Notes under the pieces: generated by a model
The model's input: the letters and a program-made list of their open reading frames with translations, nothing else
Told to the model about the DNA's origin: nothing
Database searches by the model: none
Translations under genes and position numbers: made by a program
Shown: positions 1 through 64,000 of the stretch, in pieces
Layout of the letters: each line of letters begins with the position of its first letter
Numbering within the stretch: position 1 is the first letter of the stretch
Virus record (IMG/VR): IMGVR_UViG_3300022200_000031
Coordinates: 1 to 64,000 of that record
Source of the DNA: a virus
Strand: one strand, 5' to 3'
Length of the DNA stretch: 64,000 nt

Positions 1-156
1 AAAGACTTGAAAGTGGGTGATCGGTTCTTTGTGAATGGTAATCATTACAGCAAGCAAAGTTCTCGGACTGCGATGATGAATCAAGTTTTTGAGACAGACA
101 AACCTACTGGACAGTGGTTTTATTTTGGTGGGAAAGAAATTGTGAAGTTATTGTAA
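1..156 (+). CDS. Hypothetical protein, 3' fragment
   Basis: An open frame runs in from the left edge and stops at TAA 154-156. The visible 51 residues (beginning KDLKVGDRFFVNGNHY) have a compact hydrophilic make-up and no motif I recognise. A purine-rich SD for the next gene follows at once. The start lies outside the window, so length and function cannot be judged. Confidence 0.6.
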   Translation, partial: KDLKVGDRFFVNGNHYSKQSSRTAMMNQVFETDKPTGQWFYFGGKEIVKLL

Positions 157-167
157 GGAGAGAGATT

Positions 168-368
168 ATGAATGACTTTTACCGTTTGATCAAAGAGCGT
201 GTACAGGAAGCTGTGCAGCGTCCTGAGAACCTCAACGAAGATGGTTCTATCAACTGGAACTTCGTTGACGCTGATGTGTTCATGGAAACCAACCCAACCC
301 CAGACACCGTTGCTGCTTTCTACTATATGTTTGAGAAAGCATGTGCAGCTGTTGAAGGCTGTGCCTAA
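168..368 (+). CDS. Small acidic hypothetical protein
   Basis: A 66-residue protein beginning MNDFYRLIKERVQEAV. I chose ATG 168 because AAGGAGAGAG lies 5-8 nt upstream; a longer in-frame version from 114 would overlap the previous coding region. It looks helical and soluble, with no recognised domain. Its stop TAA overlaps the ATG of the next gene, so the two are probably translationally coupled. Function unknown. Confidence 0.6.
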   Translation: MNDFYRLIKERVQEAVQRPENLNEDGSINWNFVDADVFMETNPTPDTVAAFYYMFEKACAAVEGCA

Positions 369-607
369 TGTACTACTTCGAGACATGGCAGATCATAGTC
401 ATGCTGGTTGTATTTGCAATCGCCCTTCGCAGTACCTACGCATCTGGTTATAACGAGGGCCGTGTGATAGGTACCAATGAGGGAATCAATACCGTATTGA
501 CTACCCTGCATGTCAACAAGTTTGTTCATGTCGTCCAGGAGGGAGACGTGTACAAAGTCTATCCACTAGAGGAAGATAAAGAATCAGAAGGGGAGGATCA
601 GCACTAG
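368..607 (+). CDS. Small single-pass membrane protein
   Basis: A 79-residue protein. Residues about 8-21 (WQIIVMLVVFAIAL) form one hydrophobic segment near the N-terminus, followed by a polar domain ending in a very acidic tail (EEDKESEGEDQ). It probably sits in the inner membrane with a cytoplasmic or periplasmic C-terminus. The start overlaps the previous stop. No family recognised. Confidence 0.6.
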   Translation: MYYFETWQIIVMLVVFAIALRSTYASGYNEGRVIGTNEGINTVLTTLHVNKFVHVVQEGDVYKVYPLEEDKESEGEDQH

Positions 608-617
608 TTTCTTTTAT

Positions 618-625
618 TATAAATA
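618..625 (+). promoter_or_regulatory. T4-type late promoter motif TATAAATA
   Basis: TATAAATA lies in the only sizeable gap of this region, 26 nt before the ATG at 652, with AAGGAA as SD in between. In T4 this octamer is the sole core element of late promoters, recognised by gp55 with gp33 and the clamp; a gp33 homologue is encoded at 26550. It would start the late transcript of the packaged-protein genes. Confidence 0.6.
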
Positions 626-651
626 GTACGGATTAAGCAAAAGGAATACTA

Positions 652-2022
652 ATGTTATCGTTTCGTACTTACCTAAAAGAGGCTGCTGATTCAATGCTTG
701 AAATAATTAAAGGACTCGACTTCACAATCAAATCTGCCAACGACAGAGAGATGGTTGTAATTGTTAAGGCCGCTGATCGTTTTGGAGCTAAGGCAGAACT
801 AGAAAAGATTCTAACCAAGTCCAAGATTGAATTCAAGGATGGTGTTAAGTCGTCTTCCTCTTCAGATATTAAGACTACTGACACGATCTATGATGGTAAG
901 AAGTATAGATTCTTCTACAAGCCAAAAGGTTCAGGTGGATCTGGTGCTGGTGCTGAGGTTACAGCATTGGGTGAATGCTTCCAAGCATATGCATGCTGCG
1001 CTCGTCAGCTGAACGGTCGTCCATTGGAGTCTGGTGAGGAAGTATTCGAGATTCTCGGTAAGGGTAATTCAAAACATATTGATGCTGATCGCACTCTTGA
1101 TCAGTGTCGTAAACTGGATGCAGAGTGGATCCATTCTGGTACAGTAATTGCAAATGCGTTCCATGGTGAGTTGGGCACAGGTCAATATAACTTCCATCGT
1201 GGATCAAAAATGGTTAGTATGATTGAGGCTGAGTACAACAGACTAAAGAAACAGGAAGGTATTAGACTCAATATCAATAAATGGAATCCAGCTGACATTT
1301 GGGTGGCTAAGGACGGATTTAAGTTTCCCACATCTAAGTGGACCTCCCTTGGAGAATACAACACGTGGATTCTTGAGCAATTCAAGGGTAAGAACTTACT
1401 AGGTGTTTCTCTGAAGAAGGTTCCATCTGGCAAACCTAAGAAAGAGATCTACAACGAGACTGCTAAAGGTCTCGATATTAAATTCCTTGACTATCAAATT
1501 GTTCCTGCACGCAAAGATTTCTTCGGAAGTGATTTATCGAAAGATGTTTATATCGATTACAAAGATCACGGTAAGAAGATGCGTATGCAGATTCGCACCT
1601 TCTCTGCTGGTATGTCTGGTTGGCAGGGTGAGATTAAAGGTGCAACTGCAGCTGGTGGTAAAGTAGGTGGTGGTAATCTTGAAGAGGCTATGACTCTAGC
1701 TGGTATTCCTCCTTCTGCGTTCATTGATCAGTCATCTGCAAAGGCGGTTGCTCGTGCTAGAACGAAGGCAGCCAATGTTAAGATGTTCACCGAGTTCTAC
1801 AAATATCTTTCAAAGGATAAAAGATCTATTCAGGCTCTGATCCCTGAGATTCAAACTGTTATAGAGAACAACAATGAGGGTTGGTTCTATAGCAAATTTC
1901 TTTCAATGCAGTATCTGTATGTTATTCTGAAGAGTGGCAAGCAAGATAAAGTAATGCAGAATATTGCTCGCATTGCTGCCTCCGCTACAGATGTATCATC
2001 AGTTTTTTACAAGTACAGCTAA
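652..2022 (+). CDS. Putative internal virion protein with capsid-targeting N-terminus
   Basis: A 456-residue protein. The first ten residues, MLSFRTYLKE, fit the T4 internal-protein capsid-targeting pattern (MKTYQEFIAE in IPIII), with a gp21-type L-x-E cleavage site after E10. A Ser/Gly-rich linker at about 78-105 separates a small N-terminal domain (about 15-75) from a larger C-terminal domain that I cannot assign to an enzyme family. It follows a late promoter motif, and the next gene starts 1 nt after its stop. I infer that it is packaged in the head and possibly ejected with DNA. Confidence 0.6.
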   Translation: MLSFRTYLKEAADSMLEIIKGLDFTIKSANDREMVVIVKAADRFGAKAELEKILTKSKIEFKDGVKSSSSSDIKTTDTIYDGKKYRFFYKPKGSGGSGAGAEVTALGECFQAYACCARQLNGRPLESGEEVFEILGKGNSKHIDADRTLDQCRKLDAEWIHSGTVIANAFHGELGTGQYNFHRGSKMVSMIEAEYNRLKKQEGIRLNINKWNPADIWVAKDGFKFPTSKWTSLGEYNTWILEQFKGKNLLGVSLKKVPSGKPKKEIYNETAKGLDIKFLDYQIVPARKDFFGSDLSKDVYIDYKDHGKKMRMQIRTFSAGMSGWQGEIKGATAAGGKVGGGNLEEAMTLAGIPPSAFIDQSSAKAVARARTKAANVKMFTEFYKYLSKDKRSIQALIPEIQTVIENNNEGWFYSKFLSMQYLYVILKSGKQDKVMQNIARIAASATDVSSVFYKYS

Positions 2023-2023
2023 T

Positions 2024-3265
2024 ATGAAATCATTCAGTAATTACCTAACAGAAGAAAAGAACACTCATATGACTCACATTGAGGACCAGGTCCTTGATGG
2101 TGGTGTTAAGGGTGCCCGTGATGCTATCATGGCATTGCGTTCCCTAAGAGATATGTTGGCTGGCCATACAAAGGGTCATGTTGATGTAACTGTTAAGTGG
2201 GATGGAGCTCCAGCGGTCTTTGCTGGTATCGATCCAGGTGATGGTAAGTTCTTTGTTGCTAAGAAAGGCATCTTCAATAAGAGCCCTAAGGTTTACAAGA
2301 CCAATGCAGACATCGATGCTGACACCTCTGGTGATCTGAATGCCAAACTGAAAGTTGCATTGGCTGAATTATCCAAGCTGGGGATCAAGAGTGGCGTCTA
2401 TCAAGGAGACATTATGTTCACCCAGGCAGACCTTGCTGTTGAAGCAATTGATGGTGAGAAGTATGTTACATTCCATCCAAACACTATTCTGTATGCTGTT
2501 CCAGCAAACACTCCAGAAGCGGCCGCAATTAAGAAAGCAAAGATTGGTGTTGTGTGGCACACATACTACGATGGTAAGACCTTTGAGGGCATGAAAGCAT
2601 CCTATGGGGTTGATGTATCTAAGTTCCGTAAGGTATCATCTGTGTGGGCAGTGTCTGCCAATCTCCACGATCTATCCGGTACAGCAACACTAACAGCTAA
2701 AGAGACGAAAGAAGTGACAGCTGCTCTATCCGTTGCTGGTAAGATCTTCCAAAAGACAGCATCTAATATTCTAAAAGAGATTGAGACAAACAAAGAACTT
2801 AATCTACAGATCAATACGTTCAACAATACGTATGTTCGTCAGCGCATGAAGATTACCAATACCACCAAGCATGTGAAAGAACTCGAGCATTACATTACAG
2901 CAAAGTATGATCAAAAGATTGCTAGTATGAAGTCTCCTGCAGGAGCTAAGAAGTGGGAAGACGCAAAAGTAGAAGCCCTGAAGTTCTTCAAACGTCATTC
3001 TACTAATGAGATTGCTCAGGTATTTGAATTACAAAAAGCTATTGTTACCGCAAAAGAAATTATTATAAATAAGCTAAACAAGCTAAATAGAATGAGCACA
3101 TTTGTCAAGACCCACAATGGGTTTCGAGTTACCGGCGCAGAAGGCTTTGTAGCGATTGACAGATTGAGTGGTGGTGCAGTGAAGTTAGTTGATAGGCTTG
3201 AATTCTCAGCTAACAATTTTAGTACTGATGTAATTAAGGGATGGGACTCACCAAGTAGAGGCTAA
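2024..3265 (+). CDS. Capsid-targeted nucleotidyltransferase/ligase-like protein (DUF6267-like)
   Basis: A 413-residue protein from ATG 2024; the frame stays open upstream into the previous gene, but the targeting sequence MKSFSNYLTE starts here. Residues 53-65 contain V-x-V-K-W-D-G-A-P, a K-x-D-G motif like motif I of DNA/RNA ligases and capping enzymes, with K58 the candidate adenylylated lysine. A later G-V-Y-x-G-D-I segment (about 124-130) and K-I-G-V-V-W resemble ligase motifs III and V. The family resembles a conserved unknown family of T4-like phages. A ligase-fold enzyme carried in the virion is my inference. Confidence 0.6.
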   Translation: MKSFSNYLTEEKNTHMTHIEDQVLDGGVKGARDAIMALRSLRDMLAGHTKGHVDVTVKWDGAPAVFAGIDPGDGKFFVAKKGIFNKSPKVYKTNADIDADTSGDLNAKLKVALAELSKLGIKSGVYQGDIMFTQADLAVEAIDGEKYVTFHPNTILYAVPANTPEAAAIKKAKIGVVWHTYYDGKTFEGMKASYGVDVSKFRKVSSVWAVSANLHDLSGTATLTAKETKEVTAALSVAGKIFQKTASNILKEIETNKELNLQINTFNNTYVRQRMKITNTTKHVKELEHYITAKYDQKIASMKSPAGAKKWEDAKVEALKFFKRHSTNEIAQVFELQKAIVTAKEIIINKLNKLNRMSTFVKTHNGFRVTGAEGFVAIDRLSGGAVKLVDRLEFSANNFSTDVIKGWDSPSRG

Positions 3266-3272
3266 ACAATTA

Positions 3273-4193
3273 ATGTTATCTTTCAAAGACTTTCTCGTCG
3301 TCGAACTGAAACCAGGCGAAGACGAATATATTAAATACCGCAACCAGAAGCGCCGCCGTGGTGCCATGGATGAATCTTTCACTGCCGATGTTATTCATGA
3401 GCTTCTTTCCGAAGAGAAAGATCTCAGCAAGCTAGTTGTACTTGCACGCCTCGGTCTTGTTGATAATGTCTCAAACTTCAAGCGCGTCCTCAAGAAGCTA
3501 GATTCAGAAAAGGTCCTCACCCCAGAAGAGCGTGAGGTCATCTATTCAACCTTCAATAAATTTGCTGAAATCGTAACAAACGATAATACCATCTACCAGA
3601 AGGTTCGTAAGATCGTCAAGGAAGGTACAGAAGAAGATCTGGCCGAGGGTCCTCTTGTTGTCACCAAAGCTCAGGCAAACAACATGCTGATGAACTTCAT
3701 CAGAGACGCTCTCAAGAATGGTAAGGAAGCTGATCTCGAGAAACTTGCTGCTGCAATTGGCAAGAAGATGACCGTTAAGGGTCAGAAAGTAGTCTTTGAG
3801 GGTGAAGAGATCAATGTAGACGAGTTGTTTGAAGCTGTCCTGGATATCCGTACTCGCATTAAGAAGAAGCAGCAGCTTCGTAAGATGAAGTCAAAGATTA
3901 AGATGGGTCGTCGCCGCGCAATGATGAAGAGAGCGAACCCAGAGAAATTAAAGCAGCGCGCTCAGAAGAGAGCTCGTATGGCTGTATTCAAAAAGCTAGC
4001 TAAGGGTAAGAGCAAAGATGAAATGTCTTACTCAGAGCGTAAACAAGTTGAAAAACGCGTTGAAGCAAAGAAGAGCCTGGTCAAGCGCCTAATGAAGAAG
4101 ATACTTCCAAAGGTGCGTAAGGACGATCAGACTCGTAAGCGTATTGTCGGTCCTGCACCAGATACTCAGGCCTCCAGACCATCTGCAAAGTGA
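3273..4193 (+). CDS. Very basic putative internal virion protein
   Basis: A 306-residue protein. Its N-terminus MLSFKDFLVVE is a variant of the targeting sequence of the neighbours. Residues about 35-190 are mixed helical. From about 195 the chain is extremely Lys/Arg rich (KKKQQLRKMKSKIKMGRRR and similar) up to the C-terminus, which suggests DNA condensation or neutralisation inside the capsid. Comparable basic proteins occur in cyanophage-type T4 genomes. The gene lies 7 nt after the previous stop and belongs to the same transcription unit. No catalytic motif seen. Confidence 0.55.
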   Translation: MLSFKDFLVVELKPGEDEYIKYRNQKRRRGAMDESFTADVIHELLSEEKDLSKLVVLARLGLVDNVSNFKRVLKKLDSEKVLTPEEREVIYSTFNKFAEIVTNDNTIYQKVRKIVKEGTEEDLAEGPLVVTKAQANNMLMNFIRDALKNGKEADLEKLAAAIGKKMTVKGQKVVFEGEEINVDELFEAVLDIRTRIKKKQQLRKMKSKIKMGRRRAMMKRANPEKLKQRAQKRARMAVFKKLAKGKSKDEMSYSERKQVEKRVEAKKSLVKRLMKKILPKVRKDDQTRKRIVGPAPDTQASRPSAK

Positions 4194-4199
4194 TTTATT

Positions 4200-5129
4200 A
4201 TGAAGAGTTTTTCCCAGTACATTACAGAAGCCAATAAAGAAGTTGTCTTTGCGTTTGGTAGATTCAATCCACCAACAATTGGTCATGAGAAGCTAATCGA
4301 TAAAGTAGCATCTGTTGCTCGTGGCAACAACTATAGAATCTATCCTTCTCATTCTTCTGATGGTAGTAAGAACCCGCTTGAGTTTACTCAGAAAGTGAAG
4401 TTCATGCGCAAGATGTTCTCCAAGCATGGAAGAAACATCATGGCGGATCAGGGAATCCGTAATGCATTTGATGCACTGGTTAAGTTGTATGACCAAGGGT
4501 TCAATAAAGTTACATTGGTTGCAGGTTCGGATAGAGTTACAGAATTCCAAACTGCCCTAAATAAGTATAACGGCAAGAAAGCCCGTCATGGTTTCTATAA
4601 CTTTGAGGGTGGCATTAATGTTGTCTCTGCTGGTGAAAGAGATCCAGATGCAGAAGGTGCAACTGGTATGAGCGCCTCTAAGATGAGAGCAGCTGCTGGT
4701 AAAGGAGACTTTGATGCATTTGCAAGAGGCTTGCCACCAAGTTATAAAGAAGGACAGGCATTGTTTAATGCTGTTCGTAAGGGGATGGGTCTGAAAGAAG
4801 AAACAGATATCCGTCGCCATGTAGAATTTGCACCGGTATCAGAGCAACGCGAAGCCTATGTTCAGGGCGAGTTGTTTGGTGTTGGTGATGTTGTTGTCAT
4901 TAAGGAATCAGAAGAAGTGGGCCAGGTAGTACTACTTGGTTCAAATTATGTTCTGGTTGAGATGGCGGATGGCAAAAAGGTTCGGAAGTGGCTTGATGCA
5001 GTTGAAAAGCTGGATGAGACTACAGAGAAGAAAGATATTAAAGAACAAAAGTCATTGGGTAAGTCCTATATGGCTACTAAGAAGAAAGAATCATATTCTT
5101 CATTTGCAGATTTCATAGGGAGAAAATAA
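4200..5129 (+). CDS. Capsid-targeted cytidylyltransferase-like (HxGH-type) protein
   Basis: A 309-residue protein. It has targeting sequence MKSFSQYITE, then a nucleotidylyltransferase fold: GRFNPPTIGH at about 20-29 is the (T/H)xGH nucleotide-binding motif, AGSDRV at about 108 a core strand-loop, and SASKMR at about 155-160 the ISSTxxR-type motif. Relatives are NMN or pantetheine-phosphate adenylyltransferases and glycerol-phosphate cytidylyltransferases. Substrate cannot be told. A small beta-rich domain (about 215-270) and a Lys-rich tail ending SSFADFIGRK follow. Its stop overlaps the next ATG. Confidence 0.7.
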   Translation: MKSFSQYITEANKEVVFAFGRFNPPTIGHEKLIDKVASVARGNNYRIYPSHSSDGSKNPLEFTQKVKFMRKMFSKHGRNIMADQGIRNAFDALVKLYDQGFNKVTLVAGSDRVTEFQTALNKYNGKKARHGFYNFEGGINVVSAGERDPDAEGATGMSASKMRAAAGKGDFDAFARGLPPSYKEGQALFNAVRKGMGLKEETDIRRHVEFAPVSEQREAYVQGELFGVGDVVVIKESEEVGQVVLLGSNYVLVEMADGKKVRKWLDAVEKLDETTEKKDIKEQKSLGKSYMATKKKESYSSFADFIGRK

Positions 5130-6511
5130 TGGAGCGTTTTACCAACTATTATAGAGCCAAGGGTTCTTACTCGAAAGCGGGGTTTGAAGCCAAGAAGGCT
5201 GCCAAGGGTGATAAGTCAGAAGACCGTGAAGTCGGTACTGATTCTGTTGTGCAGCATTTTGCATCTATGACTCCTGGCCAAGATAGTTCGTGTACTGATG
5301 AGAAAGCTCCATATCCTCAGACCGAATCTGTTGATGAGGCTCTGGTAACAGATATGGATTCAATGATTGCAGCTAAGCTCGCCAAGTTGAAGAAGGCCGG
5401 CCGTATCAATCAATCCGAGTGGATGACACTGAATAAGATGCGTACATCTAATCCTAAAGGCGCTATGTCTCGTATTGATATGATGATGAAGCAAATGAAG
5501 GAAGATGTTGATCTCGATGAAGCATCTCATGTTGTTCACATCACCTCTACCGATAAGTCTGGTAAGAAGGAAATGCGTACAGGCCATGTAGTTGCACAGT
5601 CTAAGCAGTCTGCAATTAACATCGCTAAGAAGCACTATCAGGATCAAGGTCACACTATTCATGCTGTACACTATGGCACTAAGCGTACTCCTGTGAAGGA
5701 AGAAATTGAAGAGAAGACTCTTACTCCTGCCGAAATGAAGAAGCGCGAAGAAATTGCTCAGGCAATTGAAAAGGATCAACCTGATATGCCAATGGATAAG
5801 AAGATGGCTATTGCTACTGCTCAGGCTAAGAAGGTTGCAGAAGCGATGACTCCAGATCAGAAGGCAAAGCGCCTTTCAATGATCCGTAAAGCACACACAA
5901 AGGTTCAGAAGCGTGATGCTGCAGCACAGAAGCGTGCCGAGCGTGATGCTAAGCGTGGTATCAGTAAAGACCGTGACTACATGGATGAGTCTGTAAATGA
6001 ATTGCAGGAAGCAATGTCTCATGCAGAGAAGGTTAAGTTCCAGAAAGTTGGCATCGAGCTGAAGAAGTATGGTGCTACCAGTGGTGGTATCGACAAGAGA
6101 ACATTCCAAGACATTGGTCATATGTTTGACTTCCGCACTCGTACAGCAGATGGTGATGAGCCATCTAACCAACAGATTCTTAATGCAATCCTCCAGCAGG
6201 ATACAGATGTTCGTGATAAAATCATGGACATTGTCACCAACACGTTTGGTACCAAATGGCGCAGTACCCGTCCATCTACTAAAGAAATCTTTGGTAAATT
6301 TGGTGAGTCTGTTGAAACAGATAAGAATAAACCACCTTTTGATGGTCCATACAAAAAGCGTCCAGCTACCACAACCGATAAGTCTGGTGCTAAGCACACT
6401 CCATTGTCACGTGCTCGTCACCTGGCCCGCCAGGCTATGTTGAGACGTGAAGAACTGGAAGCACATGGTCCTGTTGAATTGAAAAGCTTCAAAGATATGT
6501 TGGAAAACTAA
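5129..6511 (+). CDS. Putative internal/head virion protein, repetitive and charged
   Basis: A 460-residue protein beginning MERFTNYYRAKGSY, a looser version of the F-x-x-Y targeting motif. It is made of low-complexity charged segments (Met/Lys/Glu rich) separated by short conserved boxes such as EIAQAIEKDQPDMPMDKKMAIATAQAK (about 210-236, seen in several T4-like phage structural proteins), and ends ELKSFKDMLEN, which again resembles the targeting sequence. Helical, no catalytic motif. The start overlaps the previous stop (TAATGG). Function inferred only from context. Confidence 0.5.
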   Translation: MERFTNYYRAKGSYSKAGFEAKKAAKGDKSEDREVGTDSVVQHFASMTPGQDSSCTDEKAPYPQTESVDEALVTDMDSMIAAKLAKLKKAGRINQSEWMTLNKMRTSNPKGAMSRIDMMMKQMKEDVDLDEASHVVHITSTDKSGKKEMRTGHVVAQSKQSAINIAKKHYQDQGHTIHAVHYGTKRTPVKEEIEEKTLTPAEMKKREEIAQAIEKDQPDMPMDKKMAIATAQAKKVAEAMTPDQKAKRLSMIRKAHTKVQKRDAAAQKRAERDAKRGISKDRDYMDESVNELQEAMSHAEKVKFQKVGIELKKYGATSGGIDKRTFQDIGHMFDFRTRTADGDEPSNQQILNAILQQDTDVRDKIMDIVTNTFGTKWRSTRPSTKEIFGKFGESVETDKNKPPFDGPYKKRPATTTDKSGAKHTPLSRARHLARQAMLRREELEAHGPVELKSFKDMLEN

Positions 6512-6526
6512 GAGGGCGTGGTAGTT

Positions 6527-6835
6527 ATGTCAACAACAGAAGACGTTTTAAAAGAGCATCTAAGAGTGGACGCTTCAAGATTAGATAGAATCGAAACTAA
6601 GATCGATAAGCTCGCCGAGACTGTTATTTCTCTTGCTCGTGCAGAGGAGAAACTAGTCGCGCTAGAAGCTGATCGTGAGAATATTCATCATCGACTTTCA
6701 AAGAATGAAGAAGCAATTGTTGCTATTAATTCAAAGGTTGATGAGAACGCAGTCACAGTTAAGGTGATCAATCGCCTTTTCTGGATTTTTGTAACAGTAG
6801 CAGCCGCCGCTGCAGTAGGAACATTACTTAATTAA
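6527..6835 (+). CDS. Tail-anchored coiled-coil membrane protein
   Basis: A 102-residue protein from ATG 6527, preceded by AAGAGGG; a GTG at 6518 in the same frame is less well placed. Residues about 10-75 show heptad-like coiled coil (DRIETKIDKLAETV, KVDENAVTV). A single C-terminal hydrophobic segment (LFWIFVTVAAAAAVGTLL, about 84-101) anchors it. The layout resembles XhlA-type haemolysin/holin-associated proteins, but this is topology only. It could act in lysis or as a membrane-linked scaffold. Confidence 0.55.
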   Translation: MSTTEDVLKEHLRVDASRLDRIETKIDKLAETVISLARAEEKLVALEADRENIHHRLSKNEEAIVAINSKVDENAVTVKVINRLFWIFVTVAAAAAVGTLLN

Positions 6836-6845
6836 GGAGACAATA

Positions 6846-7415
6846 ATGTCAGTAGATAAACAAATTCAGGCGGTGGCGAGAGCATATGTAGAAATGCTGG
6901 AAGCTGCCAAGAAGAAAGAAGTAGAAATTAAGATGGATCCAGTTGGCCAGGAAGATGGCGATGTGGATAATGATGGTGATAAGGACTCTTCTGATGAGTA
7001 CCTCAAGAATCGCCGCGATACCATTAAGAAAGCCAAGAAGACAGATGGTAAGTCTGGCGAAACAGAAATGCAGGAAAAAAGCTGCAAGCGTAAGATGGGT
7101 GAATCTTATGAAGGTGGTACTATCATCGATGTAGAAGATGATCGCTTTGCTGTGCTGTTCGATGACCGTGTTGAGTGGATTGAAGAAGCTAAACAGGGTC
7201 CTAAGGCTGATGAGCAAGAGAAGCTCGAACCAAAAGCAAAGGGCGAAAAAGACTTCAAAGATGCACACAAAGTTAGTGTAGGCAAAGACGAAGAAAAAGA
7301 ACACGAAGAAGATACAGCTAAGATGACTGCTGGTGTAAAGGCTGCTCCAAAACGTCCAGGTGACAAGGGTCAGACTGAACCAATGAAGTCAGTAGAGAAA
7401 ACAACGGGACAGTAA
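6846..7415 (+). CDS. Acidic charged protein with EF-hand-like loop
   Basis: A 189-residue protein with a good SD (AAGGAGACAAT). Residues about 36-50 (DGDVDNDGDKDSSDEYL) match the D-x-D-x-D-G loop of EF-hand or dockerin calcium sites and recur in T4-like phage virion proteins. The rest is disordered and rich in Lys, Glu and Asp, with one short beta-like stretch (TIIDVEDDRFAVLFDDRVEWIEEA, about 97-120). Calcium binding is inferred from the motif. Probably a virion or internal protein, given its neighbours. Confidence 0.5.
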   Translation: MSVDKQIQAVARAYVEMLEAAKKKEVEIKMDPVGQEDGDVDNDGDKDSSDEYLKNRRDTIKKAKKTDGKSGETEMQEKSCKRKMGESYEGGTIIDVEDDRFAVLFDDRVEWIEEAKQGPKADEQEKLEPKAKGEKDFKDAHKVSVGKDEEKEHEEDTAKMTAGVKAAPKRPGDKGQTEPMKSVEKTTGQ

Positions 7416-7416
7416 T

Positions 7417-7674
7417 ATGACGATCAATAAGTCGGGTTGGTTGAAAGACGCAATCGCAAAAGAAAACGGTTATTTCTCACCTAAGGGTGAGAAGCTCAAG
7501 GGTGGTAGATTAACACCTGAGCAAATTGCAGAGTGGAATGGTACAGAAGCTCCGGTAGTAGAAGAACAAGAGCCAGAGCAAGAAGAAAAGAAAGCTGCAC
7601 CTAAGAAGAAAGCTGCCAAGAAAAAGACCGCAGCTAAAAAGGAAAGCACTCTAGGAAAGCTGTTTAAGAAGTAA
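7417..7674 (+). CDS. Small Lys/Ala-rich histone-H1-like protein
   Basis: An 85-residue protein. The N-terminal half (SGWLKDAIAKENGYFSPKGE) is globular. The C-terminal half is EEQEPEQEEKK followed by repeated AAPKKKAAKKKTAAKK blocks, like eukaryotic H1 or bacterial histone-like tails. DNA binding, perhaps of packaged DNA, is likely but inferred. Only 1 nt separates it from the previous stop, so it is probably coupled. Confidence 0.5.
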   Translation: MTINKSGWLKDAIAKENGYFSPKGEKLKGGRLTPEQIAEWNGTEAPVVEEQEPEQEEKKAAPKKKAAKKKTAAKKESTLGKLFKK

Positions 7675-7731
7675 GATAAATATCCTCATAGGGTGAATTG
7701 ATTTATTATAAGGATCTTTATGAGGATATTT
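7675..7731 (+). promoter_or_regulatory. Late-promoter/hairpin switch at a start codon
   Basis: A 13-bp perfect inverted repeat (AAATATCCTCATA at 7678-7690 and TATGAGGATATTT at 7719-7731) encloses the SD AAGGAT. Its right arm contains the ATG at 7720. GATAAATA at 7675-7682, one base from the T4 late consensus, overlaps the left arm. A read-through transcript would fold and hide the start; a late transcript starting near 7688 would lack most of the left arm and be translatable, as established for T4 genes such as e, soc and I-TevI. Confidence 0.65.
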
Positions 7732-8088
7732 GATACTATTAATGATGAAAACTTTGAACTGTATGCTGCGAAACACTATGACAATCCACAGTGTGTGGAC
7801 ATAGAAGAGTTTCAGGCAGACCTTTGTAGGTTCAAGTACATCAAGAGATTGTTGGGTCGTTACGACTCATGTGGTGAACTTCAGGAACGGTTGATTCTCA
7901 ATCATATCATTGTTCTATTCAATGTGTTTGGTATTGAGGCGGCTAAGAAGATGCTACTGTTTAAGATTGACAGTAGGCACTACAGTGTTATTAAACCATT
8001 TTTAATTCTATTACATTATCTCAGGGAGGATGAATTAATTGATGTCCCTCTTGATGAGAATGTAGTCGCTAAATTGAGGAATATATGA
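7720..8088 (+). CDS. Conserved T4-like phage protein
   Basis: A 122-residue protein of a family that I recall from many T4-like phages of marine bacteria (pattern YAAKHYDNPQC, FKYIKRLL, ERLILNHIIVLFNVFG, IKPFLILLHYL); no function is known to me. All-helical and soluble. The start codon lies in a 13-bp hairpin, which implies timing control. Its 3' end overlaps the next ATG by 4 nt (ATGA-type coupling), so it forms a three-gene unit with the next two genes. Confidence 0.6.
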   Translation: MRIFDTINDENFELYAAKHYDNPQCVDIEEFQADLCRFKYIKRLLGRYDSCGELQERLILNHIIVLFNVFGIEAAKKMLLFKIDSRHYSVIKPFLILLHYLREDELIDVPLDENVVAKLRNI

Positions 8089-8666
8089 GCCTTACAGGTG
8101 CTGCAGACTTAATCTACACCTTCAGATTCCTGCGTCTGTTGACACAGAGCTGGGAGGATACTGCCGCATACAAGGCGGGGGTGATTGATAAGGATGGTAA
8201 TGCGCTCAAAAAACCCAATGAACTGAAGACAAAGGAAGAGAAGGATTCGTACACTCTGTTCCATAGATTGGTCTTCAATCTCAAACGCTTAATCAATAAA
8301 GTCCCTGGTGGCAAGTCAAAACTTGCATCCTATGCCGCAGCTCTATTTCTCATTAAGGAGCATACTGGGATGACAGAGGAACAACTGGCCAGAGCACTTT
8401 CTAAGGCTGGTTGGGAATCTGATGACACCAACCTAACCGAAAGCTGGTTGATGGATGGGGAAGCGTTAGGCCCTGGCAAGTACGTTCTGACTAATAATAT
8501 TGTATCCCCAGCCACAGGTGAGATGATTGCCGGTAAAGGTACATCGGTTGTTGTCTATGAGGATACACAACCAGTAGACACCCTATTCAATGCTCATGTA
8601 TATCAGGTTGAGCATCTACTGACTAGACAAAAAGTTTTTATTACTGTTGGAGATATTAAGCGATGA
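8085..8666 (+). CDS. Conserved T4-like phage protein
   Basis: A 193-residue protein belonging to a widespread T4-like family (opening SLTGAADLIYTFRFLRLLTQSWE). Residues 1-120 are helical and include SYTLFHRLVFNLKRLI and KLASYAAALFLIKEHT. Residues about 125-193 are beta-rich with an SH3- or hexapeptide-like look (GPGKYVLTNNIVSPATGE). This two-part design is constant next to the preceding family. Role unknown; a virion location is possible. Overlaps both neighbours by 4 nt. Confidence 0.6.
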   Translation: MSLTGAADLIYTFRFLRLLTQSWEDTAAYKAGVIDKDGNALKKPNELKTKEEKDSYTLFHRLVFNLKRLINKVPGGKSKLASYAAALFLIKEHTGMTEEQLARALSKAGWESDDTNLTESWLMDGEALGPGKYVLTNNIVSPATGEMIAGKGTSVVVYEDTQPVDTLFNAHVYQVEHLLTRQKVFITVGDIKR

Positions 8667-8908
8667 TTGCAACTACTATTACACATGAAGGTAAGGACTA
8701 TGATGTACGTGTGGTTGATGGAGAAATCGTTGTCTCTGAGTCAGGTTCGTGGTATAATATCCCTCTATCAGATAAACCAAAACTGAAAGAAATGGCAGCA
8801 AATGCTGTGGGTCAGGGTGGTGTGGATATGGCAGTAAATGCTGGCCAACGCCGCCTAAGAAAACAAGTGGTACGTCACTGGATGGATAAGTGGCAAAATA
8901 AATCATAA
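8663..8908 (+). CDS. Small conserved T4-like phage protein
   Basis: An 81-residue protein. The N-terminal ~45 residues are predicted beta strands (TITHEGKDYDVRVVDGEIVVSE, SWYNIPL); the C-terminal helix is Gln/Arg rich (QRRLRKQVVRHWMDKW). It ends just before the strong promoter for the ribonucleotide reductase genes. It is translationally coupled to the gene before (ATG inside its last codons). Function unknown. Confidence 0.5.
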   Translation: MIATTITHEGKDYDVRVVDGEIVVSESGSWYNIPLSDKPKLKEMAANAVGQGGVDMAVNAGQRRLRKQVVRHWMDKWQNKS

Positions 8909-8914
8909 TCTTTG

Positions 8915-8943
8915 TTGACATTCTCCGCGATGTCGTGTATGAT
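8915..8943 (+). promoter_or_regulatory. Consensus sigma70 promoter for nrdA
   Basis: TTGACA (8915-8920), a 17-bp spacer and TATGAT (8938-8943) form an almost perfect host sigma70 promoter in the gap before nrdA. Transcription would start near 8950, about 40 nt ahead of ATG 8991. This makes the dNTP-synthesis block independently and probably early or middle expressed. Confidence 0.85.
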
Positions 8944-8990
8944 ATATAACTCATACACAATAACAAATTTATTATAAGGTGAACTATTTA

Positions 8991-11279
8991 ATGAACGGGA
9001 TAACTGTCACTAAGCGTGATGGCCGCACTGAGCCATTCCAGCTCGATAAGATTCATAGAGTACTCTATTGGGCCACAGAAAATATCAACAATGTCTCAAT
9101 CTCAGAGATCGAACTCAAATCCAATATTCAGCTTTTTGACGGTATCCAAGGTGAACAGATTCACGAACTGTTGATCAAGTCCGCCGCCGATCTCATCTCC
9201 GAACATACTCCTAACTACCAGCATGTGGCTGCTCGTCTGGTCAACTATAAGATCCGTAAGGAAGTGTATGGTCAGCATGAGCCATGGCATCTAACCGACC
9301 TGATCAAAAAGAATGTAGAGCGTGGTGTGTATGACCCTGCTATTCTTGAATACTACACAGAAGAAGAGTTAGATGTACTCAACTCCCATATTAAGCACGA
9401 CCGTGATGATACATTCACCTATGTTGGTATGGAGCAGTTCCGTGGTAAGTATCTTGTTCAGAATCGCCTAAGCAAGCAGCTGTATGAAACTCCACAGATG
9501 CTGTTCATGATGGTAGCAGCAACTCTGTTCTCTCAGTATGACAAGGAAGAACGCCTCAAGTGGGTAAAGGACTTTTATGACGCTGTATCTAATTTCTACA
9601 TTTCTCTACCTACTCCTATTATGGCAGGCGTACGAACTCCTACGCGTCAGTTCAGCAGCTGCGTCCTCATTGAGTCAGGAGACTCACTCGATTCCATCAA
9701 CGCAACTGCAACGTCAATTGTTCGCTATATTTCTCGCAAGGCTGGCGTTGGTATTAGCGCTGGTGCTATTCGTGCAATCGATAGTCCAATTGGTGATGGT
9801 TCTGTTGTACACACAGGCCTAATCCCATTCCTAAAGTATTTCCAGTCAGCAGTTAAGTCTTGCTCGCAGGGTGGCGTTCGTGGTGGCGCCGCAACAATCT
9901 ACCTTCCTGCCTGGCATCTTGAATTTGAAGAATTAGTCGTGCTCAAGAATAATAAGGGCACCGATGAAACACGTATCCGCAATATGGATTACTGTTTCCA
10001 ATTTAATAAGGTACTGTATGAGCGACTGCTCAGCGGTGGTAACATCACTCTATTCTCTCCGAATGATGTTCCTGGACTTTATGATGCGTTTTACTCTGAC
10101 CAGGACGAATTCCGTCGCCTGTATGAGAAGTATGAGCGTAAGACCTCCATTCGTAAGAAGGTGATCCCAGCCATTGATCTGTTTACACAGTTTATTACTG
10201 AGCGTAAGGATACTGGCCGAATCTACCTACAGAATGTTGACCATGCAAATGAGCATGGTGCTTTTGATCCGAAGGTTGCTCCTATCCATCAGTCTAACCT
10301 CTGTTGTGAAATTGATCTACCAACCAAACCACTGAATGCATATGATGATCCAGAAGGTGAGATCTCATTGTGTACTCTTTCTGCAATCAACTGGGGACTT
10401 ATCAATGATCCAAGCGAATTTGAAAAATACTGCACACTTGCCGTACGTGCTCTCGACGCCCTACTCGATTACCAAGACTACCCTGTCGTGGCAGCAAAAC
10501 GGTCAACAGAGAACCGTCGTCCTCTCGGAGTTGGAATCATCAACCTTGCATACTTTTTGGCCAAGCGAGGACTTGCATACAATGAGCAAGCGCTTCCAGT
10601 TGTGGATGAATACGCCGAAGCGTGGTCCTATTACCTTATAAAGGCCTCAGCAGATCTTGCTCTCGAGAAGGGTGCATGTCTGAAGTCTGATGAGACCAAA
10701 TATGGTTTGGGCATCACTCCTAATATGACCTACAAGAAGGAAGTGGATGAATTGGTTCCACCAGCCAATCGTATGGACTGGACCTCTCTGCGCAACCAGA
10801 TGAACTTCTCTGGTATCCGTAACTCTACTCTGATGGCTCTGATGCCAGCAGAAACTTCTGCACAGATTTCCAATAGTACAAATGGTATTGAACCACCTCG
10901 TGCGTTAGTATCATACAAACAGTCTAAGGATGGTGTGATGGCACAGATTGTTCCTGGCTATCATCATCTGAAGAACAAGTATGATCTTCTATGGGATCAG
11001 AAGACCCCAGAAGGCTATCTAAAGATCTGTGCTGTACTACAGAAGTATATCGATCAGGGTATTTCCGTCAACACCTCTTACAATCCTGAGTTCTTTGAGG
11101 AAGGCAAAGTTCCTATGTCTCAGATGATTAAGGATATTGTGACCTTCTATAAGTACGGTGGCAAACAGCTGTATTACAACAACACCTATGATGGTGCTGG
11201 TGAATACAAAGAAGAAGATGATCCAATTATGCAAGCTGCTGAAGATGACGATAGTCATTGTGATAGCTGCACCATATAA
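8991..11279 (+). CDS. nrdA: Class Ia ribonucleoside-diphosphate reductase, alpha subunit
   Basis: A 762-residue enzyme that reduces NDPs to dNDPs for phage DNA synthesis. It is very close to enterobacterial NrdA over its whole length: N-terminal ATP-cone (VTKRDGRTEPFQLDKIHRVL), SLPTPIMAGVRTPTRQFSSCVL with the first redox Cys, the N-x-C-x-E triad in QSNLCCEI, LCTLSA with the partner Cys, and the LYYNNT tyrosine pair. The swinging-arm cysteines at the end are HCDSCTI (C-x-x-C, not the C-x4-C of E. coli). I prefer ATG 8991 over GTG 8979, because AAGGTG sits 9 nt before it. Uninterrupted by introns. Confidence 0.97.
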   Translation: MNGITVTKRDGRTEPFQLDKIHRVLYWATENINNVSISEIELKSNIQLFDGIQGEQIHELLIKSAADLISEHTPNYQHVAARLVNYKIRKEVYGQHEPWHLTDLIKKNVERGVYDPAILEYYTEEELDVLNSHIKHDRDDTFTYVGMEQFRGKYLVQNRLSKQLYETPQMLFMMVAATLFSQYDKEERLKWVKDFYDAVSNFYISLPTPIMAGVRTPTRQFSSCVLIESGDSLDSINATATSIVRYISRKAGVGISAGAIRAIDSPIGDGSVVHTGLIPFLKYFQSAVKSCSQGGVRGGAATIYLPAWHLEFEELVVLKNNKGTDETRIRNMDYCFQFNKVLYERLLSGGNITLFSPNDVPGLYDAFYSDQDEFRRLYEKYERKTSIRKKVIPAIDLFTQFITERKDTGRIYLQNVDHANEHGAFDPKVAPIHQSNLCCEIDLPTKPLNAYDDPEGEISLCTLSAINWGLINDPSEFEKYCTLAVRALDALLDYQDYPVVAAKRSTENRRPLGVGIINLAYFLAKRGLAYNEQALPVVDEYAEAWSYYLIKASADLALEKGACLKSDETKYGLGITPNMTYKKEVDELVPPANRMDWTSLRNQMNFSGIRNSTLMALMPAETSAQISNSTNGIEPPRALVSYKQSKDGVMAQIVPGYHHLKNKYDLLWDQKTPEGYLKICAVLQKYIDQGISVNTSYNPEFFEEGKVPMSQMIKDIVTFYKYGGKQLYYNNTYDGAGEYKEEDDPIMQAAEDDDSHCDSCTI

Positions 11280-11315
11280 TGTAGTGTAAAATATGGTGTG
11301 TAAGATTTAAAATAA

Positions 11316-11353
11316 TATAAATAGTCCATATAGGAGAATCATATGGACTATTT
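11316..11353 (+). promoter_or_regulatory. Late promoter overlapping RBS/start hairpin of the HNH gene
   Basis: TATAAATA (11316-11323) is an exact T4 late motif. A 13-bp perfect inverted repeat (AAATAGTCCATAT 11319-11331, ATATGGACTATTT 11341-11353) begins inside it; the 9-nt loop holds AGGAG and the right arm holds ATG 11343. nrdA read-through RNA would be silenced; late RNA starting near 11329 loses the left arm and is translatable. The same logic is known for I-TevI in T4. Confidence 0.8.
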
Positions 11354-11972
11354 TAAACACTATAATCTATTAATTGAAAGAGCTAGAACCAGACAATTGA
11401 ATTGTTATGTGGAAACGCATCATATCATGCCCAAGTGTATGGGTGGGACCAATGATAGTGACAACTTGGTTGATCTCACCCCTGAGGAACATTATGTTGC
11501 GCATCAACTTCTTGCTAAGATGTACCCTAATCAAACAAAATTGAGTTATGCTGCAGCATGTATGGGATCTATTAGAGCCAATAACAAGTTGTATGGTTGG
11601 TTGAGAATTAGAATTTCAGATAACATGAAACAAAACAACCCAAATGCTGGTGGTGAAGCTAGGAGACGTTATAGTAGTAAATATGGAGCTCCAAACAAGG
11701 GCTATGTGCACACAGCTGCAACCAAGAAACTCCTCAGTGAACAGAGAATGGGGTCCAAGAATCCCAACGTTAGTGGACAAGCTAGGAAAACAACAACTTA
11801 CTTAGTGTCGGTGGCCACTGGAGATGTTATGGTTTATGATAGTTTAAAAGAAGCAGAGCGTGTAGTAGGCGCAAATCACGCTAGCGTGTGGAATAATAGA
11901 AAGATGGGAAAGCCCTATAAGGGTTACTATTGGTACGTTGGTAGTGAGTATAATCCGGATGGAGAATTATAA
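11343..11972 (+). CDS. Free-standing HNH homing endonuclease
   Basis: A 209-residue protein. HHIMPKCMGGTNDSDNLVDLTPEEH (about 27-51) is the HNH core of phage group-I-type endonucleases. The C-terminal part (about 150-205: VSVATGDVMVYDSLKEAERVVG, NNRKMGKPYKGYYWYV) is a NUMOD-like DNA-recognition module with a helix-turn-helix. It sits between nrdA and nrdB, the site occupied by mobE-type endonucleases in T4 relatives, and does not interrupt a gene. Expression is probably late-only because of the start-codon hairpin. Confidence 0.88.
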   Translation: MDYFKHYNLLIERARTRQLNCYVETHHIMPKCMGGTNDSDNLVDLTPEEHYVAHQLLAKMYPNQTKLSYAAACMGSIRANNKLYGWLRIRISDNMKQNNPNAGGEARRRYSSKYGAPNKGYVHTAATKKLLSEQRMGSKNPNVSGQARKTTTYLVSVATGDVMVYDSLKEAERVVGANHASVWNNRKMGKPYKGYYWYVGSEYNPDGEL

Positions 11973-12481
11973 TGAGAAAATTATTTTTTATTTCACGCGA
12001 CAAAGAGTTGGCAATGATTCAGAAGTTGGCGTACGAAATTGATCGTACAGAAATCCATCCGGATCATACCTGCCTGTTGATGGTGTCACCCGACTACTCT
12101 GCAATTGCTGCTCAGATTCTGGCACACGAGCTGACCAAGGATCGTGATATGCTACACATCGAAGCGGTGCATGTACCATTCCCCGATGAAGATGATCGTT
12201 CATTCCTTGAGCGTTTTAGACGTGAATTCAGCACATATGGTAAAGAATTTAAAAACTTTGTACTTGTTGAAGCTGGAATCATTCGGGGGTATAATTGGCA
12301 GATGATCGTTGATGTTATGAGACAGCAAGGTGTCATGCCGGGTAACATCACTACTGTTGCTGTTTTTGAAAATGTTCATTCCATATATAAGTCAACATAT
12401 GTGGGTGAATACTATGATAATGAGACCCACGATCTGACGTATTGGTGGGAACGTCCTAATAAACATTGGGACAATTATTGA
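11972..12481 (+). CDS. Phosphoribosyltransferase-like protein in the nrd operon
   Basis: A 169-residue protein. The segment KNFVLVEAGIIRGYNWQMIVDVMRQQG (about 93-119), then ITTVAVFEN, has the strand-loop-helix-strand shape of the type I PRTase PRPP loop, but the usual D-D-x-x-x-T-G is replaced (E-A-x-x-x-R-G). A Trp-rich tail (TYWWERPNKHWD) follows. I infer a degenerate, possibly non-catalytic PRTase fold. It starts on the last base of the HNH stop and ends 9 nt before nrdB, so it travels with the reductase genes. Confidence 0.45.
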   Translation: MRKLFFISRDKELAMIQKLAYEIDRTEIHPDHTCLLMVSPDYSAIAAQILAHELTKDRDMLHIEAVHVPFPDEDDRSFLERFRREFSTYGKEFKNFVLVEAGIIRGYNWQMIVDVMRQQGVMPGNITTVAVFENVHSIYKSTYVGEYYDNETHDLTYWWERPNKHWDNY

Positions 12482-12490
12482 GGTTAAATA

Positions 12491-13630
12491 ATGTCTGTTT
12501 TTAAGCGTAAGGAAAAAAGCCATCTAGAATCAAAGATGTTCTTTGATGGTAGTGTTGATATCGCTCGGTATGATCATGTCAAGTATCCCAATCTGGATAA
12601 GTTGACTGATAAGATGCTTGGTTTCTTCTGGCGACCGGAAGAGATTGATATTGGTAAGGATAAGACCGACTTCTCCCGGTTGATGCCACATGAGCAGCAT
12701 ATCTTCACATCAAACCTTAAGCGTCAGATTCTGTTAGACTCTGTGCAGGGTAGAGCGCCTACAGAAGCGTTTCTACCCGCTGTATCCCTTCCAGAGCTTG
12801 AGCCACTGGTACAGACATGGGCGTTCATGGAAACGATTCATAGCCGCTCATACACGCATATCATCCGTAATATCTACGCAGATCCCTCTAAGGTGTTTGA
12901 TGATCTCATGAACATTGAAGAGATTGTTAACTGCGCAAAAGACATTAGTAAGTATTATGATGACTTCATTGAGTACAACAAGTACTATGATCTATTGGGT
13001 GAGGGACGCTTCCGCACAACAGATAAGGTGTCACAAGAGAAGCAGTATGTCACCATCGACAAGTATGAGTTGAAGAAGAAACTATGGCTTGCATTGAATA
13101 GCGTTAATGTGCTTGAGGGTGTTCGCTTCTATGTTTCATTTGCGTGCTCATGGGCATTTGCAGAATTGAAGAAGATGGAAGGTAATGCTAAGATCATTAA
13201 GTTCATTGCACGTGATGAGAATGTGCACTTAGCAATTACTCAGACTATCCTCAAAGCACTACCTAAAGATGATCCTGAGTTTGCAGAGATTGCAGAAGAG
13301 TGCCGTGATCAGGTAACAGAAATGTTTGTAGATGCTATCGATCAGGAGAAGAAGTGGGCAGATTACCTGTTTGCGGATGGATCCATGATTGGTCTTAATG
13401 CTAGACTACTGCACGACTACATAGAATGGATTGGAGCAAAGCGTATGAAGACATTAGGTTATACAGCGCCGTTCCACACATCACAAGCAAATCCACTACC
13501 ATGGACCGAACGATGGATTGGAGGGGGCAATGTTCAGGTTGCGCCTCAGGAGACAGAGATCAGTTCGTATGTTATTGGTGGTGTGAAACAAGACGTAAAC
13601 GAAGAAACATTTAAGGGGTTATCACTGTGA
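12491..13630 (+). CDS. nrdB: Class Ia ribonucleoside-diphosphate reductase, beta subunit
   Basis: A 379-residue diiron-tyrosyl radical subunit that partners NrdA. Y121 in HSRSYTHIIRNI is the radical tyrosine; D83, E114 and H117 and the later E/E/H set (VLEGVRFYVSFA, RDENVHL) supply the iron ligands. The C-terminus is acidic/hydrophobic (EETFKGLSL) for binding the alpha subunit. Length equals the enterobacterial protein (375-376). SD GAGGTTAA precedes ATG 12491. The stop overlaps the glutaredoxin start. Confidence 0.97.
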   Translation: MSVFKRKEKSHLESKMFFDGSVDIARYDHVKYPNLDKLTDKMLGFFWRPEEIDIGKDKTDFSRLMPHEQHIFTSNLKRQILLDSVQGRAPTEAFLPAVSLPELEPLVQTWAFMETIHSRSYTHIIRNIYADPSKVFDDLMNIEEIVNCAKDISKYYDDFIEYNKYYDLLGEGRFRTTDKVSQEKQYVTIDKYELKKKLWLALNSVNVLEGVRFYVSFACSWAFAELKKMEGNAKIIKFIARDENVHLAITQTILKALPKDDPEFAEIAEECRDQVTEMFVDAIDQEKKWADYLFADGSMIGLNARLLHDYIEWIGAKRMKTLGYTAPFHTSQANPLPWTERWIGGGNVQVAPQETEISSYVIGGVKQDVNEETFKGLSL

Positions 13631-13893
13631 TCGTAATCTATTCAAAAGACAACTGTCCTTTCTGCGAGAAGGCAAAGGCTCTCTGTGAGATGAAAGGATA
13701 TGAATATAAAACTAATAAGGTTGGTGTGGATGTGCAAATGGATGAATTCCAGGAGCTGTTCCCTACTGCACGTTCCGTACCACAGATTGTTTTCATGAAC
13801 CCAACCTGCGATGAAACAATTCATATTGGTGGATACACTGACCTAGAAGAGTGGAGCTCTGCGCGCGAAGCGTTGAAGGGTGTGACACTATGA
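13627..13893 (+). CDS. Glutaredoxin
   Basis: An 88-residue glutaredoxin with the active site C10-P-F-C13, the cis-Pro motif SVPQIVF, and GGYTDLEE for glutathione or partner binding. It probably re-reduces the NrdA swinging-arm cysteines, matching its place right after nrdB (compare T4 nrdC). The GTG start overlaps the nrdB stop (GTGA), a coupled junction. The next small gene starts in its last codons. Confidence 0.92.
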   Translation: MIVIYSKDNCPFCEKAKALCEMKGYEYKTNKVGVDVQMDEFQELFPTARSVPQIVFMNPTCDETIHIGGYTDLEEWSSAREALKGVTL

Positions 13894-14015
13894 GTGAGTG
13901 TACAGCATGTGGCGTAGAATTCTCAGTTCGCTTCGAAGAGCCATCTTTAGAAGTGCGATATTGCCCACTCTGCGGCGAAGAACAAATAGAAGAGCTCGAT
14001 TTCGACGAAGAATAA
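13890..14015 (+). CDS. Mini zinc-ribbon protein (41 aa)
   Basis: ATG 13890 overlaps the glutaredoxin stop (ATGA). The 41-residue product starts MSECTACGVEFSVRF and continues YCPLCGEEQIEELD. Two C-x-x-C knuckles 20 residues apart form a single rubredoxin-like zinc ribbon with an acidic tail. Such mini-ribbons recur in T4-like phages next to nrd or nuclease genes. Zinc binding is predicted; function unknown. Confidence 0.65.
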   Translation: MSECTACGVEFSVRFEEPSLEVRYCPLCGEEQIEELDFDEE

Positions 14016-14044
14016 ATAATTCCCAGACAACAACTGGGAATTAT
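14011..14044 (+). promoter_or_regulatory. Late-like motif overlapping an 11-bp hairpin before the GIY-YIG gene
   Basis: AATAAATA (14011-14018) overlaps the left arm of an 11-bp perfect inverted repeat (ATAATTCCCAG 14016-14026, CTGGGAATTAT 14034-14044, loop ACAACAA). The right arm contains the only SD-like GGGA and ends 3 nt before ATG 14048. It therefore matches the early-blocked, late-open arrangement seen at 7675 and 11316, though the promoter motif is one base off TATAAATA. Confidence 0.6.
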
Positions 14045-14047
14045 AAA

Positions 14048-14482
14048 ATGTGGTTATACAATGATAAAGAGTTTGATCCTGTTGACCTTGATCCAAAAGT
14101 ATGGTATGGTTTCGTATATCTGATTGAGAATAATGAGACGGGGAAAAAGTACATTGGCAAAAAGTTCTTCTGGGCAAAAAAGACGTACCAAAAGCTGGGT
14201 AAGAAAAGGCGTAAACTGGTTGAAAGTGACTGGAAGACCTATTATGGATCTTCGCCGAGACTTACTGAGGAAGTCCACAACCTGGGTACTGACAAATATA
14301 CCAGACACATACTCCATCTATGTCACACTAAAGCAGAATGCGCGTATATGGAGACTTACGAGCAGTTTGTTAGAGGTGCTATTGTACGCGACGATTATTA
14401 TAACGATTGGATTTCTTGTAAGATTACTGCTCGGCATGTAGATAAAATAAAAGATAGGTTACCACATAATGATGATACTTGA
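14048..14482 (+). CDS. GIY-YIG-type nuclease-like protein
   Basis: A 144-residue protein from ATG 14048 (just after the hairpin). YGFVYLIENNETGKKYIGKKFF (about 19-40) is a GIY-YIG signature (here G-F-V-Y and K-Y-I-G). KTYYGSSPRL and a later conserved Glu (AYMETYEQF) match the rest of the nuclease core. It may be a small Seg-like endonuclease or a conserved phage DNA enzyme. Its end overlaps the RNase H-like gene by 14 nt. Confidence 0.7.
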   Translation: MWLYNDKEFDPVDLDPKVWYGFVYLIENNETGKKYIGKKFFWAKKTYQKLGKKRRKLVESDWKTYYGSSPRLTEEVHNLGTDKYTRHILHLCHTKAECAYMETYEQFVRGAIVRDDYYNDWISCKITARHVDKIKDRLPHNDDT

Positions 14483-15320
14483 TTGGAATGGACTAACGGT
14501 TGGTACAATTGTATCACAGAAGCTAGATTTGGATGAAGACATGATCCGTCATGTCGTATTGAATCAACTTAGAATGTACAACCACAAGTTCCGTAATGAA
14601 TACGGACAGATGGTTATTGCTTGCGAAGGTCGTTCCTGGCGCAAGAATGTATTCCCAAACTATAAAGCATCCCGTAAGAAGACACGAGATGATAATGCAG
14701 ATCATTGGGAAGAAGTGTTTCGTATTATTAATATGATCCGCGAGGAAATTGAAAACAACCTACCATACAAAGTGGTTCAGGTGGATGATGCAGAGGCAGA
14801 TGATATCATCGGTACTCTCGTTGAGATGACTCAGGAATTTGGTAAGCATGAGCCCGTGATGATTATCTCTAATGACAAGGACTTCCTCCAACTTCAGAAG
14901 TACTCCAATGTCAGACAATTCTCTCCAATGAAGAAGAAACTAATCGAGGAAAAGAACCCTCATCTGTTCCTACAGGAGCATATCATTAAGGGGGACTCGG
15001 GAGATGGTATTCCTAATATCCTATCTTCCGATGATGTGTTTATTACTGATGGGGAGCGCCAGACTCCTGTGCGCCAGAAGTTTGTTGATGAGGTTATTGC
15101 TGACCTCGATGATGGTGAGTTGTTGTATGCTGCCTCATGGTATCGTAATTATCAACGAAACAAACAATTGATCGACCTATCAGAAACTCCTGATGCCATC
15201 AAACAAAATATTATAAATACTTACAATGAAACTAAGGTCGCTCATAGATCAAAACTATTGAATTATTTAATCGCAAAACGCTGCAAGTTATTAATCGAGT
15301 CAATCGAGGAGTTCTACTAA
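14469..15320 (+). CDS. rnh: RNase H / 5'-3' flap exonuclease (T4 Rnh-like)
   Basis: A 283-residue FEN-family nuclease. It would remove RNA primers and 5' flaps in lagging-strand synthesis. Acidic metal ligands are visible: D5 in ILDWNGL, FPNYKASRK with the basic gateway, QVDDAEADDIIG, SNDKDFLQL, and GDSGDGIPN of the helix-3-turn-helix. Length fits T4 Rnh (305). ATG 14469 or 14472 could be used; both lie in the end of the upstream gene. Confidence 0.88.
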   Translation: MMILDWNGLTVGTIVSQKLDLDEDMIRHVVLNQLRMYNHKFRNEYGQMVIACEGRSWRKNVFPNYKASRKKTRDDNADHWEEVFRIINMIREEIENNLPYKVVQVDDAEADDIIGTLVEMTQEFGKHEPVMIISNDKDFLQLQKYSNVRQFSPMKKKLIEEKNPHLFLQEHIIKGDSGDGIPNILSSDDVFITDGERQTPVRQKFVDEVIADLDDGELLYAASWYRNYQRNKQLIDLSETPDAIKQNIINTYNETKVAHRSKLLNYLIAKRCKLLIESIEEFY

Positions 15321-15321
15321 T

Positions 15322-15753
15322 ATGGGATTGATGGTACATGAGGTACTAGAGAAGGCTGCTGAGGCAGCTTCCCGCAAGGATAAGATTGCTGTGCTGCAGC
15401 GATACAATACACTTGCGTTGCGCGATATCTTGAAGGGATCATTTGATGATTCTATTCAATTCATCTTACCACCAGGAAAGCCTCCATACAGAGAAGATGA
15501 TGCACCAGCAGGGTATACAACTTCTTCTCTTCACAACCAGACCAAGAAGTTCCGTTACTTCATTAAGGGTGGTCCTGGTGAGAACCTACCTCCACACAAA
15601 CGGGAGCGTATGTTCATTGAGATCCTCGAGAGCGTTCATAAGAAGGAAGCTGAACTCGTTCTCATGATGAAGGATAAAAAGCTGGCTGGCGTGTACAAGG
15701 GGATAACTAAAAAGCTCGTCCAAGAAGTCTGGCCGAGATTGATTATTTCCTAA
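15322..15753 (+). CDS. Conserved T4-like phage protein (DUF6433-like)
   Basis: A 143-residue protein of a family common in T4-like phages (MVHEVLEKAAEA, RYNTLALRDILKG, ILPPGKPPY, VWPRLI). Helical and basic at the C-terminus. Lies 1 nt after the rnh stop and is followed by a hairpin terminator, so it closes the nrd/rnh unit. Function unknown to me. The DUF assignment is from memory of the pattern only. Confidence 0.6.
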   Translation: MGLMVHEVLEKAAEAASRKDKIAVLQRYNTLALRDILKGSFDDSIQFILPPGKPPYREDDAPAGYTTSSLHNQTKKFRYFIKGGPGENLPPHKRERMFIEILESVHKKEAELVLMMKDKKLAGVYKGITKKLVQEVWPRLIIS

Positions 15754-15810
15754 ATAAAGGCATGTATAGATACTTGTCCTCTCAAACACAATCTATCAAA
15801 TCTCTTTCCT

Positions 15811-15845
15811 AACCAGACCACGCTTGCGTGCGCTCTGGTTTTTTT
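15811..15845 (+). terminator. Rho-independent terminator
   Basis: AACCAGA (15811-15817) pairs with TCTGGTT (15834-15840); inside it CACGC-TT-GCGTG makes a second perfect helix; seven T follow (15839-15845). Ends the transcription unit that begins at the nrdA promoter. Confidence 0.85.
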
Positions 15846-15872
15846 ATGTCCCACTATAATAAGGAGGTGCCG

Positions 15873-16100
15873 TTGAAGAAAATAAATCGTCCTCAACTAA
15901 TATTAAAGGGAGATCAAGAGATGACCATGAGTCAGTTAGAACGACTAAAAAAAGACGAGCGCGAATTGGGTCACTACCTAAAAAGACTTCAGAAAAAAGG
16001 TAAGACACGGATTGCGCGAACGATTCAGAAAAAGAAAGAGTTTCTAGCATCTAGAATTCAAGAGGTAGAGGAGATTTATATACAACGAACGGCAGCATAA
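15873..16100 (+). CDS. Small basic coiled-coil protein
   Basis: A 75-residue protein. I chose TTG 15873 because the strong SD AAGGAGGTG (15861-15869) is at optimal distance; upstream in-frame ATG 15846 sits inside the terminator tail. It consists of one long basic helix (SQLERLKKDERELGHYL, KKKEFLASRIQEVEE), likely a coiled coil. No family recognised; possible nucleic-acid binding. Confidence 0.5.
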   Translation: MKKINRPQLILKGDQEMTMSQLERLKKDERELGHYLKRLQKKGKTRIARTIQKKKEFLASRIQEVEEIYIQRTAA

Positions 16101-16106
16101 ATAAAG

Positions 16107-16135
16107 TTGACTTTGAGGTGAAGTTGTATTATAAT
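16107..16135 (+). promoter_or_regulatory. Sigma70 promoter before the FmdB/PhoH unit
   Basis: TTGACT (16107-16112), 17-bp spacer and TATAAT (16130-16135). The start would be near 16142, about 20 nt ahead of ATG 16161. It drives the PhoH/nuclease/ClpP run of overlapping genes. Confidence 0.8.
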
Positions 16136-16160
16136 AAGCGAAATTAACACTGGATAGAAT

Positions 16161-16415
16161 ATGCCACTATACAATTACAAATGCACTAAGTGCGATCATA
16201 CTTTCGAGCAAGTACATAAGATGGATGATCGCAAGATCCCAGAAAACGAACCATGCCCCGCTTGCGGGGCAGAAGGTTCTATCCGCCAACAAATAGGAAC
16301 TCCTGGCTTTATATCAGATTCAAAGAGTCCTCTAACCAGAGCAGGTTCTGGATGGAAGGATGTTCTGAAGAGAGTTAAATCAGGTTCAGGAAGAGTTAAC
16401 TCAATCCATGACTAA
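16161..16415 (+). CDS. FmdB-type zinc-ribbon protein
   Basis: An 84-residue protein. MPLYNYKCTKCDHTFEQ and EPCPACG give the two C-x-x-C knuckles of the FmdB/CxxC zinc-ribbon family (Y-x-Y-x-C-x-x-C-x-x-x-F-E). The family is widespread and thought to be regulatory, without a firm function. A basic Ser/Gly tail follows. The last codons overlap the PhoH start. Confidence 0.88.
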   Translation: MPLYNYKCTKCDHTFEQVHKMDDRKIPENEPCPACGAEGSIRQQIGTPGFISDSKSPLTRAGSGWKDVLKRVKSGSGRVNSIHD

Positions 16416-17082
16416 AAGATTACGCCTTGATGACCTGCGGGTCATTGAACCGATCACTGCCTCCCAAGAAGAGGTATTCAAATCCTGGGAATCGGGAAAC
16501 AATCTAATACTAAGTGGTTCTGCTGGTTCAGGTAAGACATTCTTGGCAATGTCCCTGGCACTAGAGGATGCAATGAAAAGTGACACACCGATTGAGAATG
16601 TCACTATTGTTAGATCAGCAGTCCCCACTCGCGATGTTGGATTTTTACCAGGAACCATGGAAGAGAAGGAAGCGGCCTACCTTGCTCCGTACATTGCAAT
16701 CACAACCGAGTTGTTTGAAGATAAGGAAGCGTGGCAGAAGCTGTGTGCGCAGGGGATGGTTGACTTCCTCACTACCTCATACATCAGAGGTATTACAATC
16801 CAGGATAGTGTGGTTATCATTGATGAGATGCAGAACCTCACATTCCATGAATTAGATTCGGTCATCACACGATTGGGTAACAATTGCAGACTCATATTGT
16901 GTGGTGACTATTACCAGTCCGACTTCCATAAGGATGGGGACAAGAAGGGGATTCTAAAGTTCATTAACATTATAGAATCCATGAAGCGGTTCGACCATGT
17001 AGAGTTTACATGGGAGGACATTGTAAGATCAGGTCTCGTACGAGACTATATTATGACAAAGGAAATGATGAGAAATGGCTAA
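16408..17082 (+). CDS. phoH: PhoH family ATPase
   Basis: A 224-residue P-loop protein of the PhoH (RNA helicase-like) family, a marker of marine phages. Walker A is GSAGSGKT (about 36-43), Walker B is VVIIDEMQNLTF, and sensor motifs CRLILCGDYYQSD and the central TIVRSAVPTRDVGFLPG are present. Although named for phosphate starvation, its phage function is unsettled. Overlaps both neighbours by 8 nt. Confidence 0.92.
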   Translation: MTKRLRLDDLRVIEPITASQEEVFKSWESGNNLILSGSAGSGKTFLAMSLALEDAMKSDTPIENVTIVRSAVPTRDVGFLPGTMEEKEAAYLAPYIAITTELFEDKEAWQKLCAQGMVDFLTTSYIRGITIQDSVVIIDEMQNLTFHELDSVITRLGNNCRLILCGDYYQSDFHKDGDKKGILKFINIIESMKRFDHVEFTWEDIVRSGLVRDYIMTKEMMRNG

Positions 17083-17224
17083 GTACACTCGTTTTGATCC
17101 CAAGAACAAAAGAGCGCGCAAGGACAAATTCAAATCACAAAACTTGGGTAAGAAGATGCATGATCCTTCCACAAGGAAGCGATCAAGAGATTGGGTTGAT
17201 TATGATGCAGAGAAGGATGTTTGA
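17075..17224 (+). CDS. Small basic protein (49 aa)
   Basis: ATG 17075 overlaps the end of phoH. It codes for 49 residues rich in Lys and Arg (MAKYTRFDPKNKRARKDK, QNLGKKMHDPS, RDWVDYD). It shares size, basic charge and the LGKKM box with the 49-residue gene at 18552. Its stop overlaps the next start (ATGTTTGA). Possibly nucleic-acid or ribosome binding; inferred from composition only. Confidence 0.55.
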   Translation: MAKYTRFDPKNKRARKDKFKSQNLGKKMHDPSTRKRSRDWVDYDAEKDV

Positions 17225-17882
17225 GCATGTTGATGTTGATTTAGGTTATAACGATCTATCAGCTAAGACAACCGAACAGGGTAGGCGGTATGTAACGCCA
17301 GAGGGAAACAAGTATCCCTCCGTCACAACTGTTGTTTCAATCCTCACCGAACACCATATCCGTGAATGGCGGAATCGTGTTGGTGAGGAAGAAGCTAACC
17401 GTATATCCAGACATGCAAGTGCCAGAGGCACAAAAGTTCATGATGTACTTGAGAGGTATTTAAAAAATGATGAAGACTATTTGGATAAATGCAATCCGGT
17501 TGTTGTTTCTAATGTTAACTCTGTTGTACCTGTTCTCAATGAACATATAGGGAAGGTGTATGCACAGGAATTTGCTTTATACTCTGATCATCTTGGCCTT
17601 GCTGGCCGCGTGGACTGCATTGCAGAATGGGATGGTCGGCTGGCAGTAATTGACTTCAAGACTGCCAAGAAACATAAGAAGAAGGAATGGATTGAAAACT
17701 ACTTCATCCAGGAATCTGCTTATGCAATCATGTGGGAGGAACGAACGGGGGTACCTATCGTTGATCTCGTGACTGTGATTGCTGTTGATTATGATGAGCC
17801 CCAGGTGTTTATTGAACACAGGGACAATTGGGCTCCTAAATTAATTGAGACAATAAATGAATACAAACAACGAAAAGGCTAA
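17217..17882 (+). CDS. PD-(D/E)XK (Cas4/RecB-like) exonuclease
   Basis: A 221-residue protein. GRVDCIAEWDGRLAVIDFKTAKK (about 130-152) carries the D and D-x-K of the PD-(D/E)XK core; ISRHASARGTKVHDVLERYL supplies the upstream conserved His/Glu helix; FIQESAYAIMWEE is the QxxxY-like motif of RecB/Cas4 nucleases. ATG 17217 (overlapping the previous stop) gives the normal length; 17202 is an alternative. Likely role in recombination or DNA end processing. Confidence 0.8.
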   Translation: MFEHVDVDLGYNDLSAKTTEQGRRYVTPEGNKYPSVTTVVSILTEHHIREWRNRVGEEEANRISRHASARGTKVHDVLERYLKNDEDYLDKCNPVVVSNVNSVVPVLNEHIGKVYAQEFALYSDHLGLAGRVDCIAEWDGRLAVIDFKTAKKHKKKEWIENYFIQESAYAIMWEERTGVPIVDLVTVIAVDYDEPQVFIEHRDNWAPKLIETINEYKQRKG

Positions 17883-18021
17883 AGAAGCCTGGGATAATAT
17901 AAACTCTTGCTGCCAGACATTATGTCATAAGGATCCAGTGATTGACTATATTAAATATCTTGAACAACGAATTGAGGAGCTTGAAAATGGATCTACTGTC
18001 AGAACTGAACAAACAGGGTAA
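17857..18021 (+). CDS. Small hypothetical protein (54 aa)
   Basis: ATG 17857 lies in the last codons of the exonuclease. It codes for 54 residues (MNTNNEKAKEAWDNINSCC, then KYLEQRIEELENGS), helical with three Cys. Its end overlaps the ClpP-like gene by 35 nt in another frame. Coding is supported by tight packing between two clear genes; function unknown. Confidence 0.45.
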   Translation: MNTNNEKAKEAWDNINSCCQTLCHKDPVIDYIKYLEQRIEELENGSTVRTEQTG

Positions 18022-18565
18022 TAACTATTACGCCAATCGTCCTCTGGGCAACCTTCATGAGTTTTATCTTACTGGAGATATCAAAGAAGCGGAACACTAC
18101 ACAGAGTGGTTTGATCATATTCGCCGAGCACAACAAACAGATATTGTAAAAGTTTATATTAATTCATTCGGCGGAGATCTATTCACTGCAATCCAGTTTA
18201 TGCGAGTAATGGGTGAATCTCAAGCAACAGTAATTTGTTCTGTTGAGGGAGCTTGTATGTCCGCAGCGACAATGATATTCTTATGTGCTGATGCATTTGA
18301 AATATCAGAACATTCTATGTTTATGTTCCATAATTATTCTGGTGGGGCATTTGGTAAAGGTGGGGAAATGATCGACCAATTAAATCATGAAAGAGAATGG
18401 TCGGAAAAACTATTAACTGGTGTTTATGAAGATTTCTTAACTAAAAAAGAAATTGATTCTATTCTAGATAATAAAGATATTTGGATGGATGGAGATGAAG
18501 TAGTTAATCGTTTAGAGAAAAAAGCGAAAAAAGTAAAAAGGAGTAATAAAAATGGCGAAGGGTAA
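17987..18565 (+). CDS. ClpP-like serine protease (S14 family)
   Basis: A 192-residue ClpP-fold protease. FYLTGDI, VKVYINSFGGDLFTAIQF (oxyanion region), EGACMSAATMIFLCAD with the nucleophilic Ser, HSMFMFHNYSGGAFG with the His, and KEIDSILDNKDIWMDGDE near the catalytic Asp. ATG 17987 has SD GAGGAG. No ClpX partner is seen in this window, so it may use host ATPases or act on phage proteins. C-terminus is Lys rich. Confidence 0.85.
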   Translation: MDLLSELNKQGNNYYANRPLGNLHEFYLTGDIKEAEHYTEWFDHIRRAQQTDIVKVYINSFGGDLFTAIQFMRVMGESQATVICSVEGACMSAATMIFLCADAFEISEHSMFMFHNYSGGAFGKGGEMIDQLNHEREWSEKLLTGVYEDFLTKKEIDSILDNKDIWMDGDEVVNRLEKKAKKVKRSNKNGEG

Positions 18566-18701
18566 ATCAGGTTCAGGTATTGCATGGCATCCGGAAAAGC
18601 ATAAAAAAGTAACTTCTATTGGTAATTCTCGATTTACGAGATATAATTCCAAGAATCATAAGAAACTTGGTAAAAAGATGTATCGCGGTCAGGGCCGCTA
18701 A
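18552..18701 (+). CDS. Small very basic protein (49 aa)
   Basis: ATG 18552 with SD AAGGAG 11 nt upstream overlaps the ClpP-like gene end. Forty-nine residues: MAKGKSGSGIAWHPEKHKK, NSRFTRYNSKNHKKLGKKM, ending RGQGR. Composition is ribosomal-protein-like. It shares MAK start and LGKKM with the 17075 product. The last gene before the palindromic intergenic region. Confidence 0.5.
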   Translation: MAKGKSGSGIAWHPEKHKKVTSIGNSRFTRYNSKNHKKLGKKMYRGQGR

Positions 18702-18714
18702 CTCCTTGATTTTT

Positions 18715-18738
18715 GGTCCCCCCGAATCAGGGGGTTAC
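18715..18738 (+). terminator. GC-rich hairpin, probable terminator
   Basis: CCCCC (within 18718-18723) pairs with GGGGG (18730-18734) around GAATCA, flanked by GGT/ACC. It follows the end of the PhoH-ClpP unit by 14 nt. No good U-tract follows, so termination or 3'-end protection is only likely. Confidence 0.45.
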
Positions 18739-18747
18739 CAAATTCTA

Positions 18748-18761
18748 TTCCCGATCGGGAA
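18748..18761. promoter_or_regulatory. Palindromic site 1 (TTCCCGATCGGGAA)
   Basis: A 14-bp perfect palindrome followed by GAT. The same core recurs 50 bp downstream at 18795-18814. It looks like an operator for a dimeric regulator or a replication-related site ahead of the promoter at 18878. Confidence 0.5.
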
Positions 18762-18794
18762 GATTTTCCGGATTTTTGATGGATTTCGGCTAGA

Positions 18795-18814
18795 ATCTTC
18801 CCGATCGGGAAGAT
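18795..18814. promoter_or_regulatory. Palindromic site 2 (20-bp palindrome)
   Basis: A 20-bp perfect palindrome with core TTCCCGATCGGGAA flanked by ATC/GAT. It shares 17 bases with site 1, and the centres are exactly 50 bp apart. CGATCAAA elements follow at about 18820 and 18840. It lies about 65 bp upstream of the -35 of the next promoter. Confidence 0.5.
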
Positions 18815-18877
18815 AATTTTCGATCAAATCCAGTGATGATCGATCAAAAATTGGAATCAAAAAACCAAAAATAATGG

Positions 18878-18905
18878 TTGTCTTTTTCTCAGAATGAGGG
18901 ATAAT
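18878..18905 (+). promoter_or_regulatory. Promoter cassette copy A
   Basis: TTGTCT (18878-18883), 16-bp spacer, GATAAT (18900-18905), preceded by A-tracts (ATCAAAAAACC, AAAATAAT). From the -10 onward, 24 bases (18901-18924) are identical to copy B at 22885-22908, so the initially transcribed region is conserved too. It drives the small-gene operon 18935-20826. Confidence 0.75.
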
Positions 18906-18934
18906 GACCCTGTCAATTGAGAGAGGACATCGTT

Positions 18935-19288
18935 ATGAAATATGTGAATTTTGTTACCACTGATGCTGAATTCAAGGGTGCTGTTGTTAAGCAGACCAAG
19001 ACTCACATCAGTATTGATATTGGTAATGGCATCGCTACCCTCCCACTCGAGGAAGGTACTATCCAAAAAGCACGCGCTCCACGAGCAAAGAAAGCTAATG
19101 CCGTGAAGACGGTTCGTGTTCCGCGTGTACGCACTTCTGGTCCTTCTAAGAAGGATGAGGCAATCAAGATCTACCGTGACAATGTAGATGCTGGTAAAGC
19201 TGTGATCATCGATATGTTCATGGCTAACCTTGGTATGTCTAAGGCTGGTGCTACTACTTACTTCTACAACTGCAAGAAAGCTATTTAA
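18935..19288 (+). CDS. Putative DNA-binding protein with C-terminal winged-helix-like domain
   Basis: A 117-residue protein from ATG 18935 (SD GAGAGG). N-terminal beta-rich segment (KYVNFVTTDAEFKG), a basic Ala/Arg/Lys linker (ARAPRAKKANAVKTVRVPR), and a C-terminal helical domain (KKDEAIKIYRDN, FMANLGMSKAGATTYFYNC) resembling small phage DNA-binding domains. First gene after palindromes and promoter A, so it could be their regulator; this is inference. Confidence 0.5.
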   Translation: MKYVNFVTTDAEFKGAVVKQTKTHISIDIGNGIATLPLEEGTIQKARAPRAKKANAVKTVRVPRVRTSGPSKKDEAIKIYRDNVDAGKAVIIDMFMANLGMSKAGATTYFYNCKKAI

Positions 19289-19308
19289 TTATAAAAAGGA
19301 GAGAGATT

Positions 19309-19497
19309 ATGATTACAACTTATTATCCCGTAAAGGTCAAATTGAAAGTAGCTGACCGTCGTTACAAAACTGGCTATCGTGTCGACACTACTTCAGTGTA
19401 CGCACACTATAATCATCCGGGTCGATTCCATCCGGATCTGAATAAGGACATTGCCTGCATCGCAGCAACTTCTGGTAACATTTTGGAGCTTGTATAA
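19309..19497 (+). CDS. Small basic hypothetical protein
   Basis: A 62-residue protein with strong SD AAAGGAGAGAG. Beta-strand-like, Tyr/Arg rich (TTYYPVKVKLKVADRRYKTGYRV). The stop overlaps the next ATG by one base. No family recognised. Confidence 0.55.
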   Translation: MITTYYPVKVKLKVADRRYKTGYRVDTTSVYAHYNHPGRFHPDLNKDIACIAATSGNILELV

Positions 19498-19679
19498 TGA
19501 CTGTCGATAAACTGATTGCGTCCCTGTCTCTGGAACAGCTGGACGAACTGGCAACTACTTTGGTCTGGCAACATGAAGGTGTTGCTGAGAAGCTGCATGA
19601 CTATATTGGCTATGCTCAGCAGGACAAACATCTTGTTGCGATGGAAGAAGACCGTCAGCGTTGGAGTGAATATCAATGA
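19497..19679 (+). CDS. Small acidic helical hypothetical protein
   Basis: A 60-residue protein (LSLEQLDELATTLVWQHEGVAEKLHDYI), probably a two-helix bundle. Starts on the stop of the gene before and overlaps the next ATG by 4 nt. Function unknown. Confidence 0.5.
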   Translation: MTVDKLIASLSLEQLDELATTLVWQHEGVAEKLHDYIGYAQQDKHLVAMEEDRQRWSEYQ

Positions 19680-19873
19680 AAGCATTACTTGAAACAACTG
19701 ATTGGTCTAAGGCGGAATGTAATGTTCCAAACCATACCTATTATCTGAACGATGATGGTAAGCTGATAGCATACAAGAAGCGTGGCACTGACGAGGTGAT
19801 TACTTTCAAGAAGCCAAGGATGTTTGATCGTCGATATCGGACTTTCAAGACTGTTGACTTTGATCTCTTTTAG
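19676..19873 (+). CDS. Small basic hypothetical protein
   Basis: A 65-residue protein, beta/aromatic rich (NHTYYLNDDGKLIAYKKRG, MFDRRYRTFKTVDFDLF). ATG overlaps the previous stop (ATGA). Part of the small-gene operon; function unknown. Confidence 0.5.
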   Translation: MKALLETTDWSKAECNVPNHTYYLNDDGKLIAYKKRGTDEVITFKKPRMFDRRYRTFKTVDFDLF

Positions 19874-19883
19874 GAGTATAATA

Positions 19884-20195
19884 ATGTCCATGGATCACAC
19901 ACAAGAACTTTTGACTATTACAATGGAAGAGTGCGGCGAGGTTATTCAGGCCGCCTCCAAAGTAATTCGTTTCGGAGTCTCACATGACAATCTTCTTCAT
20001 CTGGAGAAAGAAGTCGGTGACCTCTTTCAGATGTTTGATTTGATGCATGAGTATGATATGATCTCATGGACCAATGTTGAGCGATTCTCTCAGGCTAAGC
20101 GTGAGAAGTTGCGTAGGTACTCCAAGCTGGTTGATCCAGATGGAGATGCTTTTGTGGAAGAGTTTGGTGAGCAATTGGAGCTTGATTTAAAATGA
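19884..20195 (+). CDS. MazG-like nucleotide pyrophosphohydrolase
   Basis: A 103-residue all-helical protein. ITMEECGEVIQAASK gives the E-E-x-x-E metal motif; HLEKEVGDLFQMFDLM gives the second E-x-x-D. This is the single-domain MazG/NTP-PPase core. Marine phage MazG proteins were proposed to hydrolyse ppGpp or dNTPs; the substrate here is unknown. ATG 19884 has SD TAGGAG. Overlaps the next gene (ATGA). Confidence 0.8.
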   Translation: MSMDHTQELLTITMEECGEVIQAASKVIRFGVSHDNLLHLEKEVGDLFQMFDLMHEYDMISWTNVERFSQAKREKLRRYSKLVDPDGDAFVEEFGEQLELDLK

Positions 20196-20335
20196 GCAAA
20201 ACATTTATTGTGATTACTGGCATCCTTTACACCTATGTGTTCGTGGACCAATTTGTTAAAGGTAATCATGCTATGGGTATTGCGTATATGGGATACGCGT
20301 TTGCTAACATTGGTTTATGGATGGAAGTAGTATGA
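20192..20335 (+). CDS. Small membrane protein (47 aa)
   Basis: ATG 20192 overlaps the mazG stop. Forty-seven residues with hydrophobic stretches FIVITGILYTYVFV and MGIAYMGYAFANIGLWM, so two short membrane segments. Overlaps the next gene by 4 nt. Possibly envelope- or lysis-related; unproven. Confidence 0.5.
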   Translation: MSKTFIVITGILYTYVFVDQFVKGNHAMGIAYMGYAFANIGLWMEVV

Positions 20336-20496
20336 ACGAAATTATTTCAGCAAAAGATGCTATCATTGCAATCTTTGCCACCGGTGCAGCCATCGGTATG
20401 GGCATTGGTGTAATCTGGGCATTCATTTCAGTTTTTGGCAGGGCCGCTCCTATTATTGCGATCCTTGCCTTCACAGCATTCTTATACTCAATGTAA
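20332..20496 (+). CDS. Small membrane protein (54 aa)
   Basis: Fifty-four residues: MNEIISAKDAIIAIFATGAA, GIGVIWAFISVFG, APIIAILAFTAFLYSM. Two hydrophobic helices with a short RAAP turn. Coupled to the previous membrane gene; a holin-like pair is conceivable but not shown. Confidence 0.5.
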   Translation: MNEIISAKDAIIAIFATGAAIGMGIGVIWAFISVFGRAAPIIAILAFTAFLYSM

Positions 20497-20512
20497 TGGG
20501 TATAGAATAACC

Positions 20513-20527
20513 GTGTCATGGTGACAC
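20513..20527. promoter_or_regulatory. Inverted repeat GTGTCA-TGG-TGACAC
   Basis: A perfect 6+3+6 inverted repeat in the 60-bp gap ahead of the winged-helix gene at 20557, just downstream of a -10-like TAGAAT. Fits an operator for a small dimeric repressor. Confidence 0.4.
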
Positions 20528-20556
20528 ATTTGTTTAATGAAAAAGGAGACTATATT

Positions 20557-20826
20557 ATGTCAACATTTGTAAGTAAGAAGGCTAAGGCTATTGATTTGAT
20601 GGTAAACAAGGGCCTTGCATTGACCGAAGGTGAACTTGCTAACCGCCTTAACACCTCTGCTGCAGGTGCTCGTGGTGTAATCCGTCAGGTTCGTGCTGAA
20701 GGTTATGCTGTGTACAAGAACAAAGGTACTAAGGATGCGCAGGGTCGCACTCGTGCTGCTCGTTACCGTGTAGGCGCTCCAACCAAGGCGATGGTTGCTG
20801 CATACTACGCTGTGTTCGGTGCATAA
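20557..20826 (+). CDS. Small winged-helix DNA-binding protein
   Basis: An 89-residue protein from ATG 20557 (SD AAAAGGAGAC). SKKAKAIDLMVNKGLALTEGELANRLNTSAAGARGVIRQVRAEGYAVYKNK is a helix-turn-helix plus wing layout: helices at about 5-18, 22-29 and 33-44, then a wing. Basic throughout. Followed by a terminator; probably regulates phage transcription, maybe via the upstream inverted repeat. Confidence 0.65.
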   Translation: MSTFVSKKAKAIDLMVNKGLALTEGELANRLNTSAAGARGVIRQVRAEGYAVYKNKGTKDAQGRTRAARYRVGAPTKAMVAAYYAVFGA

Positions 20827-20834
20827 GTAAATGC

Positions 20835-20857
20835 CTGCCCCCCTCGGGGGGCCTTTT
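20835..20857 (+). terminator. Rho-independent terminator
   Basis: CCCCCC (20838-20843), TC loop, GGGGGG (20846-20851), then CCTTTT. It sits between the winged-helix gene and the first tRNA. Confidence 0.65.
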
Positions 20858-20934
20858 GTCCCCGTAGCTCAACTGGATAGAGCACCGACCTTCTAAGTCG
20901 GTGGTTGCAAGTTCGAGTCTTGCCGGGGGCGCCA
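20858..20934 (+). tRNA. tRNA-Arg (UCU)
   Basis: Complete cloverleaf: acceptor GTCCCCG/CGGGGGC, D arm GCTC/GAGC, anticodon stem CCGAC/GTCGG with loop CTTCTAA (anticodon TCT), T arm GCAAG-TTCGAGT-CTTGC, encoded CCA. Reads AGA (and AGG). Confidence 0.97.
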
Positions 20935-20950
20935 TTATAAGTATATACTT

Positions 20951-21026
20951 GCCGGTTTAGCACAGTTGGTAGTGCAACTGCCTTGTAAGCAGTAGGTCCG
21001 CGGTTCGAGTCCGTGAACCGGCACCA
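20951..21026 (+). tRNA. tRNA-Thr (UGU)
   Basis: Acceptor GCCGGTT/AACCGGC, anticodon stem ACTGC/GCAGT with loop CTTGTAA (anticodon TGT), T arm CGCGG-TTCGAGT-CCGTG, encoded CCA. Reads ACA. Confidence 0.97.
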
Positions 21027-21103
21027 CGGGGATTAGCTCAGCCTGGTAGAGCATCTGGTTTGGGACCAGAGGGTCGTAGGTTCGAATCCTGCATCCCCGA
21101 CCA
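21027..21103 (+). tRNA. tRNA-Pro (UGG)
   Basis: Acceptor CGGGGAT/ATCCCCG, anticodon stem TCTGG/CCAGA with loop TTTGGGA (anticodon TGG), T arm with TTCGAAT, encoded CCA. It begins on the base after the CCA of tRNA-Thr. Reads CCA. Confidence 0.97.
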
Positions 21104-21108
21104 ATTCG

Positions 21109-21425
21109 ATCATCCGCGATTGGATGATAGGCAAGGGGCTCTAGCTGATCGGGGTTCCGAGCTGATGGTGAATCGACACCATAGTTGATCAGATATACCT
21201 ATGTTGGCTGTCGGCATAGGATGAATTCAAATCTCTTCGTTCCTTTAAGGCGAAACTGCGTGGAGATAGGGCAGCCCATTTTACAGAGCACATTATAACA
21301 ACTTTCGTGTGTTCTCTAAAGTGCGTTGGACTTGCTGGATAGGCATTAAGTTGTCGAAGGTGTGAAGCAGAATCTGATTCTGTGGACTGGTCTCTTTTGA
21401 GATTGCCTGAAACCAGCGCACTTTA
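21109..21425 (+). ncRNA. Candidate structured non-coding RNA
   Basis: No ORF of note, but nested perfect helices: ATCATCC/GGATGAT (21109/21122), CTGATC/GATCAG (21145/21187) enclosing ATGGTG/CACCAT (21165/21177), CCTATG/CATAGG (21198/21215), ATCTC-TTCG/CGAA...GAGAT (21230-21267), AGAGCACA/TGTGTTCT (21285/21308), and a 9-bp helix TAAAGTGCG/CGCACTTTA (21317-21325/21417-21425) that closes a domain with CAGAAT/ATTCTG, CTGG/CCAG and TCTC-TTTT-GAGA hairpins. It lies inside the tRNA cluster, as T4 stable RNAs C and D do. No known RNA family recognised. Confidence 0.5.
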
Positions 21426-21433
21426 TTATTAGT

Positions 21434-21509
21434 TACCTGTTTTTGGTGATGTCAGGTCTGTCGCCAGCAAGCACTATTAGCCACGATTCAGTTGCGTATG
21501 GAATAGTGC
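21434..21509 (+). ncRNA. Additional hairpins between the RNA candidate and tRNA-Gly
   Basis: ACCTG/CAGGT and an 8-bp GCACTATT/AATAGTGC pair (21471-21478/21502-21509). They may be the 3' part of the same precursor or processing signals for tRNA-Gly. The 86 bases between tRNA-Gly and tRNA-Trp (21624-21709) likewise hold only a short GCTCA/TGAGC hairpin and no gene. Confidence 0.35.
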
Positions 21510-21548
21510 CCAAGAGCGAGATGCAGATAAAAACCATTTTAGATTTTT

Positions 21549-21623
21549 GCGGAAGTAACTCAATGGTAGAGTTTCTGCCTTCCAAGCAGAATGTTGCGAG
21601 TTCGAGTCTCGTCTTCCGCTCCA
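21549..21623 (+). tRNA. tRNA-Gly (UCC)
   Basis: Acceptor GCGGAAG/CTTCCGC, anticodon stem TCTGC/GCAGA with loop CTTCCAA (anticodon TCC), T arm GCGAG-TTCGAGT-CTCGT, discriminator T, encoded CCA. Reads GGA. Confidence 0.96.
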
Positions 21624-21709
21624 CACAGTCCCGGAATGACTCTAAACTTGACCTGGTCGGAGCGAGCCCTGCATCCAGCTCAAGATGTAAAACTGAGCCC
21701 TTTAACAAT

Positions 21710-21784
21710 GTCGTGATAGTGTAATTGGCAGCACAATAGTCTCCAAAACTATTAGTTGAGGTTCGAATCCTTGTCGCGGCGCCA
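21710..21784 (+). tRNA. tRNA-Trp (CCA)
   Basis: Acceptor GTCGTGA/TCGCGGC (two G-U pairs), anticodon stem ATAGT/ACTAT with loop CTCCAAA (anticodon CCA), T loop TTCGAAT, encoded CCA. The T stem contains weak pairs but the fold is complete. Reads UGG. Confidence 0.88.
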
Positions 21785-21797
21785 TACAGGAGTTGAT

Positions 21798-21941
21798 ATG
21801 GAATATCTTGACTTGCAGGTGATTGCCTTAAATCGTAAGTTGGTATTAAATGAAATACGAAAACTTATAGATAAGCGTGTTGCAGGATATGCAGAATTGA
21901 TTGAAGCTATTGATAAGGAGTTGAAGAAAGCAAATGCTTGA
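21798..21941 (+). CDS. Small helical hypothetical protein (47 aa)
   Basis: ATG 21798 with SD CAGGAG, right after tRNA-Trp; a longer frame would start inside the tRNA. 47 residues, one amphipathic coiled-coil-like helix (IALNRKLVLNEIRKLIDKRV). Overlaps the next gene by 8 nt. Function unknown. Confidence 0.5.
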   Translation: MEYLDLQVIALNRKLVLNEIRKLIDKRVAGYAELIEAIDKELKKANA

Positions 21942-22119
21942 GCACATTGGTACTGTACGGAATCATTTATTTTATATCAACACTAAATACGGTACATACG
22001 CTGTCTACAAAGATGGTAAGTGCATAGCCAACCCTTCAACAATAGAAAGACTGTTTGACATCATGTCATCGGTTGGCAGAACAAGAAGACCTAACAACGA
22101 GAACTACGATGAGCTTTGA
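21934..22119 (+). CDS. Small hypothetical protein
   Basis: A 61-residue protein (MLEHIGTVRNHLFYINTKYGTYAVYKDGK): beta hairpins, then a helix, basic tail. Overlaps both neighbours by about 10 nt. No family recognised. Confidence 0.45.
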   Translation: MLEHIGTVRNHLFYINTKYGTYAVYKDGKCIANPSTIERLFDIMSSVGRTRRPNNENYDEL

Positions 22120-22354
22120 TTTCGATTTTGGCTTTACAGCTGTAGATGAAGATGAACTGGAGGTAGCCCAGCAAGCGGTTGCTGCATCTCAAACTGCTTC
22201 TGATACTGCTGATAAACTTAACAACCTATATAATGCAATTCTTCCATTGCTTTCAAACCTGAAGAAGAATCCAGAAAAGGATTATATCTTTTGGCCTAAC
22301 CGTGTTGCAAAAGTAGAAGAGTTTGAGGAGTACATTGCAAGCATAATCAAATGA
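22109..22354 (+). CDS. Conserved T4-like phage small protein
   Basis: An 81-residue protein. The opening MSFDFDFGFTAVDEDEL resembles a small family seen in T4-like phages, followed by a helical domain (SDTADKLNNLYNAILPLL, KDYIFWPNRVAKVEEFEEYI). Acidic. Function unknown. ATG 22109 overlaps the previous gene; its own stop overlaps the peptidase start. Confidence 0.55.
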   Translation: MSFDFDFGFTAVDEDELEVAQQAVAASQTASDTADKLNNLYNAILPLLSNLKKNPEKDYIFWPNRVAKVEEFEEYIASIIK

Positions 22355-22815
22355 TCCAGTCGTTTGTAGCATTACTGCTTGCCTCTTTTATTATGATGTC
22401 TGATGATTTCACATTCAAAGAGTACATCCATTCCGATACCGCCAATCGGCTCGGTATCTCCAATGTGCCTGATGCTGAACAGGTTGCTCGAGCAAAACAA
22501 CTGTTCATGAAGGTAGTCCAACCAATCCGTGACAAATATGGTCCAGTCCAAATCACCAGTGGGTTCAGAAACAAAAAGTTGAATGATGCGGTCGGTGGTG
22601 TATCCGATTCTCAGCATATGACTGGTGAAGCAGTTGATCTCAAGATCAACGGAGTTGATCACTATCAAGTCTGTCAATGGATTCAGAATAATCTAATATT
22701 CGACCAATTAATCCTTGAACCGGGCTGGATTCATGTGTCATATTCTACCGTCAAAAACCGCAGAGAGACGTTGACGGTAAAACAAGGAGTTACATACTCC
22801 GGGCTGATCCGCTGA
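22351..22815 (+). CDS. M15-family peptidase, putative endolysin
   Basis: A 154-residue protein. ITSGFRNKKLN, SDSQHMTGEAVDL (S-x-H-x-x-G-x-A-x-D zinc/catalytic motif) and GWIHVSY match peptidase M15_3 (D-Ala-D-Ala / L-Ala-D-Glu endopeptidase type). Residues 4-16 are hydrophobic (SFVALLLASFIMM) with no clear cleavage site, so a signal-anchor (SAR-like) export is possible; ATG 22393 would give a cytosolic form. The gp5 of this phage lacks a lysozyme domain, so this is the best murein hydrolase candidate here. Confidence 0.75.
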   Translation: MIQSFVALLLASFIMMSDDFTFKEYIHSDTANRLGISNVPDAEQVARAKQLFMKVVQPIRDKYGPVQITSGFRNKKLNDAVGGVSDSQHMTGEAVDLKINGVDHYQVCQWIQNNLIFDQLILEPGWIHVSYSTVKNRRETLTVKQGVTYSGLIR

Positions 22816-22860
22816 TCGAAAATTTCTATCAAAAATCCCAAAATAATCCAAAATTAGCTG

Positions 22861-22889
22861 TTGCCTTTTAGCCCAGAATCTGATATAAT
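22861..22889 (+). promoter_or_regulatory. Promoter cassette copy B
   Basis: TTGCCT (22861-22866), 17-bp spacer, TATAAT (22884-22889). 24 bases from the -10 (22885-22908) repeat copy A exactly, and A-rich upstream elements (TATCAAAAATCCC, AAAATAAT) are alike. Drives the second small-gene operon. Confidence 0.8.
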
Positions 22890-22925
22890 GACCCTGTCAA
22901 TTGAGAGAACAACTGGAGAGAAATT

Positions 22926-23090
22926 ATGAGCAAAATGAGCAACAAAGTTCTTGAGATCCAAGAACTCCTCGAAACCTACTACGGTGCACCCAATGGTCTG
23001 ACTCTGGAAGAGATTGCCGAGAAGGCCGAAGTGCCTCTGGATTGGGTTGAGGTTGAATACGAAGCTATGATTGAAGATTTGTACGCGTAA
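22926..23090 (+). CDS. Small HTH-like protein (54 aa)
   Basis: ATG 22926 with SD GGAGAG behind promoter B. Fifty-four residues: NKVLEIQELLETYYG, LTLEEIAEKAEVPLDWVEVEYEAM. The second part is a helix-turn-helix-like pair. Acidic overall, so direct DNA binding is uncertain. First gene of its operon. Confidence 0.55.
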   Translation: MSKMSNKVLEIQELLETYYGAPNGLTLEEIAEKAEVPLDWVEVEYEAMIEDLYA

Positions 23091-23100
23091 GGAGAGAGAT

Positions 23101-23286
23101 ATGAATACACACGCCCTTTTAAATGATTTGATTCAAAAACAGTACGATGCACACAAGACCTATGCTTACACAGCTGGGTACATGCAGACCACTGTCGATT
23201 GGATGTTAATGGATATGCCTAAGAAGGCTCGTGAAAAGTGGATCAACCAGTTCAAGACTGATCTGGCTCGTCTGCAAGGAGTTTAA
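23101..23286 (+). CDS. Small hypothetical protein
   Basis: A 61-residue protein from ATG 23101, directly after SD AAGGAGAGAG; the frame extends upstream without a better start. Helical with Tyr-rich motif (AHKTYAYTAGYMQTTVDWM). Function unknown. Confidence 0.55.
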   Translation: MNTHALLNDLIQKQYDAHKTYAYTAGYMQTTVDWMLMDMPKKAREKWINQFKTDLARLQGV

Positions 23287-23288
23287 TC

Positions 23289-23456
23289 ATGCGTGGTTCA
23301 ATTCGAATTGTTCTTGGTTTGGTAATGTTTTGGTTTGCTGTTATTGGCATGATGAGTGCTACTGAAGCATGGCAGTGGATTGTTTCTGCTGTGATGGTAT
23401 TACCGATCAGTGTATTGGTGATCTACTCTGTGTTTGAAGAATACTTGGAGAAGTAA
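23289..23456 (+). CDS. Small two-pass membrane protein (55 aa)
   Basis: ATG 23289, 2 nt after the previous stop region. Hydrophobic segments IVLGLVMFWFAVIGMM and WIVSAVMVLPISVLVIYSVF with a short polar turn. Looks like a small inner-membrane protein. No family recognised. Confidence 0.5.
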   Translation: MRGSIRIVLGLVMFWFAVIGMMSATEAWQWIVSAVMVLPISVLVIYSVFEEYLEK

Positions 23457-23457
23457 G

Positions 23458-23616
23458 ATGATGGATTGGCGTGAATATGCACTTGAGTCTGTTGACATGG
23501 GAATCATTAGCAAGGATGCTTTAATCTTGGCCTGTATCCAATATATGAGCCAGGATGAGGTCCGTGATATGTTAGTGATTAATGAATTTATTCCTGAAGA
23601 GGAGGAAGCAGCATGA
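23458..23616 (+). CDS. Small acidic hypothetical protein
   Basis: A 52-residue protein (MMDWREYALESVDMGIISKDALILACIQYMSQDEV), helical with an EEEEAA tail. ATG 23458 or 23461; SD GGAGAAG. Overlaps the next gene by 4 nt. Confidence 0.5.
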   Translation: MMDWREYALESVDMGIISKDALILACIQYMSQDEVRDMLVINEFIPEEEEAA

Positions 23617-23879
23617 CATTCTCGACCCAAAGCTCGAGCAAGGCTCGTTTGAAGAACGACACTCTTGGAGATGAAGCACTCAAGCAGTTGTACACTAACT
23701 ACGAAGTACTTGGCGTAGAGGAGTTTCGTGAATTCTGTATTAGTATGGTTCAGTCTGGTGGTGGTCATCAACCAACCAAGGACAAGTTGATTAATGCGAT
23801 TCGTACTACGAACGCCAAGCAAGTTATGATGAAGAAGGCTCAGGACTTCACTCTGGCTGGAATGGGGTTGGGTGTATGA
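23613..23879 (+). CDS. Small hypothetical protein
   Basis: An 88-residue protein, helical. NDTLGDEALKQLYTNYEVLGVEEF and KDKLINAIRTTNAKQVMMKKAQDF suggest two or three helices. SD GAGGAGG lies ahead. Overlaps both neighbours by 4 nt. No known family. Confidence 0.5.
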   Translation: MTFSTQSSSKARLKNDTLGDEALKQLYTNYEVLGVEEFREFCISMVQSGGGHQPTKDKLINAIRTTNAKQVMMKKAQDFTLAGMGLGV

Positions 23880-24097
23880 GTAACCAGCGTCCAGGAAAGT
23901 GGAAGCCAGCTGCCCTTGATGGGGGTAGCCTGACTGGTGGACCTATGCGCCAACTTGAGTTCTTCAAAGGATGTAAGGAAGTCCTCGAGCGCTATGGCCA
24001 TGAGGAAGCTGCTTTTTATTTTGAGCAGTGTGAGTCATGGATCCGTGAGGGTAAGGACTTATTTCATGAGAAACCATCAAAGGTGTTAGGTGTTTAG
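23876..24097 (+). CDS. Small hypothetical protein
   Basis: A 73-residue protein. N-terminal flexible stretch (NQRPGKWKPAALDGGSLTGG), then a helical hairpin (QLEFFKGCKEVLERYGHEEAAFYFEQCESW). ATGA overlap upstream. Function unknown. Confidence 0.5.
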   Translation: MSNQRPGKWKPAALDGGSLTGGPMRQLEFFKGCKEVLERYGHEEAAFYFEQCESWIREGKDLFHEKPSKVLGV

Positions 24098-24287
24098 ACA
24101 TAGAACGAATGGGTACCGTGTACTCCTTTCTAAAGACAGAAAGGAGCATACATGGGATTATGATCGATTGTGGGAAGCAGAGAACCATTATCAGCAGTTG
24201 ACTGATTATGATGTTTGTATGATACTAGCGCTTTCACCAATCAATGTGAAACTTGTACAGGAGAAGAGGAATGCCACAGTTGCGTAA
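24090..24287 (+). CDS. Small hypothetical protein, GTG start
   Basis: A 65-residue reading frame starting with GTG 24090 inside the end of the previous gene. RHRTNGYRVLLSKDRKEHTW, AENHYQQLTDYDVCMILALSP. No strong SD, so the start is uncertain; context of packed genes supports coding. It overlaps the next gene by 17 nt. Confidence 0.4.
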   Translation: MFRHRTNGYRVLLSKDRKEHTWDYDRLWEAENHYQQLTDYDVCMILALSPINVKLVQEKRNATVA

Positions 24288-24459
24288 GAAGTTAAGCTAC
24301 AAGAGTAAGAAACTTGTTAAGAATATGAATGAGGACCAGCGCCTAATGAAATCAATGGGTGCATTCTCAGAAGAGTCAATGTATATGAGTGACTATGAGG
24401 TCAAAGAAGTTATCCGTAACGAATTTGGCTTTGGTGAAGGCTTTAATAGTGATTGGTGA
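24271..24459 (+). CDS. Small basic hypothetical protein
   Basis: A 62-residue protein from ATG 24271 with SD AAGAGGA. Basic start (PQLRKKLSYKSKKLVKNM), acidic/aromatic end (SDYEVKEVIRNEFGFGEGF). No recognised domain. Confidence 0.45.
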   Translation: MPQLRKKLSYKSKKLVKNMNEDQRLMKSMGAFSEESMYMSDYEVKEVIRNEFGFGEGFNSDW

Positions 24460-24462
24460 TTT

Positions 24463-24960
24463 ATGAAAGTTTATATTGGACCGTTCCCCGAAGATGTTAA
24501 TGAAGATCGTGTAGAAGAGATTGAGATCCATGACTACGATACATGGTCCATGGACTACACTCTTGCTCTGATCATCCTTCCAATGCTTCGTCAGCTTCAC
24601 CTGACCAAGCATGGAGCTCCGTATGTAGATCCGGATGATGTTCCGATCACATACAAGCCGACAGATGCTCCCTCCGATGATAATAATTGGGTGGACAATA
24701 CTCACTTCCGTCGCTGGGACTGGGTGCTGGGTGAAATGATCTTTGCATTTGAGAACAAGGTTGCTGATGATTGGGAAGATCAGTTCTGGACTGGTGAGCA
24801 TGACTACCAGTGGAAGGAGCTGGAGGATGGAACCTCTGAGATGTACGAAGGTCCGAACCATACAGCTAAGTGCGACTGGGAAGGACGAGCTAAGTACCAA
24901 AAGCGAATCACTAATGGGTTCCGTCTGTTTGGTAAGTACTATGAAAACCTTTGGGATTAA
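24463..24960 (+). CDS. Conserved phage protein of unknown function
   Basis: A 165-residue acidic protein. Openings MKVYIGPFPEDVNEDRVEEIEIHDYDTWSMD and ALIILPMLRQL, plus RRWDWVLGEMIFAFE, match a family I know from many T4-like phages without assigned role. Trp/Asp/Glu-rich, cytoplasmic. The largest protein of this small-gene operon. Confidence 0.65.
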   Translation: MKVYIGPFPEDVNEDRVEEIEIHDYDTWSMDYTLALIILPMLRQLHLTKHGAPYVDPDDVPITYKPTDAPSDDNNWVDNTHFRRWDWVLGEMIFAFENKVADDWEDQFWTGEHDYQWKELEDGTSEMYEGPNHTAKCDWEGRAKYQKRITNGFRLFGKYYENLWD

Positions 24961-24962
24961 TT

Positions 24963-25166
24963 ATGGACAGTGTATATATGACTATTCACAACTGTTTGTT
25001 CGATGGTGAAAAACTAGCTAAGATGAAACAAGTAACTCGCCTGGAAGTTATTGATGACACAGGACGAGCCTACACTAAGTACCTCAAAGATGGTGAGAGT
25101 GTCCAGTACAGCCTCCAGGATGATAATCGTACACTAAAGGTGTTCATTGGTAAGGATGAATTATGA
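24963..25166 (+). CDS. Small hypothetical protein
   Basis: A 67-residue beta-rich protein (TRLEVIDDTGRAYTKYLKDGESVQYSLQDDNRTLKVF). Starts 2 nt after the previous stop; ends K-D-E-L. Function unknown. Confidence 0.5.
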   Translation: MDSVYMTIHNCLFDGEKLAKMKQVTRLEVIDDTGRAYTKYLKDGESVQYSLQDDNRTLKVFIGKDEL

Positions 25167-25179
25167 ACAGAGTACCAGA

Positions 25180-25341
25180 ATGAAACAGATACTCGCACAC
25201 ATCCTGTTCTTTATTGGCGATAAGATCTCATACCCAATGGCAAAGTATGATCTTGGATGGGTGTATCCAATCTACAACTGGTGTATGATCAAGTCTGGTG
25301 AGTTTGATGTGAAGGAAAAGATATGGTCAAAAACTTCATAA
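25180..25341 (+). CDS. Small hypothetical protein, membrane-like N-terminus
   Basis: A 53-residue protein from ATG 25180 (MKQILAHILFFIGDKISYPMAK). The start is partly hydrophobic, then aromatic (WVYPIYNWCMI). It resembles the next gene in size and aromatic content. Start choice uncertain. Confidence 0.4.
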   Translation: MKQILAHILFFIGDKISYPMAKYDLGWVYPIYNWCMIKSGEFDVKEKIWSKTS

Positions 25342-25511
25342 ACTGGTTGAAATATTCTGGTGTATGGTGTACAATTATACTCAATCCTTTCCACTGGAGT
25401 TTCAGTTGGGAGGTAGTGAAGCAGGATCCCCTAAATCCAAAAATGACACAGTTGGATTTTAAACTAGGCCCCGTGCGTTTGTTGATTGTGTTTGATAATG
25501 GAGAATGGTAA
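25323..25511 (+). CDS. Small hypothetical protein, aromatic/hydrophobic
   Basis: A 62-residue protein (FINWLKYSGVWCTIILNPFHWSFSWEVV). ATG 25323 has SD GGAAAAG and overlaps the previous gene by 19 nt. Possibly membrane associated. Unknown. Confidence 0.45.
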   Translation: MVKNFINWLKYSGVWCTIILNPFHWSFSWEVVKQDPLNPKMTQLDFKLGPVRLLIVFDNGEW

Positions 25512-25513
25512 TA

Positions 25514-25795
25514 ATGATTAATATGAAACCGATTCAAATGGTATCTGCCCTACGCCAGGGTGTATGTAATGTTCAATTCACAAAGGTGGATGGTGAACAT
25601 CGTGATATGGATTGTACACTGAACTTCAGTCGTATTCCTACTGATAAGGTTCCAAAGACTCAACAGGAAGCACAGGATCTATCTGAGCAGTCAGCACTGA
25701 GAGTGTTTGATGTTAACAAAGGGGAATGGAGATCATTCCGTATCGCCAACGTCAATGCATTCAAGGTGAAAGAACTTGTCGAGACGCCGAACTGA
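25514..25795 (+). CDS. DUF2693-like phage protein, paralog 1
   Basis: A 93-residue protein: MVSALRQGVCNVQFTKVDGEHRDMDCTLNFSRIPTD and ALRVFDVNKGEWRSFRIANV. This is the small beta-barrel pattern of a DUF2693-type family found in T4-like phages (V-x-F-x-K-x-D-G-x-x-R-x-M-x-C-T-L). The next gene is a diverged copy. Function unknown; perhaps nucleic-acid binding. Confidence 0.6.
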   Translation: MINMKPIQMVSALRQGVCNVQFTKVDGEHRDMDCTLNFSRIPTDKVPKTQQEAQDLSEQSALRVFDVNKGEWRSFRIANVNAFKVKELVETPN

Positions 25796-26078
25796 TCCAC
25801 TAACCAGAAATGAATTGTTTGATATGCTGAGCGATAAGGTGTGTACTATAAGATACTCACCACCTCGCTCAACAGCAAAGACGATTCGAGCAACACTAAA
25901 GCATGAATGGATTAAAAAGCTAGATAACTTCCCTATCGGATTTGAGTCTATTAGGGAATGTGCTCTTTTTGATCTCCATAGTGTAAATGTGCTTGACATT
26001 GATTCAAATAGATGGGAAAATATCCCTGTAAATAAGATTATCGATTTCATTGTTCCAGGAGATGATAGTGGCTATTAG
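25776..26078 (+). CDS. DUF2693-like phage protein, paralog 2
   Basis: A 100-residue protein starting at TTG 25776 (AAGGTG upstream). FDMLSDKVCTIRYSPPRSTAKTIRATL and NVLDIDSNRWENIPVNKI align with the previous protein segment by segment, so a tandem duplication is likely. The conserved DG is lost (P-R-S-T). ATG 25824 is another possible start. Confidence 0.5.
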   Translation: MSRRRTDPLTRNELFDMLSDKVCTIRYSPPRSTAKTIRATLKHEWIKKLDNFPIGFESIRECALFDLHSVNVLDIDSNRWENIPVNKIIDFIVPGDDSGY

Positions 26079-26553
26079 AAAGAAGCGCAAGATGACCCCC
26101 GAGCAGAAAGCTGCTGCAGTTGAACGCCTTGCCAAAGCTCGTGAGAAGCGCCTGAAGGCAAATCCACCCGAGTATAAAAACATTGCTGATTCTGTTTTAG
26201 CGCTCCCAGAGGATCATCCTCTATCAATGCAAAAGGTCAAGCAGTGGATCAAGACTCAGAAAGACCTTTTGGCCGCTGAGAAGAGATCAGTGCGTTCTGA
26301 TCCTAAGCGTGGTGAGGCCAAGACTCTTGCCATCTCTGGTTATATTAACAACATGGAGGCCTACCTTCGTCATGGGGACTGGCAGGATCTCTTCTGGGGT
26401 GAGTATGCAGAGAACAAAATGGGTCATGTATGTACTCATCCGTCCTATGATAAGAATGGTGAGATCCAGCGTACAGTTGGTGTGTACTATAAGGATCTGG
26501 GCATGGAATGGACACATGGAATGGACCAAATGAATAGAGCTCGTAACAAATGA
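26068..26553 (+). CDS. Conserved T4-like basic protein
   Basis: A 161-residue protein. GTG 26068 has SD AGGAG 6 nt ahead; ATG 26062 is too near that SD. Start (M)AIRKKRKMTPEQKAAAVERLAKAREKRLK is very basic and helical and familiar from T4-like phages; the second half (AISGYINNMEAYLRHGDWQDLFWGEYAENKM) is helical and aromatic. In T4 this place between rnh and 33 holds dsbA; similarity to DsbA is not evident. Confidence 0.55.
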   Translation: MAIRKKRKMTPEQKAAAVERLAKAREKRLKANPPEYKNIADSVLALPEDHPLSMQKVKQWIKTQKDLLAAEKRSVRSDPKRGEAKTLAISGYINNMEAYLRHGDWQDLFWGEYAENKMGHVCTHPSYDKNGEIQRTVGVYYKDLGMEWTHGMDQMNRARNK

Positions 26554-26789
26554 TGGACCTAGAAAACAAAATAATTACCAAGAAAAGATTTAGTGATGCT
26601 GTCGAGCAGTTGGTTGTACGTCATAAGCTGCCTTTCATGGAAGCAGTAATTGAGGTATGTGACAGCACCGGAATTGATCCAGCTGATGTGAAACGATTGC
26701 TTTCTGATTCAATTACCAATAAGATTGAGGCAGAGGCAATGAACCTGAATATGATTCCGAAGACCAATGAACTACCGTTCGACGATTAA
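26550..26789 (+). CDS. gp33: Late transcription accessory protein gp33
   Basis: A 79-residue protein. It resembles cyanophage-type gp33: KKRFSDAVEQLVVRHKLPFMEAVIEVCDSTGIDPADVKRLL, EAEAMNLNM, and the short acidic-hydrophobic tail ELPFDD that would bind the sliding clamp. gp33 tethers host RNA polymerase to the clamp for late transcription, consistent with the TATAAATA promoters here. Synteny 33-59-32 equals T4. Confidence 0.8.
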   Translation: MMDLENKIITKKRFSDAVEQLVVRHKLPFMEAVIEVCDSTGIDPADVKRLLSDSITNKIEAEAMNLNMIPKTNELPFDD

Positions 26790-26793
26790 CATA

Positions 26794-27396
26794 ATGGAAC
26801 CGTTTGAGGCCTATAAACTCTACCAGGCAGTGAAGTTACATTTTGATAGTGATAGTTATGATGCCGTCAAGTATAATTACAAGACGTCAGCTAAGGCTCA
26901 GGCTTTTTTTAAGAGGAAGGACAAATACTTCTTTGCGAAACTGGCCAAGAAGTATCCTAAGCAGAATCAATTGGTAGAGTACCTCGTGGCCCAGTTCACC
27001 AATGGATCCAAATGGGTTGGTGATATGGTTGATGAGGGAGGTGAGAAGAATTATCTCAACTGGCAAAAACATATACAAAGTCTGGGGTATGAATTCCAAA
27101 AAGATCTAAATACCCTTAGTACATGGTGCAATGCTGAACAACGACAGTTTGATGACCTCCTGACGGTCAGAGATAATCAGTACCCAGTAGTAGTGACCTT
27201 GTACTCTCGATCTGAGATCACGTTAGCGACAGTAGTGATACTAAATAAGCTGACGGGGTTTCTTGATAAAGCGAACAAAGAAGTTCGCGACCCTATTCTT
27301 TGGCCAGACCTTTATAGGAAGCTAAAGAAGACTGAACCTTTTATAGATGTGGATCTCAATAAAATGAGAAAAGCTGTTGTCAAAGAGTTCAGTTAG
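26794..27396 (+). CDS. gp59: gp59, loader of replicative helicase
   Basis: A 200-residue all-helical protein. FEAYKLYQAVKLHFDSDSYDAVKYNYKTS and RKDKYFFAKLAKKY match the N-terminal HMG-like half of T4 gp59 (217 aa), which loads the gp41 helicase onto gp32-covered forks. ATG 26794; gp33 ends 5 nt before. The gp32 promoter lies in its last codons. Confidence 0.85.
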   Translation: MEPFEAYKLYQAVKLHFDSDSYDAVKYNYKTSAKAQAFFKRKDKYFFAKLAKKYPKQNQLVEYLVAQFTNGSKWVGDMVDEGGEKNYLNWQKHIQSLGYEFQKDLNTLSTWCNAEQRQFDDLLTVRDNQYPVVVTLYSRSEITLATVVILNKLTGFLDKANKEVRDPILWPDLYRKLKKTEPFIDVDLNKMRKAVVKEFS

Positions 27397-27405
27397 TAGT
27401 ATAAT
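27377..27405 (+). promoter_or_regulatory. Sigma70 promoter for gp32
   Basis: TTGTCA (27377-27382), 17-bp spacer, TATAAT (27400-27405). It overlaps the end of gene 59 and leaves a ~60-nt leader before ATG 27471, allowing high separate expression of the ssDNA-binding protein. Confidence 0.8.
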
Positions 27406-27470
27406 AGACGCATACATTATGAAGAAAGTGGACAACATAGTAATACAACGCATATACAAGGAGACAAATT

Positions 27471-28379
27471 ATGTCATTTGATGCACTCAAGCGCTCTCGC
27501 GGCGCATCCGTAAACGACCTTCTCGCTGCTGCCGATAAACTCACTGGTGGTACTCAACAAGAGAAGAAATCCTATGTCGATGATCGTATCTGGAAGCCAA
27601 CTGTAGATAAGGCCGGTAATGGTTACGCTGTAATCCGTTTCCTCCCTGCTGCGGAAGGTGAAGACCTCCCTTGGGCTCGTTATTGGGATCATGCATTCCA
27701 GGGTCCAACCGGTCAGTGGTACATCGAAAACTCTCTGACCTCTATTGGTCAGAATGATCCAGTATCAGAACTTAACTCTAAGCTCTGGAACACTGGTCTT
27801 GATGACGATAAGGCAACGGTTCGCAAGCAGAAGCGCCGTCTTAATTATGTCACAAATATTATGGTTCTTTCAGATCCAGGTAATCCTGAAAACGAAGGCA
27901 AGGTCTTCCTCTACAAGTTTGGTAAGAAGATCTATGACATGATCATGGATGTCATGCAGCCACAGTTCCAGGACGAGCAACCGGTTAATCCGTTTGACTT
28001 CTGGGAAGGTGCTGACTTCAAACTGAAGATCCGTAAGGTAGAAGGCTATCGTAACTACGATAAGTCTGAGTTTGCTTCTCCATCAGCTCTGATGGGTGGT
28101 GATGATTCTAAGCTCGAGCAGGTGTACAAATCGTTGTACTCTCTGAAGGAGTTCACTGATCCAGCAAACTATAAGTCATACGACGAGTTGAAACAGAAGC
28201 TCGATCGTGTACTGGGTGGTGTTGCAGCTCCAGTAACAACTGCAGAAGCAGTTGCATTGGACACTACAGCAGAGGCTCCAGTCATGCGTGAGGCACCTCA
28301 GCCAGTAGTAGCAACTGCTAATGATGAGGATGACGATGACACTCTGAGTTATTTCGCTAAACTAGCTAATGAGGGCTAA
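27471..28379 (+). CDS. gp32: Single-stranded DNA-binding protein gp32
   Basis: A 302-residue protein. N-terminal LKRSRGASVNDLL corresponds to the cooperativity (LAST-like) region; the OB core is RIWKPTVDKAGNGYAVIRFLP to FKLKIRKVEGYRNYD; the acidic tail DEDDDDTLSYFAKL binds partner proteins. T4 gp32 has a His/Cys3 zinc site, but this protein has no cysteine, like cyanophage homologues. SD AAGGAG. Closed by a strong terminator. Confidence 0.93.
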   Translation: MSFDALKRSRGASVNDLLAAADKLTGGTQQEKKSYVDDRIWKPTVDKAGNGYAVIRFLPAAEGEDLPWARYWDHAFQGPTGQWYIENSLTSIGQNDPVSELNSKLWNTGLDDDKATVRKQKRRLNYVTNIMVLSDPGNPENEGKVFLYKFGKKIYDMIMDVMQPQFQDEQPVNPFDFWEGADFKLKIRKVEGYRNYDKSEFASPSALMGGDDSKLEQVYKSLYSLKEFTDPANYKSYDELKQKLDRVLGGVAAPVTTAEAVALDTTAEAPVMREAPQPVVATANDEDDDDTLSYFAKLANEG

Positions 28380-28388
28380 GAAAGAGAA

Positions 28389-28410
28389 GCCCCCGAAAGG
28401 GGGCTTTTTT
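28389..28410. terminator. Bidirectional terminator between gp32 and tail operon
   Basis: GCCCCC-GAAA-GGGGGC (28389-28404) followed by TTTTTT on the plus strand and by TTCTCTTT on the minus strand. It serves the convergent ends of gp32 (plus) and the tape measure gene (minus). Confidence 0.9.
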
Positions 28411-28411
28411 A

Positions 28412-30073
28412 TTATGGGGCTGTCATCATACTTTCGTAAGAAGGACCTGGGGCAGCCTTCTTTGCACCCCCACTTCTTACATTGACAGATCCCGTAGAGC
28501 TGCTGTTACTCACATTGTTGGTTGTTGATGGAGCATTGATAATCACTGGAGCTGATTTACTCTTCATGTTGGCATTAGCATCCTGTGCTGCATCCAACTG
28601 AGCACCTGTTTGATTTGGAATAGGTTGAGCATCATCACTATTGAACCATCCCTTAATAGTTTCCCAACCACTCTGAGGAACATTTGGTGCAGGAGAGGAC
28701 ATTCCTGTGTTGCTGGTATCGTTCATGTTGCTTTCAGAACCAGAACCACCTTCTGACATATCTGGTGCCAGACCAGCCCACTTCAGACCCTTGCGAACAG
28801 AAACCGGCAGAGACATATAGATGTTCTCCCAAGAGAAAGTTTCATCCATCCATGTCTGGAAATCATCCCACCAACCAAACAAGGCATCACCAAGTCCACC
28901 TGCCCAATCTTTGAGATCAGTCCACTGCTTCTTGAGATTCTCCCATGAGAATGTTTCAGCAAACCAATCAATTACACCATCCACTGTATCAAAGATACCT
29001 TGGATTAGGTCATTAATTAATTCCTCGAAGGAGAATGAATCAAGCCACTTCTCTGCATCCTTGAAACCCAGCTTACCGAGAACCCAGGAGATCAGGCTCT
29101 TACCAAGATCCATGATGCCACCAACAAGGTTACCAACCAAGCCACCGAAGAATGCTCCGAGCTTAGAAATGAATCCACCTTCTTTATTCCAGGCAGCAAT
29201 TGCACCCTGCACTGTGGCAATGATTACTGTGATAGGCCAAGCAATCTTACTTGCAAGTTTGCCAAAGAAACCAAACGCTTTTGAGAACCCAGCAAAGTAC
29301 TTGCTGATGCTGGCAGTCATCTTTGACATCTTGCCAACGGTGCCCGTCATCTTCTTGAAGATGTAGATTGTAGGGCGGAAGAATCTATACAATGAGTTCA
29401 TCCAACCCCTGAACATATTGATCCCCTTGAGGACCAGTTGACCAGCTTTTGATTTGCCAAGAGAAGAAAACATCTTACTGATGCTCGTTCCTAGAGACTT
29501 GAAACCACTCTTGACAAGAGAGAAAAAGTCCTTACCAAGACCTTTCAATGCCTTGCCTAGTTCAATCACAAATGTCTTGAGGAAGATATATCCAAGTCTG
29601 AATGATCTGGTAATGTATCCAAGATACTTGTTAGTCTTCATGGATGCTTTGAGAATACGGCTACCCATCTTCTCCATTGTTGTAATAGATTTAAGAGAGA
29701 ACGCTTTCCATCCCTTGTACCATCCTTTCAGACCACCCACAATAGTACCAAGAGTACCAGCAAGCATCAGGCCCCAGCCAGCAATACCAAAGCCTTCTTC
29801 AGGTTTGGCATCCCCACCTTTGTCTTTTGGTTTGAGATCATGTAAAGCATCCAACATCTTCTCATTGAAGATCTGTTGTTCACGAGTCGCTTCGAGCTTA
29901 GCTAATGCATCACCAGTGACAGCAATGATAAGGTTTTCAAACTTCTCTTCGACCATATCATGAAACATATCAAGATACTCAACAGCCAGGTTGCTGTTGG
30001 CGCGCATGATCCCAAGATTCTCATTTGCAATCTCAAGTTCAAGTGTTACATCTGCTAATGTTGCTGCTGCCAT
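28412..30073 (-). CDS. Tail tape measure / tail-length protein (gp29-like)
   Basis: A 553-residue protein read leftward. The N-terminus is coiled-coil (ENLGIMRANSNLAVEYLDMF). The middle (about 95-360) has long helical hydrophobic segments rich in Gly, Lys and Phe (GWGLMLAGTLGTIVGGLKGWYKGW), typical of tape measures that sit in the tube and enter the membrane. The C-terminus (from about 430) is Ser/Asn/Ala-rich and flexible. T4 gp29 has 590 residues. It follows the gp26/gp51 chaperone pair, the usual position. Confidence 0.75.
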   Translation of the reverse strand: MAAATLADVTLELEIANENLGIMRANSNLAVEYLDMFHDMVEEKFENLIIAVTGDALAKLEATREQQIFNEKMLDALHDLKPKDKGGDAKPEEGFGIAGWGLMLAGTLGTIVGGLKGWYKGWKAFSLKSITTMEKMGSRILKASMKTNKYLGYITRSFRLGYIFLKTFVIELGKALKGLGKDFFSLVKSGFKSLGTSISKMFSSLGKSKAGQLVLKGINMFRGWMNSLYRFFRPTIYIFKKMTGTVGKMSKMTASISKYFAGFSKAFGFFGKLASKIAWPITVIIATVQGAIAAWNKEGGFISKLGAFFGGLVGNLVGGIMDLGKSLISWVLGKLGFKDAEKWLDSFSFEELINDLIQGIFDTVDGVIDWFAETFSWENLKKQWTDLKDWAGGLGDALFGWWDDFQTWMDETFSWENIYMSLPVSVRKGLKWAGLAPDMSEGGSGSESNMNDTSNTGMSSPAPNVPQSGWETIKGWFNSDDAQPIPNQTGAQLDAAQDANANMKSKSAPVIINAPSTTNNVSNSSSTGSVNVRSGGAKKAAPGPSYESMMTAP

Positions 30074-30265
30074 TTAGTGTCTCTGCTTTGCTGCCTTCAT
30101 ACGTTCGTTTTCTGCCTTAATATGTTCCACGAGCATGGAAACATATATTTCCCTCTCCCATGGCATCATATTTTCCAATTCGGTTAAACTATACTGATGA
30201 TTCTGCATCATCTGAAAGTTCACCTTGTAGTGGTTTACGAGGTTATCGTGGGAGAGGCCTAGGAG
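30074..30265 (-). CDS. gp51: gp51-like segment, probably a -1 frameshift extension of gp26
   Basis: Sixty-three codons in the -1 frame after gp26: LLGLSHDNLVNHYKVNFQMM, YSLTELENMMPWEREIYVSM. The MPWEREIY pattern is that of cyanophage gp51 (hub assembly). No convincing independent start exists: the first ATG (30211) has no SD and would cut off the N-terminal part, while the open frame extends back into gp26. The slippery T-TTT-TTC at 30265-30271 joins the frames, so the product is likely a gp26-gp51 fusion, like lambda gpG/gpGT. Confidence 0.7.
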   Translation of the reverse strand, partial: LLGLSHDNLVNHYKVNFQMMQNHQYSLTELENMMPWEREIYVSMLVEHIKAENERMKAAKQRH

Positions 30266-30987
30266 AAAAAATTCTGTAGACCCTCTACATGACGCTCGTT
30301 GTGATGACCACACTTGTCACAATCAAATACAATATCAGTATTGATTGAAGGAACTTCATTTGCAAATCCTGACAGAGCAGCAAACTGCTGTGCATTCATT
30401 GACTCAATGAAATCCAGTAACTCTTTCTTGGTATGATCCTTTGCATACAAAGTTTCATCACCGTAAAAAATAACATCGATCGATGCAATAATGGTTTCAA
30501 ACAACTGGTCTACTCTACTAGCCTCACTATTTGTGTCTCTAGTATGCTTCATAGTATCCATTGCATCTGCAACCGTTGGATACTTCATCTGAATAGACAG
30601 GTTATCACTAACCTTAACCAGCAAGTCCTTTTTACCTTGCATCTTCGGAGCTTCGATTGCAGCCAGATTAACGGTCACATCATTAAGCTCTTCACACTTC
30701 TCACACTTAAAGCGAATGTCAGTGGTTTCACCAACACTCTTTGATCTTAGCTGTAAGAAAATATACTCAAGATCAAATGGTGTGATATTCTTTGCATTGA
30801 GAGCACCATCAGTACAGCTACCAATTGTGTCAACCAATGCTTTTGTAATATTAACTTCGTCCTGTGACTCCAATGCAATCATCAGGACCTTTTCTTCTTT
30901 AACCAAGTATGGTCTAAATTGTACCACCTCACCACTCGATGGTACAGTCATACTATACTTCGGTGATGCTAAATTAGGCAATGCCAT
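30259..30987 (-). CDS. gp26: Baseplate hub/tape-measure chaperone gp26
   Basis: A 242-residue protein. MALPNLASPKYSMTVPSSGEVVQFRPYLVKEEKVLM is the gp26 signature in T4-like phages. Two zinc-ribbon-like Cys pairs (CEKCEELN about 93-100; CDKCGHHN near 224-231). SD AAGGAGTG upstream. It ends NFFS-stop just beyond a T6C slippery run, after which the -1 frame continues in gp51. Function inferred as tape-measure chaperone/hub assembly. Confidence 0.82.
   Translation of the reverse strand: MALPNLASPKYSMTVPSSGEVVQFRPYLVKEEKVLMIALESQDEVNITKALVDTIGSCTDGALNAKNITPFDLEYIFLQLRSKSVGETTDIRFKCEKCEELNDVTVNLAAIEAPKMQGKKDLLVKVSDNLSIQMKYPTVADAMDTMKHTRDTNSEASRVDQLFETIIASIDVIFYGDETLYAKDHTKKELLDFIESMNAQQFAALSGFANEVPSINTDIVFDCDKCGHHNERHVEGLQNFFS
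30265..30271 (-). promoter_or_regulatory. Slippery heptamer T TTT TTC (programmed -1 frameshift site)
   Basis: On the minus strand the last sense codons of gp26 are AAT TTT TTC TCC then TAG. T-TTT-TTC is a canonical X-XXY-YYZ slippery site in the correct frame. A -1 slip bypasses the stop six bases later and enters the gp51 frame. Confidence 0.7.
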
Positions 30988-31007
30988 ATCAATTCACTCC
31001 TTATAAA

Positions 31008-31709
31008 TTAGAAGAACGCGGAAGCCAATCCTCCCATAACGCTGTTCTTCGCCATGTCAAACAAGCCTTCAACTAATCCAGCTTCTTCCCAATAATCATA
31101 TGCAATAGTAACAGTTGCAGTAGCAACACTATTTTCCATACTATTACCTAGTTGTACACTATTTAGTCCAATAGGATAAGCATTTCTGAGTTTGATGCTC
31201 TTCACTGGAACAAAGTTAACACCACCCATCTGCTGAATAGTAATGTCGGAGGTGTAGTTGTTCTTGAATCCAAACGTGTAGAAGTTATCGTCCTGCTTCT
31301 GTACAACAAGATCCATCCATGATTGCCAGTAGCTCCATGCATAGTAATCGTTTGTTAGATTAAACGTCATTGTTACATCTTCATCAATGAACGCATTTGG
31401 TTTCTTAATACCACGAACAGATGTATAATGTTCCTGAGTGGTAATCTGGCGACCTGGAATGTTAACTGACTCACATAGCAGGAACATATCTCTAGGATCA
31501 TTAATAAACGATTTAAGACTGAACGATCCACCAGAGATCAGCGAGCGAGCCGCATTACCTGCAATCGATGCAAAGTCTGTATTGATCAGTCCACCCAGAC
31601 CACTATTACCTGGATGTGAAACATATATCGCAAATCTATTAGGGCGAGCTGCGCCACCTCTTCTTGTAATAGTCGATTTAAGTGTATCGACGTCCGCTGG
31701 CATTGTCAT
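31008..31709 (-). CDS. Tail tube family protein (gp54/gp19-like)
   Basis: A 233-residue protein. RRGGAARPNRFAIYVSHPG, FLLCESVNIPGRQITTQEHYTSVRG, FNLTNDYYAWSYWQSWMDLV and a terminal strand VATATVTIAYDYWEE match the T4-like tail-tube fold shared by gp19 and the tube initiator gp54. Its position with gp26/51 and the tape measure favours gp54 (baseplate-tube initiator); gp19 is not excluded. It overlaps the next upstream gene by 4 nt. Confidence 0.7.
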   Translation of the reverse strand: MTMPADVDTLKSTITRRGGAARPNRFAIYVSHPGNSGLGGLINTDFASIAGNAARSLISGGSFSLKSFINDPRDMFLLCESVNIPGRQITTQEHYTSVRGIKKPNAFIDEDVTMTFNLTNDYYAWSYWQSWMDLVVQKQDDNFYTFGFKNNYTSDITIQQMGGVNFVPVKSIKLRNAYPIGLNSVQLGNSMENSVATATVTIAYDYWEEAGLVEGLFDMAKNSVMGGLASAFF

Positions 31710-32293
31710 AATAGCATCTCTCTTGAATCTCTCCAGACCTTAGAAGCAGTTGCCTTCTGGAACTGGTGAACTGGTAAAAATGTTGCAATTTCCCAATCTG
31801 GTGGATCAATCTTCACGATCTTACTATCCACATGCGATGTTAGATAGCGATGATAGCATGGTTTAAAGTATCTCAACTTCCTCACTGATTTAATAATCTG
31901 GTAACGAGCACTGAAGCGAGAGGCCTCTGTGATGTTACTATCTGTTGTTCCCATCAGAGCATCAAGAAACTTGGCTCTGAGTTTCATTGGGAGGTAATGG
32001 AGATTGATACCATAAAACCCATTGGGTGCTTTATCGGCAAGAATAATTAATGGAAAAGCATCGTAGTATGGTAGCTTCTCTCTTAATTTTGGATCATAGA
32101 AAAACATATACATATCCCCAAGACGAGGACGTGCAACCTTCTCTGTGGATGGATCTTTCAGCAACTTATGCCTATTGATGTCCTTCAGACTACGAAGTTT
32201 GTCTTGGAACCATTGGCGCGACTCCTTTGTGCGTGGAGTGATGCCAGCACGGAACGCCTCTGCTTCTAATGTTTTAAATAATGATTCTGCCAT
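31706..32293 (-). CDS. Conserved T4-like structural-operon protein
   Basis: A 195-residue basic protein: KSRQWFQDKLRSLKDINRHKLLKD, YYDAFPLIILADKAPNGFYGINLHYLP, KSVRKLRYFKPCYHRYLTSHV, WEIATFLPVHQFQKATASKVW. This pattern is familiar from T4-like phages next to gp4 but I cannot tie it to a T4 gene with certainty. Its ATG (32293) lies exactly 6 nt after a minus-strand TATAAATA and has no SD. Confidence 0.6.
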   Translation of the reverse strand: MAESLFKTLEAEAFRAGITPRTKESRQWFQDKLRSLKDINRHKLLKDPSTEKVARPRLGDMYMFFYDPKLREKLPYYDAFPLIILADKAPNGFYGINLHYLPMKLRAKFLDALMGTTDSNITEASRFSARYQIIKSVRKLRYFKPCYHRYLTSHVDSKIVKIDPPDWEIATFLPVHQFQKATASKVWRDSREMLL

Positions 32294-32298
32294 AGATG

Positions 32299-32306
32299 TA
32301 TTTATA
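32299..32306 (-). promoter_or_regulatory. Late promoter motif giving a leaderless start
   Basis: TATAAATA on the minus strand. With the T4 spacing (-13 to -6) the +1 is the A of ATG 32293, so the transcript would be leaderless. The arrangement TATAAATA-N5-ATG is repeated at 38471. Confidence 0.55.
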
Positions 32307-32326
32307 TGTTGACCTTCAATTGGTTT

Positions 32327-32346
32327 GGCAGTATAATCCTACTGCC
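32327..32346. other. Intergenic hairpin GGCAGTA-N6-TACTGCC
   Basis: A perfect 7-bp inverted repeat between gp4 and the following minus-strand gene. No U-tract on the minus strand; may be a processing or stability element at the end of the gp4 message. Confidence 0.4.
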
Positions 32347-32364
32347 GCCGGAGGGGGGTGGGTA

Positions 32365-32808
32365 TTAGGCTAGCACCTTAATGTTAAGGGACTTCAATGT
32401 GTTCTCTGTCCATATCTGGAACTCCACATTATTGTCCATTGCAAACTCTCTTGCAGCGTGCCACTTTGATTGGTTCTTTGCATAGGTTAGAGACTCAGTG
32501 ATGAATCGCTTGGTACGCTTTTTAGGAGTTTTTGGAGGCTTGGTCTCACGGTCAGGTTTAATCTCAACGAGGTATCTTTTACCGTTGGCCAGTTTGAAGT
32601 AGATGTCGATGAAGTATCTATGACGCTTTTTATCAGTGGCACAGATGTATGGAATAACGATCTCCTCACTGTTCCACTCAATAACATCTGGATTATTCTC
32701 GAGCCATTTGAATACCTGGCGTTCCCATAATGATCTGTAAACCACCTTATCCGGATCGCCAACATACTTCTTCTTGTTTTTAACTTTATACTTTCCTTTG
32801 TAAGCCAT
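32365..32808 (-). CDS. gp4: Head completion protein gp4 (PD-(D/E)XK nuclease fold)
   Basis: A 147-residue protein. VVYRSLWERQVFKWLENNPDVIEWNSEEIVIPY, RHRYFIDIYFKL and GKRYLVEIKP give the E, D and E-x-K of a TnsA-like nuclease core, the hallmark of T4 gp4, which finishes filled heads before tail joining. Length equals T4 gp4 (150). First gene of the minus-strand operon, divergent from gp48. Confidence 0.85.
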   Translation of the reverse strand: MAYKGKYKVKNKKKYVGDPDKVVYRSLWERQVFKWLENNPDVIEWNSEEIVIPYICATDKKRHRYFIDIYFKLANGKRYLVEIKPDRETKPPKTPKKRTKRFITESLTYAKNQSKWHAAREFAMDNNVEFQIWTENTLKSLNIKVLA

Positions 32809-32815
32809 ATAAATA
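32808..32815 (+). promoter_or_regulatory. Late promoter motif for the baseplate operon
   Basis: Exact TATAAATA, 32 nt before ATG 32848 in the 39-bp divergent gap between gp4 and gp48; its first base is also the first base of the gp4 start codon on the other strand. It would start the long plus-strand tail transcript. Confidence 0.65.
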
Positions 32816-32847
32816 CCTAAGAAACTTTCACTTTGGAGTTATAGATT

Positions 32848-33759
32848 ATGGCACTCACACAACTGCCTGATATTACATTAGATCCAATTGTTGTCACAGC
32901 AAAGAGATCTCCTGCCACCAGATTCATTTATCCATCCAATACTGGTAATGGTGGAGCGCCATTTATTCTATTTACCCGTCACAAACCAGTGTATGATGGC
33001 CAGGCAACAGATACGAAGCAGAAGCAATCTACTGCTATTACAGAACTATCTAGTATAGCTATGTATATCCCCATCAACCTGTCGGTTAGTGATAGTCAGC
33101 AATATGAGAATGCTGAATCAGGCATGATTGGTAATATTGTGAATGCAGCAATGAGTGGTGATCGCTCAATGATGGATCTTCTCCCTGAGGACTTTGATCT
33201 TGAGAACCCAGACATCTCTTCAATGCTGACAGCAGCGGGTCCAGGATTAACAGCAGCCGCATCCGGTGGTTTGGCTAAGGTGTTTGGCGGTTCGACATTT
33301 GGATCAGTATTGACAGGTGGTGGTATTCTTACTGGAGCCAGTAAAGCAGCTCAGGAAGCACGAAAGAGTACTCAGGCAACAATGAACCCAAGACAATTTG
33401 CATTATTTAAACAACCTAATATGAGATCGTTCTCGTTTGACTTTAGGTTTATCCCAGAGAGTGCTGGTGAATCAGACTCTGTTGTTAATATCATTAAAGA
33501 GTTTCGTACAGCAATGTATCCTGAGTTATCCAGTTCTGGCTTTGCATACACATTCCCGGATGCATTTGATATCTCATTTGAGAATGCAGCTGATATGATC
33601 AAGATTCCAGAGGTTGTATGCACCAGTGCAACTGTAACATACAACCCTAACGCTATGTCGTACTTCACACAGAACAGACGCCCTGTAGAAATTAATCTCT
33701 CACTTCAGTTCCAGGAACTGCAACCTATTCACAGAGAGATGGTCGAGAGAGGTTATTAA
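32848..33759 (+). CDS. gp48: Baseplate tail-tube cap protein gp48
   Basis: A 303-residue protein. The C-terminal part NPRQFALFKQPNMRSFSFDFRFIPESAGESDSVVNIIKEFRTAMYPE, FPDAFDISFEN and RRPVEINLSLQFQEL matches T4-like gp48, which caps the baseplate hub and starts the tube. A Gly/Ala-rich insert at about 130-175 is hydrophobic. SD TTGGAG. First gene of the operon. Confidence 0.82.
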   Translation: MALTQLPDITLDPIVVTAKRSPATRFIYPSNTGNGGAPFILFTRHKPVYDGQATDTKQKQSTAITELSSIAMYIPINLSVSDSQQYENAESGMIGNIVNAAMSGDRSMMDLLPEDFDLENPDISSMLTAAGPGLTAAASGGLAKVFGGSTFGSVLTGGGILTGASKAAQEARKSTQATMNPRQFALFKQPNMRSFSFDFRFIPESAGESDSVVNIIKEFRTAMYPELSSSGFAYTFPDAFDISFENAADMIKIPEVVCTSATVTYNPNAMSYFTQNRRPVEINLSLQFQELQPIHREMVERGY

Positions 33760-33760
33760 T

Positions 33761-34492
33761 ATGTACTTCAGATATTTTCCAAGAATTGATTATGATATTT
33801 ACGGCACAGGTGCCACTGTTAACATTCCAGCATTTACCTCCTTTGCTACAATCAGAGCCAGAAACCTTATTGATAATGTAGCATTCTATTCATACTACAC
33901 TGTGGCGGATGGTGAACGACCAGATAATGTATCACAGACCCTATATGGTACACCTAAGTATTACTGGACGTTCTTCATGATTAATGAGAGTCTGGTGAAC
34001 TACTATGATGATTGGCCGAAGGGTACTAACTTCCTAAAAGATTGGATCGACGCAAGATACAGCACAATTGCAGCAGTGACCTCCGCCCAGGGTGGTACGG
34101 ACGATATCATTTATGGTAAGTTCAATATTGGGGAGATTGTGGTTGGTCAGATTTCTGGTGCCACAGGATATGTTGTGGCTAAGTACCCAACAGATGGATA
34201 CGTGGAGATTCAGCCTATCAGTGGAACATTCCTGGGTCAGGAAGGTATTCAGGGAATTGACTCACAGGACTTCTTGTCTACAGAAAAGATCGTACCTAAG
34301 TCAATGGCTCCTCATCACCATATTGACATTTCAACTGGTGAGACAACTATTCGCCGTACAGCAGGTACAAGAGCAGTATCATTCTATGAGTATGAGCAAG
34401 AGAAAGATATTGAGAGAGCCCGTATTCGTGTAATCAAACCAGAATACATTAGACGTGTTGTTGATGATTTCATTAGAGAAATAGGTAAGTAA
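33761..34492 (+). CDS. gp53: Baseplate wedge protein gp53
   Basis: A 243-residue protein: MYFRYFPRIDYDIYG, SLYGTPKYYWTFFMIN-like box (LYGTPKYYWTFFMINE) and a LysM-like fold with a long basic C-terminal helix (IRVIKPEYIRRVVDDF). Residues about 110-165 form an inserted beta domain (YGKFNIGEIVVGQISGATGYVVA). T4 gp53 (196 aa) clamps wedges to the hub. One nucleotide after gp48. Confidence 0.88.
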   Translation: MYFRYFPRIDYDIYGTGATVNIPAFTSFATIRARNLIDNVAFYSYYTVADGERPDNVSQTLYGTPKYYWTFFMINESLVNYYDDWPKGTNFLKDWIDARYSTIAAVTSAQGGTDDIIYGKFNIGEIVVGQISGATGYVVAKYPTDGYVEIQPISGTFLGQEGIQGIDSQDFLSTEKIVPKSMAPHHHIDISTGETTIRRTAGTRAVSFYEYEQEKDIERARIRVIKPEYIRRVVDDFIREIGK

Positions 34493-34495
34493 ATT

Positions 34496-35767
34496 ATGTC
34501 AGATTCAGCGGCCCCAAAGGTCCTTGACTTTCTTGAGGTTAGTCTTCTCACATATAACGGTAAGGCATTTGACATTACTGATAATGTGGCAGAATTCAAC
34601 TTGTATGAGGACATTGATAGTTTCTTCATACATGGGGAGATGACTGTATTTGACAACTCTGCTATTCTATTCGACTTTCCATTTATTGGCCAGGAAGCAA
34701 TCACCATTCGTTTTAAGCGGGTAGGAGATCTGACACAAATTGTAGAGCGCCAGTTCTTCGTTACAGGGGTGAATAATATCAGTCGTGTAAATGAACAAGC
34801 CGCCTCATTCATGCTAACTCTGGTTAGTTACTATCAGATCCTCAACTCACAAAAGACATTCTCGCGTTCGTATAGTGGCCTGAACACAGACATCATCAGT
34901 AAGATCTACAAGGATGCTTTTGATAGGGACTTAGATGAGGTATCAGAGGGTGGTACATCTCACAATGTAGTTATTCCATATAGTAAGCCATACGCAGCAA
35001 TTAAAACACTACTTCAATCAACCTATGCAACAGATCGCACTCCATTGTATCTGTTTGAGACCCTATATGACAATCAGGTAGTACTGAAGTCCTGGGGTGA
35101 TATGATGGGGGCTGATGTTGATGAAGAACTTGGTGATATGGGAAATGTTACTCCATTCAGTTTAGCCAACAAGGGTGCGGATGGTAAAGCAACACGTGAG
35201 GCAACTCAATGGCAGACTCGATTCGAGTTCATTAAGGTTAAAAAGGCATACGACTCATTCAATGATATCGCACAAGGCAACCTGAACCATCAGATTAATA
35301 CTGTTGATATCTCCCGCAAGAATTATTCTGAGTCTGTGTTTGATTATACAAAGAACGCAATGCCTCTAATGAATGATTATGTTCAGCAAGATATGCGCGA
35401 TGGGATTACAAAGTATTCCCGCATGAGATTACAAAAGACAAATGATATGGCATATCAGAACCTACCTGTTCTTAATAGTGCCACCCCACAATCACTTTCT
35501 GCGTTTGGTTCATATAGCAGAAGAAGAGAAACTACAGTTCTGCAAGCAATCGGTCCGGGCATGGAAAGATTGAGATGTGGTAGATGTGTATGGGTGGATA
35601 TGCCATTGTATATGCCAATGCACTCACAAGGTGATGAGGAATTGGATCTATACACATCAGGTAAATATCTGGTTAGTGCTATTTGCCATACATACACAAA
35701 GCAGAAGTATGAAGTGACCGTTGAATTGGTTCGAGATGGCTATAATAAAAATGCGGAGATTAAATAA
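34496..35767 (+). CDS. Baseplate hub protein (gp27-like)
   Basis: A 423-residue protein with the beta-barrel hub arrangement of gp27/phage Mu gp44: FLEVSLLTYNGKAFDITDNVAEFNLYEDIDSFFIHGEMTVFDN, SKPYAAIKTLLQSTYA, and a last barrel GKYLVSAICHTYTKQKYEVTVELVRDGY. It would form the trimeric seat of the spike encoded next. The gene shares one base with the gp5-like gene (TAATG). Confidence 0.8.
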   Translation: MSDSAAPKVLDFLEVSLLTYNGKAFDITDNVAEFNLYEDIDSFFIHGEMTVFDNSAILFDFPFIGQEAITIRFKRVGDLTQIVERQFFVTGVNNISRVNEQAASFMLTLVSYYQILNSQKTFSRSYSGLNTDIISKIYKDAFDRDLDEVSEGGTSHNVVIPYSKPYAAIKTLLQSTYATDRTPLYLFETLYDNQVVLKSWGDMMGADVDEELGDMGNVTPFSLANKGADGKATREATQWQTRFEFIKVKKAYDSFNDIAQGNLNHQINTVDISRKNYSESVFDYTKNAMPLMNDYVQQDMRDGITKYSRMRLQKTNDMAYQNLPVLNSATPQSLSAFGSYSRRRETTVLQAIGPGMERLRCGRCVWVDMPLYMPMHSQGDEELDLYTSGKYLVSAICHTYTKQKYEVTVELVRDGYNKNAEIK

Positions 35768-36978
35768 TGTTTTATATTGGTGTTGTTGAAGACAGAGATG
35801 ATCCAAAGCAAATGGGTCGAGTGCGTGTTCGTGTGATGGGAATCCATTCACAGAACATTACAGAGGTACCAACCGACACACTCCCATGGGCAACTGTACT
35901 GCTTCCAACCACTTCTCCTTCAGTATCAGGGGTTGGTCATAACTCATTCCTGGTAACAGGATCGTGGGTTGGAGTCATGTTTAACGACCAATACATGCAA
36001 GACCCAATTGTGATTGGTACCATTCCAGGATACCCAGATCAGAAGTTGTCTCCATCTGTCGGGTTCTCAGATCCTACTGGTGTGTATCCCAAATGGACAG
36101 GGGACTCTGATGTATCCTACTCAGCACGGGGTAGTCAATTTACCAACTCTCAATCATACGCAAACAAGACTCGTTTAAGAGATGGTGGGCCAGACATACA
36201 AGTTGCCATTCCTCCAAAGGTTACTTCGGTTCAGAAAGACAAGGATGATGCATACTATCAACAGAAGCCATGGAATGAACCACCAGTATCAGACAATCAC
36301 TCTCCATCATATCCAGATAATCATGTATATGAAACAGAGACAGGTCATCTATTAGAGTTTGATGACACTGCCAACAATAGAAGATATCATCGCTACCATC
36401 CAGCTGGTTCGTTTGAAGAGATCTATGATGATGGAACCCGATTGATTAAAGTGGTTGGTCAGGATTATGAGATGATCCTCAATGGTAAGAATATGTATGT
36501 CAGCGGCAATCTTAATGTTACTGTTACTGGCAATATGCGTCAGTTGGTATATGGTAACTACCATCTTGAGGTGGAGAAAGATTACACAATTAATGTCAAG
36601 GGATCTATTCAACAAAAGGTTGGTGGTAACTGGGAAGCTGAGATCGTCAAGAATCGCGCATTCAATGTTGGTGCTAATGATAACCTAACGGTTATGCAGA
36701 ACCAAGTTGTTACTGTGATGGGGGATAAGGATGATACCATTGAGGGTAATTATGGAATTACCACAACTGGTAACTTTGACTCGACTACATTCTCCAAGAT
36801 GTCATTGTTTGCAACAAATAATATGAGTCAGACAACTCTTGCTGCCCTGAATGTAACAGCACAGGGTGACATCACTACAGAGACCCCAGCAAATGTTAAT
36901 GAAACGTTTGGTGGTAATCAAACAACAGCAATTACGGGCAACCTAGATGTGGATGCTGCTCGTATTGATCTAAACTAA
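35767..36978 (+). CDS. gp5: Central spike protein gp5-like, without lysozyme domain
   Basis: A 403-residue protein. The N-terminal OB-fold (1-92) has DPKQMGRVRVRVMGIH and TGSWVGVMFNDQYMQDPIVIGTIPG. Residues 93-200 are an extended linker with no E-x8-D/C-T lysozyme site. From about 200 come VgrG/gp5-type octad repeats of the triple beta-helix (MILNGKNMYVSGNLNVTVTGNM, TINVKGSIQQKVGGN). T4 gp5 has a lysozyme between the two parts; here it is missing. PAAR tip two genes later. Confidence 0.88.
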   Translation: MFYIGVVEDRDDPKQMGRVRVRVMGIHSQNITEVPTDTLPWATVLLPTTSPSVSGVGHNSFLVTGSWVGVMFNDQYMQDPIVIGTIPGYPDQKLSPSVGFSDPTGVYPKWTGDSDVSYSARGSQFTNSQSYANKTRLRDGGPDIQVAIPPKVTSVQKDKDDAYYQQKPWNEPPVSDNHSPSYPDNHVYETETGHLLEFDDTANNRRYHRYHPAGSFEEIYDDGTRLIKVVGQDYEMILNGKNMYVSGNLNVTVTGNMRQLVYGNYHLEVEKDYTINVKGSIQQKVGGNWEAEIVKNRAFNVGANDNLTVMQNQVVTVMGDKDDTIEGNYGITTTGNFDSTTFSKMSLFATNNMSQTTLAALNVTAQGDITTETPANVNETFGGNQTTAITGNLDVDAARIDLN

Positions 36979-36988
36979 GGAGTAAATG

Positions 36989-38197
36989 ATGGCTGGTTGT
37001 GAAGGCAGTAATCCATTACTAGATGCAGCTAAAGATATCAAAGGTGGCATCAAAGACCTTATGGAACAGGGTTCCAGTGCGCTAGGTGATCTCACATCAT
37101 CGGTTAGTGACTTGACATCAAAGCTCGGTGAGTTCAAACCAGAACTCCCAGAAAACGCTAAGCTGGCCGACTTTATTGATAAGATGAAGAACTCCGAGAC
37201 GGCTCAGGAATTTGCTGCTGCTAAGGCAGAGATGACAGAGAAGTTTGGTGAGGCGTGGGATGGAATGAATGATGAGTTAAAGAAACTTGGTATTGATTCA
37301 TTTCCTCCAACGTATGATGAGACGTCAACCTTTCTTTCAAATGAAACAGGAATTGATATGGGCGCTCTTGCATCTGGAGATTTCTCAAGTCTTGAAGCAT
37401 ATCACGCAAAGATGTGTGAACCAGTATGGGATGACAACTTAGGTGAGTACGTTACTCCTGATGGTTGTACTCCTGGTGCACTTCCAGACATTAATGGTAT
37501 TCTATCAGGAGACTTCTCTTCCCTGGGTTTTGAAATGCCAGCAGATACCAATGCATTATGTGATGCCATTCCAAAGCTGGAAGAGGTGGAAGTAGAAGAG
37601 CAGAAGAAGAATGATGCTGGTGAGTATGTTACAGTTAAGGTTAAAAAGCCATTTGAATTTCCTGACTTCTCTAAGGTAGCAACGGAAGTCCCTGCCACCC
37701 CTCCAGGTCAGGTTAAGTCATCCATCAGTGAGTACATTGAGGCTGTAGGCTACTACCAGGAAGCGAAGAAAGAAAGAGCAAAACACATCGATGATAACTA
37801 TCACAACAAGATCATACCATACCTCAAATCTATTGGTGAGTGGCCAGACAAAGAAGCTGTATCGGAAAGAGTATACAAAGAAGAAAGAGATAGAATCATC
37901 CGTGAGGCATCCCGTGCGTTCCTCTATATGGTAAGACCATATATGGCAGAAGTTGTTGGGCTCACTTATGATGAGTATCTGATCAGAACAAAGAAGACCC
38001 AGGACTACTCAGCAATCAAACTGGAGAAGTTTGTGGCCAAGTACTATGATTCTGTTGGCCTTGGTGGATCTTATTATTTTGATTACCTTGTTGAAGCATA
38101 TAATGGCCTGAATCAAACCTCACTGGACTTTAATACAATGTTCAAGAATTACATTATCAATAAGTATCCAGAGAATGAAGATGGGAGCTTCTTCTAA
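36989..38197 (+). CDS. Virion protein between spike and PAAR tip
   Basis: A 402-residue acidic protein, from ATG 36989 (SD AAGGAG at 36977; ATG 36986 is 3 nt closer). N-terminal half is helical and repetitive (LGDLTSSVSDLTSKLGEF), the centre has Cys/Pro loops (CEPVWDDNLGEYVTPDGCTPGALPD), and the last 150 residues are helical and Tyr-rich (ISEYIEAVGYYQEAKKERAKHI). No family recognised. Place suggests a spike-associated or ejected baseplate protein. Confidence 0.6.
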   Translation: MAGCEGSNPLLDAAKDIKGGIKDLMEQGSSALGDLTSSVSDLTSKLGEFKPELPENAKLADFIDKMKNSETAQEFAAAKAEMTEKFGEAWDGMNDELKKLGIDSFPPTYDETSTFLSNETGIDMGALASGDFSSLEAYHAKMCEPVWDDNLGEYVTPDGCTPGALPDINGILSGDFSSLGFEMPADTNALCDAIPKLEEVEVEEQKKNDAGEYVTVKVKKPFEFPDFSKVATEVPATPPGQVKSSISEYIEAVGYYQEAKKERAKHIDDNYHNKIIPYLKSIGEWPDKEAVSERVYKEERDRIIREASRAFLYMVRPYMAEVVGLTYDEYLIRTKKTQDYSAIKLEKFVAKYYDSVGLGGSYYFDYLVEAYNGLNQTSLDFNTMFKNYIINKYPENEDGSFF

Positions 38198-38466
38198 TGC
38201 CAGGAGTGTGTAGAGTAGGAGTGGATAGTGCTGGTGGCACGATTACAGGAATGATTCAGGATGGCAGTGTTAATGCAAACGGATCACCTGTATCGGTACA
38301 TGGTGATCCTGTAGCTGGCCACGGTCTTCCTCCACATGCTGCACCAACAATGGTTGCGGGATCAAATAATGTGTTTGTTAATGGCATTGCTGTGTGTAAT
38401 GCTGGTGATCAGGCAACATGCGGACACCCTGCATCTGGCAGTGGAAATGTTAATGTTGGTGATTAA
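38197..38466 (+). CDS. PAAR-repeat spike tip protein
   Basis: An 89-residue protein. MPGVCRVGVDSAGGTITGMIQDGSVNANGSPV, HGDPVAGHGLPPHAAPTMVAGSNNVFVNGIAV, AGDQATCGHPASGSGNV: the PAAR cone with His/Cys metal ligands (H, H, C) that sharpens the gp5 spike as in T4 gp5.4 and T6SS. The start overlaps the previous stop. Confidence 0.92.
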   Translation: MPGVCRVGVDSAGGTITGMIQDGSVNANGSPVSVHGDPVAGHGLPPHAAPTMVAGSNNVFVNGIAVCNAGDQATCGHPASGSGNVNVGD

Positions 38467-38470
38467 GAGG

Positions 38471-38478
38471 TATAAATA
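38471..38478 (+). promoter_or_regulatory. Late promoter motif, leaderless start of gp25
   Basis: TATAAATA with its last base exactly at -6 relative to ATG 38484. AAGAGG (38465-38470) is too far (13 nt) to be an efficient SD, so a late transcript would begin at the start codon. Same geometry as at 32299 on the minus strand. Confidence 0.55.
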
Positions 38479-38483
38479 ACCCT

Positions 38484-38897
38484 ATGAACAACAAACCAGC
38501 ACTAGCATCAAGAGAACAAGTTTATTCGGACTTTGATTTGAGATTCATCCCAAATCCGAATACGGGTGACATCGCTCTAAAAAAAGATATTGCTGCAGTG
38601 AAGCAAAGTGTTCTGAATATTCTAACAACGAATCATGGCGAGAAACCTTTCCGTCCGTTCTTTGGTGGGAATCTAAGAGCTTATCTCTTTGAGAACTTTG
38701 ATGAGGTTCAGGTAGCCATCATCAGAAAGAATATTAGAAATACATTAACAAACCACGAACCAAGAGTTGCTGTGATCAGCGTTGATGTTGAGGACCTATC
38801 CTACAGAAATGCATTACAGATTACTGTTGAGTTTATAATTAAATCTCCAACACAGCAACAAGCCTCAGTGAGCTTTGTTGTAGAACGAGTAAGGTAA
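38484..38897 (+). CDS. gp25: Baseplate wedge protein gp25
   Basis: A 137-residue protein with the gp25/T6SS TssE fold: YSDFDLRFIPNPNTGDIALKKDIAAVKQSVLNILTTNHGEKPFRPFFGGNLRAYLFE (E-x-x-F-x-P-x-x-G-x-x-L box). It nucleates sheath polymerisation in the wedge. Length equals T4 gp25 (132). Followed 3 nt later by gp6. Confidence 0.95.
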   Translation: MNNKPALASREQVYSDFDLRFIPNPNTGDIALKKDIAAVKQSVLNILTTNHGEKPFRPFFGGNLRAYLFENFDEVQVAIIRKNIRNTLTNHEPRVAVISVDVEDLSYRNALQITVEFIIKSPTQQQASVSFVVERVR

Positions 38898-38900
38898 GCC

Positions 38901-40760
38901 ATGGCAAACGAACAACGAAGATTGAATGTATCAGAACTTGACTTTGACCAGATCAAAGAAAACCTCATTACATTTCTTAAGGATCAGGATGTACTAGCGG
39001 ACTACAATTATGATGGTAGTGCAATCAACACCATTATCGATCTGTTCTCGTATGTCACACACTATAACGCGTTCAATGCAAACGTTGCTCTGAATGAGAC
39101 ATTCCTTGACTCTGCACAACTGAGACAATCTGTTGTATCCCACGCTAAGTTGTTGGGGTACACTCCTCGTTCCGCATATGCACCAAGAGCATTTGTTGAT
39201 GTACAGCTAAACAATCCAACAGGTGTTCTGAACATTGATGGATCATACAGAAATCTAACTATGGAACGTGGCACTCATTTCACCACACTGATTGAGGGTA
39301 CCACATACGACTTCGTAAACACAACCACAATCGTTACCGGTCGTAATGCAGCTGGTAAGTATGTATTTGAGAACGTTGAACTACTGCAAGGTAAATATCA
39401 AACATCAAAGTACATCTTTGATGTTGCAACTGATGAAAAGTTTAAGATTCCTTATGAGAATGCAGTTACATCATCCCTGATTGTTACTGTCTTCGAATCC
39501 CCAACATCCAATGAATCAGAAACATTCGTTGCTGCTCCTATCCTTACCTCGATTGATTCCGATACTGCTGTGTACTGGCTACAGGAAGCGCAGGATGGTT
39601 TCTATGAGATTTATTTTGGTGATGGCATTATTGGTAAGAAACTAACTGATGGTAACCTCATTCAGATTGAATACATCGTTACAGATATTGATGCTGCAAA
39701 CGGTGCATCAACATTTACTTTATCAGATACTATTGAAGGTAACTCAGATGCAACTATTACAACGATCACCAGAGCATCAGGTGGTTCTGCAAGAGAGGAC
39801 CTTGCATCTGTAAAGTTCAATGCTCCTCTTTCTTTTGTGGCACAGAACCGAGCAGTAACTCCAGATGATTATAAATCAATCATCCTATCTAACTACGCTA
39901 ACGTTGATGCAATCTCTGTGTGGGGTGGGGAAGACAACAATCCACCAGACTACGGCAAGGTGTACATCTCTATTGCGCCAAAGGATTCTGAAACACTTCC
40001 TCAGGTGGAGAAAGATTACATTATTGCTCAATACCTTAAGCCAAAGAATGTGGTATCCATTACCCCTACAATTGTAGATCCAACGTACACTTATATTTTC
40101 CTTGAAGTATTCTTCAAGTATAACCCAAACATCACTAACCTTTCTTCGGATGCATTGGCCAACAAGGTAAGAGAAACTATTACATTGTACAACAATGATG
40201 AATTGAAGAGATTTGATGGTGTGTTCAGACACTCAAACCTCCTTCGCCAAATTGACATTACAGATGTATCAATTATCAACTCAACTGTTCGTGTGTATGT
40301 ACAGAAGCGTTTGGTACCAGAAGTAAATGTAGAGAAGCGCTATGACATCTACTTCTCTGGTCCATTGTATATTTCTGACTCAAATGAACAGATTATTGAG
40401 TCAACTGAATTTACATATCTCAACCAGTTGTGTCACCTGAAGGATATTGTGGTTGGTGGTGTACGCCGTCTGCAAATTGTATCCGGTAACGGTACAAATG
40501 AAATTATCCTGAACTCTGATGTTGGATATGTTGATGAGGCTAACGGCCATGTTGCTCTAGTTGGTTTTAATCCTTCTTCATTTGTGGGAGATTACATGAC
40601 CATTACAGCATCTCCGAACTCTAATGATATTGCACCTAAGCGCAATGAACTTCTAATTATTCTTAGTGATGATACTGAGATTACTGGTGAAGTTGATACA
40701 ATGGTTACTGGTGGTACATCTGCCGGTGTGAACTACACGACGACTCCAAGACATGGCTAG
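38901..40760 (+). CDS. gp6: Baseplate wedge protein gp6
   Basis: A 619-residue baseplate J-like protein. ELDFDQIKENLITFLKDQDVLADYNYDGSAINTIIDLFSYVTHYNAFNANVALNETFLDSAQLRQSVVSHAKLLGYTPRSA is the typical gp6 N-terminus; ITRASGGSAREDLASVKFNAPLSFVAQNRAVTPDDYKSII is the core J box. gp6 dimers make the inner ring of the baseplate. T4 gp6 is 660 aa. Ends 8 nt inside the next gene. Confidence 0.93.
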   Translation: MANEQRRLNVSELDFDQIKENLITFLKDQDVLADYNYDGSAINTIIDLFSYVTHYNAFNANVALNETFLDSAQLRQSVVSHAKLLGYTPRSAYAPRAFVDVQLNNPTGVLNIDGSYRNLTMERGTHFTTLIEGTTYDFVNTTTIVTGRNAAGKYVFENVELLQGKYQTSKYIFDVATDEKFKIPYENAVTSSLIVTVFESPTSNESETFVAAPILTSIDSDTAVYWLQEAQDGFYEIYFGDGIIGKKLTDGNLIQIEYIVTDIDAANGASTFTLSDTIEGNSDATITTITRASGGSAREDLASVKFNAPLSFVAQNRAVTPDDYKSIILSNYANVDAISVWGGEDNNPPDYGKVYISIAPKDSETLPQVEKDYIIAQYLKPKNVVSITPTIVDPTYTYIFLEVFFKYNPNITNLSSDALANKVRETITLYNNDELKRFDGVFRHSNLLRQIDITDVSIINSTVRVYVQKRLVPEVNVEKRYDIYFSGPLYISDSNEQIIESTEFTYLNQLCHLKDIVVGGVRRLQIVSGNGTNEIILNSDVGYVDEANGHVALVGFNPSSFVGDYMTITASPNSNDIAPKRNELLIILSDDTEITGEVDTMVTGGTSAGVNYTTTPRHG

Positions 40761-41994
40761 TAGTTTCGAAAAACATAAGAACCACCCTCATATTGCATCC
40801 ATTGTCAAGGATGTCTTTCCTGACAATGTTGCGTATGATAATCCTGAGCTTGTGCAGTTTGCATTTAAGCTTCTGGAGTCTATGGAGGAGATCAATAAAT
40901 CTTCCTACTATATCAACAGAGTTAATCTCCTTAGAGACATTGATGAGACCGACAACGGTTTCCTTACTCTACTGCAGGCAGAATTGGGTGCACCAATTCC
41001 GCAGATCTTTGCTGCGGACCCAAGACTATTATATAAACACTTAACAGAGCTGTATAAGTCACGTGGTACCCCCGACTCAATCAAAGCATTCTTTCGCTTA
41101 CTGTATGCGGATGAAGTTGAAATCTACTTCCCAAAAGAGGATATGTTTATCCCATCGGATGGTAGATACTATGATCAGACCGCAGATGTAGAAGCAAACA
41201 CGGCTCTATACACTCCGTTATATACATACACAATTGCATCTGTCACCAACACAGTCACTGGTGCTGATGACATTGGTCGTGTAATGAAGTTTGACAACCC
41301 ACTTGTGTATGTCAATGATGTTAAGAGGTCTCTATATACTATTAACACCACACCTAACTACTCAACAGGTAAGTTAGAGTACTCTATTGTATTCCCTTCT
41401 GATCTTTCGGCGGGAGATGTGGTGAAGATTTATCGTACAGGTGCGTTCACTACTAATGATGGCTTCCTGGATGATTATAAGAAACTACAAGATTCGTTCT
41501 TCTATCAAAAATTCTCATATGTACTCCGCACAGGTACAAACGCAGATGTATGGAAGAATGCATTTAACAGATTGGTTCACCCAGCTGGTTTCATCTTCTT
41601 TGGTGAAATCTTACTGCTGATTGAACTTCTGAAACAAGGTGCACCAAACCCACAACCTGGATATCAGATTAGTGGTCTCCCATTCCCAATTGTTATCAAC
41701 CCTGTCGATACAGGCGTTACATTTGTTAAGGCAAGAAGCATTGCCTACGGTACAAATGCAGATGTTGGTGACTATCATATGCAGGCAGGTACAAACAGTG
41801 TATTGGCCTCGTTCTGGGAAAAAGAGTACAAGCAAGAGTTGCACACCAACCTATTTGGTCCAGCTGAATACTTTGAACGATTTAAGTTCATGATGGATTA
41901 TCCAATTAGTGATTTTGCAAATTATACAACTCTTGATGCTATAAATAAGATTATCGATGTCAATATGAGTTCGACAATTGAATTATCAAACTAG
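40753..41994 (+). CDS. Baseplate wedge protein gp7-like
   Basis: A 413-residue protein. It starts with a tail-protein-I-like helical part (FAFKLLESMEEINKSSYYINRVNLLRDIDETDNGFLTLLQAELGAPIP, LYKSRGTPDSIKAFFRLLYADEVEIYFP) and continues with beta domains. The order 6-7-8 and this N-terminus fit gp7, but T4 gp7 has 1032 residues, so this is a shortened, minimal version, as in some cyanophages. Confidence 0.72.
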   Translation: MASSFEKHKNHPHIASIVKDVFPDNVAYDNPELVQFAFKLLESMEEINKSSYYINRVNLLRDIDETDNGFLTLLQAELGAPIPQIFAADPRLLYKHLTELYKSRGTPDSIKAFFRLLYADEVEIYFPKEDMFIPSDGRYYDQTADVEANTALYTPLYTYTIASVTNTVTGADDIGRVMKFDNPLVYVNDVKRSLYTINTTPNYSTGKLEYSIVFPSDLSAGDVVKIYRTGAFTTNDGFLDDYKKLQDSFFYQKFSYVLRTGTNADVWKNAFNRLVHPAGFIFFGEILLLIELLKQGAPNPQPGYQISGLPFPIVINPVDTGVTFVKARSIAYGTNADVGDYHMQAGTNSVLASFWEKEYKQELHTNLFGPAEYFERFKFMMDYPISDFANYTTLDAINKIIDVNMSSTIELSN

Positions 41995-42007
41995 GAGCAA
42001 CTAAGTA

Positions 42008-43342
42008 ATGACCGCCATTGTAACCAACCAATTCAGACTGAATGCAGCCAAGGAGTTTGAAGACGATCTGTCAAACAATTCAAACTACTATCTGTTTATT
42101 GGCCGTTCAGAATCGTGGGCATCAGATACAAATCCAGATGTTCCATACGACAACACCTTCGTCACGTATACTGACGCATGGCAGCGTATGACCGCATTGA
42201 AGCAGCTGACAGACACAGATATTACATATGCATCTGTTCGCTATCAGTGGATCTCAGGTCAGACCTATACTGCATACGATGATCGTGATGATGCATTGGA
42301 AGGCAAGCAGTACTATGTTATCTCTGATAACAACAACGTGTATCTCTGTCTGAAGTCGGGTGGCTCATCTACTAAGAACCCTGACGTTGCTGGTATTACA
42401 ACCAACGGCATTATTGATTACACGGGTGATGATGGTTATATCTGGAAGTACTTGTATACAGTATCTACTGATGACTCAAACAAGTTCCTTACATCTGCAT
42501 TTATTCCTGTTCGTTATCTGAGTGCAGATCCTGGCGCGACTGCTGACGCTGCTCTCCAGAACCAATGGGACGTTCAACAGAATGCTGTAGATGGTGCAAT
42601 CTATAATGTTAAAATCACCGCTGGCGGTACTGGATACACTTCTGCTCCTACTGTATCCATCTCTGGTGATGGTTCTAGCTTCGCTGCGACCGCTCAAATT
42701 ACTGGTGGTGTAGTAACAAATATTGTTGTCACCAATCCTGGTTCAGGGTATAATCAAGCTAAGATTACCATCTCTGGTGGTAGTGGTGCTGGTGCAACTG
42801 CATATGCTGTACTTGGTCCAAAAGGTGGATTTGGTGCAGACCCAAGACAAGATCTAAGAGCACACTTCATTTCAATGAACTCTCGTTTGGTTTACGCCGA
42901 TGGTGGTGGTGACTTCATTGTAGGCAATGACTTCCGTCAGATTGGTATTATCCGTAACCCATACAACTGGAGTACAACTACTGTTGCAACCGCTGAAACG
43001 TTGTCTGCTACGGCGTCCCTTGAAGTGGCATTGGGTGCCTCATTCACAGTGGATTCAACTATTGAGGGGACTGTAACAGGTGCCAAGGGTATCGTTGATA
43101 GCTATGATAGTGTTAATGGTATTATTCGTTACCACCAGACAGAAGCAACTGGCTACGATGCATTTACAACTTCCGACTTCATTAGATTGGAAGGGGATGC
43201 TGGTGCTGGTGTAGATTGTACTGCGGTAAATAACCCTGAAGTGCAGCCTTACTCTGGTGAGATTGTATTCCTGGAAAATAGAACACCTGTTAACCGTGCA
43301 TCGGATCAGATTGAAACAATCAAATTAGTACTTGAATTTTAA
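42008..43342 (+). CDS. gp8: Baseplate wedge protein gp8
   Basis: A 444-residue protein. TNQFRLNAAKEFEDDLSNNSNYYLFIGRSESWASDTNPDVPYDN is the gp8 opening, with LKSGGSSTKNPDVAGITTNGIIDYTGDDGYIWKYLYTV following. At about 195-270 there is an added Gly/Thr-rich beta module with two repeats (GGTGYTSAPTVSISGDG and GSGYNQAKITISGGSG), absent from T4 gp8 (334 aa). C-terminus ends in LENRTPVNRASDQIETIKLVLEF. Confidence 0.88.
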   Translation: MTAIVTNQFRLNAAKEFEDDLSNNSNYYLFIGRSESWASDTNPDVPYDNTFVTYTDAWQRMTALKQLTDTDITYASVRYQWISGQTYTAYDDRDDALEGKQYYVISDNNNVYLCLKSGGSSTKNPDVAGITTNGIIDYTGDDGYIWKYLYTVSTDDSNKFLTSAFIPVRYLSADPGATADAALQNQWDVQQNAVDGAIYNVKITAGGTGYTSAPTVSISGDGSSFAATAQITGGVVTNIVVTNPGSGYNQAKITISGGSGAGATAYAVLGPKGGFGADPRQDLRAHFISMNSRLVYADGGGDFIVGNDFRQIGIIRNPYNWSTTTVATAETLSATASLEVALGASFTVDSTIEGTVTGAKGIVDSYDSVNGIIRYHQTEATGYDAFTTSDFIRLEGDAGAGVDCTAVNNPEVQPYSGEIVFLENRTPVNRASDQIETIKLVLEF

Positions 43343-43353
43343 GGGTTTAAAAC

Positions 43354-46300
43354 ATGGCAATTAAGTTTAACGTAGAGCCGTATTATGACGACTTTGAAAC
43401 CGCAACAGCGGTCGATGGTTTATCTCCACAGGAGAAGTACCATCGAATTCTTTTCCGCCCTGGGCATGCGGTTCAGGCTCGTGAGCTTACACAGATTCAG
43501 TCCATGTTGCAACATCAGGTTACCTCAATGGGTAACCACTTCTTCGAAGAAGGTTCAATGGTCATTCCTGGCCATGTGTCATTTGAAGGTAAACTCGACT
43601 ATATTAAATTAAGCAGCCTTTCTGGTATTCCACAGGCAGCTAGCTATCCTTCAACCGATGAAGGTCAGGCACAATATGAAGCTGCATTTGAAGCATTCTT
43701 TGATAATCAGGTAGGTAATGTATACACTGGTGGCACTACTGGTATTACTGCTCGTGTTGTTAAGGTGCTCCCTGCTGAAGGCACAGATCCAGTCACAATG
43801 TATGTTAAGTATTTGTCAGCTGGTTCTAGTGGCGAAACGGTATTTGATGATGGTGAAACTTTAACAGCAACAGCAGATAGCACGACATACACAGCTGTAG
43901 CTGCTGCTTCTGCATCTACTGGTTTTGGTTCAGCGGCATTCGTCGAGCGTGGTATCTACTACCTCAAAGGCAACTTTGTTATCGTTCAGAATGGTTCATT
44001 GATTCTTGACAAGTATGATGTAAACCCATCTTACGATGTTGGTTTGCAGATCACTGAATCAATTGTTGATTCTGCAACAGACCCATCACTGAATGATAAT
44101 GCAAATGGTACTTCAAACTATGCAGCACCTGGCGCACATCGTTATCAGATTAAGTCGGAACTGGTAAAGCAAGCGGTTGGTGGTACCACTATTGAGAACT
44201 TCCTCCTCCTTATCCGAGTTGAAGAAGGTTCTATTGCACAGAAAGTTCGCACAACAGATTACAGTGTCATTGAAGAAACACTGGCACGCAGAACATTTGA
44301 TGAATCTGGTAACTACACCGTTCGTCCATTTATGGTTAATGTACGCGAGCATACAGATGTCAACACCCCAGGCGATGATGCAAAACTTGCTCTTGGCATT
44401 GAACCATCAAAGGCTTATGTTCGCGGTTATGAGATTGAAACTCTTTCAACCACATACGTTAATGTAGATAAGGCTCGCGACTCCACCCTATTTGAGGCAG
44501 CATCTGTTCCAATGTTGATTGGTAACTATGTTACTATTGAAAATGTAGAAGGTATTCCTGATATCCAAACCTTTGAGCGCATGGAAATCCATTCTTCTAC
44601 AGGTGGTGCGGGTGGTATTATCGGTTATGCTAGAGCTCGTTCTTATGTCTACGCTGGCTCTGGTGAGTATCGTATCTACTTGTTTGACATTCAAATGTCA
44701 TCGGGGTACACTTTTGCGGAATATGCTAAGTCATTCAAACTTGCATCTACTCCAGAATTTATTGCAGATATTATCCTTGATGGTAGCGGCAAGGCTATTA
44801 TTCAGGAACCAACTCGTAACACAATGGTATTTCCACTACCATTTAATCGTGTTAAGACTTGTGACTCTCAGCCAGATGGTGTTGCAGATGATTTCAATTA
44901 TGTTTATTTCTGCAACCGTTATCTTGGTTCATCTCCTGTATCATCAGGTGAAGCAGTGTTCGCAACAGTTGGCTCTAATGAGCTGCTGGAACCATTTGAT
45001 GATGAGAACTGGATTCTTACTGTAGCATCTGGTGCAAACAGTGGTGATATTGTACCTCTTTCAACTGGCAGTGTTACAATTGCAACCAATTCCGAATCAG
45101 TAACCATCTCAGGCCTTGGTGCTTACGAAGGTAATAATGTTAAACTGATTGCTGGTGTCAAGCGTACATTGAACCAGAAAGCTAAATCATTGACCACATC
45201 TGGTAACGACAACATTCATCTATTCTCAATTGCATCTCCTACAGGTGATGATCAATTGGGCTTTGCAGATGGCTACAAACTTCATGCAGTTTATATGTCT
45301 GCAAATATGTCTACTCCAGCAACGGTTAATGATGATGATGTGTCAGAGTACTACGACTTTGACAACGGTCAGAGAGACAACTTCTATGACCTGGCGCGCC
45401 TGAAGCTCAAACCAACAACAGCGTTCCGTCCTACCGGCCAGCTGCTTGTTAAGTATGAATACTACACACATGGTGGTGGTGACTTCTTTACTATTGATTC
45501 GTATGACAACTTGGAAGATTCAACTGGTCATACTGTTTCATATGAAGACATCCCAGCATTCGTATCAAAGTCTACTGGCCAGTCCATCGAACTGCGTTCA
45601 GCAATTGACTTCCGTCCTCGCGTATCTAATGCGGGTAATAACTTTACCGGTACTGGTGCTCAGGTTTCTGTATGCCCAGAACCACTAACTACCTTCACAA
45701 CCGATGTACAGTATTATCTGAACCGTATTGATAAGGTGTACATTGATAAGGATGGTAACTTTGGTGTTGTTAAGGGTGTTCCAGCTGTTGAGCCAGAACT
45801 ACCAGATGATCCAAAGGATGCAATGGTTCTCTATCATGTATTTGTTCCTGCATATACACTGACTCCAGAAGAAGTTGTGATCGATATGATCGACAACAAG
45901 CGTTACACAATGCGTGATATTGGTAAGCTGGAAAAGAGAATTAATACCCTTGAGTATTACACATCCCTTTCTCTCCTTGAGAAGGAAGCTGCTGACAAGC
46001 AGATTGTGGATCCAACTACTCAGGTACAGAGACTGAAGGCTGGCTTCCTTGTAGATTCATTTGCATCTCACAACGTTGGTAATGTAACCAGCCCAGAGTA
46101 TAGATGCTCAATTGATCGCGCTAATCGCAGATTGCGTCCTTCATTCTCCGAAGACAATGTACGCCTTCTGTACAACTCCACACTCTCTTCCAACGTCCAG
46201 AAGACAGGTGATCTGATTACCCTACCATACACTGAAACTCCTCTGTTCTATCAGAGTCAGGCGTCTGGTCAAATCAATGTAAACCCATTTGATGTATTCT

Positions 46301-48759
46301 CATGGGGCGGTACTGTTGAACTCTCCCCCACATCAGATGAATGGAAAGATACAACTCGCCGCCCAGCAGTTGTTGTGGACCAGGAAGGTGTATACGATGC
46401 AATGCTTGGTATCATTAACGAGACTGATGCGTTGGGTACTGTATGGGGGGAATGGCAGACTAACTGGACCGGTGTAAGTATTAGTACATCTACACAAGCG
46501 TTTGGTAATGGTTCACGTCGTGGTTGGGGTAACCGTATCCAAACTACTACTACAACCACTACTACCACAGGCCAATCACGTCAGGGTATTGAAACCTCTG
46601 TTGTACCTGATACAATCAACACCAATATTGGTGATCGTGTAGTTGAGGTCAACTTTGCACCATTCATTCGCTCTCGTCTGGTTAGCTTCAAGGCAACACG
46701 TCTGAAGCCTAACACTGAAATGTTTGCGTTCTTTGATGGTGTGGCTGTTACTCCATTTGTTCGTCAGGAATCTACATTTACAAAGTATACAGATGGAGAC
46801 AATCCAACCGTAAATGGTAAGAACCTCCTTACTGCGCACCCAGATGGTGCTACAACTCTAACCACTAATGCAGCGGGTGAGTTGATTGGTTCGTTCTTCA
46901 TTCCTAATAGTGACGCACTAAACTTTAAGACTGGTACACGTATCTTCCGTCTATGCGATGATCCATCAAACAATGAGGTCAATACTACAACATTTGCAGA
47001 AGCAGCGTACAATGCCAAAGGCCTGATTGAGACCAAAGAGAATGTAACAATCTCTACTCGTGTTCCACTGATCGAGCGTCGTGAAGTTTCTGGTAACCGT
47101 ATTATCAGTAACACACGCAACAACACTTCTGCATCATGGTATGATCCACTTGCTCAATCATTCATGGTTGATTTGGATGGTGGTGCATTTATTACATCAC
47201 TGGATCTGTTCTTCCACAAGAAGGCATCTGACATTCCTGTTACTGTACAGATTCGTGAGATGAACCAGGGTCTGCCAACTCAGACTATCGTACCGTTTGG
47301 TGAGGTAACTCTGAACCCTGCTGACGTCAATGTGGTAGATCTTACCTCTTCAAATCCTGATCCTAATCAGGTGACTACATTCACATTCCCATCTCCTGTA
47401 TACCTACAGCAAAACCAAGAATACTGTTTTGTTATTATGGCTAATACAAATGAGTATGAAGTGTGGTATGCAGAGATTGGTGAGAATAACTATATTACCG
47501 GCGAGCGTATTTCTAAGCAGCCTTATGCTGGTGTATTGTTCAAATCACAGAATGCTTCTACTTGGTCTCCTGATCAGAATAAGGATATCAAGTTCCGTAT
47601 GAAGCGTGCTGACTTTAATATTGATAATCCTGGTACTGTGGTAATGAATAACGGTTCTGTTCAGGAACGCAAACTGATTAAAAACCCATTTAGCACTACC
47701 AGCGGTTCTAGTCTGGTCCGTGTAGCACATCGTAACCATCACTTCTATGAAGAAACCAACAGTATTCCTTCATATGTAACTATCAGTGGTGCTACAGATG
47801 TCAACGGTATCCCAGCGGCCACAATGAACGCAACCCACCAGGTTCAGGGTGTTGAGATGGATTCATACCTGATTGATGTTGGTGTGAATGCAACTGGTAC
47901 TGGTATTGATGGTGGTACAGATGTTACTGTTACAGAGAACCAAGGTTTCAATACATTCTACACATTCCTGCAGCATCTGAATCTTCCTGGTACCAATTCC
48001 ACATGGGGTGTTCGTACCTGTACTGGTATGAGTCTTGGTGCTACCAGCCCAACTCCATATGTGGTTGATTCCGCGTACACTCCTGTGATTGTTAATCAGA
48101 ACTACACATTAGACGCACCAAAGGTAATTGCTTCAGATGACAACGAACAGCAGGGTAAGTCATTCTACCTGAGAGGTTCACTTGTATCCACTAAGGATAA
48201 TATCTCTCCTGTGATTGACCTTGAACGTGCATCCGTATATACGATTTCCAACAGAATTAATAACCCTGTGGGTGACAATCCAAGTACGACTGGTCCTTCC
48301 GATGCATTCATTGATGCACTTGGTAATGTATGGCCATCTGATAACAGCAATCCTAACAATGCACCTACAGGATTTAACTATGTTGCTGACTTCGGTACAG
48401 AAGCAACAACTGATGTTGGTTCGACTGCAGCGAAGTATGTTACTAAGGCTGTGTCGTTGGCAGAGTCTGCTGATGGCTTAAGAATCTTCTTAGATGTTAA
48501 CAAGCCATCAAGAACTTATGTTGACTTGATGTATAAGGCAGTTAACGCAGAAGAAGAAATTGCAACTACTGATTGGACTCTTGCTACTCCTAGCGAACCA
48601 ATTCCTTATGCGGACGACAACACCTACCGTGAGGTTGAATGGGAAATTGATCCTCCTGGTGTGTTCAATGTATTCCAGCTTAAGATTGTTCTGAGAAGTA
48701 GTAATTCATCACAGATTCCAACCATTAAGGATCTGAGATCAATCGCACTAGTACCATGA
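43354..48759 (+). CDS. Giant DUF4815-type baseplate/fibre-network protein
   Basis: An 1801-residue protein, the largest here. Its start, FNVEPYYDDFETATAVDGLSPQEKYHRILFRPGHAVQARELTQIQSMLQHQV, is that of DUF4815 proteins in T4-like marine phages (in place of gp10-type wedge proteins). It is followed by a chain of beta domains; a run of nine Thr at about 1065 (46545-46571) marks a linker, and the C-terminal ~700 residues contain YDPLAQSFMVDLDGGAFITSLDLFFHKK, a jelly-roll-like block. Probably links fibres to the baseplate. Confidence 0.75.
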   Translation: MAIKFNVEPYYDDFETATAVDGLSPQEKYHRILFRPGHAVQARELTQIQSMLQHQVTSMGNHFFEEGSMVIPGHVSFEGKLDYIKLSSLSGIPQAASYPSTDEGQAQYEAAFEAFFDNQVGNVYTGGTTGITARVVKVLPAEGTDPVTMYVKYLSAGSSGETVFDDGETLTATADSTTYTAVAAASASTGFGSAAFVERGIYYLKGNFVIVQNGSLILDKYDVNPSYDVGLQITESIVDSATDPSLNDNANGTSNYAAPGAHRYQIKSELVKQAVGGTTIENFLLLIRVEEGSIAQKVRTTDYSVIEETLARRTFDESGNYTVRPFMVNVREHTDVNTPGDDAKLALGIEPSKAYVRGYEIETLSTTYVNVDKARDSTLFEAASVPMLIGNYVTIENVEGIPDIQTFERMEIHSSTGGAGGIIGYARARSYVYAGSGEYRIYLFDIQMSSGYTFAEYAKSFKLASTPEFIADIILDGSGKAIIQEPTRNTMVFPLPFNRVKTCDSQPDGVADDFNYVYFCNRYLGSSPVSSGEAVFATVGSNELLEPFDDENWILTVASGANSGDIVPLSTGSVTIATNSESVTISGLGAYEGNNVKLIAGVKRTLNQKAKSLTTSGNDNIHLFSIASPTGDDQLGFADGYKLHAVYMSANMSTPATVNDDDVSEYYDFDNGQRDNFYDLARLKLKPTTAFRPTGQLLVKYEYYTHGGGDFFTIDSYDNLEDSTGHTVSYEDIPAFVSKSTGQSIELRSAIDFRPRVSNAGNNFTGTGAQVSVCPEPLTTFTTDVQYYLNRIDKVYIDKDGNFGVVKGVPAVEPELPDDPKDAMVLYHVFVPAYTLTPEEVVIDMIDNKRYTMRDIGKLEKRINTLEYYTSLSLLEKEAADKQIVDPTTQVQRLKAGFLVDSFASHNVGNVTSPEYRCSIDRANRRLRPSFSEDNVRLLYNSTLSSNVQKTGDLITLPYTETPLFYQSQASGQINVNPFDVFSWGGTVELSPTSDEWKDTTRRPAVVVDQEGVYDAMLGIINETDALGTVWGEWQTNWTGVSISTSTQAFGNGSRRGWGNRIQTTTTTTTTTGQSRQGIETSVVPDTINTNIGDRVVEVNFAPFIRSRLVSFKATRLKPNTEMFAFFDGVAVTPFVRQESTFTKYTDGDNPTVNGKNLLTAHPDGATTLTTNAAGELIGSFFIPNSDALNFKTGTRIFRLCDDPSNNEVNTTTFAEAAYNAKGLIETKENVTISTRVPLIERREVSGNRIISNTRNNTSASWYDPLAQSFMVDLDGGAFITSLDLFFHKKASDIPVTVQIREMNQGLPTQTIVPFGEVTLNPADVNVVDLTSSNPDPNQVTTFTFPSPVYLQQNQEYCFVIMANTNEYEVWYAEIGENNYITGERISKQPYAGVLFKSQNASTWSPDQNKDIKFRMKRADFNIDNPGTVVMNNGSVQERKLIKNPFSTTSGSSLVRVAHRNHHFYEETNSIPSYVTISGATDVNGIPAATMNATHQVQGVEMDSYLIDVGVNATGTGIDGGTDVTVTENQGFNTFYTFLQHLNLPGTNSTWGVRTCTGMSLGATSPTPYVVDSAYTPVIVNQNYTLDAPKVIASDDNEQQGKSFYLRGSLVSTKDNISPVIDLERASVYTISNRINNPVGDNPSTTGPSDAFIDALGNVWPSDNSNPNNAPTGFNYVADFGTEATTDVGSTAAKYVTKAVSLAESADGLRIFLDVNKPSRTYVDLMYKAVNAEEEIATTDWTLATPSEPIPYADDNTYREVEWEIDPPGVFNVFQLKIVLRSSNSSQIPTIKDLRSIALVP

Positions 48760-48971
48760 TAGATCATAAGATGATCCCTGTTGAAGATCATCCAAATCTT
48801 TTCAGGGATCCAGTTACAAATGCGATTATAAATATGGATACAAGATCTGCTGCGTCTAACAGAAATGCTAGAATGAAAGCAAAGCAACGCGATGAGGACA
48901 TTGAAAACCTCAAGAATGATATGGCAGAAATTAAAGAATTATTGACCCAACTTTTAGCGAGTAAGAACTAA
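48756..48971 (+). CDS. Small conserved coiled-coil virion-operon protein
   Basis: A 71-residue protein: HPNLFRDPVTNAIINMDTRSAASNRNARMKAKQRDEDIENLKNDMAEIKELLTQLL. The pattern (x-L-x-R-D-x-x-T-x-A-I-I-N-x-D, then a coiled coil) recurs in T4-like phages between structural genes. Overlaps both neighbours (ATGA upstream, shared A downstream). Function unknown. Confidence 0.65.
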   Translation: MIDHKMIPVEDHPNLFRDPVTNAIINMDTRSAASNRNARMKAKQRDEDIENLKNDMAEIKELLTQLLASKN

Positions 48972-51886
48972 TGGCAATTGTTATCGTACCAAACACAGAC
49001 ACTTTTAACCAATGGCGTGTAAAGACAAACACCATTGGTTCAGGTGTTGGTGACCTTTCTACTCTGATCAATGATGCTGTTCTAACATATACAGGTCTTA
49101 CTGGCCAGAATGAAGGAACATTCACTGGTACGCCTGCCACATTCACAATTGTGAATAATCAGGGTACATATGAAGTAACCGTTACCAATGGTGGTGATGG
49201 ATACGCAGTTGGTGATACTGTGTTGATCACCGGTGGCCAGATCGGTGGTGTTGATGGTGTAAATGATGCAACGATCACTGTTGCGACTGTTGACGCACTT
49301 GGAGTTGGTGAGGTACAGACTGCTACTGTAGCTGGTACAACCACCGCTAACCTCGTTGCACAGGTAAACAACCTTAGAGATGATGTGGGTGACACCAACA
49401 CTGCACTACAAACTAATGCTGCTCAGGTACGCGATGCGATTAACGAATTTGAAGAAGTATTGAGAGGTGCTGGTGCCAATAACTACACCCTCAACACAGA
49501 TGCTGACAACTTGGTTGCTGCTATCAATGAGCTGGAAACAGCAGTTCGTGGCACTAATATAGATTACAACCTTGATACCACATCTAATGATTTGGTATCT
49601 GCAATCAATGAATTCCAAGCTGAGTTGGGTCTGGTAGAGAGTTTTGATGCCACAGGCACTTCTCCTATTGCGGACGCTAATCACACAATTACGTACGTTA
49701 ATATTGGATCGACGTTCGAGGCCGCTGTTAATGCACTGAAAGATAAAGTCGACTACCATTCAGATGAACTTGGTGGTAAGATGTCTGCAGACTATGATGG
49801 TCCTGAGACAAACCATATGGATGCGCTGAACGCATTGTACAATGCATCTTCTCTTGGTACCTTGGATAATACATACGTTCGTCGTTCTGGTACTCTTGAC
49901 ATGACTGGTATGTTCCAGCTTCATCAGGATGGTATCACTTCAAACGCAAACAGCATGCTTCTGAAGACTGGTGCTGCTGATGTGACTGCTATTACAATCA
50001 GTGCAACAAATCAAAATGTTGGTATTGGCGGTGGTGTTGGCACACAGAAGTTAAAGGTTACTGGTGGTGTTAATGCTACCACTGGTTTCTATTATAATGG
50101 AGATGATACAGACACCCGTTATATCCGTGCTGATGTTGGCTCTGCACAGACCCTTGAAATTGATACGACGGTTACTGCATCCATTAATCTCGATCCTGGT
50201 GCAGGTGAAACAGTAACAATTGATGGTTCAATTGTTGCTAGTGATAGCTATACTTTCCTTGAATGGTTCCAGGACACAGTTGGTGATATGTTTACCGGTA
50301 ACCAGGAGTCTGGTGGTATCAGTGGTGTATACAATGATGGTACTGGCAAGATCACTCTTGCAATTGCAGATGATGGCCACAACCACGTCGTAAGTAATAT
50401 TGATGATTTCGATAACGAAGTTAAGGATCGTGCTGCAGCAATGATCACAGGTGCTACTCACTCTGGTCTTGCTACAACATACGATAATGTAAATAATCGC
50501 CTCACATTCAATGTCAATGACCCTGTTCTAACTATCTCTGGTGAAGCAACTGGTTCAGCCACAATGACTAACCTTAGTAACACCACTATTAGTGTTACCC
50601 TGGATCAGGAAGTCATTCAGGACAAAGCAGCACCATTACTGTCTAATGGTGTTCATACTGGTCTGTCTGCTACTTATGATGATGCAAACAACCGTATCAA
50701 TCTTGCATTGACTGCTGACCCAACTATTGCACTTTCTGGTGATGTATCAGGTTCGGTAACCCTTACCAACCTTGGTACCCAGACATTTACAATTAATGCT
50801 GTAGTTGCTGATGATAGCCACAATCACGTTATTGGTAATATTGACAACTTCACTGAAGAAGTACAAGACATTGTTGGTGCCATGGTTGCTCCAACAAACG
50901 TTGAATCTGGTATTACTGTAACATACGATGACAATACTGGTAAGTTGAACTTTGATGTTAATGATCCTACCATTACATTGAATGGGGATGTAACGGGTTC
51001 TGCTACAATGTCGAACCTTGGTTCAATGACCATCACTACTACTATCGTCAACGATTCACACACCCATGATGATCGTTACTATACAGAATCGGAAGCAGAT
51101 AGTCGCTTCTTTAATGTGTCTGGTGACACTATCACTGGTAGCTGCACTGTGCAGGGTGATATTTACCTGGGTTCAGGTGCTTCATCCTCGCTCCAACATT
51201 TCTGGGACAATAACAGTAGCACCTGGCGTACATTCCAATACGATCAGAGCAACTGGTATGTTGAAGATGATGGCGGCACAAACCGTCTGTTGGTTCATGC
51301 TGGTAACCTAGGTTCATTTACATTCCCATCTGCATCAAACGCGAACACCCTTGATGGTATTGACTCCTCACAGTTCCTGCGTTCAGATGCAAATGACACT
51401 GCAACCGGTAACCTAACCACTTCTCACTTATATGCTAGATCCAATGGTGCATATGATCTTGGTACAGGTACAGTAAGATATCGTACAATGTATGCTGGTA
51501 CATTTAACGGTACAGCAACCACCGCACAATACGCTGACTTGGCAGAGAAATACCTTGCTGATGGTGAATATGTTGCCGGTACTGTTATTGCGGTAGGTGG
51601 TGAAGCTGAAGTGACTGCCGCCACGGACGAAATTGCCCATTCAGTGATTGGTGTTGTATCAGAGAATCCAGCATTCCGAATGAATGAAGATCTCGAGAAT
51701 GGTACCTACATTGCACTGAAGGGACGTGTTCCTGTCCGCGTACAGGGAGATGTTAAGAAGGGGGACCGTTTGGTTGCCTCATCAACTCCAGGTGTAGCTG
51801 AAGCAAATAATGCTATGGGAATGTGGTCATTTGCTGTTGCCTTAACAGACAAAGTAGGGGATACTGTAGAAGCTGTTATTCTTTAA
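48971..51886 (+). CDS. Tail fibre protein
   Basis: A 971-residue fibre. It has an N-terminal attachment domain, repeated helical-linker motifs with period about 35 (NNLRDDVGDTNTALQTNAAQVRDAINEFEEVLRG, LVAAINELETAVRG, LVSAINEFQAEL), beta repeats with ATYDDANNRINLALTADPTIALSGDVSGSVTLTNLG-type units (about 490-690), HDDRYYTESEADSRFF, and a terminal knob (YADLAEKYLADGEYVAGTVIAVGG to the end) common in phage fibres. It likely recognises the host receptor. Confidence 0.85.
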   Translation: MAIVIVPNTDTFNQWRVKTNTIGSGVGDLSTLINDAVLTYTGLTGQNEGTFTGTPATFTIVNNQGTYEVTVTNGGDGYAVGDTVLITGGQIGGVDGVNDATITVATVDALGVGEVQTATVAGTTTANLVAQVNNLRDDVGDTNTALQTNAAQVRDAINEFEEVLRGAGANNYTLNTDADNLVAAINELETAVRGTNIDYNLDTTSNDLVSAINEFQAELGLVESFDATGTSPIADANHTITYVNIGSTFEAAVNALKDKVDYHSDELGGKMSADYDGPETNHMDALNALYNASSLGTLDNTYVRRSGTLDMTGMFQLHQDGITSNANSMLLKTGAADVTAITISATNQNVGIGGGVGTQKLKVTGGVNATTGFYYNGDDTDTRYIRADVGSAQTLEIDTTVTASINLDPGAGETVTIDGSIVASDSYTFLEWFQDTVGDMFTGNQESGGISGVYNDGTGKITLAIADDGHNHVVSNIDDFDNEVKDRAAAMITGATHSGLATTYDNVNNRLTFNVNDPVLTISGEATGSATMTNLSNTTISVTLDQEVIQDKAAPLLSNGVHTGLSATYDDANNRINLALTADPTIALSGDVSGSVTLTNLGTQTFTINAVVADDSHNHVIGNIDNFTEEVQDIVGAMVAPTNVESGITVTYDDNTGKLNFDVNDPTITLNGDVTGSATMSNLGSMTITTTIVNDSHTHDDRYYTESEADSRFFNVSGDTITGSCTVQGDIYLGSGASSSLQHFWDNNSSTWRTFQYDQSNWYVEDDGGTNRLLVHAGNLGSFTFPSASNANTLDGIDSSQFLRSDANDTATGNLTTSHLYARSNGAYDLGTGTVRYRTMYAGTFNGTATTAQYADLAEKYLADGEYVAGTVIAVGGEAEVTAATDEIAHSVIGVVSENPAFRMNEDLENGTYIALKGRVPVRVQGDVKKGDRLVASSTPGVAEANNAMGMWSFAVALTDKVGDTVEAVIL

Positions 51887-51895
51887 GGAGCTTCT

Positions 51896-52645
51896 ATGAT
51901 TGGTATTGTTGGTTATGGATTTGTGGGTAAGGCTGTCGAATACGGCTTTAGCAAAACAGATCATTTTATTGTCGACCCCCTACATTTTCCAGAACACTCT
52001 CTAGCTGATCTAGTTGAGCACAATCCCGAAGCGATCTTTGTGTGTGTTCCTACTGATGATGGGGATCAGTTTGCTACATTAACTGATACTCTTGATCAGA
52101 TTGCAGGTCTAGGCTACAAGGGTATTGTAGTAGTCAAATCTACTGTTCTTCCAAAGTACCTTGAGGGGTACAATGTTGTCTACAATCCTGAGTTTCTTTC
52201 TCGCCGTACTGCATTTGAAGATTTTGTAAAACCACACGTCTTAGTGATTGGTGGCCAGCAATCTAAAGCAAAGCGTGTATTGGAAATGTATATGAACTAC
52301 TCTGATGTTCGTTGTGATAACATCTTCCTCACTTCAGTTAATGCTGCCTCAATGGTTAAATATATGTTCAACACATACTATGCAACCAAACTAACCTTCA
52401 TGAATCAGATGTATGATGTGGCGCAGCAGGCTGGTGTACATTGGAATGATATCAAACAGATTCTTGGAAAACATCCATGGGTAGGAACATATCATCTTGA
52501 TGTCCCTGGTTATGAGGGGCGAGGTTTTAGTGGTCCATGTCTTCCCAAGGATACAAAAGCCCTTGCTGCTGAATATGATGTTGAATTGCTACATAAGGTG
52601 TTGGAGTTAAACGACAAATACCGAGATGAAAACTCTACTAGTTGA
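51896..52645 (+). CDS. UDP-glucose/GDP-mannose dehydrogenase-like protein, short
   Basis: A 249-residue protein. GYGFVGKAVEYGF is the NAD Rossmann G-x-G-x-x-G; VVVKSTVLP, YNPEFLSRRTAFEDF, SMVKYMFNTYYATKLTFMNQM (catalytic Lys/Asn helix) and GFSGPCLPKDTKAL (catalytic Cys) match UDP-sugar 6-dehydrogenases. The usual C-terminal UDP-binding domain (about 130 residues) is absent, so sugar binding may differ. SD AAGGAG. It opens the modification cluster and overlaps the first radical-SAM gene by 20 nt. Confidence 0.85.
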   Translation: MIGIVGYGFVGKAVEYGFSKTDHFIVDPLHFPEHSLADLVEHNPEAIFVCVPTDDGDQFATLTDTLDQIAGLGYKGIVVVKSTVLPKYLEGYNVVYNPEFLSRRTAFEDFVKPHVLVIGGQQSKAKRVLEMYMNYSDVRCDNIFLTSVNAASMVKYMFNTYYATKLTFMNQMYDVAQQAGVHWNDIKQILGKHPWVGTYHLDVPGYEGRGFSGPCLPKDTKALAAEYDVELLHKVLELNDKYRDENSTS

Positions 52646-53630
52646 ACTTTCAGAACAATGCAATCTCGATTGCTCGTACTGTGGTGTAAACAAAAGATCA
52701 AAACAGAAAGTAAATCTTGATCATGTTCTCGAGCAGTATAGTCTCCTGCGTTCAAAATACCCCGACGAGAAAATAAAGATAGACTTCTTCGGTGGTGAAC
52801 CTTTGTTGCAGCTTGATAGAATTAAGTCTATTATTGAGGCTACAGAGAACGACCCCAATCTTGAATATTTTATGCCAACTAATGGTCTTGTTTTAACACA
52901 AGAAATGGCGGATTATCTGATATCAAAGAATGTAAGAATGTCACTATCGTTTGATGGACTCTGGCAGGACGACAACCGAAAGCAATTATCCGGTAACGGC
53001 ACTCTCACCAAGTATATGGCAAAGAGTGATCTATTTAAGTCTCTCCCACTAGAATGTCATACTATGATCACTAGGGGAAACTATAATCTTCTTGAAAACC
53101 ACCTTTTTATCCAGGACTTAATCGGAAAAAATTCCGATCAAACGCTTGTCCGTGACAGAAATATATGGGATAATGACAGTGTAGATAAACTAAAGGCTGG
53201 TATCACTGAGTTGTTTGAGTGGTATAAAAGACATCCAGAAAAAGAGATGCCGGGGTTGATTAAACATTACCTTAGCCATATAGTAAGGTATAAGTATAAG
53301 AAGGTAGAGCTGAATACCTGTGGTGCTGGTGAGAAGATGATCACCGTTGCAGACGAAGACAAGGTTCTTCCCTGCGGTAGGTTTAGAAACGAACCAGACA
53401 CTATTGCTAGTATTCCTATCTACACAAAAATGTCTGAGTGTGAGACATGCGAAGTGAGACACTACTGTAAGAAGGGGTGTCTGTATGAACAGATACACAA
53501 CGGTGGACCTATTAAGGAGCTGTGTGACATCTACAAGCATATCTACTCAGAAGAATTTAATATGATCAAACAGTTGAAGAATGATCAGCACTTTGTAGGT
53601 GTATTGAAAAAGGAAATTATGGATGCTTGA
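52626..53630 (+). CDS. Radical SAM/SPASM maturase-like enzyme 1
   Basis: A 334-residue protein. C12-NLD-C16-SY-C19 binds the SAM [4Fe-4S] cluster; FFGGEPLL is the GGE motif and SLSFDGLW a core strand. The C-terminus carries a SPASM-type set: NTCGAG, LPCGRF, CETCEVRHYCKKGC, ELCDIY, enough Cys for two auxiliary clusters, as in anaerobic sulfatase and RiPP maturases. Begins inside the dehydrogenase end. Target unknown; see the 54966 product. Confidence 0.88.
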   Translation: MKTLLVELSEQCNLDCSYCGVNKRSKQKVNLDHVLEQYSLLRSKYPDEKIKIDFFGGEPLLQLDRIKSIIEATENDPNLEYFMPTNGLVLTQEMADYLISKNVRMSLSFDGLWQDDNRKQLSGNGTLTKYMAKSDLFKSLPLECHTMITRGNYNLLENHLFIQDLIGKNSDQTLVRDRNIWDNDSVDKLKAGITELFEWYKRHPEKEMPGLIKHYLSHIVRYKYKKVELNTCGAGEKMITVADEDKVLPCGRFRNEPDTIASIPIYTKMSECETCEVRHYCKKGCLYEQIHNGGPIKELCDIYKHIYSEEFNMIKQLKNDQHFVGVLKKEIMDA

Positions 53631-53841
53631 TGATAAAGACAAAGCGAATGCATCGTTGTTTAATGCTGCTGCCCATCTAACAGAGGCAGCAAAGTATATG
53701 TCTGACATGGATAAGGGGATCTCACTAAAGATCTTTGCCATGGCAGATAAGATCCTTTCCATTATTGATGCCCCCCAACCAAAGTTATCAAATAAAGAAC
53801 TGGATGATATTCTGGAGGAGATTCTAAATGCAGAAGACTAG
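53623..53841 (+). CDS. Small helical protein between two maturases
   Basis: A 72-residue protein, overlapping both radical-SAM genes (8 and 14 nt). NASLFNAAAHLTEAAKYMSDMDKGISLKIFAMADKILSIIDA and an acidic end (KELDDILEEILNAED). No Cys, so not an obvious thioether precursor. It could be a carrier/recognition protein (RRE-like role) or a regulator; no homology recognised. Confidence 0.5.
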   Translation: MLDDKDKANASLFNAAAHLTEAAKYMSDMDKGISLKIFAMADKILSIIDAPQPKLSNKELDDILEEILNAED

Positions 53842-54964
53842 AGGACCGCTGGTAATTGAGCTGACTACCAGTGCATTATGTGATCTGAATTGCACATATT
53901 GCTTTGAGGGTGAGAAGGTTAACAAGCAGAGGCTTGAGGACTTTGACACACTGTATGCTAGGATTGATGAACTAACTAGTGACCCATGGTTTAAAGAAAA
54001 CTACAATGGATTCACATTCTCATTTTGGGGCGGTGAACCGACACTTAACCACGAGTATATTGTCAAAGTAATCAATCACTTCAAGGACCATCCTGCAGTA
54101 GGTCAGTTTCATATCTACACCAATGGTTTCAACTTCAAGAATATGAGTCGAATTATTGATAATGTAGACACAACCAAACTGCATATTCAAGTTTCATATG
54201 ACGGTCAAATTACTAATGATATTTTCAGATTGACGAACAAAGGAACCTCCACAACTGAACAAGTACTAAATACCTTTGACAAATTGGCCAAAAGAGGTAT
54301 TGATCTTGCAATAAAGAGTACACTACCCACTACTTCTATTTTTAGTCTGTATGATACATGGCTAGAATTTGAAGGTTTGGTTAATAAATATAAGGATTAC
54401 CCAAACGTAAAAATTAACTTTGCGCCAACGATTGAGTATGCTATGGGACACACACCATTTGGTGGGGAAACGGATCATGCAGTTGCAAAGTTTGAAAAGC
54501 AGATGAAAAAGATCGCCAAAAAGGAGATCGAATTCTACAAGGAGCATGGAAGGTTCTTGTGCTCATGGTTTGGTAGCTCTGATAGTAAGACAAACTGTAC
54601 TGCTGGAGCTAGTATGATGGCAGTAGATGTGGACGGTGGAGTGTATGCTTGCCATGGTGCTCTCTACTCTCCTCAGAAGGAAGACATGAAATCAGCAACG
54701 ATTTTCGATAATGATTTCACTGTTAAGGTAAAAGACTTTGCGGACAAGCATGTTCCTGCAAGGCATAGGATTAATGACATCTGTAAGGGATGTGTTGCAA
54801 CATACTGTGCTGTATGCCCTGTTGCGGTATATGACGCAAGTAAGAAGGTTGACCATCTAGATAGATGGACAGATAGATGTGTGAATGGGTTGTGTAAGTT
54901 CTATAAGGCGTTTGGGCGATTAGATAGAGCTGTACAGCACCATATAAACAACTTGGAGAAGTGA
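53828..54964 (+). CDS. Radical SAM/SPASM maturase-like enzyme 2
   Basis: A 378-residue protein. LTTSALC18-DLN-C22-TY-C25-FEGEK, FSFWGGEPTLN, HIQVSYDGQ. SPASM region: NCTAGASMMAVDVDGGVYACHGAL, then ICKGCVATYCAVCPVAV and DRCVNGLCKFY, closely like anaerobic sulfatase-maturating enzymes (anSME; Cys/Ser to formylglycine) and peptide maturases. Directly precedes, by 1 nt, the Cys-rich fibre-like gene, its likeliest substrate. Confidence 0.9.
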   Translation: MQKTRGPLVIELTTSALCDLNCTYCFEGEKVNKQRLEDFDTLYARIDELTSDPWFKENYNGFTFSFWGGEPTLNHEYIVKVINHFKDHPAVGQFHIYTNGFNFKNMSRIIDNVDTTKLHIQVSYDGQITNDIFRLTNKGTSTTEQVLNTFDKLAKRGIDLAIKSTLPTTSIFSLYDTWLEFEGLVNKYKDYPNVKINFAPTIEYAMGHTPFGGETDHAVAKFEKQMKKIAKKEIEFYKEHGRFLCSWFGSSDSKTNCTAGASMMAVDVDGGVYACHGALYSPQKEDMKSATIFDNDFTVKVKDFADKHVPARHRINDICKGCVATYCAVCPVAVYDASKKVDHLDRWTDRCVNGLCKFYKAFGRLDRAVQHHINNLEK

Positions 54965-54965
54965 T

Positions 54966-55652
54966 ATGACAGTAGGTGTAGTTGACGCTGGTGATAATTG
55001 TACAGCAGCACATTGTATCAATCATGGTACAGGTACCACCACGTGTGTTGAACACCGCAGTACATGCTCAACCAACCGTGCATTGACATTCTCTGACTTT
55101 GCTCAGGGTGGCAACATTACTGCTACCCAGGTAGAGGAAATGAGAGTCAAGATTCGTGATGAGTTGGCTAGATACAACCTTCATGCTAACTACAACTACA
55201 CATTGTACCAGCCAACAGCTATTGGTGCTGGTGGTATTGTGGATGACACTCACTATAACAACCTGAATGATATGATCCGTCAGGCCTACGGTTCCGATAT
55301 CAATAAGGCTGCGGGTCAGCTGATTGATGATGCAGATTGGGATAACTTGATCTCATACTATAATGTGGTTCGCCAAAACTGCATCTGTAACACCGACTGC
55401 TCATGTAATAATGTGTGTGCGTGCCACAATGATTGTGATTGTAACTACAGCGATGAAAGACTGAAGGAGAATATTAAGTATCTTGGTCTGGTAAGTGATC
55501 TGAAAGTGTACAGCTTCAATTATATCTGGAACAAAGCAGAAGAGATGATTGGTGTGATGGCTCAGGATCTCATTGGTACCAAGTATGAGGATGCTCTTCG
55601 TAAAGACATTAACGGATACTACATGGTAGATTATAGTAGGTTGCCACTCTAA
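54966..55652 (+). CDS. Cys-array tail protein with S74 chaperone domain (candidate modified substrate)
   Basis: A 228-residue protein. The N-terminus has a Cys/His cluster (C12, H16, C17, H20, C27, H30, C34). The middle is helical with YNYTLYQPTAIG. Residues 139-159 form a strict array C-x-C-x-x-x repeated: Cys at 139, 141, 145, 147, 151, 153, 157, 159. Then YSDERLKENIKYLG...MIGVMAQDL is a peptidase S74 intramolecular chaperone of phage fibres/tips. Placed between SPASM enzymes and other modification genes; metal binding or Cys modification is inferred. Confidence 0.75.
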   Translation: MTVGVVDAGDNCTAAHCINHGTGTTTCVEHRSTCSTNRALTFSDFAQGGNITATQVEEMRVKIRDELARYNLHANYNYTLYQPTAIGAGGIVDDTHYNNLNDMIRQAYGSDINKAAGQLIDDADWDNLISYYNVVRQNCICNTDCSCNNVCACHNDCDCNYSDERLKENIKYLGLVSDLKVYSFNYIWNKAEEMIGVMAQDLIGTKYEDALRKDINGYYMVDYSRLPL

Positions 55653-56398
55653 TGGAAAAGACAATTACTAAAATCAATGAGGTTCTGTCTGAAAAGTTTG
55701 ACAGAGGTATCTCAATCAGAGTCACCAACACTCTCAGTATTCCTCCAATGGATGATGATAGTCAGTTCTCCATTAAATTTAAGTTTACTGTAAATGGTGC
55801 TGGGTACCGTGGATGGTATCTATCCAACACCGATCGTGCTGAGATAAATGAATTTGTGTATGACACCCTGCACGATGATGTGTTTGTTCTGCCTAATCTA
55901 GTGGACTTTGATGGTAAGTGTTATGCCTTGGTTGGTGATGGTATGATTACTGTTGAGCGTGAAACTAAGGTTCTTATGACCAACGATGTAGCGCCATCCT
56001 CAATTGTAGAGCTGCATGAAATGCTTGAGGACATTGATGTGTCGTCTATTGATATGTCGGATGTATATGACAGACAGGTTGGTTACAACTTCAGTGATGA
56101 AGAATGTATGCTGATGTATACCAACATCCCTGGTAATGTTCTCAGTGATGGTAGCGGTCGTTATACACTAATTGACTTAGATGTATTTAATATTCTCCCA
56201 ACGCGTTTCAAATATTGTCCTGCATTCTCTCTTCTATGTGATAGGATTGGTTTTAAGCAGTCTCGCCTTGAGGGATTCTGCGATAAGTATAATCTGGACC
56301 CTGAGATGTTCCTTTCCAACTACAAGCAGTTTCTTCAATTTGAGAAGGACATGGGTTCTGATGATGAAAAAATGATGGAGATTTTAACGGAGAAATAA
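55652..56398 (+). CDS. Hypothetical protein of the modification cluster
   Basis: A 248-residue protein, acidic. N-terminal beta half (QFSIKFKFTVNGAGYRGWYLSN; VLPNLVDFDGKCYALVGDGMITVERETKV), helical end (CDRIGFKQSRLEGFCDKYNLDPEMFLSNYKQFLQFEKDM). It starts on the last base of the previous gene's stop. No family recognised; possible fibre-assembly or virion protein. Confidence 0.5.
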   Translation: MEKTITKINEVLSEKFDRGISIRVTNTLSIPPMDDDSQFSIKFKFTVNGAGYRGWYLSNTDRAEINEFVYDTLHDDVFVLPNLVDFDGKCYALVGDGMITVERETKVLMTNDVAPSSIVELHEMLEDIDVSSIDMSDVYDRQVGYNFSDEECMLMYTNIPGNVLSDGSGRYTLIDLDVFNILPTRFKYCPAFSLLCDRIGFKQSRLEGFCDKYNLDPEMFLSNYKQFLQFEKDMGSDDEKMMEILTEK

Positions 56399-56400
56399 TT

Positions 56401-57003
56401 ATGATGGTATATGATTTAGCTATTGTGGAGGACCATGGTCACCACTATAGAGTGATTGGTACAACAAAGAATACATTAGACCGTATGGCCGGTGAAGACT
56501 ATATTAAAGTGTCATCGATGGCGTATGAAATGATTTGGCCTGCATTGCGAGATGGTAAGGAAGTAAGACTTCCTAAGGTTCTCCATACCAATGAAGTACT
56601 TCCCGGTGAAGTACAAATTATCGAACATAGTCCTGATGATGCAGATGCAGCACGCACTGCAGCACTGATCAAGGTACGCTCGCTTGTTGTCCCAGAGATG
56701 ACTAAAGAGTCAGGATTCACTCTTTATAACTTCATGATGATGAATAATGAGTTGGCAAGTGAAGGATACTTCATTACTAATAATAATCGTGAAGAAAAGT
56801 ACATTGAGATCATCGAAACAGGCAATGAAAGGCTAATTGAAACCCTTGAGATGTACCTAGAAGCTAAGGATACCCTTGACCGGGCGGCCTCAATGAAAGT
56901 TCGGTTGGATAAGTTCCGTAAAGAAATCGGCCGAATGGATGCTGTAGATGATATTAAGACGGCTACCGACAATTTCTTGGCTACATTCTATACCTCAAAG
57001 TAA
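56401..57003 (+). CDS. Hypothetical protein of the modification cluster
   Basis: A 200-residue protein. N-terminal alpha/beta part (MVYDLAIVEDHGHHYRVIGTTKNTLDRM; GEVQIIEHSPDDADAARTAALIKVRSLVVPEM), C-terminal long helices (LETLEMYLEAKDTLDRAASMKVRLDKFRKEI). No Cys. Function unknown. Two nucleotides after the preceding stop, so the same transcript. Confidence 0.5.
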   Translation: MMVYDLAIVEDHGHHYRVIGTTKNTLDRMAGEDYIKVSSMAYEMIWPALRDGKEVRLPKVLHTNEVLPGEVQIIEHSPDDADAARTAALIKVRSLVVPEMTKESGFTLYNFMMMNNELASEGYFITNNNREEKYIEIIETGNERLIETLEMYLEAKDTLDRAASMKVRLDKFRKEIGRMDAVDDIKTATDNFLATFYTSK

Positions 57004-57008
57004 TATGA

Positions 57009-57824
57009 ATGTCCGCTGTTGTATATCACTCAAACGATCATAAGAAGATCAATGGTACTCTCTTCTATTGTTTTGAGTACTATGTACTGCTAAAAAGATA
57101 CATTCCAGGCCTGCAGTATATCCTTCTCAATACTTCCGATGAAGATCTTCAATGGATGAAATCTATCTTTATTGAGAAGTATAACTTTGATCATGCTTAT
57201 CTTAATGACATCACTAACCTAACAAGGCTTACAGATTTTGTTAGGTTGTCGGTTGATAATGTTCTAATCCTTGATATTCATACTTATAGTAGAGTAAAGG
57301 ACTTTCTCGGAAAGGCTCGATCAGTTCGTGTGTATAGTAATGAGGAGCACAACTACCTGAACGCTAAACCCCATCATGTGTTCTATGGGTTCTACGACTA
57401 TCAGACATTCAATAAAAAAACTAGAATCAAATTATATGCTGACATACACAAGAGGTTTCCTAATAAAAGAAACAAAGTGTTTGTTACGTCATTAAATGCA
57501 GACAATGATTATATTGTCAATCAGTTAGGATTAGATCCATCGAAGGTATTTGTAAAAAATCTAAACAGTCACAATGAGAATATGTATGAACAGGTTGGTG
57601 AGATGATCTACTGGCATAGTTCACATACAGATACAAATAACCGAGCAATAGTGGAGGCATACATCCATGATATTCCTCTGACCATACACTTCAATGGACA
57701 CTATCATGATAGCATCTATGAGAGATCTAACACCATTGCTAATGGTGGTTTGCAGGAAATGTTTCTTGATCAGTCTGATATACTAATACAGGACTTCATT
57801 AATGATTGTACAAATACCAAGTAA
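57009..57824 (+). CDS. Glycosyltransferase-like protein, paralog A
   Basis: A 271-residue protein. The order of boxes (GTLFYCFEYYVLLKRYIPGLQYILL, VLILDIHTY, GFYDYQTFNKKTRIKLYADIHKRF, KVFVTSLNADNDYIVNQLG, RAIVEAYIHDIPLTIHFNGHYHDS) resembles GT-B type transferases, the last like the E-A-x-x-x-G-x-P nucleotide-sugar end with the motif weakened. Homologous in layout to the next gene. Acceptor unknown. Confidence 0.5.
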   Translation: MSAVVYHSNDHKKINGTLFYCFEYYVLLKRYIPGLQYILLNTSDEDLQWMKSIFIEKYNFDHAYLNDITNLTRLTDFVRLSVDNVLILDIHTYSRVKDFLGKARSVRVYSNEEHNYLNAKPHHVFYGFYDYQTFNKKTRIKLYADIHKRFPNKRNKVFVTSLNADNDYIVNQLGLDPSKVFVKNLNSHNENMYEQVGEMIYWHSSHTDTNNRAIVEAYIHDIPLTIHFNGHYHDSIYERSNTIANGGLQEMFLDQSDILIQDFINDCTNTK

Positions 57825-58701
57825 GTATGAGCTCTGCCTAACCTACTCTTGGGGTCCTATCGATCAGGGTATGTGTGGACACATATTTGAGTGTATTGAA
57901 TACTACTTCATTCTGAAAGAACATTACAGTGTGTGTATATTCATTCCTGAGCCACTCAGCAAGAAGTTCATAGAGGATACTGTTAGGGACAAGTATGATT
58001 TCACAGAAGAGGAAACAACGGACCTTTTCGATAATACTATCTTTGGCAATCATCCTAAGATTCTGAAGGGAAGTAATGTACTGTTAACGGATGCTGGGTT
58101 TGGAAAGATGACTAACAGACATCTATTGTTTGATAACATCATGGCTTTTCCATGCGCCGATATGTCATTCAAACAAATGGAAGGTATTACTGTATTCCAG
58201 GATGACCGCATGTATGGTACGGATGCCAAATGCACAACCCATCACTATGTAAAAAAGATTCTACTAGATCGTTATAAGACAATTGGTGATAGTGTTATTG
58301 ATACTAACCTTGTATATGCTACTAAGAATGCAAGAGGGCTTGATGAGTCCATCTACACAGAGTTGGAGCAGTACCCAGGAAACTTTCTGCTGTTGACTAA
58401 TACAGAGATTAAGGGTATACTATCCGATCGTTATACACAGGAAGAGATGCCTGTGAAGAATCTATTTGAGAAGTTTAGTACATACATCTATACTCCTGTA
58501 GGAAAGAAGTATGATTGCAGTCCTAGATTCTTGGTAGAATGCAAGCACTATGGTAAAAATGTTATATTCCATAACATTGACTATTGGGATGTTGATCATG
58601 GTTTGAAGTGGAGAGTCTATGACATCGAGTACGATTATGATTCACTACTTCTTAGATCGGATGATAGTATCATAGAATTAATAGGAGACATCATTGGATA
58701 A
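57802..58701 (+). CDS. Glycosyltransferase-like protein, paralog B
   Basis: A 299-residue protein. GHIFECIEYYFILKEHYSVCIFIPEPLSKKFIED parallels the previous protein; KGSNVLLTDAGFG, NLVYATKNARGL and SPRFLVECKHYGKNVIFHNIDYWDVDHGLKWR (E-x-x-x-x-G-x-x-V) continue the GT-B-like scheme. Overlaps its paralog by 23 nt. Tandem duplication with divergence is likely; enzymatic role inferred. Confidence 0.5.
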   Translation: MIVQIPSKYELCLTYSWGPIDQGMCGHIFECIEYYFILKEHYSVCIFIPEPLSKKFIEDTVRDKYDFTEEETTDLFDNTIFGNHPKILKGSNVLLTDAGFGKMTNRHLLFDNIMAFPCADMSFKQMEGITVFQDDRMYGTDAKCTTHHYVKKILLDRYKTIGDSVIDTNLVYATKNARGLDESIYTELEQYPGNFLLLTNTEIKGILSDRYTQEEMPVKNLFEKFSTYIYTPVGKKYDCSPRFLVECKHYGKNVIFHNIDYWDVDHGLKWRVYDIEYDYDSLLLRSDDSIIELIGDIIG

Positions 58702-59296
58702 TTATTGTCTCACTGTAACATATAAATGTCAGTGGCATTGCCCATACTGCATTACTGATACACACTCTAAGAGTATAGAGTATGATCAGGTACTAGACAA
58801 CATTAAAAGGATACCCGATCGTGCTCATGTCTCCCTTAGTGGCGGAGAACCTGGTATGTTACCAACAGGAAAGATCATAGAGGTTATTAATAGACTGCGT
58901 GAGAAGCAATGTGTGGTACAGGTTAATAGCAATGGGTTGATTTTTAAAAGACCCGCTATTGTTGATATGGTGGACTTCATCTTCTACCATTGCAGTGAGA
59001 ACCTGGATATTGATGATGAGGTTGTAAAGGATTACCCTGATAAGACTCAGTACATGGTAGTTGTAACAGACAACAACATTGATAAACTCAGATCATTTTT
59101 GGATAAGCATAATGATATTCATATATCAATTTATGCAGCTAAAGAGGTCCCTGTCAATGGTAAGGTTGGCGAACATCTCAGTAAAAAGAACGCTATCAGA
59201 CTCGTGCGTGAGTTTAAGGATTACATCAAACCAGATGAGGTTCCACACATCCTAAATTTCAATGAGTATACTTTGCAGACAGAACACATTAAATGA
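58694..59296 (+). CDS. Minimal radical SAM enzyme 3
   Basis: A 200-residue protein with TTG start 58694 (AGGAG 6 nt ahead). C12-QWH-C16-PY-C19 and HVSLSGGEPG form the radical-SAM core, then VQVNSNGLIF; no C-terminal auxiliary-cluster cysteines. Such short enzymes usually need partner proteins. Overlaps both neighbours. Confidence 0.82.
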   Translation: MDNYCLTVTYKCQWHCPYCITDTHSKSIEYDQVLDNIKRIPDRAHVSLSGGEPGMLPTGKIIEVINRLREKQCVVQVNSNGLIFKRPAIVDMVDFIFYHCSENLDIDDEVVKDYPDKTQYMVVVTDNNIDKLRSFLDKHNDIHISIYAAKEVPVNGKVGEHLSKKNAIRLVREFKDYIKPDEVPHILNFNEYTLQTEHIK

Positions 59297-60297
59297 TTAA
59301 TAATTATACATTTCCTTTAATTGATAAAGATGAACCTATATGTCAGCGCGCTAAACTTGACACAGGGACTTTCTGTAATTATGAGTGTTCTTTTTGTTAC
59401 TATATTGATCGCCTGCATGAGAAGACAGATCTGGATGTGGTAAAACAGCGTGTGGATTATATCTATGAATGTGGTATCCGCGAAGTAGATCTTAGTGGGG
59501 GTGAATCTTCTGTCCGTACTGATTGGTTTGAGCTGCTGGACTATTGTAAGTCAAAGGAAATGTCAGTCAGTACGGTGACTAACGGATACAAGTTTGCTGA
59601 CCATGATTTTATGAAAAAGTCAAAGGAGCATGGATTGCAGGAGATTCTGTTTAGTGTACATGGGCCCAATAATGACATCCATGATCTTGTAGTTGGAAGA
59701 AAAGGAGCATTTAAGCGAATCATTAAAGCAATTGAGAATGCCCATGATCTAGGAATACTGGTTCGTATCAATTATGTTGTTAATCAACATAGCTACAGTC
59801 TAACAGATGAGTTTGTGTGCATGGTTGATCAGGTGAAGCCATATGAACTGAACTTTCTCACACTAAACTTCTTTGGTTCCGCTAACGAGTATCTACCATA
59901 CAAACTGTCTACTACTCATATCAAACACTGCATTGATATTGTTGACGTTCCTATTATTAATGTAAGGTATGTACCATATTGCTATATGGAAGGGTACGAG
60001 AAGTATGTCTGCAACACGTTCCAGCATATCTATGACAGATACGATTGGAATATGGCAGTGTATGATCAAAGAATAGATCCGGAAGTGTATAAAAAAGATC
60101 CTCTGGATGCATTATATAAGCAAGCGCAGGAAGACCGTAAGCGCATGTACTATAAACCAGAACAATGCAAGGGATGTAAGCATCTCCTAATATGTGATGG
60201 GTTGGAGAATGTAGTTCATGATGATGTAATGCCAACAGAAGGACCAGTGGTGAAGGAGATCAATCACTACAGGAAGGAATACTATGCCAAAGTATAG
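59293..60297 (+). CDS. Radical SAM enzyme 4
   Basis: A 334-residue protein. GTFC28-NYE-C32-SF-C35-YYID, VDLSGGESSVR, SVSTVTNGYKF, EILFSVHGPN. The C-terminus holds PYCYMEGYEKYVCNTF and EQCKGCKHLLICDG, a SPASM/twitch-like Cys set for an auxiliary cluster. Overall like MoaA/PqqE-type peptide or sugar-nucleotide modifiers. ATGA-type overlap with the previous gene. Confidence 0.87.
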   Translation: MINNYTFPLIDKDEPICQRAKLDTGTFCNYECSFCYYIDRLHEKTDLDVVKQRVDYIYECGIREVDLSGGESSVRTDWFELLDYCKSKEMSVSTVTNGYKFADHDFMKKSKEHGLQEILFSVHGPNNDIHDLVVGRKGAFKRIIKAIENAHDLGILVRINYVVNQHSYSLTDEFVCMVDQVKPYELNFLTLNFFGSANEYLPYKLSTTHIKHCIDIVDVPIINVRYVPYCYMEGYEKYVCNTFQHIYDRYDWNMAVYDQRIDPEVYKKDPLDALYKQAQEDRKRMYYKPEQCKGCKHLLICDGLENVVHDDVMPTEGPVVKEINHYRKEYYAKV

Positions 60298-60910
60298 TAT
60301 TCTAATTCCCACTCATAATAGACCTGAACTGTTTCAGAGATGTATTGCCAGTGTACAGAGAGGTATGCTTGGTGCTGACTACGAGATTATAGTTAATAAT
60401 GATTCACGAGATATTGAGGAAGTAGAAAGATATAACATTAAGTACTACTACATGCGCAATGATAATCTTGGTATGATATACAAGTTTCTATTTGATAGAG
60501 CAAACGGTGAGTATGTGTACTACATGGAAGATGATGATATTATGGATCCAAACTTCTATGAGCGCATTAAGTTATTCAACGAGGATATTATGTTTGGCAA
60601 CTATGTTCCTTTTGAATGGAATAAGTCATTCATTGAGTATATGAGATCAAGACCACAATCATCAAAGGAAGATTTCCTGGAAACATTTGATCCACACCAT
60701 TTCCAACTGTGCCAGATTATGTTTCGGAAATCTGCATTGGCAGACGCTGATTTTCCTACCGACAACAACCTACAGAATGATTTCCTTTTATTTGAGAGAC
60801 TGCAGGGTTCGTTTAGAGTAGTAAACAACTTCTTCTATAAACAAACAATTGATGGTGGTGATAATATTAGCTTCAGCTACCTCAATAAGGATCCAAGATG
60901 GACTTCATAA
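60284..60910 (+). CDS. Glycosyltransferase family 2
   Basis: A 208-residue GT-A enzyme. YSILIPTHNRPELFQRCIASVQ is the nucleotide-binding start, IIVNNDSRD and YVYYMEDDDIMDP (D-x-D metal motif), and a DNNLQNDFLLFERL-type C-terminal acidic helix. It lacks membrane segments, so it probably glycosylates a soluble acceptor, possibly a virion protein or a nucleotide-linked sugar. Overlaps the adjacent radical-SAM genes. Confidence 0.88.
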   Translation: MPKYSILIPTHNRPELFQRCIASVQRGMLGADYEIIVNNDSRDIEEVERYNIKYYYMRNDNLGMIYKFLFDRANGEYVYYMEDDDIMDPNFYERIKLFNEDIMFGNYVPFEWNKSFIEYMRSRPQSSKEDFLETFDPHHFQLCQIMFRKSALADADFPTDNNLQNDFLLFERLQGSFRVVNNFFYKQTIDGGDNISFSYLNKDPRWTS

Positions 60911-61818
60911 AGGTATCTGGTGTAGATCATTATGAACAGAGATTGTATGTTCATTGGGATGTAACTACTATTTGTGAGTACAAATGTTCCTACTGTTATG
61001 CTCGCAAACAATACAAGGATCAATGGAATCGTCCTGGAAACTGGGAGGATCACAAATACATTATTGACGAGTTGAGTAAGAGTACACTCCCTGTGTTTCT
61101 TGGTCTCCTTGGTGGAGAACCAACATCCCATCAGAGATACTTTACTTTACTTGATATGATTAATGAGAAAGTACTAACTCATCCAGACTCCAGAATGTAT
61201 ATTACAACCAATGGAGCCAAGAGTACAGAGTTCTTTGATAAGCATAAGACATCTAACGGTAAAACTTATTTCCTTTGGAGTCTCCACCCTGAGTATGCAG
61301 ACTTCGATACATTCTATAACAATGTTCAATTGATGAACAGCAAAGGATACAAAACAAAGATAAATTTGATGCTTCATCCTGGCAAAAGATACTGGGAAAG
61401 ACAAAAGGAATGGTATTATCAGCTATCGGAGCTCCACTATGCTATACTACATCCTCATTTCATCTATCATGGGTTTGATAAGGATGTGAAGTATACAGAT
61501 GAATTCTTTGAGGAGTTTAACTTCCTACAGGATCAGAGAATAAAGGAATTTGTGTTTGAGGATAGTGTAGGAGAGAGTTATATACTTTCCGACTATGAGA
61601 TATTCAAGGGTGGGCATAACCAGTTCAAGGGCTGGCAGTGTTGGCATAATAATTTCGAGATTAGGAATGATGGGTTGATATCCGATCAATGTTTTGATAG
61701 GCAGGGTAGACAAATCACAAAGGACTTCTTTAAGAATATTACAGAGATCGTACCCAGAGTATGTCCACACAACTATTGTAGCTGTGATGGCCTAATGAAG
61801 ATTAGGAAAGAAAAATGA
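60898..61818 (+). CDS. Radical SAM enzyme 5
   Basis: A 306-residue protein. VTTIC26-EYK-C30-SY-C33-YARK, FLGLLGGEPTSHQRY, MYITTNGAKS, FLWSLHPEY. The C-terminus has GWQCWHNN, LISDQCFD, RVCPHNYCSCDG: a twitch/SPASM-like auxiliary-cluster set. Shares the C-terminal plan with enzymes 6 and 7. Function unknown. Confidence 0.87.
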   Translation: MDFIKVSGVDHYEQRLYVHWDVTTICEYKCSYCYARKQYKDQWNRPGNWEDHKYIIDELSKSTLPVFLGLLGGEPTSHQRYFTLLDMINEKVLTHPDSRMYITTNGAKSTEFFDKHKTSNGKTYFLWSLHPEYADFDTFYNNVQLMNSKGYKTKINLMLHPGKRYWERQKEWYYQLSELHYAILHPHFIYHGFDKDVKYTDEFFEEFNFLQDQRIKEFVFEDSVGESYILSDYEIFKGGHNQFKGWQCWHNNFEIRNDGLISDQCFDRQGRQITKDFFKNITEIVPRVCPHNYCSCDGLMKIRKEK

Positions 61819-62708
61819 AAATAATGAATGCTACACGTGAGTACGATGTCCACATCTGTTACGATATTACACTAGCATGCAACAATAGATGTGAGTACTG
61901 CTACTGCCTGGATGACCTTGACAATAAGAAGAAATGGAATGAGGAAACATTCCAACTATTCAAACAGGAACTTGCTAAGCTAACAGATTATAGGGTTCGT
62001 GTGTCTCTTGTGGGTGGAGAACCCCTAGTAATACATGACAAACTACATCGTGTTAAAGAATTACCAATTAGTAGCCTGCAGATCATTAGTAATCTCAACT
62101 TCCCCGAAAGAAACTTTGAAAAGATCCTGACCAATGTAGTGGATGTAAATCCCAACCTACTTGCTGTGTCATGGCACCCATCCTCCAAACTGGATGATGT
62201 TAGAAGGAATATCCTGAAGGCAAAAGAGGCTGGTTTAAATGTAGTGATATCATATCTACTTGATCAGGATAACCTGGATGAGATCTGGGAGGAGGCACAT
62301 TGGGCATTGAATAATGAAATCTGGTTTGTTGTAGACATCATACATACTAATGGGGAAGATAGATTTAAGGATAAACGAAACGCCAAGTATGTTAAACTAC
62401 TCCATCTATCCCAGAGACTGCCCGTAGATCTGCAGATCATTGATCCACTAACAGTTACTATTGATGAAAGCATCTACGATCAGGTTGATATGATGCTGCT
62501 GGATATGAAAGACATCTCTAAGCGATACTACACACAATGTAAACACACTGCATTGGATGTACATTATGATGGTAGCTATGATGTACAATGTAGTCATCCA
62601 TACTCAGGTCATCTGAAGGATGGACTTGAGATCAGAAGCGTGTTTTGTGACAATCACACATGCGATAAAAATGTTACAACTTATAAGAGACTACTAAGAC
62701 GTAAATGA
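61815..62708 (+). CDS. Radical SAM enzyme 6
   Basis: A 297-residue protein. IMNATREYDVHICYDITLAC22-NNR-C26-EY-C29-YC, SLVGGEPLV, LQIISNLNFPERNFEKI, AVSWHPSS. C-terminal Cys: YYTQCKHTALDV, VQCSHPYSG, VFCDNHTCDKN. It is a tandem paralog of the next gene. ATGA overlap upstream and downstream, so strictly coupled. Confidence 0.87.
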   Translation: MKIMNATREYDVHICYDITLACNNRCEYCYCLDDLDNKKKWNEETFQLFKQELAKLTDYRVRVSLVGGEPLVIHDKLHRVKELPISSLQIISNLNFPERNFEKILTNVVDVNPNLLAVSWHPSSKLDDVRRNILKAKEAGLNVVISYLLDQDNLDEIWEEAHWALNNEIWFVVDIIHTNGEDRFKDKRNAKYVKLLHLSQRLPVDLQIIDPLTVTIDESIYDQVDMMLLDMKDISKRYYTQCKHTALDVHYDGSYDVQCSHPYSGHLKDGLEIRSVFCDNHTCDKNVTTYKRLLRRK

Positions 62709-63622
62709 CCAAGATAATGAACGCCCACAATGAATATGTTGTGGACCTACACTATGATATTACATTGGCATGCAACAACCGTTGTAGTTACTGCTATGCC
62801 CTGGATTATCTTGACAACAAGAAGAAGTTTAATGAGGAAACATTTGGCCAGTTAAAGGAAGCGTTGGTACAGTTCCGGAAAGATAATCCTGAGTACAAGA
62901 TAAGGCTAACATTGTTGGGCGGTGATCCTTTTGTGATTGAGAACTTTAGTAGAGTGAAGGAACTTCCTGTTGATAGCGTTGAGATCTTATCCAACCTCAA
63001 CTTTCCCAAGAGACACATTGATAAGATAATGCCAACTCTGCAGAGCATGAAATGTTTTGTCGCTGCATCATGGCATGAATCATCTGATATTGAATTGGTG
63101 AAATCAAATGTCCTAAGAATGAAGGGGGAGGGTATTGATATTGGTATTTCCTTCCTTCTTGATGATAAGAATCTCCCGTGGGTGTACGAACATGCCCTCT
63201 GGGCAATCGGTAATGACATTCCCTTTGATGTGGATATTATACGCGACAAAGATAATAATGATTTATTTACTGACACAGATGATGCTCGGTATGGGTCAAT
63301 GTTAATTAACTCCAGGCGACTACTTGTGTCCTCTGCAGGTGAGGAAGTGTACAACACTATTGACGATCGTCATTTTAATGTATATGATATGTACAAGTAT
63401 GATCTAAAGAATATCTCCAGTCAATACTATACAGAATGTAAACTATCTGCTCTGGCAGTTAGATATGATGGTACAATCAACTCCCAGTGTGGCTACCATT
63501 ACAAAGATCACATATCTAACGGATTAAAGATCCCCAAAGTTTTTTGTGATAATAGGACATGCTATTGCAACACCACCACATACAAAAGACTCCTAAGACC
63601 AAAAGCGGGTGCCAAGGTATGA
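62705..63622 (+). CDS. Radical SAM enzyme 7
   Basis: A 305-residue protein. DITLAC23-NNR-C27-SY-C30-YALDYLDNKKKFNEETF, TLLGGDPFV (E of GGE replaced by D), EILSNLNFPKRHIDKI, AASWHESS, then YYTECKLSALAV, SQCGYHY, VFCDNRTCYCN. Collinear with the previous gene over its full length. The GGD variant is unusual for SAM binding and may mark a changed function. Confidence 0.87.
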   Translation: MTKIMNAHNEYVVDLHYDITLACNNRCSYCYALDYLDNKKKFNEETFGQLKEALVQFRKDNPEYKIRLTLLGGDPFVIENFSRVKELPVDSVEILSNLNFPKRHIDKIMPTLQSMKCFVAASWHESSDIELVKSNVLRMKGEGIDIGISFLLDDKNLPWVYEHALWAIGNDIPFDVDIIRDKDNNDLFTDTDDARYGSMLINSRRLLVSSAGEEVYNTIDDRHFNVYDMYKYDLKNISSQYYTECKLSALAVRYDGTINSQCGYHYKDHISNGLKIPKVFCDNRTCYCNTTTYKRLLRPKAGAKV

Positions 63623-64000
63623 TGCTAGAATGGGAATGCATCCTAGAGTGCAACTACAAGTGCTCATATTGCTGTAGGTTTAATGGACCGGCTGGTGTGA
63701 CTGGTCCTATACGATACGAGAAGGATAAGGAGAAGGTTTTTGCTTTCCTTAGTAATCTGAAAGAAAAGTATCCAGACTCAGAGTTGTTTGTCTTTGGTGG
63801 GGAACCTTTCGTTCATCCATTCATTGAGGATATTGTTGCTCATCTTAATAGAATACAGATGCCATTTGTTATACAATCTAATTTCACATTATATGAAAGG
63901 ATGTATAATCTACTAAAGAAGGAAAACTATCCCCTACAGATATCTCTTCATCCAGATGATATACAGGATGAGGAAGAGATGCTCAGACAGCTGGCAGTGT
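63619..64000 (+). CDS. Radical SAM enzyme 8, 5' part
   Basis: Begins at ATG 63619 (ATGA overlap) and runs off the right edge after 127 residues. LEWECILEC11-NYK-C15-SY-C18-C, ELFVFGGEPFVHPFI, FVIQSNFTLYERM, LQISLHPDD: a complete N-terminal radical-SAM core. The cluster therefore continues beyond the window. Confidence 0.85.
   Translation, partial: MMLEWECILECNYKCSYCCRFNGPAGVTGPIRYEKDKEKVFAFLSNLKEKYPDSELFVFGGEPFVHPFIEDIVAHLNRIQMPFVIQSNFTLYERMYNLLKKENYPLQISLHPDDIQDEEEMLRQLAV

Follow-up and report, generated by a model that had tools for sequence, protein, structure and literature searches.

Three neighbouring genes, at 652, 2024 and 4200, very probably encode a T4-type capsid-targeting sequence in their first ten codons, as very probably does a fourth, at 3273, whose cut site is altered; the proteins would be docked in the prohead, cut by gp21 and likely ejected. 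The genes lie in the window, the whole 64,000-nucleotide stretch analysed here, which comes from a marine relative of T4. An earlier note had read such a tag on a run of consecutive genes and had proposed a large set of injected cargo. All five N-termini that it reported are present where it placed them. The T4-type tag is complete at 652, 2024 and 4200, partial at 3273 and reduced to F4 and Y7 at 5129. A capsid-targeting, gp21-cleavable N-terminus is well supported as a prediction from sequence, by conservation, by the range of tagged families, by virion proteomes and by gp21 and scaffold proteins in relatives. The set is smaller than proposed, with three clear bearers and one partial bearer here, and the protein at 5129 is unsupported as cleaved cargo.

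Start peptides and their predicted processing

The five genes of the run and one gene downstream are as follows.

652..2022, + strand: 456-residue protein of unknown function (phrog_1462), strict tag MLSFRTYLKE at 652–681
2024..3265, + strand: 413-residue DUF6267 protein, RNA-ligase-like (KWDG motif), strict tag MKSFSNYLTE at 2024–2053
3273..4193, + strand: 306-residue Lys/Arg-rich protein, pI 10.1, partial tag MLSFKDFLVVE at 3273–3305
4200..5129, + strand: 309-residue NMNAT/cytidylyltransferase-like protein (phrog_395), strict tag MKSFSQYITE at 4200–4229
5129..6511, + strand: 460-residue basic protein, N-terminus MERFTNYYRAKG, starting MERFTNYY, with F4 and Y7 and without L/I-x-E; not a full bearer
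6846..7415, + strand: untagged downstream gene with a short region of similarity to S-SCSM1 gp280, which is annotated as a virion protein

Aromatic residues occupy positions 4 and 7 in all five N-termini of the run. The gp21 cut site, L or I at position 8 with E at position 10, is found at 652, 2024 and 4200, is shifted at 3273 and is absent at 5129. The T4 internal-protein start used for comparison, MKTYQEFIAE, is seen in the database entries of T4 ipII and ipIII. T4 mutants assign capsid targeting to positions 4 and 7 and gp21 processing to positions 8 and 10 (PMC9026906). The peptide at 3273 keeps the targeting positions and L8, with V9-V10-E11 instead of L/I-x-E; its nearest relative starts MQSFKDYLTVD, and a short relative in C48C1 starts MLSFKQFVSE. 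We do not count the protein at 5129 among the full bearers: in its nearest relative, MAKRFTDYYRAKGSYSK, conservation extends beyond the tag region and L/I-x-E is absent.

A search for further bearers, which the earlier note had suggested, found the strict motif, M..[FY]..[FY][LIV].E, at the start of 3 of the 101 genes predicted in the record of 78,847 bases, where the composition of the individual proteins leads one to expect 0.0103. The motif occurs nowhere else in those proteins. At the DNA level the pattern matched three times on the forward strand and never on the reverse, and the reversed pattern gave no match. Repeated DNA does not account for the shared peptide, because the codons differ (Ser, for example, is TCG, TCA or AGT). 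A C-terminal version of the tag was also considered, prompted by the ends SSFADFIGRK (4200), SFKDMLEN (5129) and TFKEFLEYIE (S-SCSM1 gp279); it was dropped because such an end occurs in 0/46 nucleotidyltransferase and 0/73 DUF6267 representatives.

In the mechanism that we propose, the tag would dock each protein on the prohead scaffold core, chiefly through the aromatics at positions 4 and 7, and the prohead protease gp21 would cleave after E10. Cleavage would free the mature protein within the head, ahead of DNA packaging. The cargo, comprising the RNA-ligase-like DUF6267 protein, the NMNAT-like nucleotidyltransferase, the protein of unknown function and the basic protein, would then most likely exit with the DNA at infection. 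Its entry into the host with the DNA is suggested by analogy with T4 only, and the enzymes would presumably act there.

gp21 is absent from the phage's own 78,847-base record, which is partial and without head genes, including scaffold. The gp21 family is present in 6/6 named relatives and in 9/10 IMG/VR records. L/I-x-E sites exceeded shuffled expectation in all six scaffold proteins of relatives (11–17 observed, 5–7 expected), and the one portal protein checked showed no excess (3 observed, 5.2 expected).

Carrier proteins

The listed open reading frame of the DUF6267 gene opens at TTG 1964; the ATG at 2024 comes immediately after the preceding gene's stop codon. The protein contains ligase motif I, KxDG, whose residues K58, D60 and G61 are invariant in 46/46 DUF6267 sequences. 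Fold comparison (VIA) placed T4 Rnl2 first (Z 6.8, rmsd 3.1, 102 aligned residues), and the top seven rows were all RNA ligases. Foldseek found nothing at an E value of 0.001 or lower, and pLDDT fell below 50 over residues 355–413, where the putative later motifs sit. The protein at 4200 matched phrog_395 cytidyltransferase with E 6.2e-72. Its active-site signature, GRFNPPTIGH, belongs to the (T/N)xxGH class and is of the NPPTxGH type found in 46/46 representatives; the score against PF01467 was 17.2 bits, below the cut-off of 21, and NMN adenylyltransferase models also scored below cut-off. The earlier note had left the proteins unnamed; these two are enzyme-like.

The model of the protein at 652 has a pLDDT of 91 overall and about 50 over the first ten residues; in the model, the tag forms a tail of low confidence, while the protein that bears it is well folded. 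Pfam, NCBIfam and PADLOC searches did not help to identify it. The fold search was dominated by matches to residues 1–97, with terminal nucleotidyltransferases reaching Z 7.6, all below 8, and the conserved main domain, residues 98–456, barely covered. The stretch NPADIW...SLKK resembles what we take to be a PD-(D/E)xK nuclease pattern, a resemblance from which we claim no identity. The core motif occurs in only 8 of 57 representatives of this family. Its S-SCSM1 relative, a virion protein by mass spectrometry (MS), is untagged and starts MATVAETLL; the tag is thus not needed for virion residence. For the protein at 3273, one viral-contig locus was found, and tblastn of 50,697 phage records with the proteins at 3273 and 5129 gave no match.

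The five proteins of the run are all basic (pI 9.3–10.1), as might be expected if the tag does target proteins to the capsid but these work inside the prohead, in the core or scaffold, in DNA condensation or in assembly, and not as host effectors; T4 IPIII influences head assembly (PMC9026906). We consider such a role unlikely. The conserved signatures, NPPTxGH in every one of the 46 nucleotidyltransferases and KxDG in every one of the 46 DUF6267 sequences, suggest catalysis instead, and so do the tagged families found elsewhere, among them a SAM hydrolase, a P-loop kinase and a HAD-type protein.

The tag in relatives and their virions

We retrieved 241 loci of relatives without using the tag peptide. 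They contain 125 distinct tagged open reading frames, whereas each of 11 permuted motifs gave 0 or 1. The tagged frames fall into 19 families that are unrelated in their mature parts at blastp E 1e-4, a cut-off at which remote kin may be separated. The tag is carried by 53 of 73 DUF6267 relatives (48/66 from tag-independent scans) and by 37 of 46 relatives of the nucleotidyltransferase at 4200 (35/39 from tag-independent scans). Alignment columns taken without motif selection showed the same positions conserved: for DUF6267 (n = 55), F4 in 39, F/Y/H7 in 46, L/I8 in 51 and E10 in 51; for the nucleotidyltransferases (n = 45), F4 in 39, Y/F7 in 37, L/V/I8 in 38 and E10 in 38. Positions 5, 6 and 9 are variable in both families, and the DUF6267 proteins of S-PM2 and Syn1 are untagged.

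Tagged proteins of relatives also occur in virions. In S-CREM2, the strict tag is present in 4 of 52 MS-detected virion proteins and in 0 of 168 other open reading frames (Fisher p 0.003). The tagged four are a SAM hydrolase (MKDFDSFLEE), an APH-like kinase (VKRFDAFLTE), ORF136 (MQTFSMFFSE) and a cytidylyltransferase (MKNFSSFLTE). With ATG starts only, 3/52 were tagged (p 0.013), and a relaxed motif weakened the contrast (5/48 against 3/168, p 0.015). The MS-detected NMNAT of S-SCSM1 starts MKSFLQFLKE. Across the two phages with proteomes, 4/5 gene-start strict matches were detected by MS, where the base rate is 19 percent.

The tag alone is insufficient as a predictor of virion residence: S-SCSM1 gp030 starts MKTFKQFMSE yet is without MS annotation, and a C48C1 UvsW-type helicase starts MKDYSHFMVE. 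A phage-wide search with the ATG pattern was likewise rejected as sole predictor. It matched the interiors of S-CREM2 nrdA and S-SCSM1 VrlC, one antisense site and, once, N4; only gene starts were counted because the pattern also matches non-starts. In T4, used as a control, it matched exactly three times, always at gene starts: ipII, ipIII and a third, unknown gene.

The S-CREM2 authors note that enzymes in their virion preparation could be co-purified contaminants, and in relatives the operon is close to replication and nucleotide-metabolism genes. Both would fit a tag that docks onto another phage complex, for example in replication or tail assembly, with presence in the virion due to contamination. 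We regard this as highly improbable, given that all four positions of the peptide obey the functional rule from T4, with E10 accounted for by processing, that strict matches at gene starts are MS-detected far above the base rate and that two of T4's own three matches are internal proteins. Chance likeness, or descent from one duplicated ancestral gene, is already contradicted by the counts (3 observed against 0.010 expected; 125 against 0 or 1 for permuted motifs) and by the unrelated mature parts of the 19 families, remote kin possibly split among them, and we give it practically no weight; two carrier families are syntenic and fused in S-PM2, and therefore some tags may share ancestry.

A possible cargo code and known systems

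This type of tag is known from T4; its broad use on large enzymes of ocean phages appears undescribed, judging from a full-text literature search. Going beyond capsid targeting of the window's own proteins, we tentatively suggest that the decapeptide serves marine T4-like (Kyanoviridae-type) phages as a general cargo code, by which whatever protein bears it would be taken into the head and carried into the host along with the DNA. At least 19 families bear it, and they would make up a pre-made kit, seen across phages, against early host defence. The ligase-like and NMNAT-like proteins of the window would be the parts of the kit packaged by this phage, acting before phage expression. Taken jointly, the kit might provide RNA sealing (DUF6267), NAD supply (NMNAT-like protein), anti-restriction (SAM hydrolase), end healing (the tagged P-loop kinase and HAD-type protein, which match phage polynucleotide-kinase families) and a Cas9-like nuclease whose tag is displaced.

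NMNAT-like, SAM hydrolase, kinase and Cas9-like enzymes appear in published virion proteomes of ocean phages, where they were hitherto indistinguishable from contamination. A sequence rule parting cargo from contaminants would make packaged effectors of marine T4-like phages predictable from the genome alone, and the set of proteins injected ahead of transcription would become directly testable. If RNA-ligase-like and NAD-synthesis-like enzymes are packaged, they would suggest that the phage defends itself in advance against immunity that works by cleaving tRNA or depleting NAD.

A close parallel is with T4 IPI, IPII and IPIII, whose start peptide likewise spans ten residues and has aromatics at positions 4 and 7, I/L8 and E10; basic cargo and a T4-type gp21 (here in relatives) are also common to both. 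Unlike these small internal proteins, the carriers here have 300–460 residues and are partly enzyme-like, and in relatives of this phage many unrelated families bear the tag. The propeptide of T4 Alt probably differs from the IPIII-type tag, which is the type found in the window. Alt, a packaged ADP-ribosyltransferase, is similar as a head-carried enzyme cut by gp21 (PMC9026906), whereas no window protein was identified as an ADP-ribosyltransferase. The head-carried antirestriction proteins DarA and Hdf of P1, and the ejection proteins of giant phages such as SPN3US, reportedly also enter the prohead and have a link to infection; they belong to other phage groups, and the comparison made here is of prohead loading and the link to infection.

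The protein at 4200 belongs to the same family as the NMNAT/cytidylyltransferase of cyanophage virions (S-SCSM1, S-CREM2 and S-SM1 T4-GC190), which was MS-detected in S-SCSM1, S-CREM2 and S-SM1. The family is tagged in S-SCSM1, S-CREM2, P-SSM2, Syn9 and S-SM2. No targeting peptide is mentioned in the available portions of the papers on these virion proteins. In the window, the proteins encoded next to it also carry the tag.

The N-terminal tag and its conservation

It is very likely that the N-terminal tag of the window phage is a signal for capsid targeting and gp21 processing. A T4 review (PMC9026906) reports that the first ten residues of T4 IPIII are enough for incorporation, with residues 4 and 7 weighing most in targeting and residues 8 and 10 in processing; D at position 10 blocks processing and leaves targeting intact, and the gp21 site is L/I-x-E. 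An earlier note had listed the N-termini of five proteins in the window, named here by start position (652, 2024, 3273, 4200 and 5129). All five N-termini were confirmed in sequence, and the full tag held for three: 652, 2024 and 4200 satisfy all four T4 positions (4, 7, 8 and 10), 3273 satisfies 4, 7 and 8 with its E moved to 11, and 5129 satisfies only 4 and 7. Of 101 genes in the record, 3 have the strict motif M..[FY]..[FY][LIV].E, whereas the amino-acid composition of the individual proteins predicts 0.0103. The window's tags and those of its nearest relative (L016) differ in both the DUF6267 protein 2024 (MKSFSNYLTE/MLRFNSYLTE) and the nucleotidyltransferase 4200 (MKSFSQYITE/MKGFADYLTE), with F4, Y7 and E10 kept in each.

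Among non-redundant relatives, the core motif stands directly ahead of the domain in 53/73 DUF6267 and 37/46 nucleotidyltransferase sequences, counts that include loci from one scan whose query contained the tag; loci from mature-part scans only gave 48/66 and 35/39. Internal 35-residue windows contained the motif in 3/719 and 16/506 cases, respectively. Because motif-based choice would itself make columns look conserved, fixed columns before the domain were also taken without motif selection (55 DUF6267 and 45 nucleotidyltransferase sequences; 18/73 and 1/46 representatives were left out for linker or length). In these unselected columns, positions 4, 7, 8 and 10 were conserved and 5, 6 and 9 variable.

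At 241 loci from mature-part scans, 125 distinct ORFs carried the strict tag near the start, forming 19 families (single-linkage blastp, threshold 1e-4; near-identical sequences counted separately), 14 of them with at least two members, while each of the 11 alternative orders of these residue classes gave 0 or 1 ORF. All loci pooled yielded 135 tagged ORFs in 19 families, every one on the operon's strand. One of the families is a P-loop kinase that matches phrog_505 (polynucleotide kinase, E 1e-11), and another is a HAD-type protein that matches phrog_415 (polynucleotide kinase, E 4e-5); several others have no function assigned. In the complete phage C48C1, 9/204 ORFs have the start-proximal motif; six lie in one cluster at 57–68 kb, where the DUF6267 and nucleotidyltransferase genes are located, and the three outside comprise one helicase and two that look spurious. 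The annotated start of the C48C1 cytidyltransferase (fetched sequence L003, 13622–13688) is too far downstream, the upstream frame from GTG reading VIKNFSQYLLEEE, a tag.

As a DNA pattern, the strict motif matched three times in T4, each time at the start of a gene (ipII, ipIII and gp61.1), not at all in lambda or phiKZ, once in N4 and twice in KVP40 (one a gene start). The window's record and six relatives gave 10 forward and 1 reverse matches, and the reversed pattern gave 2 and 1; ten longer IMG/VR records gave 12 and 7 versus 1 and 2, counted at any position. T4 gene 61.1 (54 aa, hypothetical; NC_000866 18966–19130) begins MKTFKEFIKED, a full tag match, and on this N-terminus its product may be a T4 internal protein that has escaped recognition. 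KVP40.0066 (hypothetical; NC_005083 39187–39834) likewise begins with a full match, MKQFCNFLAEV.

Tagged proteins in virions and the processing machinery

S-CREM2 virion proteins have been detected by mass spectrometry (MS; PMC10665884). The pattern was fixed before this genome was searched, the tag on its cytidylyltransferase being already known. All three gene-start matches, ORF6 (SAM hydrolase), ORF136 and ORF154 (cytidylyltransferase), are MS-detected; one further match lies inside nrdA. Allowing GTG starts added ORF14, an APH-like kinase, likewise MS-detected, and tagged proteins amount to 4/52 MS proteins versus 0/168 other ORFs. A relaxed motif gave 5/48 versus 3/168 (4 of the 52 MS ORFs are absent from the ORF set). 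The strict tag occurs in three of the six non-structural virion proteins listed by the authors; a fourth, the Cas9-like ORF12, carries RFASFMAEA at residues 18–26, and the two without a tag are large 'endolysins'. Pooling S-CREM2 with S-SCSM1, MS had detected 4/5 gene-start matches, compared with a base rate of 0.19 (P 0.005); the denominators of that rate count annotated features (221 and 293) rather than proteins only. An MS-detected S-CREM2 cluster (OR473000 3837–13331, minus strand) comprises the SAM hydrolase, Cas9-like nuclease, APH-like kinase and two small proteins, with the strict tag on two members.

The S-SCSM1 NMNAT, detected by MS (PMC9602691), has the N-terminus MKSFLQFLKEAAESG; its neighbours, a 652 relative among them, are annotated virion proteins and untagged. 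S-SCSM1 gp030 (NC_070962 44215–44535) begins MKTFKQFMSE and has no virion-protein annotation. The S-SM1 virion contains the T4-GC190 citidylyltransferase (PMC3037559), orthologues of which start MKSFSQFLTE (P-SSM2), MKKFSAFLSE (Syn9) and MKSFFQFLSE (S-SM2). Because of the T4 analogy, we lean towards delivery of the tagged cargo to the host, as the earlier note had proposed.

The protease gp21 (PF03420) is present in 6/6 named relatives and 9/10 IMG/VR records. The window's full IMG/VR virus record (78,847 bases, the window covering 1–64000) contains tail and replication-type genes and no gp21, and is therefore a fragment of a T4-like phage. Scaffold proteins of relatives showed L/I-x-E above shuffles in 6/6 tested, for instance 17 versus 7.3 in C48C1, the weakest case being Melnitz with 11 versus 6.8; coiled-coil periodicity could contribute here. 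One portal protein checked had no excess.

Putative identities of the cargo

Protein 2024 matches DUF6267 (E 7e-104), and the nearest named relatives of its gene are in phage C48C1, Methylophilales phage Melnitz, Stenotrophomonas phage DLP_6, cyanophages and pelagiphage HTVC008M. KxDG is invariant in 46/46 DUF6267 sequences, most of which have EG(F/Y)VAID and AVK(L/I)VDR further on. With the AlphaFold model (pLDDT 74.8, poor at 355–413), the top seven VIA rows are RNA ligases, the best, T4 Rnl2, at Z 6.8 (rmsd 3.1, 102 aligned), below the reliability mark of Z 8; Foldseek gave no match at 0.001. On these results, 2024 is read as putatively ligase-like. Protein 4200 is, judged by its sequence, NMNAT-like.

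One stop-to-stop frame of S-PM2 joins the nucleotidyltransferase to the C-terminal portion of DUF6267, and phrog_455 covers both; the joined frame and the spanning profile suggest that the two proteins work together. At this S-PM2 locus (fetched sequence L007, 14992–16771), DUF6267 is divided over two reading frames, the C-terminal part being in frame with the cytidyltransferase. Protein 652 has a confident predicted model in which the tag is disordered, and 3273 is basic.

Small cyanophage genes such as Syn1_162 and S-PM2p144 are annotated as ribonucleotide reductase alpha subunit, but phrog_4808, which bears that label, has its match in the window in the C-terminal domain of the nucleotidyltransferase; the label on genes of this type is probably wrong. 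Finally, a gene run spotted by eye (window 52626–63622 and fetched sequence L002 559–3155) has CxxxCxxC-like cysteine motifs at the N-termini, which suggest radical-SAM enzymes.

Follow-up and report, generated by a model that had tools for sequence, protein, structure and literature searches.

The 3' end of gene 26 and its -1 frame

The window, meaning the whole stretch of 64,000 nucleotides that was analysed, comes from a marine T4-like virus (IMG/VR record IMGVR_UViG_3300022200_000031, positions 1 to 64,000). The following features lie on its minus strand:

30259..30987, minus strand: gene 26, the short tail assembly chaperone form (TAC-N), 242 aa; PF12322 E 1e-56, phrog_150 E 2e-59
30281..30286, minus strand: Shine-Dalgarno-like AGAGGG, probable frameshift stimulator, ~9 nt upstream of the heptamer; anti-SD energy -6.0 kcal/mol
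30265..30271, minus strand: slippery heptamer T TTT TTC; its zero-frame codon phase is X XXY YYZ
30259..30261, minus strand: zero-frame stop TAG, with one sense codon between heptamer and stop
30222..30243, minus strand: weak hairpin, 21 nt downstream of the heptamer, MFE -5.7 kcal/mol; role doubtful in this phage
30074..30265, minus strand: -1 frame C-terminal domain (TAC-C, 'gp51' in the annotation of relatives), 63 codons and a stop; phrog_634 E 1e-28
30074..30987, minus strand: predicted fusion protein (TAC-NC), 304 aa via -1 slippage; conceptual-fusion profile compared with T4 gp51
28412..30073, minus strand: probable tape measure gene, 553 aa, its ATG abutting the -1 frame stop; phrog_27688 E 0.013

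A profile search with the gene 26 product gave a PF12322 match of 192.5 bits (cut-off 24.5), and its best match among the phage records searched has 39% identity. On the minus strand the gene ends ...AAT TTT TTC TCC TAG (30273..30259). Read from the heptamer onward, the -1 frame encodes FF LLGLSHDNLVNHYKV..., and its stop, 63 codons beyond FF, lies at 30076..30074. The initial annotation, made from the letters alone, had described this gene end, the heptamer and the open -1 frame, and its description is exact. It had also called the -1 frame gp51-like, which is confirmed by the match to phrog_634, a family named 'baseplate hub assembly catalyst'. The gp26 family phrog_150 matches both window ORFs (profile residues 5-232 with gp26 and 224-279 with the -1 frame). 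The predicted junction peptide of a fusion in this phage is HVEGLQNFFLLGLSHDNLVNHYK.

The site had further been placed just upstream of the tape measure gene, and a 553-aa ORF does start at 30073. The identification of 28412-30073 as that gene is of moderate strength. phrog_27688 is the family of a 568-aa protein of phiN3, which also matches tape-measure families at ~4e-5, and a single BLASTP comparison of the window ORF with the phiN3 protein gave 8e-8. Elsewhere the window contains five tRNA genes (Arg, Thr, Pro, Gly, Trp; 20858-21784) and a homing endonuclease gene (11343-11972) between the genes of the large and small ribonucleotide reductase subunits (8979-13630). Within 10 kb (53828-63622) lie four radical SAM genes that exceed the Pfam cut-off, along with a fifth, weak one.

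Conservation of the heptamer

Searches of phage genomes with tblastn gave 733 records for gp26 at E 1e-5; for the 65-aa -1 segment, 589 phage records matched at E 1e-2. Among the matches listed, alignments of the -1 segment start at the heptamer's own FF. A profile-based reading of 274 loci yielded 285 gp26-domain ORFs, of which two partial and five truncated ones were dropped and 278 kept; a KVP40 region that does not contain gene 26 was excluded from this survey. T TTT TTN is present in the same phase in 253 of the 278. The other 25 comprise 12 gene 26 and 9 gene 51 ORFs from Tevenvirinae (the gene 51 ORFs carrying the C domain in the same frame), 2 from Ackermannviridae, and one each from Vibrio K393 and Vibrio phiTY18. 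Outside Tevenvirinae the heptamer is therefore kept in 253 of 257 complete gene-26 ends. A gp51-type domain follows in the -1 frame of 251 of the 253 heptamer loci; the remaining two (L225, L270) are near contig ends.

Dereplication at 85% over 300 nt left 89 representative loci, and every one of them has the six T's in identical codon phase, with a T-ending previous codon and TTT as the first slip codon. Elsewhere in the same genes TTT accounts for 71% of Phe codons, and C-ending codons for at least a quarter of Asn and Asp codons. Given the amino acids, the third-position choices at the heptamer have a joint log10 P of -30.7 over the 89 loci, a value that ignores shared descent. The second slip codon is TTC in 56 loci, TTT in 25, TTA in 6 and TTG in 2 (Phe 81, Leu 8). 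Because this codon switches between Phe and Leu, the amino acid varies while the T's stay. The alignment columns with an entropy of 0 are precisely those of the six T's, and the flanking values are 1.33-1.40. The stop follows the heptamer after no more than one sense codon in 82 representatives, and past the junction the entropy by -1 codon position is 1.07/0.75/1.50, a coding pattern in the -1 frame. Both checks on homologues that the initial annotation had proposed, conservation across the junction and retention of the heptamer, thus hold; the first is seen in the alignments of relatives and in T4 gp51 (see below).

For comparison, other ORFs of at least 100 aa were called in the 89 representative records, mechanically, so that many of these 466 are not genes. 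Over the last five codons, none contains a TTTTTT heptamer in frame, and 10 contain any X XXY YYZ. The plus strand of the window, which bears most genes, has no TTTTTTC; the minus strand has 8.

Homopolymers are prone to errors, and a sequencing or assembly indel could have split one in-frame gene. Such an artefact is effectively refuted, since 253 loci share the arrangement, and they come from independent assemblies as well as named phages. The homopolymer also raises the possibility of transcriptional slippage, which would produce mixed mRNA with no ribosomal shift, and runs of at least seven T's, found in 25 of the 89 representatives, would favour it. In the other 64, however, six T's are followed by another base, and a six-T run is short for polymerase slippage. 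The codon phase, constant in all 89, is needed for tRNA re-pairing and not for polymerase slippage, and the Shine-Dalgarno-like excess described below acts on ribosomes. Because of the constant phase and the run length, transcriptional slippage is disfavoured and appears very improbable.

Start codons in the -1 frame

The C-terminal domain could instead be a separate protein, produced by termination-reinitiation or from its own start, with the T run incidental. Annotation often treats it so: a separate gp51 CDS is given in 11 of 16 annotated heptamer records (5 have no gp51 CDS, and none has a joined CDS). In 30 of the 89 representatives the heptamer is kept and a -1-frame ATG occurs within 12 codons of it; 28 of 31 downstream -1-frame ATGs sit at the stop or 2 nt after it. 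Vibrio K393, which has no heptamer, has a TAATG overlap start. These observations favour a separate C domain.

The window itself argues against it. The heptamer and the 12 codons that follow it contain no -1-frame ATG, GTG or TTG, and a Met first appears in the translated -1 segment ~20 residues beyond the slip, past the conserved stretch, in agreement with the earlier claim that the N-terminal part precedes the first ATG. Counting from the upstream stop, the only candidate is a single GTG 42 nt upstream; no Shine-Dalgarno sequence was seen before it by eye, and the absence of an SD-backed start, also claimed initially, is upheld. L001, the closest relative, has a closed -1 frame at about the position of this GTG. 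Across the representatives, 35 of 89 lack any ATG/GTG/TTG between the upstream stop and 12 codons past the heptamer, and 17 of the 89 have their -1 frame closed no more than 5 nt before the heptamer. Loci with a nearby ATG keep the heptamer all the same, and in P-SSM2-like loci that ATG lies within a predicted hairpin. A separate C domain with an incidental T run is accordingly judged improbable, though less so than transcriptional slippage, and a -1 frameshift is the preferred reading. The two features named initially as speaking against a frameshift, an independent start and a missing slippery run, do occur among relatives, but neither is present in the window. An independent start for the -1 ORF was rejected for the window and is kept as a possible addition in the 30 representatives with a nearby ATG.

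Putative stimulatory elements

Pairing with the anti-Shine-Dalgarno sequence upstream of the heptamer has a mean energy of -6.07 kcal/mol in the 89 representatives, compared with -4.72 kcal/mol in synonymous shuffles, and 0 of 500 shuffles reach the observed mean. The mean at 147 other gene-26 positions is -1.20 kcal/mol. A control at the corresponding site of 11 unique gene-26 ends from Tevenvirinae has a mean of -4.64, similar to the shuffles; the Mann-Whitney p is 0.011, from few and related sequences. The Shine-Dalgarno-like element is stronger than codon choice predicts, which marks it as a putative upstream stimulator.

Downstream of the heptamer the window RNA has a shuffle z of -0.11 over 60 nt and -1.8 over 90 nt, with no convincing hairpin. 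Across 87 representatives the downstream RNA folds more stably than shuffled versions, with a mean z of -1.64 and -1.86, compared with -0.3 in a control stretch. RNAalifold did not separate real from shuffled input: it found no common downstream structure in an ungapped alignment and none in column-shuffled controls. By eye, P-SSM2-like loci (L096, L216 and similar) have a strong predicted hairpin ~5 nt after the heptamer, and the ATG annotated as their gp51 start is in its 5' arm. A group near the window has a hairpin ~21 nt after the heptamer, too distant for a classic stimulator. The downstream hairpins look lineage-specific.

Loci without the canonical heptamer

None of 17 Ackermannviridae loci (2 in the survey and 15 fetched later) has the canonical heptamer, and a gp51-like domain is found in the -1 frame of their gene 26 (L276-L290, L089:3250-3320, L102). 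The stretch GAR ATT TTC ATT TAA TTT TTG AAA TTG ATT TA is identical in all 15 contigs L276-L290, and the junction sequence is GATTTTCATTTAA. Just upstream of this stretch, L276, L282 and L283 have a closed -1 frame. T7 has a non-canonical frameshift site, and by analogy the Ackermannviridae site is possibly a T7-like non-canonical slip site; an ATT restart is the other possibility. Vibrio K393 also keeps the -1 layout, and a scan seeded with its gp26 found no relatives. Because Ackermannviridae and K393 retain the layout with no canonical heptamer, the layout does not always depend on it.

Both gp26 and gp51 of T4 belong to PF12322. T4 gp51 matches the gp26 family profile across nearly its whole length. 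When 72 unique conceptual fusions were combined into a profile, T4 gp51 aligned with it across the junction and showed no gap there. T4 gp26 aligns with the same profile as far as FFEL. The initial label 'gp51' needs refining: the domain is present in the -1 frame, but not as a separate gene 51 of the T4 type. The T4 counterpart of the whole fusion is gp51, and that of the short form is gp26.

Copy number was sampled by a PF12322 search of 31 records. All 19 heptamer records (18 phages, phiN3 being represented twice) have one copy, as do 3 Ackermannviridae or K393 records. All 9 Tevenvirinae records have at least two matches: 8 have two, and one has three, including two pieces of a broken gp51. 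The sampled Tevenvirinae have no heptamer and possess a second full-length gene. From this pattern, loss of the heptamer accompanies gain of a second gene in the samples, Ackermannviridae and K393 excepted. In Vibrio phage phiTY18 (L104:1803-3145) a short chaperone ORF stands in tandem before a full-length long-form one (TAATAATG junction); a large ORF, probably the tape measure gene, comes next. The sequence of this tandem pair indicates duplication in place of frameshifting. In one T4-like record (L114:3001-3750) the gp51 gene is broken by a frame change that could be a sequencing error.

Predicted structure

The AlphaFold2 model of window gp26 has a pLDDT of 90. In a VIA run, which re-scores Foldseek's own candidates, residues 1-85 matched the HK97 tail assembly chaperone 2ob9 with Z 7.4, rank 2 of 998 chains and below Z 8. 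Rank 1 was the uncharacterised 3fgx (Z 8.3, first ~90 residues), and rank 3 had Z 5.3. Foldseek itself gave nothing at E <=0.001 against the PDB (2ob9 E 0.33), and a PDB sequence search with the gp26 profile returned one chance-level match (E 0.83). Residues 91-237 have a weak zinc-ribbon-like match in VIA. The model of a T4-type gp51 (L110, pLDDT 82) has a helix at 196-203, about at the junction, followed by a helical C domain. Its best 50 matches listed from a viral structure library are mostly gp26, gp51 and unnamed phage proteins, with no named lambda-type chaperone among them.

Proposed mechanism

A programmed -1 frameshift on gene 26 very probably gives this virus two sizes of chaperone. 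The initial annotation had proposed that the slippage device of lambda and P2 operates in this T4-like phage; heptamer conservation, fusion homology and the copy pattern support that proposal. Several observations count against it: the window has no convincing downstream hairpin, the HK97 fold match is of limited strength, Ackermannviridae and K393 have the layout but no canonical heptamer, and an ATG lies nearby in 30 of the 89 representatives. From the sequence we infer the slip, its efficiency, the action of the stimulator and tape-measure binding, as follows. Gene 26 would be the tail assembly chaperone gene of a T4-superfamily phage, and the majority of ribosomes would terminate at TAG, leaving the 242-aa short form. 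The upstream AGAGGG would pair with 16S rRNA and delay a minority of ribosomes, which would slip by -1 on T TTT TTC, both Phe tRNAs re-pairing with UUU. These ribosomes would then read 63 further codons to complete the 304-aa long form, whose C-terminal domain may recruit or fold the tape measure protein from the adjoining gene.

This assigns a probable mechanism to a gene pair that most records label as a separate 'baseplate hub assembly catalyst' or omit. The Shine-Dalgarno-like element would be a concrete tuning knob, open to testing. More speculatively, and with somewhat more doubt than confidence, the T4-superfamily chaperone gene may be a natural experiment in setting a protein ratio. 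The SD-assisted frameshift looks ancestral and would have been replaced more than once by duplication (26 and 51 on opposite strands in Tevenvirinae, in tandem in phiTY18). A non-canonical site around GATTTTC may serve this purpose in Ackermannviridae, and a restart ATG of P-SSM2-like and KVP40-like phages may add a third product.

Comparison with known systems

In lambda (gpG/gpGT) and P2 (E/E') a single gene undergoes -1 slippage near its 3' end, ahead of the tape measure gene. The locus described here has the same one-gene layout, ahead of a probable tape measure gene. The slippery sequence of lambda differs from T TTT TTC. In the -1 frameshift of E. coli dnaX, a Shine-Dalgarno-like element ~10 nt upstream is combined with the heptamer A AAA AAG and a strong downstream hairpin. 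The upstream element is shared with the present case, whereas dnaX differs in its A AAA AAG heptamer and its strong hairpin. T4 has counterparts of both forms, but its gp26 and gp51 are encoded by two separate genes on opposite strands, with no heptamer. Frameshifting is reportedly conserved in several T4-like groups, a result attributed to Vladimirov and colleagues.

As cited in the PRFect paper (PMC10885494), Vladimirov, Gautam & Davidson (2022, Virology 566:9-15) describe tail assembly chaperone genes in T4-like phages, some of which have a short gene and a fused long gene instead of a frameshift. Poly-T slippery sequences in the TAC-N genes of T4-like phages are credited to the same study in PMC12846349. 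The chaperones concerned, as far as these citing texts describe them, belong to the same gene family (gp26/gp51) as the one studied here. Listings and the opening parts of abstracts of non-subscription articles yielded no paper on the cyanophage-type junction or its Shine-Dalgarno-like element. In Vandenendeviridae (Pseudomonas phage Adele), according to the portion of PMC12846349 that treats it, a conserved -1 site with a T run is likewise found at the 3' end of TAC-N; the motif there is GTTTTT and the virus family is another one. The frameshifted chaperone device is already described in long-tailed bacterial viruses, and this phage is very probably a new case of it.

Follow-up and report, generated by a model that had tools for sequence, protein, structure and literature searches.

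A phage radical SAM enzyme family that adjoins cysteine-array genes suggests cross-linking of a tail protein

What does a phage modify with a cassette of radical SAM (rSAM) enzymes encoded directly behind a tail-fibre gene? The question arises from a 64,000-nucleotide stretch of virus DNA (positions 1 to 64,000 of IMG/VR record IMGVR_UViG_3300022200_000031; the window), in which an earlier note had described eight rSAM genes among sugar-enzyme genes and had proposed that they modify either a virion protein (fibre or tip) or else a surface glycan. All eight were found at the positions claimed, and a PF04055 search of the whole record (78,847 bases) gave nine. Seven of the nine exceeded the curated Pfam cut-off, which places them in the radical SAM superfamily; the gene at 62705 (27.6 bits) and the ninth (25.1 bits) scored slightly under it and retained CxxxCxxC and GG[E/D]P. 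The remark that more than one or two such genes are rare in a phage was incomplete: the Campylobacter phages CP220 and CPt10 (Firehammervirus) have 11 and 12, including a swappable five-rSAM module (PMC2853527), and pelagimyophages carry rSAM cassettes in their host-recognition cluster (PMC7029224). The authors of the CP220/CPt10 study suggested that host metabolism is boosted and remarked on a 21-bp repeat only (PMC2853527). A high number of rSAM genes in a phage is already known; the new element is the pairing of one of them, rSAM-B, with a gene for a cysteine array.

All window genes named here lie on the plus strand. The 971-aa tail-fibre gene directly 5' of the cassette (48971..51886) matched PHROG long tail fibre distal subunits (E, 7e-17 and 1.6e-16). 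It is followed by a UDP-glucose/GDP-mannose dehydrogenase-like gene (51896..52645; PF00984, 58 bits; PF03721, 38 bits), as had been claimed, with a product of only 249 aa; this gene is present in 9 of 11 related loci. Near-universal gene overlap had also been described, and most junctions do overlap or lie within 5 nt. An Rfam search of 48 to 64 kb gave no match.

The first two rSAM genes look like peptide or protein maturases by sequence, because their best NCBIfam family is the PapB ranthipeptide maturase (NF047865; 113.7 bits for rSAM-A and 87.4 for rSAM-B, cut-off of 340 not reached) and their best match in the PDB is CteB. rSAM-A (52626..53630; PF04055, 54 bits) is a PapB/CteB-like radical SAM/SPASM protein, which matched CteB (5wgg) at 8e-26. 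The SPASM check with TIGR04085 gave a signal at an E value of <1 only in the genes at 52626, 53828 and 59293, and only rSAM-A reached the cut-off (27.9 bits versus 27, neighbors in frame). Its CX2CX5CX3C set and the flanking cysteines are invariant (C232, C250, C272xxC275x5C281x3C285 and C300). rSAM-B (53828..54964; PF04055, 46 bits), with a SPASM-like cysteine set, is the proposed maturase of the array; it scored slightly under the SPASM cut-off (25.5 bits), has seven invariant C-terminal cysteines, and matched CteB at 3e-17 and the NCBIfam CXXX-repeat maturase at 64 bits. With the SCIFF model TIGR03974, rSAM-A and rSAM-B scored 62.5 and 47.2 bits (cut-off of 425 not reached). Both are far under every curated maturase cut-off, and their chemistry is therefore assigned by analogy. 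Neither has an N-terminal RRE as in CteB, since the rSAM core begins at residue 12 in rSAM-A and residue 18 in rSAM-B; an RRE encoded separately may still exist.

The 197-nt gap from 53630 to 53828 in the earlier gene picture is occupied by a conserved gene of 72 aa (53623..53841) that overlaps both rSAM-A and rSAM-B. It came to light when the gap was examined for a promoter, and counterparts precede rSAM-B in 17 loci other than the window (HMM E values from 2e-34 to 2e-7). No family scored over a cut-off with this predicted accessory protein, and the idea that it is an RRE was dropped when Pfam gave no support.

Directly 3' of rSAM-B lies a gene overlooked in the earlier note, which encodes a Cys-array protein with a C-terminal S74 intramolecular chaperone (54966..55652). 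We propose this putative fibre or tip protein as the substrate. The array stands immediately N-terminal to the chaperone, in the order CICNTDCSCNNVCACHNDCDCNYS-DERLKENI. The S74 assignment follows from PF13884 (31.8 bits versus a cut-off of 22), and at the start of the chaperone S162, D163, R165, L166 and K167 are invariant. Across 11 proteins, seven of the eight array cysteines are invariant at a mean column identity of 42%. Values of dN/dS were far below 1 for both rSAM-B and the Cys-array protein, indicating purifying selection. At 228 aa and with an S74 domain, the protein is not a short leader/core precursor. PF13884 is shared with the phi29 neck appendage, and at its own SDERxK start the chaperone weakly matched 3gud (E, 0.06); unlike in phi29, a Cys array directly precedes the chaperone here, and several relatives have the chaperone split over two genes. 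We rejected programmed frameshifting as an explanation of the S74 region, because in several loci a separate ribosome site and start belong to the second half.

The array also bears on which reaction would take place. rSAM-A and rSAM-B might perform another radical reaction on it, such as conversion of Cys to formylglycine, epimerization or cyclophane formation, given that one of the closest solved structures after CteB is an anaerobic sulfatase maturase (3e-12) and that the NCBIfam matches include cyclophane and quinohemoprotein maturases. We consider this unlikely: CteB scores better (3e-17 and 8e-26), the sulfatase motif CxPxR is absent from the array, and many regularly spaced cysteines better suit a Cys-donor reaction. 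By analogy with CteB and PapB, a thioether reaction would fit.

We searched for the same gene order in other phages, as the earlier note had suggested, using a DNA pattern of the CxC repeat plus the S74 start. This yielded 11 related contigs; the CxC-repeat pattern without the S74 start gave low-complexity noise only, and scans of viral contigs with rSAM-B or the rSAM at 59293 singly, by exact 8-mers (too strict), gave no match. All 11 contigs keep the order rSAM-A, rSAM-B, Cys-array S74 gene, coiled-coil gene, two glycosyltransferase (GT)-like genes and the rSAM at 59293, and variable rSAM and sugar genes come after this block. A gene of no known family (55652..56398) had no homologue at the corresponding place in the 11 loci. 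The coiled-coil-hairpin protein (56401..57003; phrog_25260; 11/11 loci) was modelled with long helices (AF2 pLDDT, 86), and fold comparison with the PDB gave no convincing match; it is possibly an assembly or escort factor.

In the reverse test, viruses were searched with rSAM-B alone, which gave 73 loci, and an array was scored as an ORF with at least 7 Cys per 30 aa within 150 nt. Such a Cys-dense ORF adjoined rSAM-B in 47 of the 73 loci, compared with 12 of the 201 further rSAM genes in these loci and 22 of 1,481 background ORFs. With loci treated as independent, Fisher tests gave P values of 5e-23 against the other rSAM genes and 9e-54 against background ORFs. Cluster counts are the safer figure: at 40% identity, an array (at least 6 Cys per 30 aa) lay within 150 nt in 17 of 24 clusters and within 5 kb in 22 of 24. 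When the 11 contigs first found via the array were left out, 36 of 62 rSAM-B loci still had an adjacent Cys-dense ORF. The strong locus L179 (272 bits) had no array within its 8.6-kb contig, and the weak relatives L190, L216 to L218 and L222 had none adjacent. The adjacency of the rSAM-B family and Cys-array genes across many unrelated phages suggests that phages cross-link part of their own tail.

The array differs from one rSAM-B clade to another (CxCNSD, CTCDCNY, CDCQSRT and CQxxCQxxC). Common to these arrays is a CxC followed by N (54%, background 8%) or D (21%, background 7%), and the spacing and number of cysteines vary between clades. CxC-rich arrays are similar to metallothionein-like ligands, so this one could bind metal or Fe-S clusters while the adjacent rSAM enzymes act elsewhere or are merely co-regulated. 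This seems improbable to us, because a conserved metal site would not be expected to vary so in spacing and number, the association holds specifically for the rSAM-B family when compared with the rest of the rSAM genes there (47/73 against 12/201), and the nearest kin of rSAM-A and rSAM-B are thioether maturases.

The cross-linking reading is also informed by known systems. Most of the 80 cellular loci kept have a SCIFF peptide beside the rSAM gene; SCIFF (ranthipeptide) maturase loci dominate the cellular relatives found, and CteB is the best solved one. As here, the SCIFF/thermocellin (CteB) and PapB systems place an rSAM enzyme with a SPASM cysteine set beside a Cys-rich substrate; unlike them, rSAM-A and rSAM-B lack the RRE, score far under the curated cut-offs and are phage encoded, and the proposed substrate is large and fibre-like with an S74 chaperone. 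CP220 and CPt10 share homologues of rSAM-A, rSAM-B, UGD, the coiled-coil protein and the transketolase C half; in CP220, gp019 corresponds to the dehydrogenase-like protein at 51896 and gp015 to the coiled-coil protein at 56401 (8.5e-18). They also have a Cys-array protein (gp140) near rSAM-B, at 2.2 to 2.5 kb in CP220-type phages and three genes away in CP220, but their genes are dispersed and the array consists of CTCDCNY repeats without S74. A Cys-array protein is also encoded by IBB_35 (AEF56812), whose virion proteins number 38 (PMC3322345). The pelagimyophage host-recognition cluster is likewise a variable island of glycosyltransferases and rSAM cassettes among tail-fibre genes (PMC7029224), for which we found no report of a Cys-array substrate or of its modification. 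Our literature search, mainly of openly accessible papers, found rSAM-rich phages and no rSAM/Cys-array pairing or such tail modification.

The rest of the cassette has a different character. Two GT-B-like glycosyltransferases and one GT2 enzyme had been claimed. The GT2 gene (60284..60910; PF00535, 57 bits) was borne out, as was the gene at 57802..58701 (11/11 loci), whose AlphaFold2 model (pLDDT, 87) has a GT-B fold with PimA as the first Foldseek match (probability, 1.00; TM, 0.51; E, 1.2e-3), its glycosyltransferase role being putative; the gene at 57009..57824 (11/11 loci) is GT-like by eye only and had no match in Pfam or the PDB. Among them stand a minimal rSAM of 200 aa without C-terminal cysteines (58694..59296; PF04055, 32 bits; 9 of 11 loci, with 1 to 4 copies each) and an rSAM with seven C-terminal cysteines (59293..60297; PF04055, 77 bits; phrog_27238, 4e-92) kept in all 11. 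Then come an rSAM with Twitch-like C-terminal cysteines (60898..61818; PF04055, 42 bits) and two adjacent paralogues of 48% identity (61815..62708; PF04055, 47 bits; and 62705..63622; PF04055, ~27 bits; Fer4_12, 22.8 versus a cut-off of 22). The eighth rSAM (PF04055, 45 bits) runs from 63559 to the window end at 64000 and on to 64392 of the record; the start previously given, 63619, is an alternative ATG with an in-frame ATG upstream at 63559. The cluster does run off the window, as claimed, for ~6 kb more, which hold the ninth rSAM (65232 to 66155 of the record), transketolase N and C halves, two epimerases, a PIG-L deacetylase and a polysaccharide-deacetylase-like gene.

The position of the remaining rSAM genes amid these sugar-enzyme genes fits a sugar pathway. 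All nine could even serve a single exotic-sugar pathway for the host surface or the virion, with the Cys-array protein merely a neighboring fibre gene; the dehydrogenase upstream, the glycosyltransferases, epimerases, transketolase halves and deacetylases downstream, and the joint occurrence of lipopolysaccharide genes and rSAM cassettes in pelagimyophage host-recognition clusters (PMC7029224) agree with this. We regard so broad a pathway as the least probable of the alternatives, since SPASM-type cysteine sets indicate peptide substrates and rSAM-B and the array stay together even where GT-like genes are missing (of the 40 strong loci, only 28 have a member of the 57802 gene family). The evidence instead favors both substrates of the earlier proposal, divided among different genes: rSAM-A and rSAM-B are tied by synteny to the S74-terminated, fibre-like protein, and the other rSAM genes sit among the glycosyltransferases, epimerases, transketolase halves and deacetylases.

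We therefore favor, with a probability of roughly 60%, a model in which rSAM-A and rSAM-B cross-link a tail Cys array and the other rSAM and sugar enzymes make or attach an unusual glycan. The cassette, which sits among the host-recognition genes of a T4-like phage, would have these two linked jobs. rSAM-A and rSAM-B, perhaps aided by the 72-aa protein, would act on the adjoining S74-terminated protein and form several thioether (ranthipeptide-type) cross-links, to which the CxC[N/D] array contributes the Cys thiols; the acceptor is possibly the Asn or Asp after the second Cys of CxC. Folding of the trimer by the S74 chaperone and self-cleavage of this chaperone would follow, and the exposed end of a virion tail fibre or tip would then carry a stiff cross-linked array. 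Judging from gene content, the coiled-coil protein, the two GT-like proteins, the rSAM at 59293 and the variable rSAM and sugar enzymes may make and attach the unusual sugar, either to the virion Cys-array protein or to the cell surface.

We give even odds to a broader reading, in which the array-bearing proteins form a class of tail proteins that is widespread among phages, with covalent, non-disulfide cross-links made by dedicated phage rSAM/SPASM enzymes, as protein-sized relatives of ranthipeptides in virions. The class would span T4-like phages, Campylobacter phages, phages with SCIFF-like repeats and SPN3US-type enterobacterial jumbo phages, the last with precursor-like arrays. In the Salmonella phage SPN3US, two Cys-array proteins are encoded upstream of gp102/gp103. 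If true, the puzzling rSAM load of phages, noted since 2010 and ascribed to host metabolism, would gain a function, virions would contain a new covalent chemistry, and unannotated Cys-array phage proteins would be explained. Phages would also supply rSAM enzymes for large protein substrates, and the role of phage rSAM enzymes becomes directly testable in cultured phage.

The eight radical SAM (rSAM) genes that the earlier note had recognized in the window were all matched by PF04055 where it had placed them, and this search gave nine in the whole virus record (78,847 bases, of which the window is bases 1 to 64000). By sequence, we assign the phage to the T4-like myoviruses because of its matches to baseplate wedge, hub/lysozyme, tail-tube cap, and tail-fibre proteins. 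The rSAM cassette follows immediately on the tail-fibre genes and extends some 6 kb beyond the window, up to another set of tail genes; its position resembles that of the variable host-recognition cluster of pelagimyophages, within which rSAM cassettes have been noted (PMC7029224). Genes 61815 and 62705 are 48% identical, but the other pairwise matches are at 17 to 29%, so the rSAM genes did not arise by recent duplication of a single gene. rSAM-A (52626) and rSAM-B (53828) carry a SPASM-type C-terminal Cys set; the C-terminal Cys of 60898, 61815, 62705, 63559, and 65232 number four or five, with Twitch-like spacing, those of 59293 number seven, and 58694 is a minimal enzyme of 200 amino acids. 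The sugar theme proposed earlier was borne out by the genes neighboring the rSAMs, and the cassette also contains the N and C halves of transketolase as split genes (L001:3394-4601; record 66094-67301).

Directly after rSAM-B lies a gene that the earlier note overlooked (54966-55652), whose product has a C-terminal S74 chaperone (PF13884, 31.8 bits). The Cys array CICNTDCSCNNVCACHNDCDCNYS immediately precedes the chaperone, whose sequence goes on DERLKENI. The array is better conserved than the remainder of its protein, with 7 of 8 Cys invariant versus a mean column identity of 42%, and dN/dS is far below 1 for both rSAM-B (0.065/1.81) and the array protein (0.174/1.46). A conserved 72-amino-acid gene (53623-53841) occupies the 197-nt gap before rSAM-B.

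We searched viral contigs with a DNA pattern for CxC[NDH]xxCxC[NDH]xxDxRLK and found 11 contigs, each with rSAM genes and with a gene for an array-bearing S74 protein. All 11 share rSAM-A, rSAM-B, the array protein, a coiled-coil protein (56401-57003 in the window), two glycosyltransferase-like (GT-like) proteins (57009 and 57802), and rSAM 59293; the UDP-glucose/GDP-mannose dehydrogenase-like gene (UGD; 51896) is present in nine. Outside this core, the rSAM and sugar gene content varies, with 5 to 12 rSAM genes per record.

The reverse search, with an rSAM-B profile holding no array information, returned 73 viral loci. In 47 of them, rSAM-B had an ORF with at least 7 Cys in 30 amino acids no more than 150 nt away, versus 12 of 201 other rSAM genes of the same loci (Fisher P = 5e-23) and 22 of 1481 background ORFs (P = 9e-54). 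Since these tests treat the loci as independent, cluster counts are the safer figures: among 24 clusters at 40% identity, an array (at least 6 Cys in 30 amino acids) was within 150 nt in 17 and within 5 kb in 22. Leaving out the 11 array-found contigs, 36 of 62 loci had the adjacent Cys-dense ORF, and several exceptions (L164, L165, L171, and L172) have thinner arrays on the same framework.

The arrays are highly diverse across these loci, with repeats of CTCDCNY, CDCQSRT, CQxxCQxxC (in L201 at the end of a 1,114-amino-acid protein), and others. The residue after CxC is Asn in 54% and Asp in 21% of 425 sites from 60 distinct proteins, versus 8% and 7% overall. Many array proteins (L168, L170, L174, L192, L199, and others) share N-terminal helical motifs, ITAxDINxLRxxIxxExxR, and the five scanned matched no Pfam family. 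At L164:10103-10914, L165:8166-8971, L178:10150-10704, L182:9128-9951, and L211:11623-12443, the array ORF ends right after SDxRLKxxIxYi, and a separate gene, which in several cases has a ribosome site of its own, encodes the remainder of the S74 domain; with S74 split over two genes, the chaperone apparently works in trans.

The top curated match of both rSAM-A and rSAM-B was the ranthipeptide maturase PapB, and the top solved structure was 5wgg, which we take to be CteB. A scan of 84,980 prokaryote species, one genome each, gave only distant kin (at best about 30% identity over short segments), and most of the 80 loci kept have a SCIFF peptide, GGCGECQTSCQSACKTSC, beside the rSAM. From these three likenesses, Cys thioether formation is the likeliest reaction. 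However, we do not assign rSAM-A and rSAM-B to the ranthipeptide families, because they score far under the curated cutoffs, have no fused RRE, and would act on a whole protein; that they work like those families is by inference. One rSAM-B-like gene (L223:581-1354), adjacent to a 190-amino-acid ORF with a phage-type array (CNCDDDCSCDYDCCNYNCC), lies on a contig catalogued as a Clostridia genome and may belong to a prophage.

Among isolated phages, CP220 has an rSAM-B homologue at 29% identity; gp140, three genes away, carries the array CDCNYCTCDCNYCTC. Its homologues of rSAM-A, UGD, the coiled-coil protein, and the transketolase C half are dispersed, the last (5e-31) lying directly upstream of the Cys-array protein. 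Timms et al. reported 11/12 rSAM genes in CP220/CPt10 and noted a 21-bp repeat, leaving the two unlinked (PMC2853527). Near the CP220 portal gene, gp032 (L148:16848-17219) has 27 cysteines in 123 amino acids, about one per three residues (CxxCxxC). We handled four other phages as parallel cases because their rSAMs are more distant from rSAM-B. In the enterobacterial jumbo phages SPN3US (L305:3088-3486 and 3500-3901), CR5 (L306:3133-3944), and Caitlin (L145:5984-6768), tandem Cys-array ORFs follow a virion protein gene, with two rSAM genes shortly downstream. These ORFs encode 130-amino-acid Cys/Gly/Ser arrays with a leader-like N terminus (MAISLKNIRDRLQ...DCGGTCSWSC...; phrog_6085, function not assigned) and are partly unannotated or have an opposite-strand gene annotated in their place. 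In Phass-1, an unannotated Cys-array ORF (L303:9162-9683; CNTCNVGCDIQCRTCITCNSC), open under genetic code 15, directly follows an rSAM gene.

Phages rich in rSAM genes are already known, but the pairing of rSAM-B with a Cys array, and its spread, appear undescribed within open-license PubMed Central papers. We propose that, once the array protein is synthesized, rSAM-B and rSAM-A, perhaps with the 72-amino-acid protein, would cross-link the array while it is unfolded; S74 would then drive trimerization and depart, leaving the cross-linked end exposed at a fibre or tip. What is shown of this scheme is its genomic links. From the conserved GT-like proteins, rSAM 59293, and the variable genes, we suggest that a glycan decorates either this same structure or the host. 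The likely gain for the phage would be a stiff tip that resists oxidation and protease, or a diversified binding surface.
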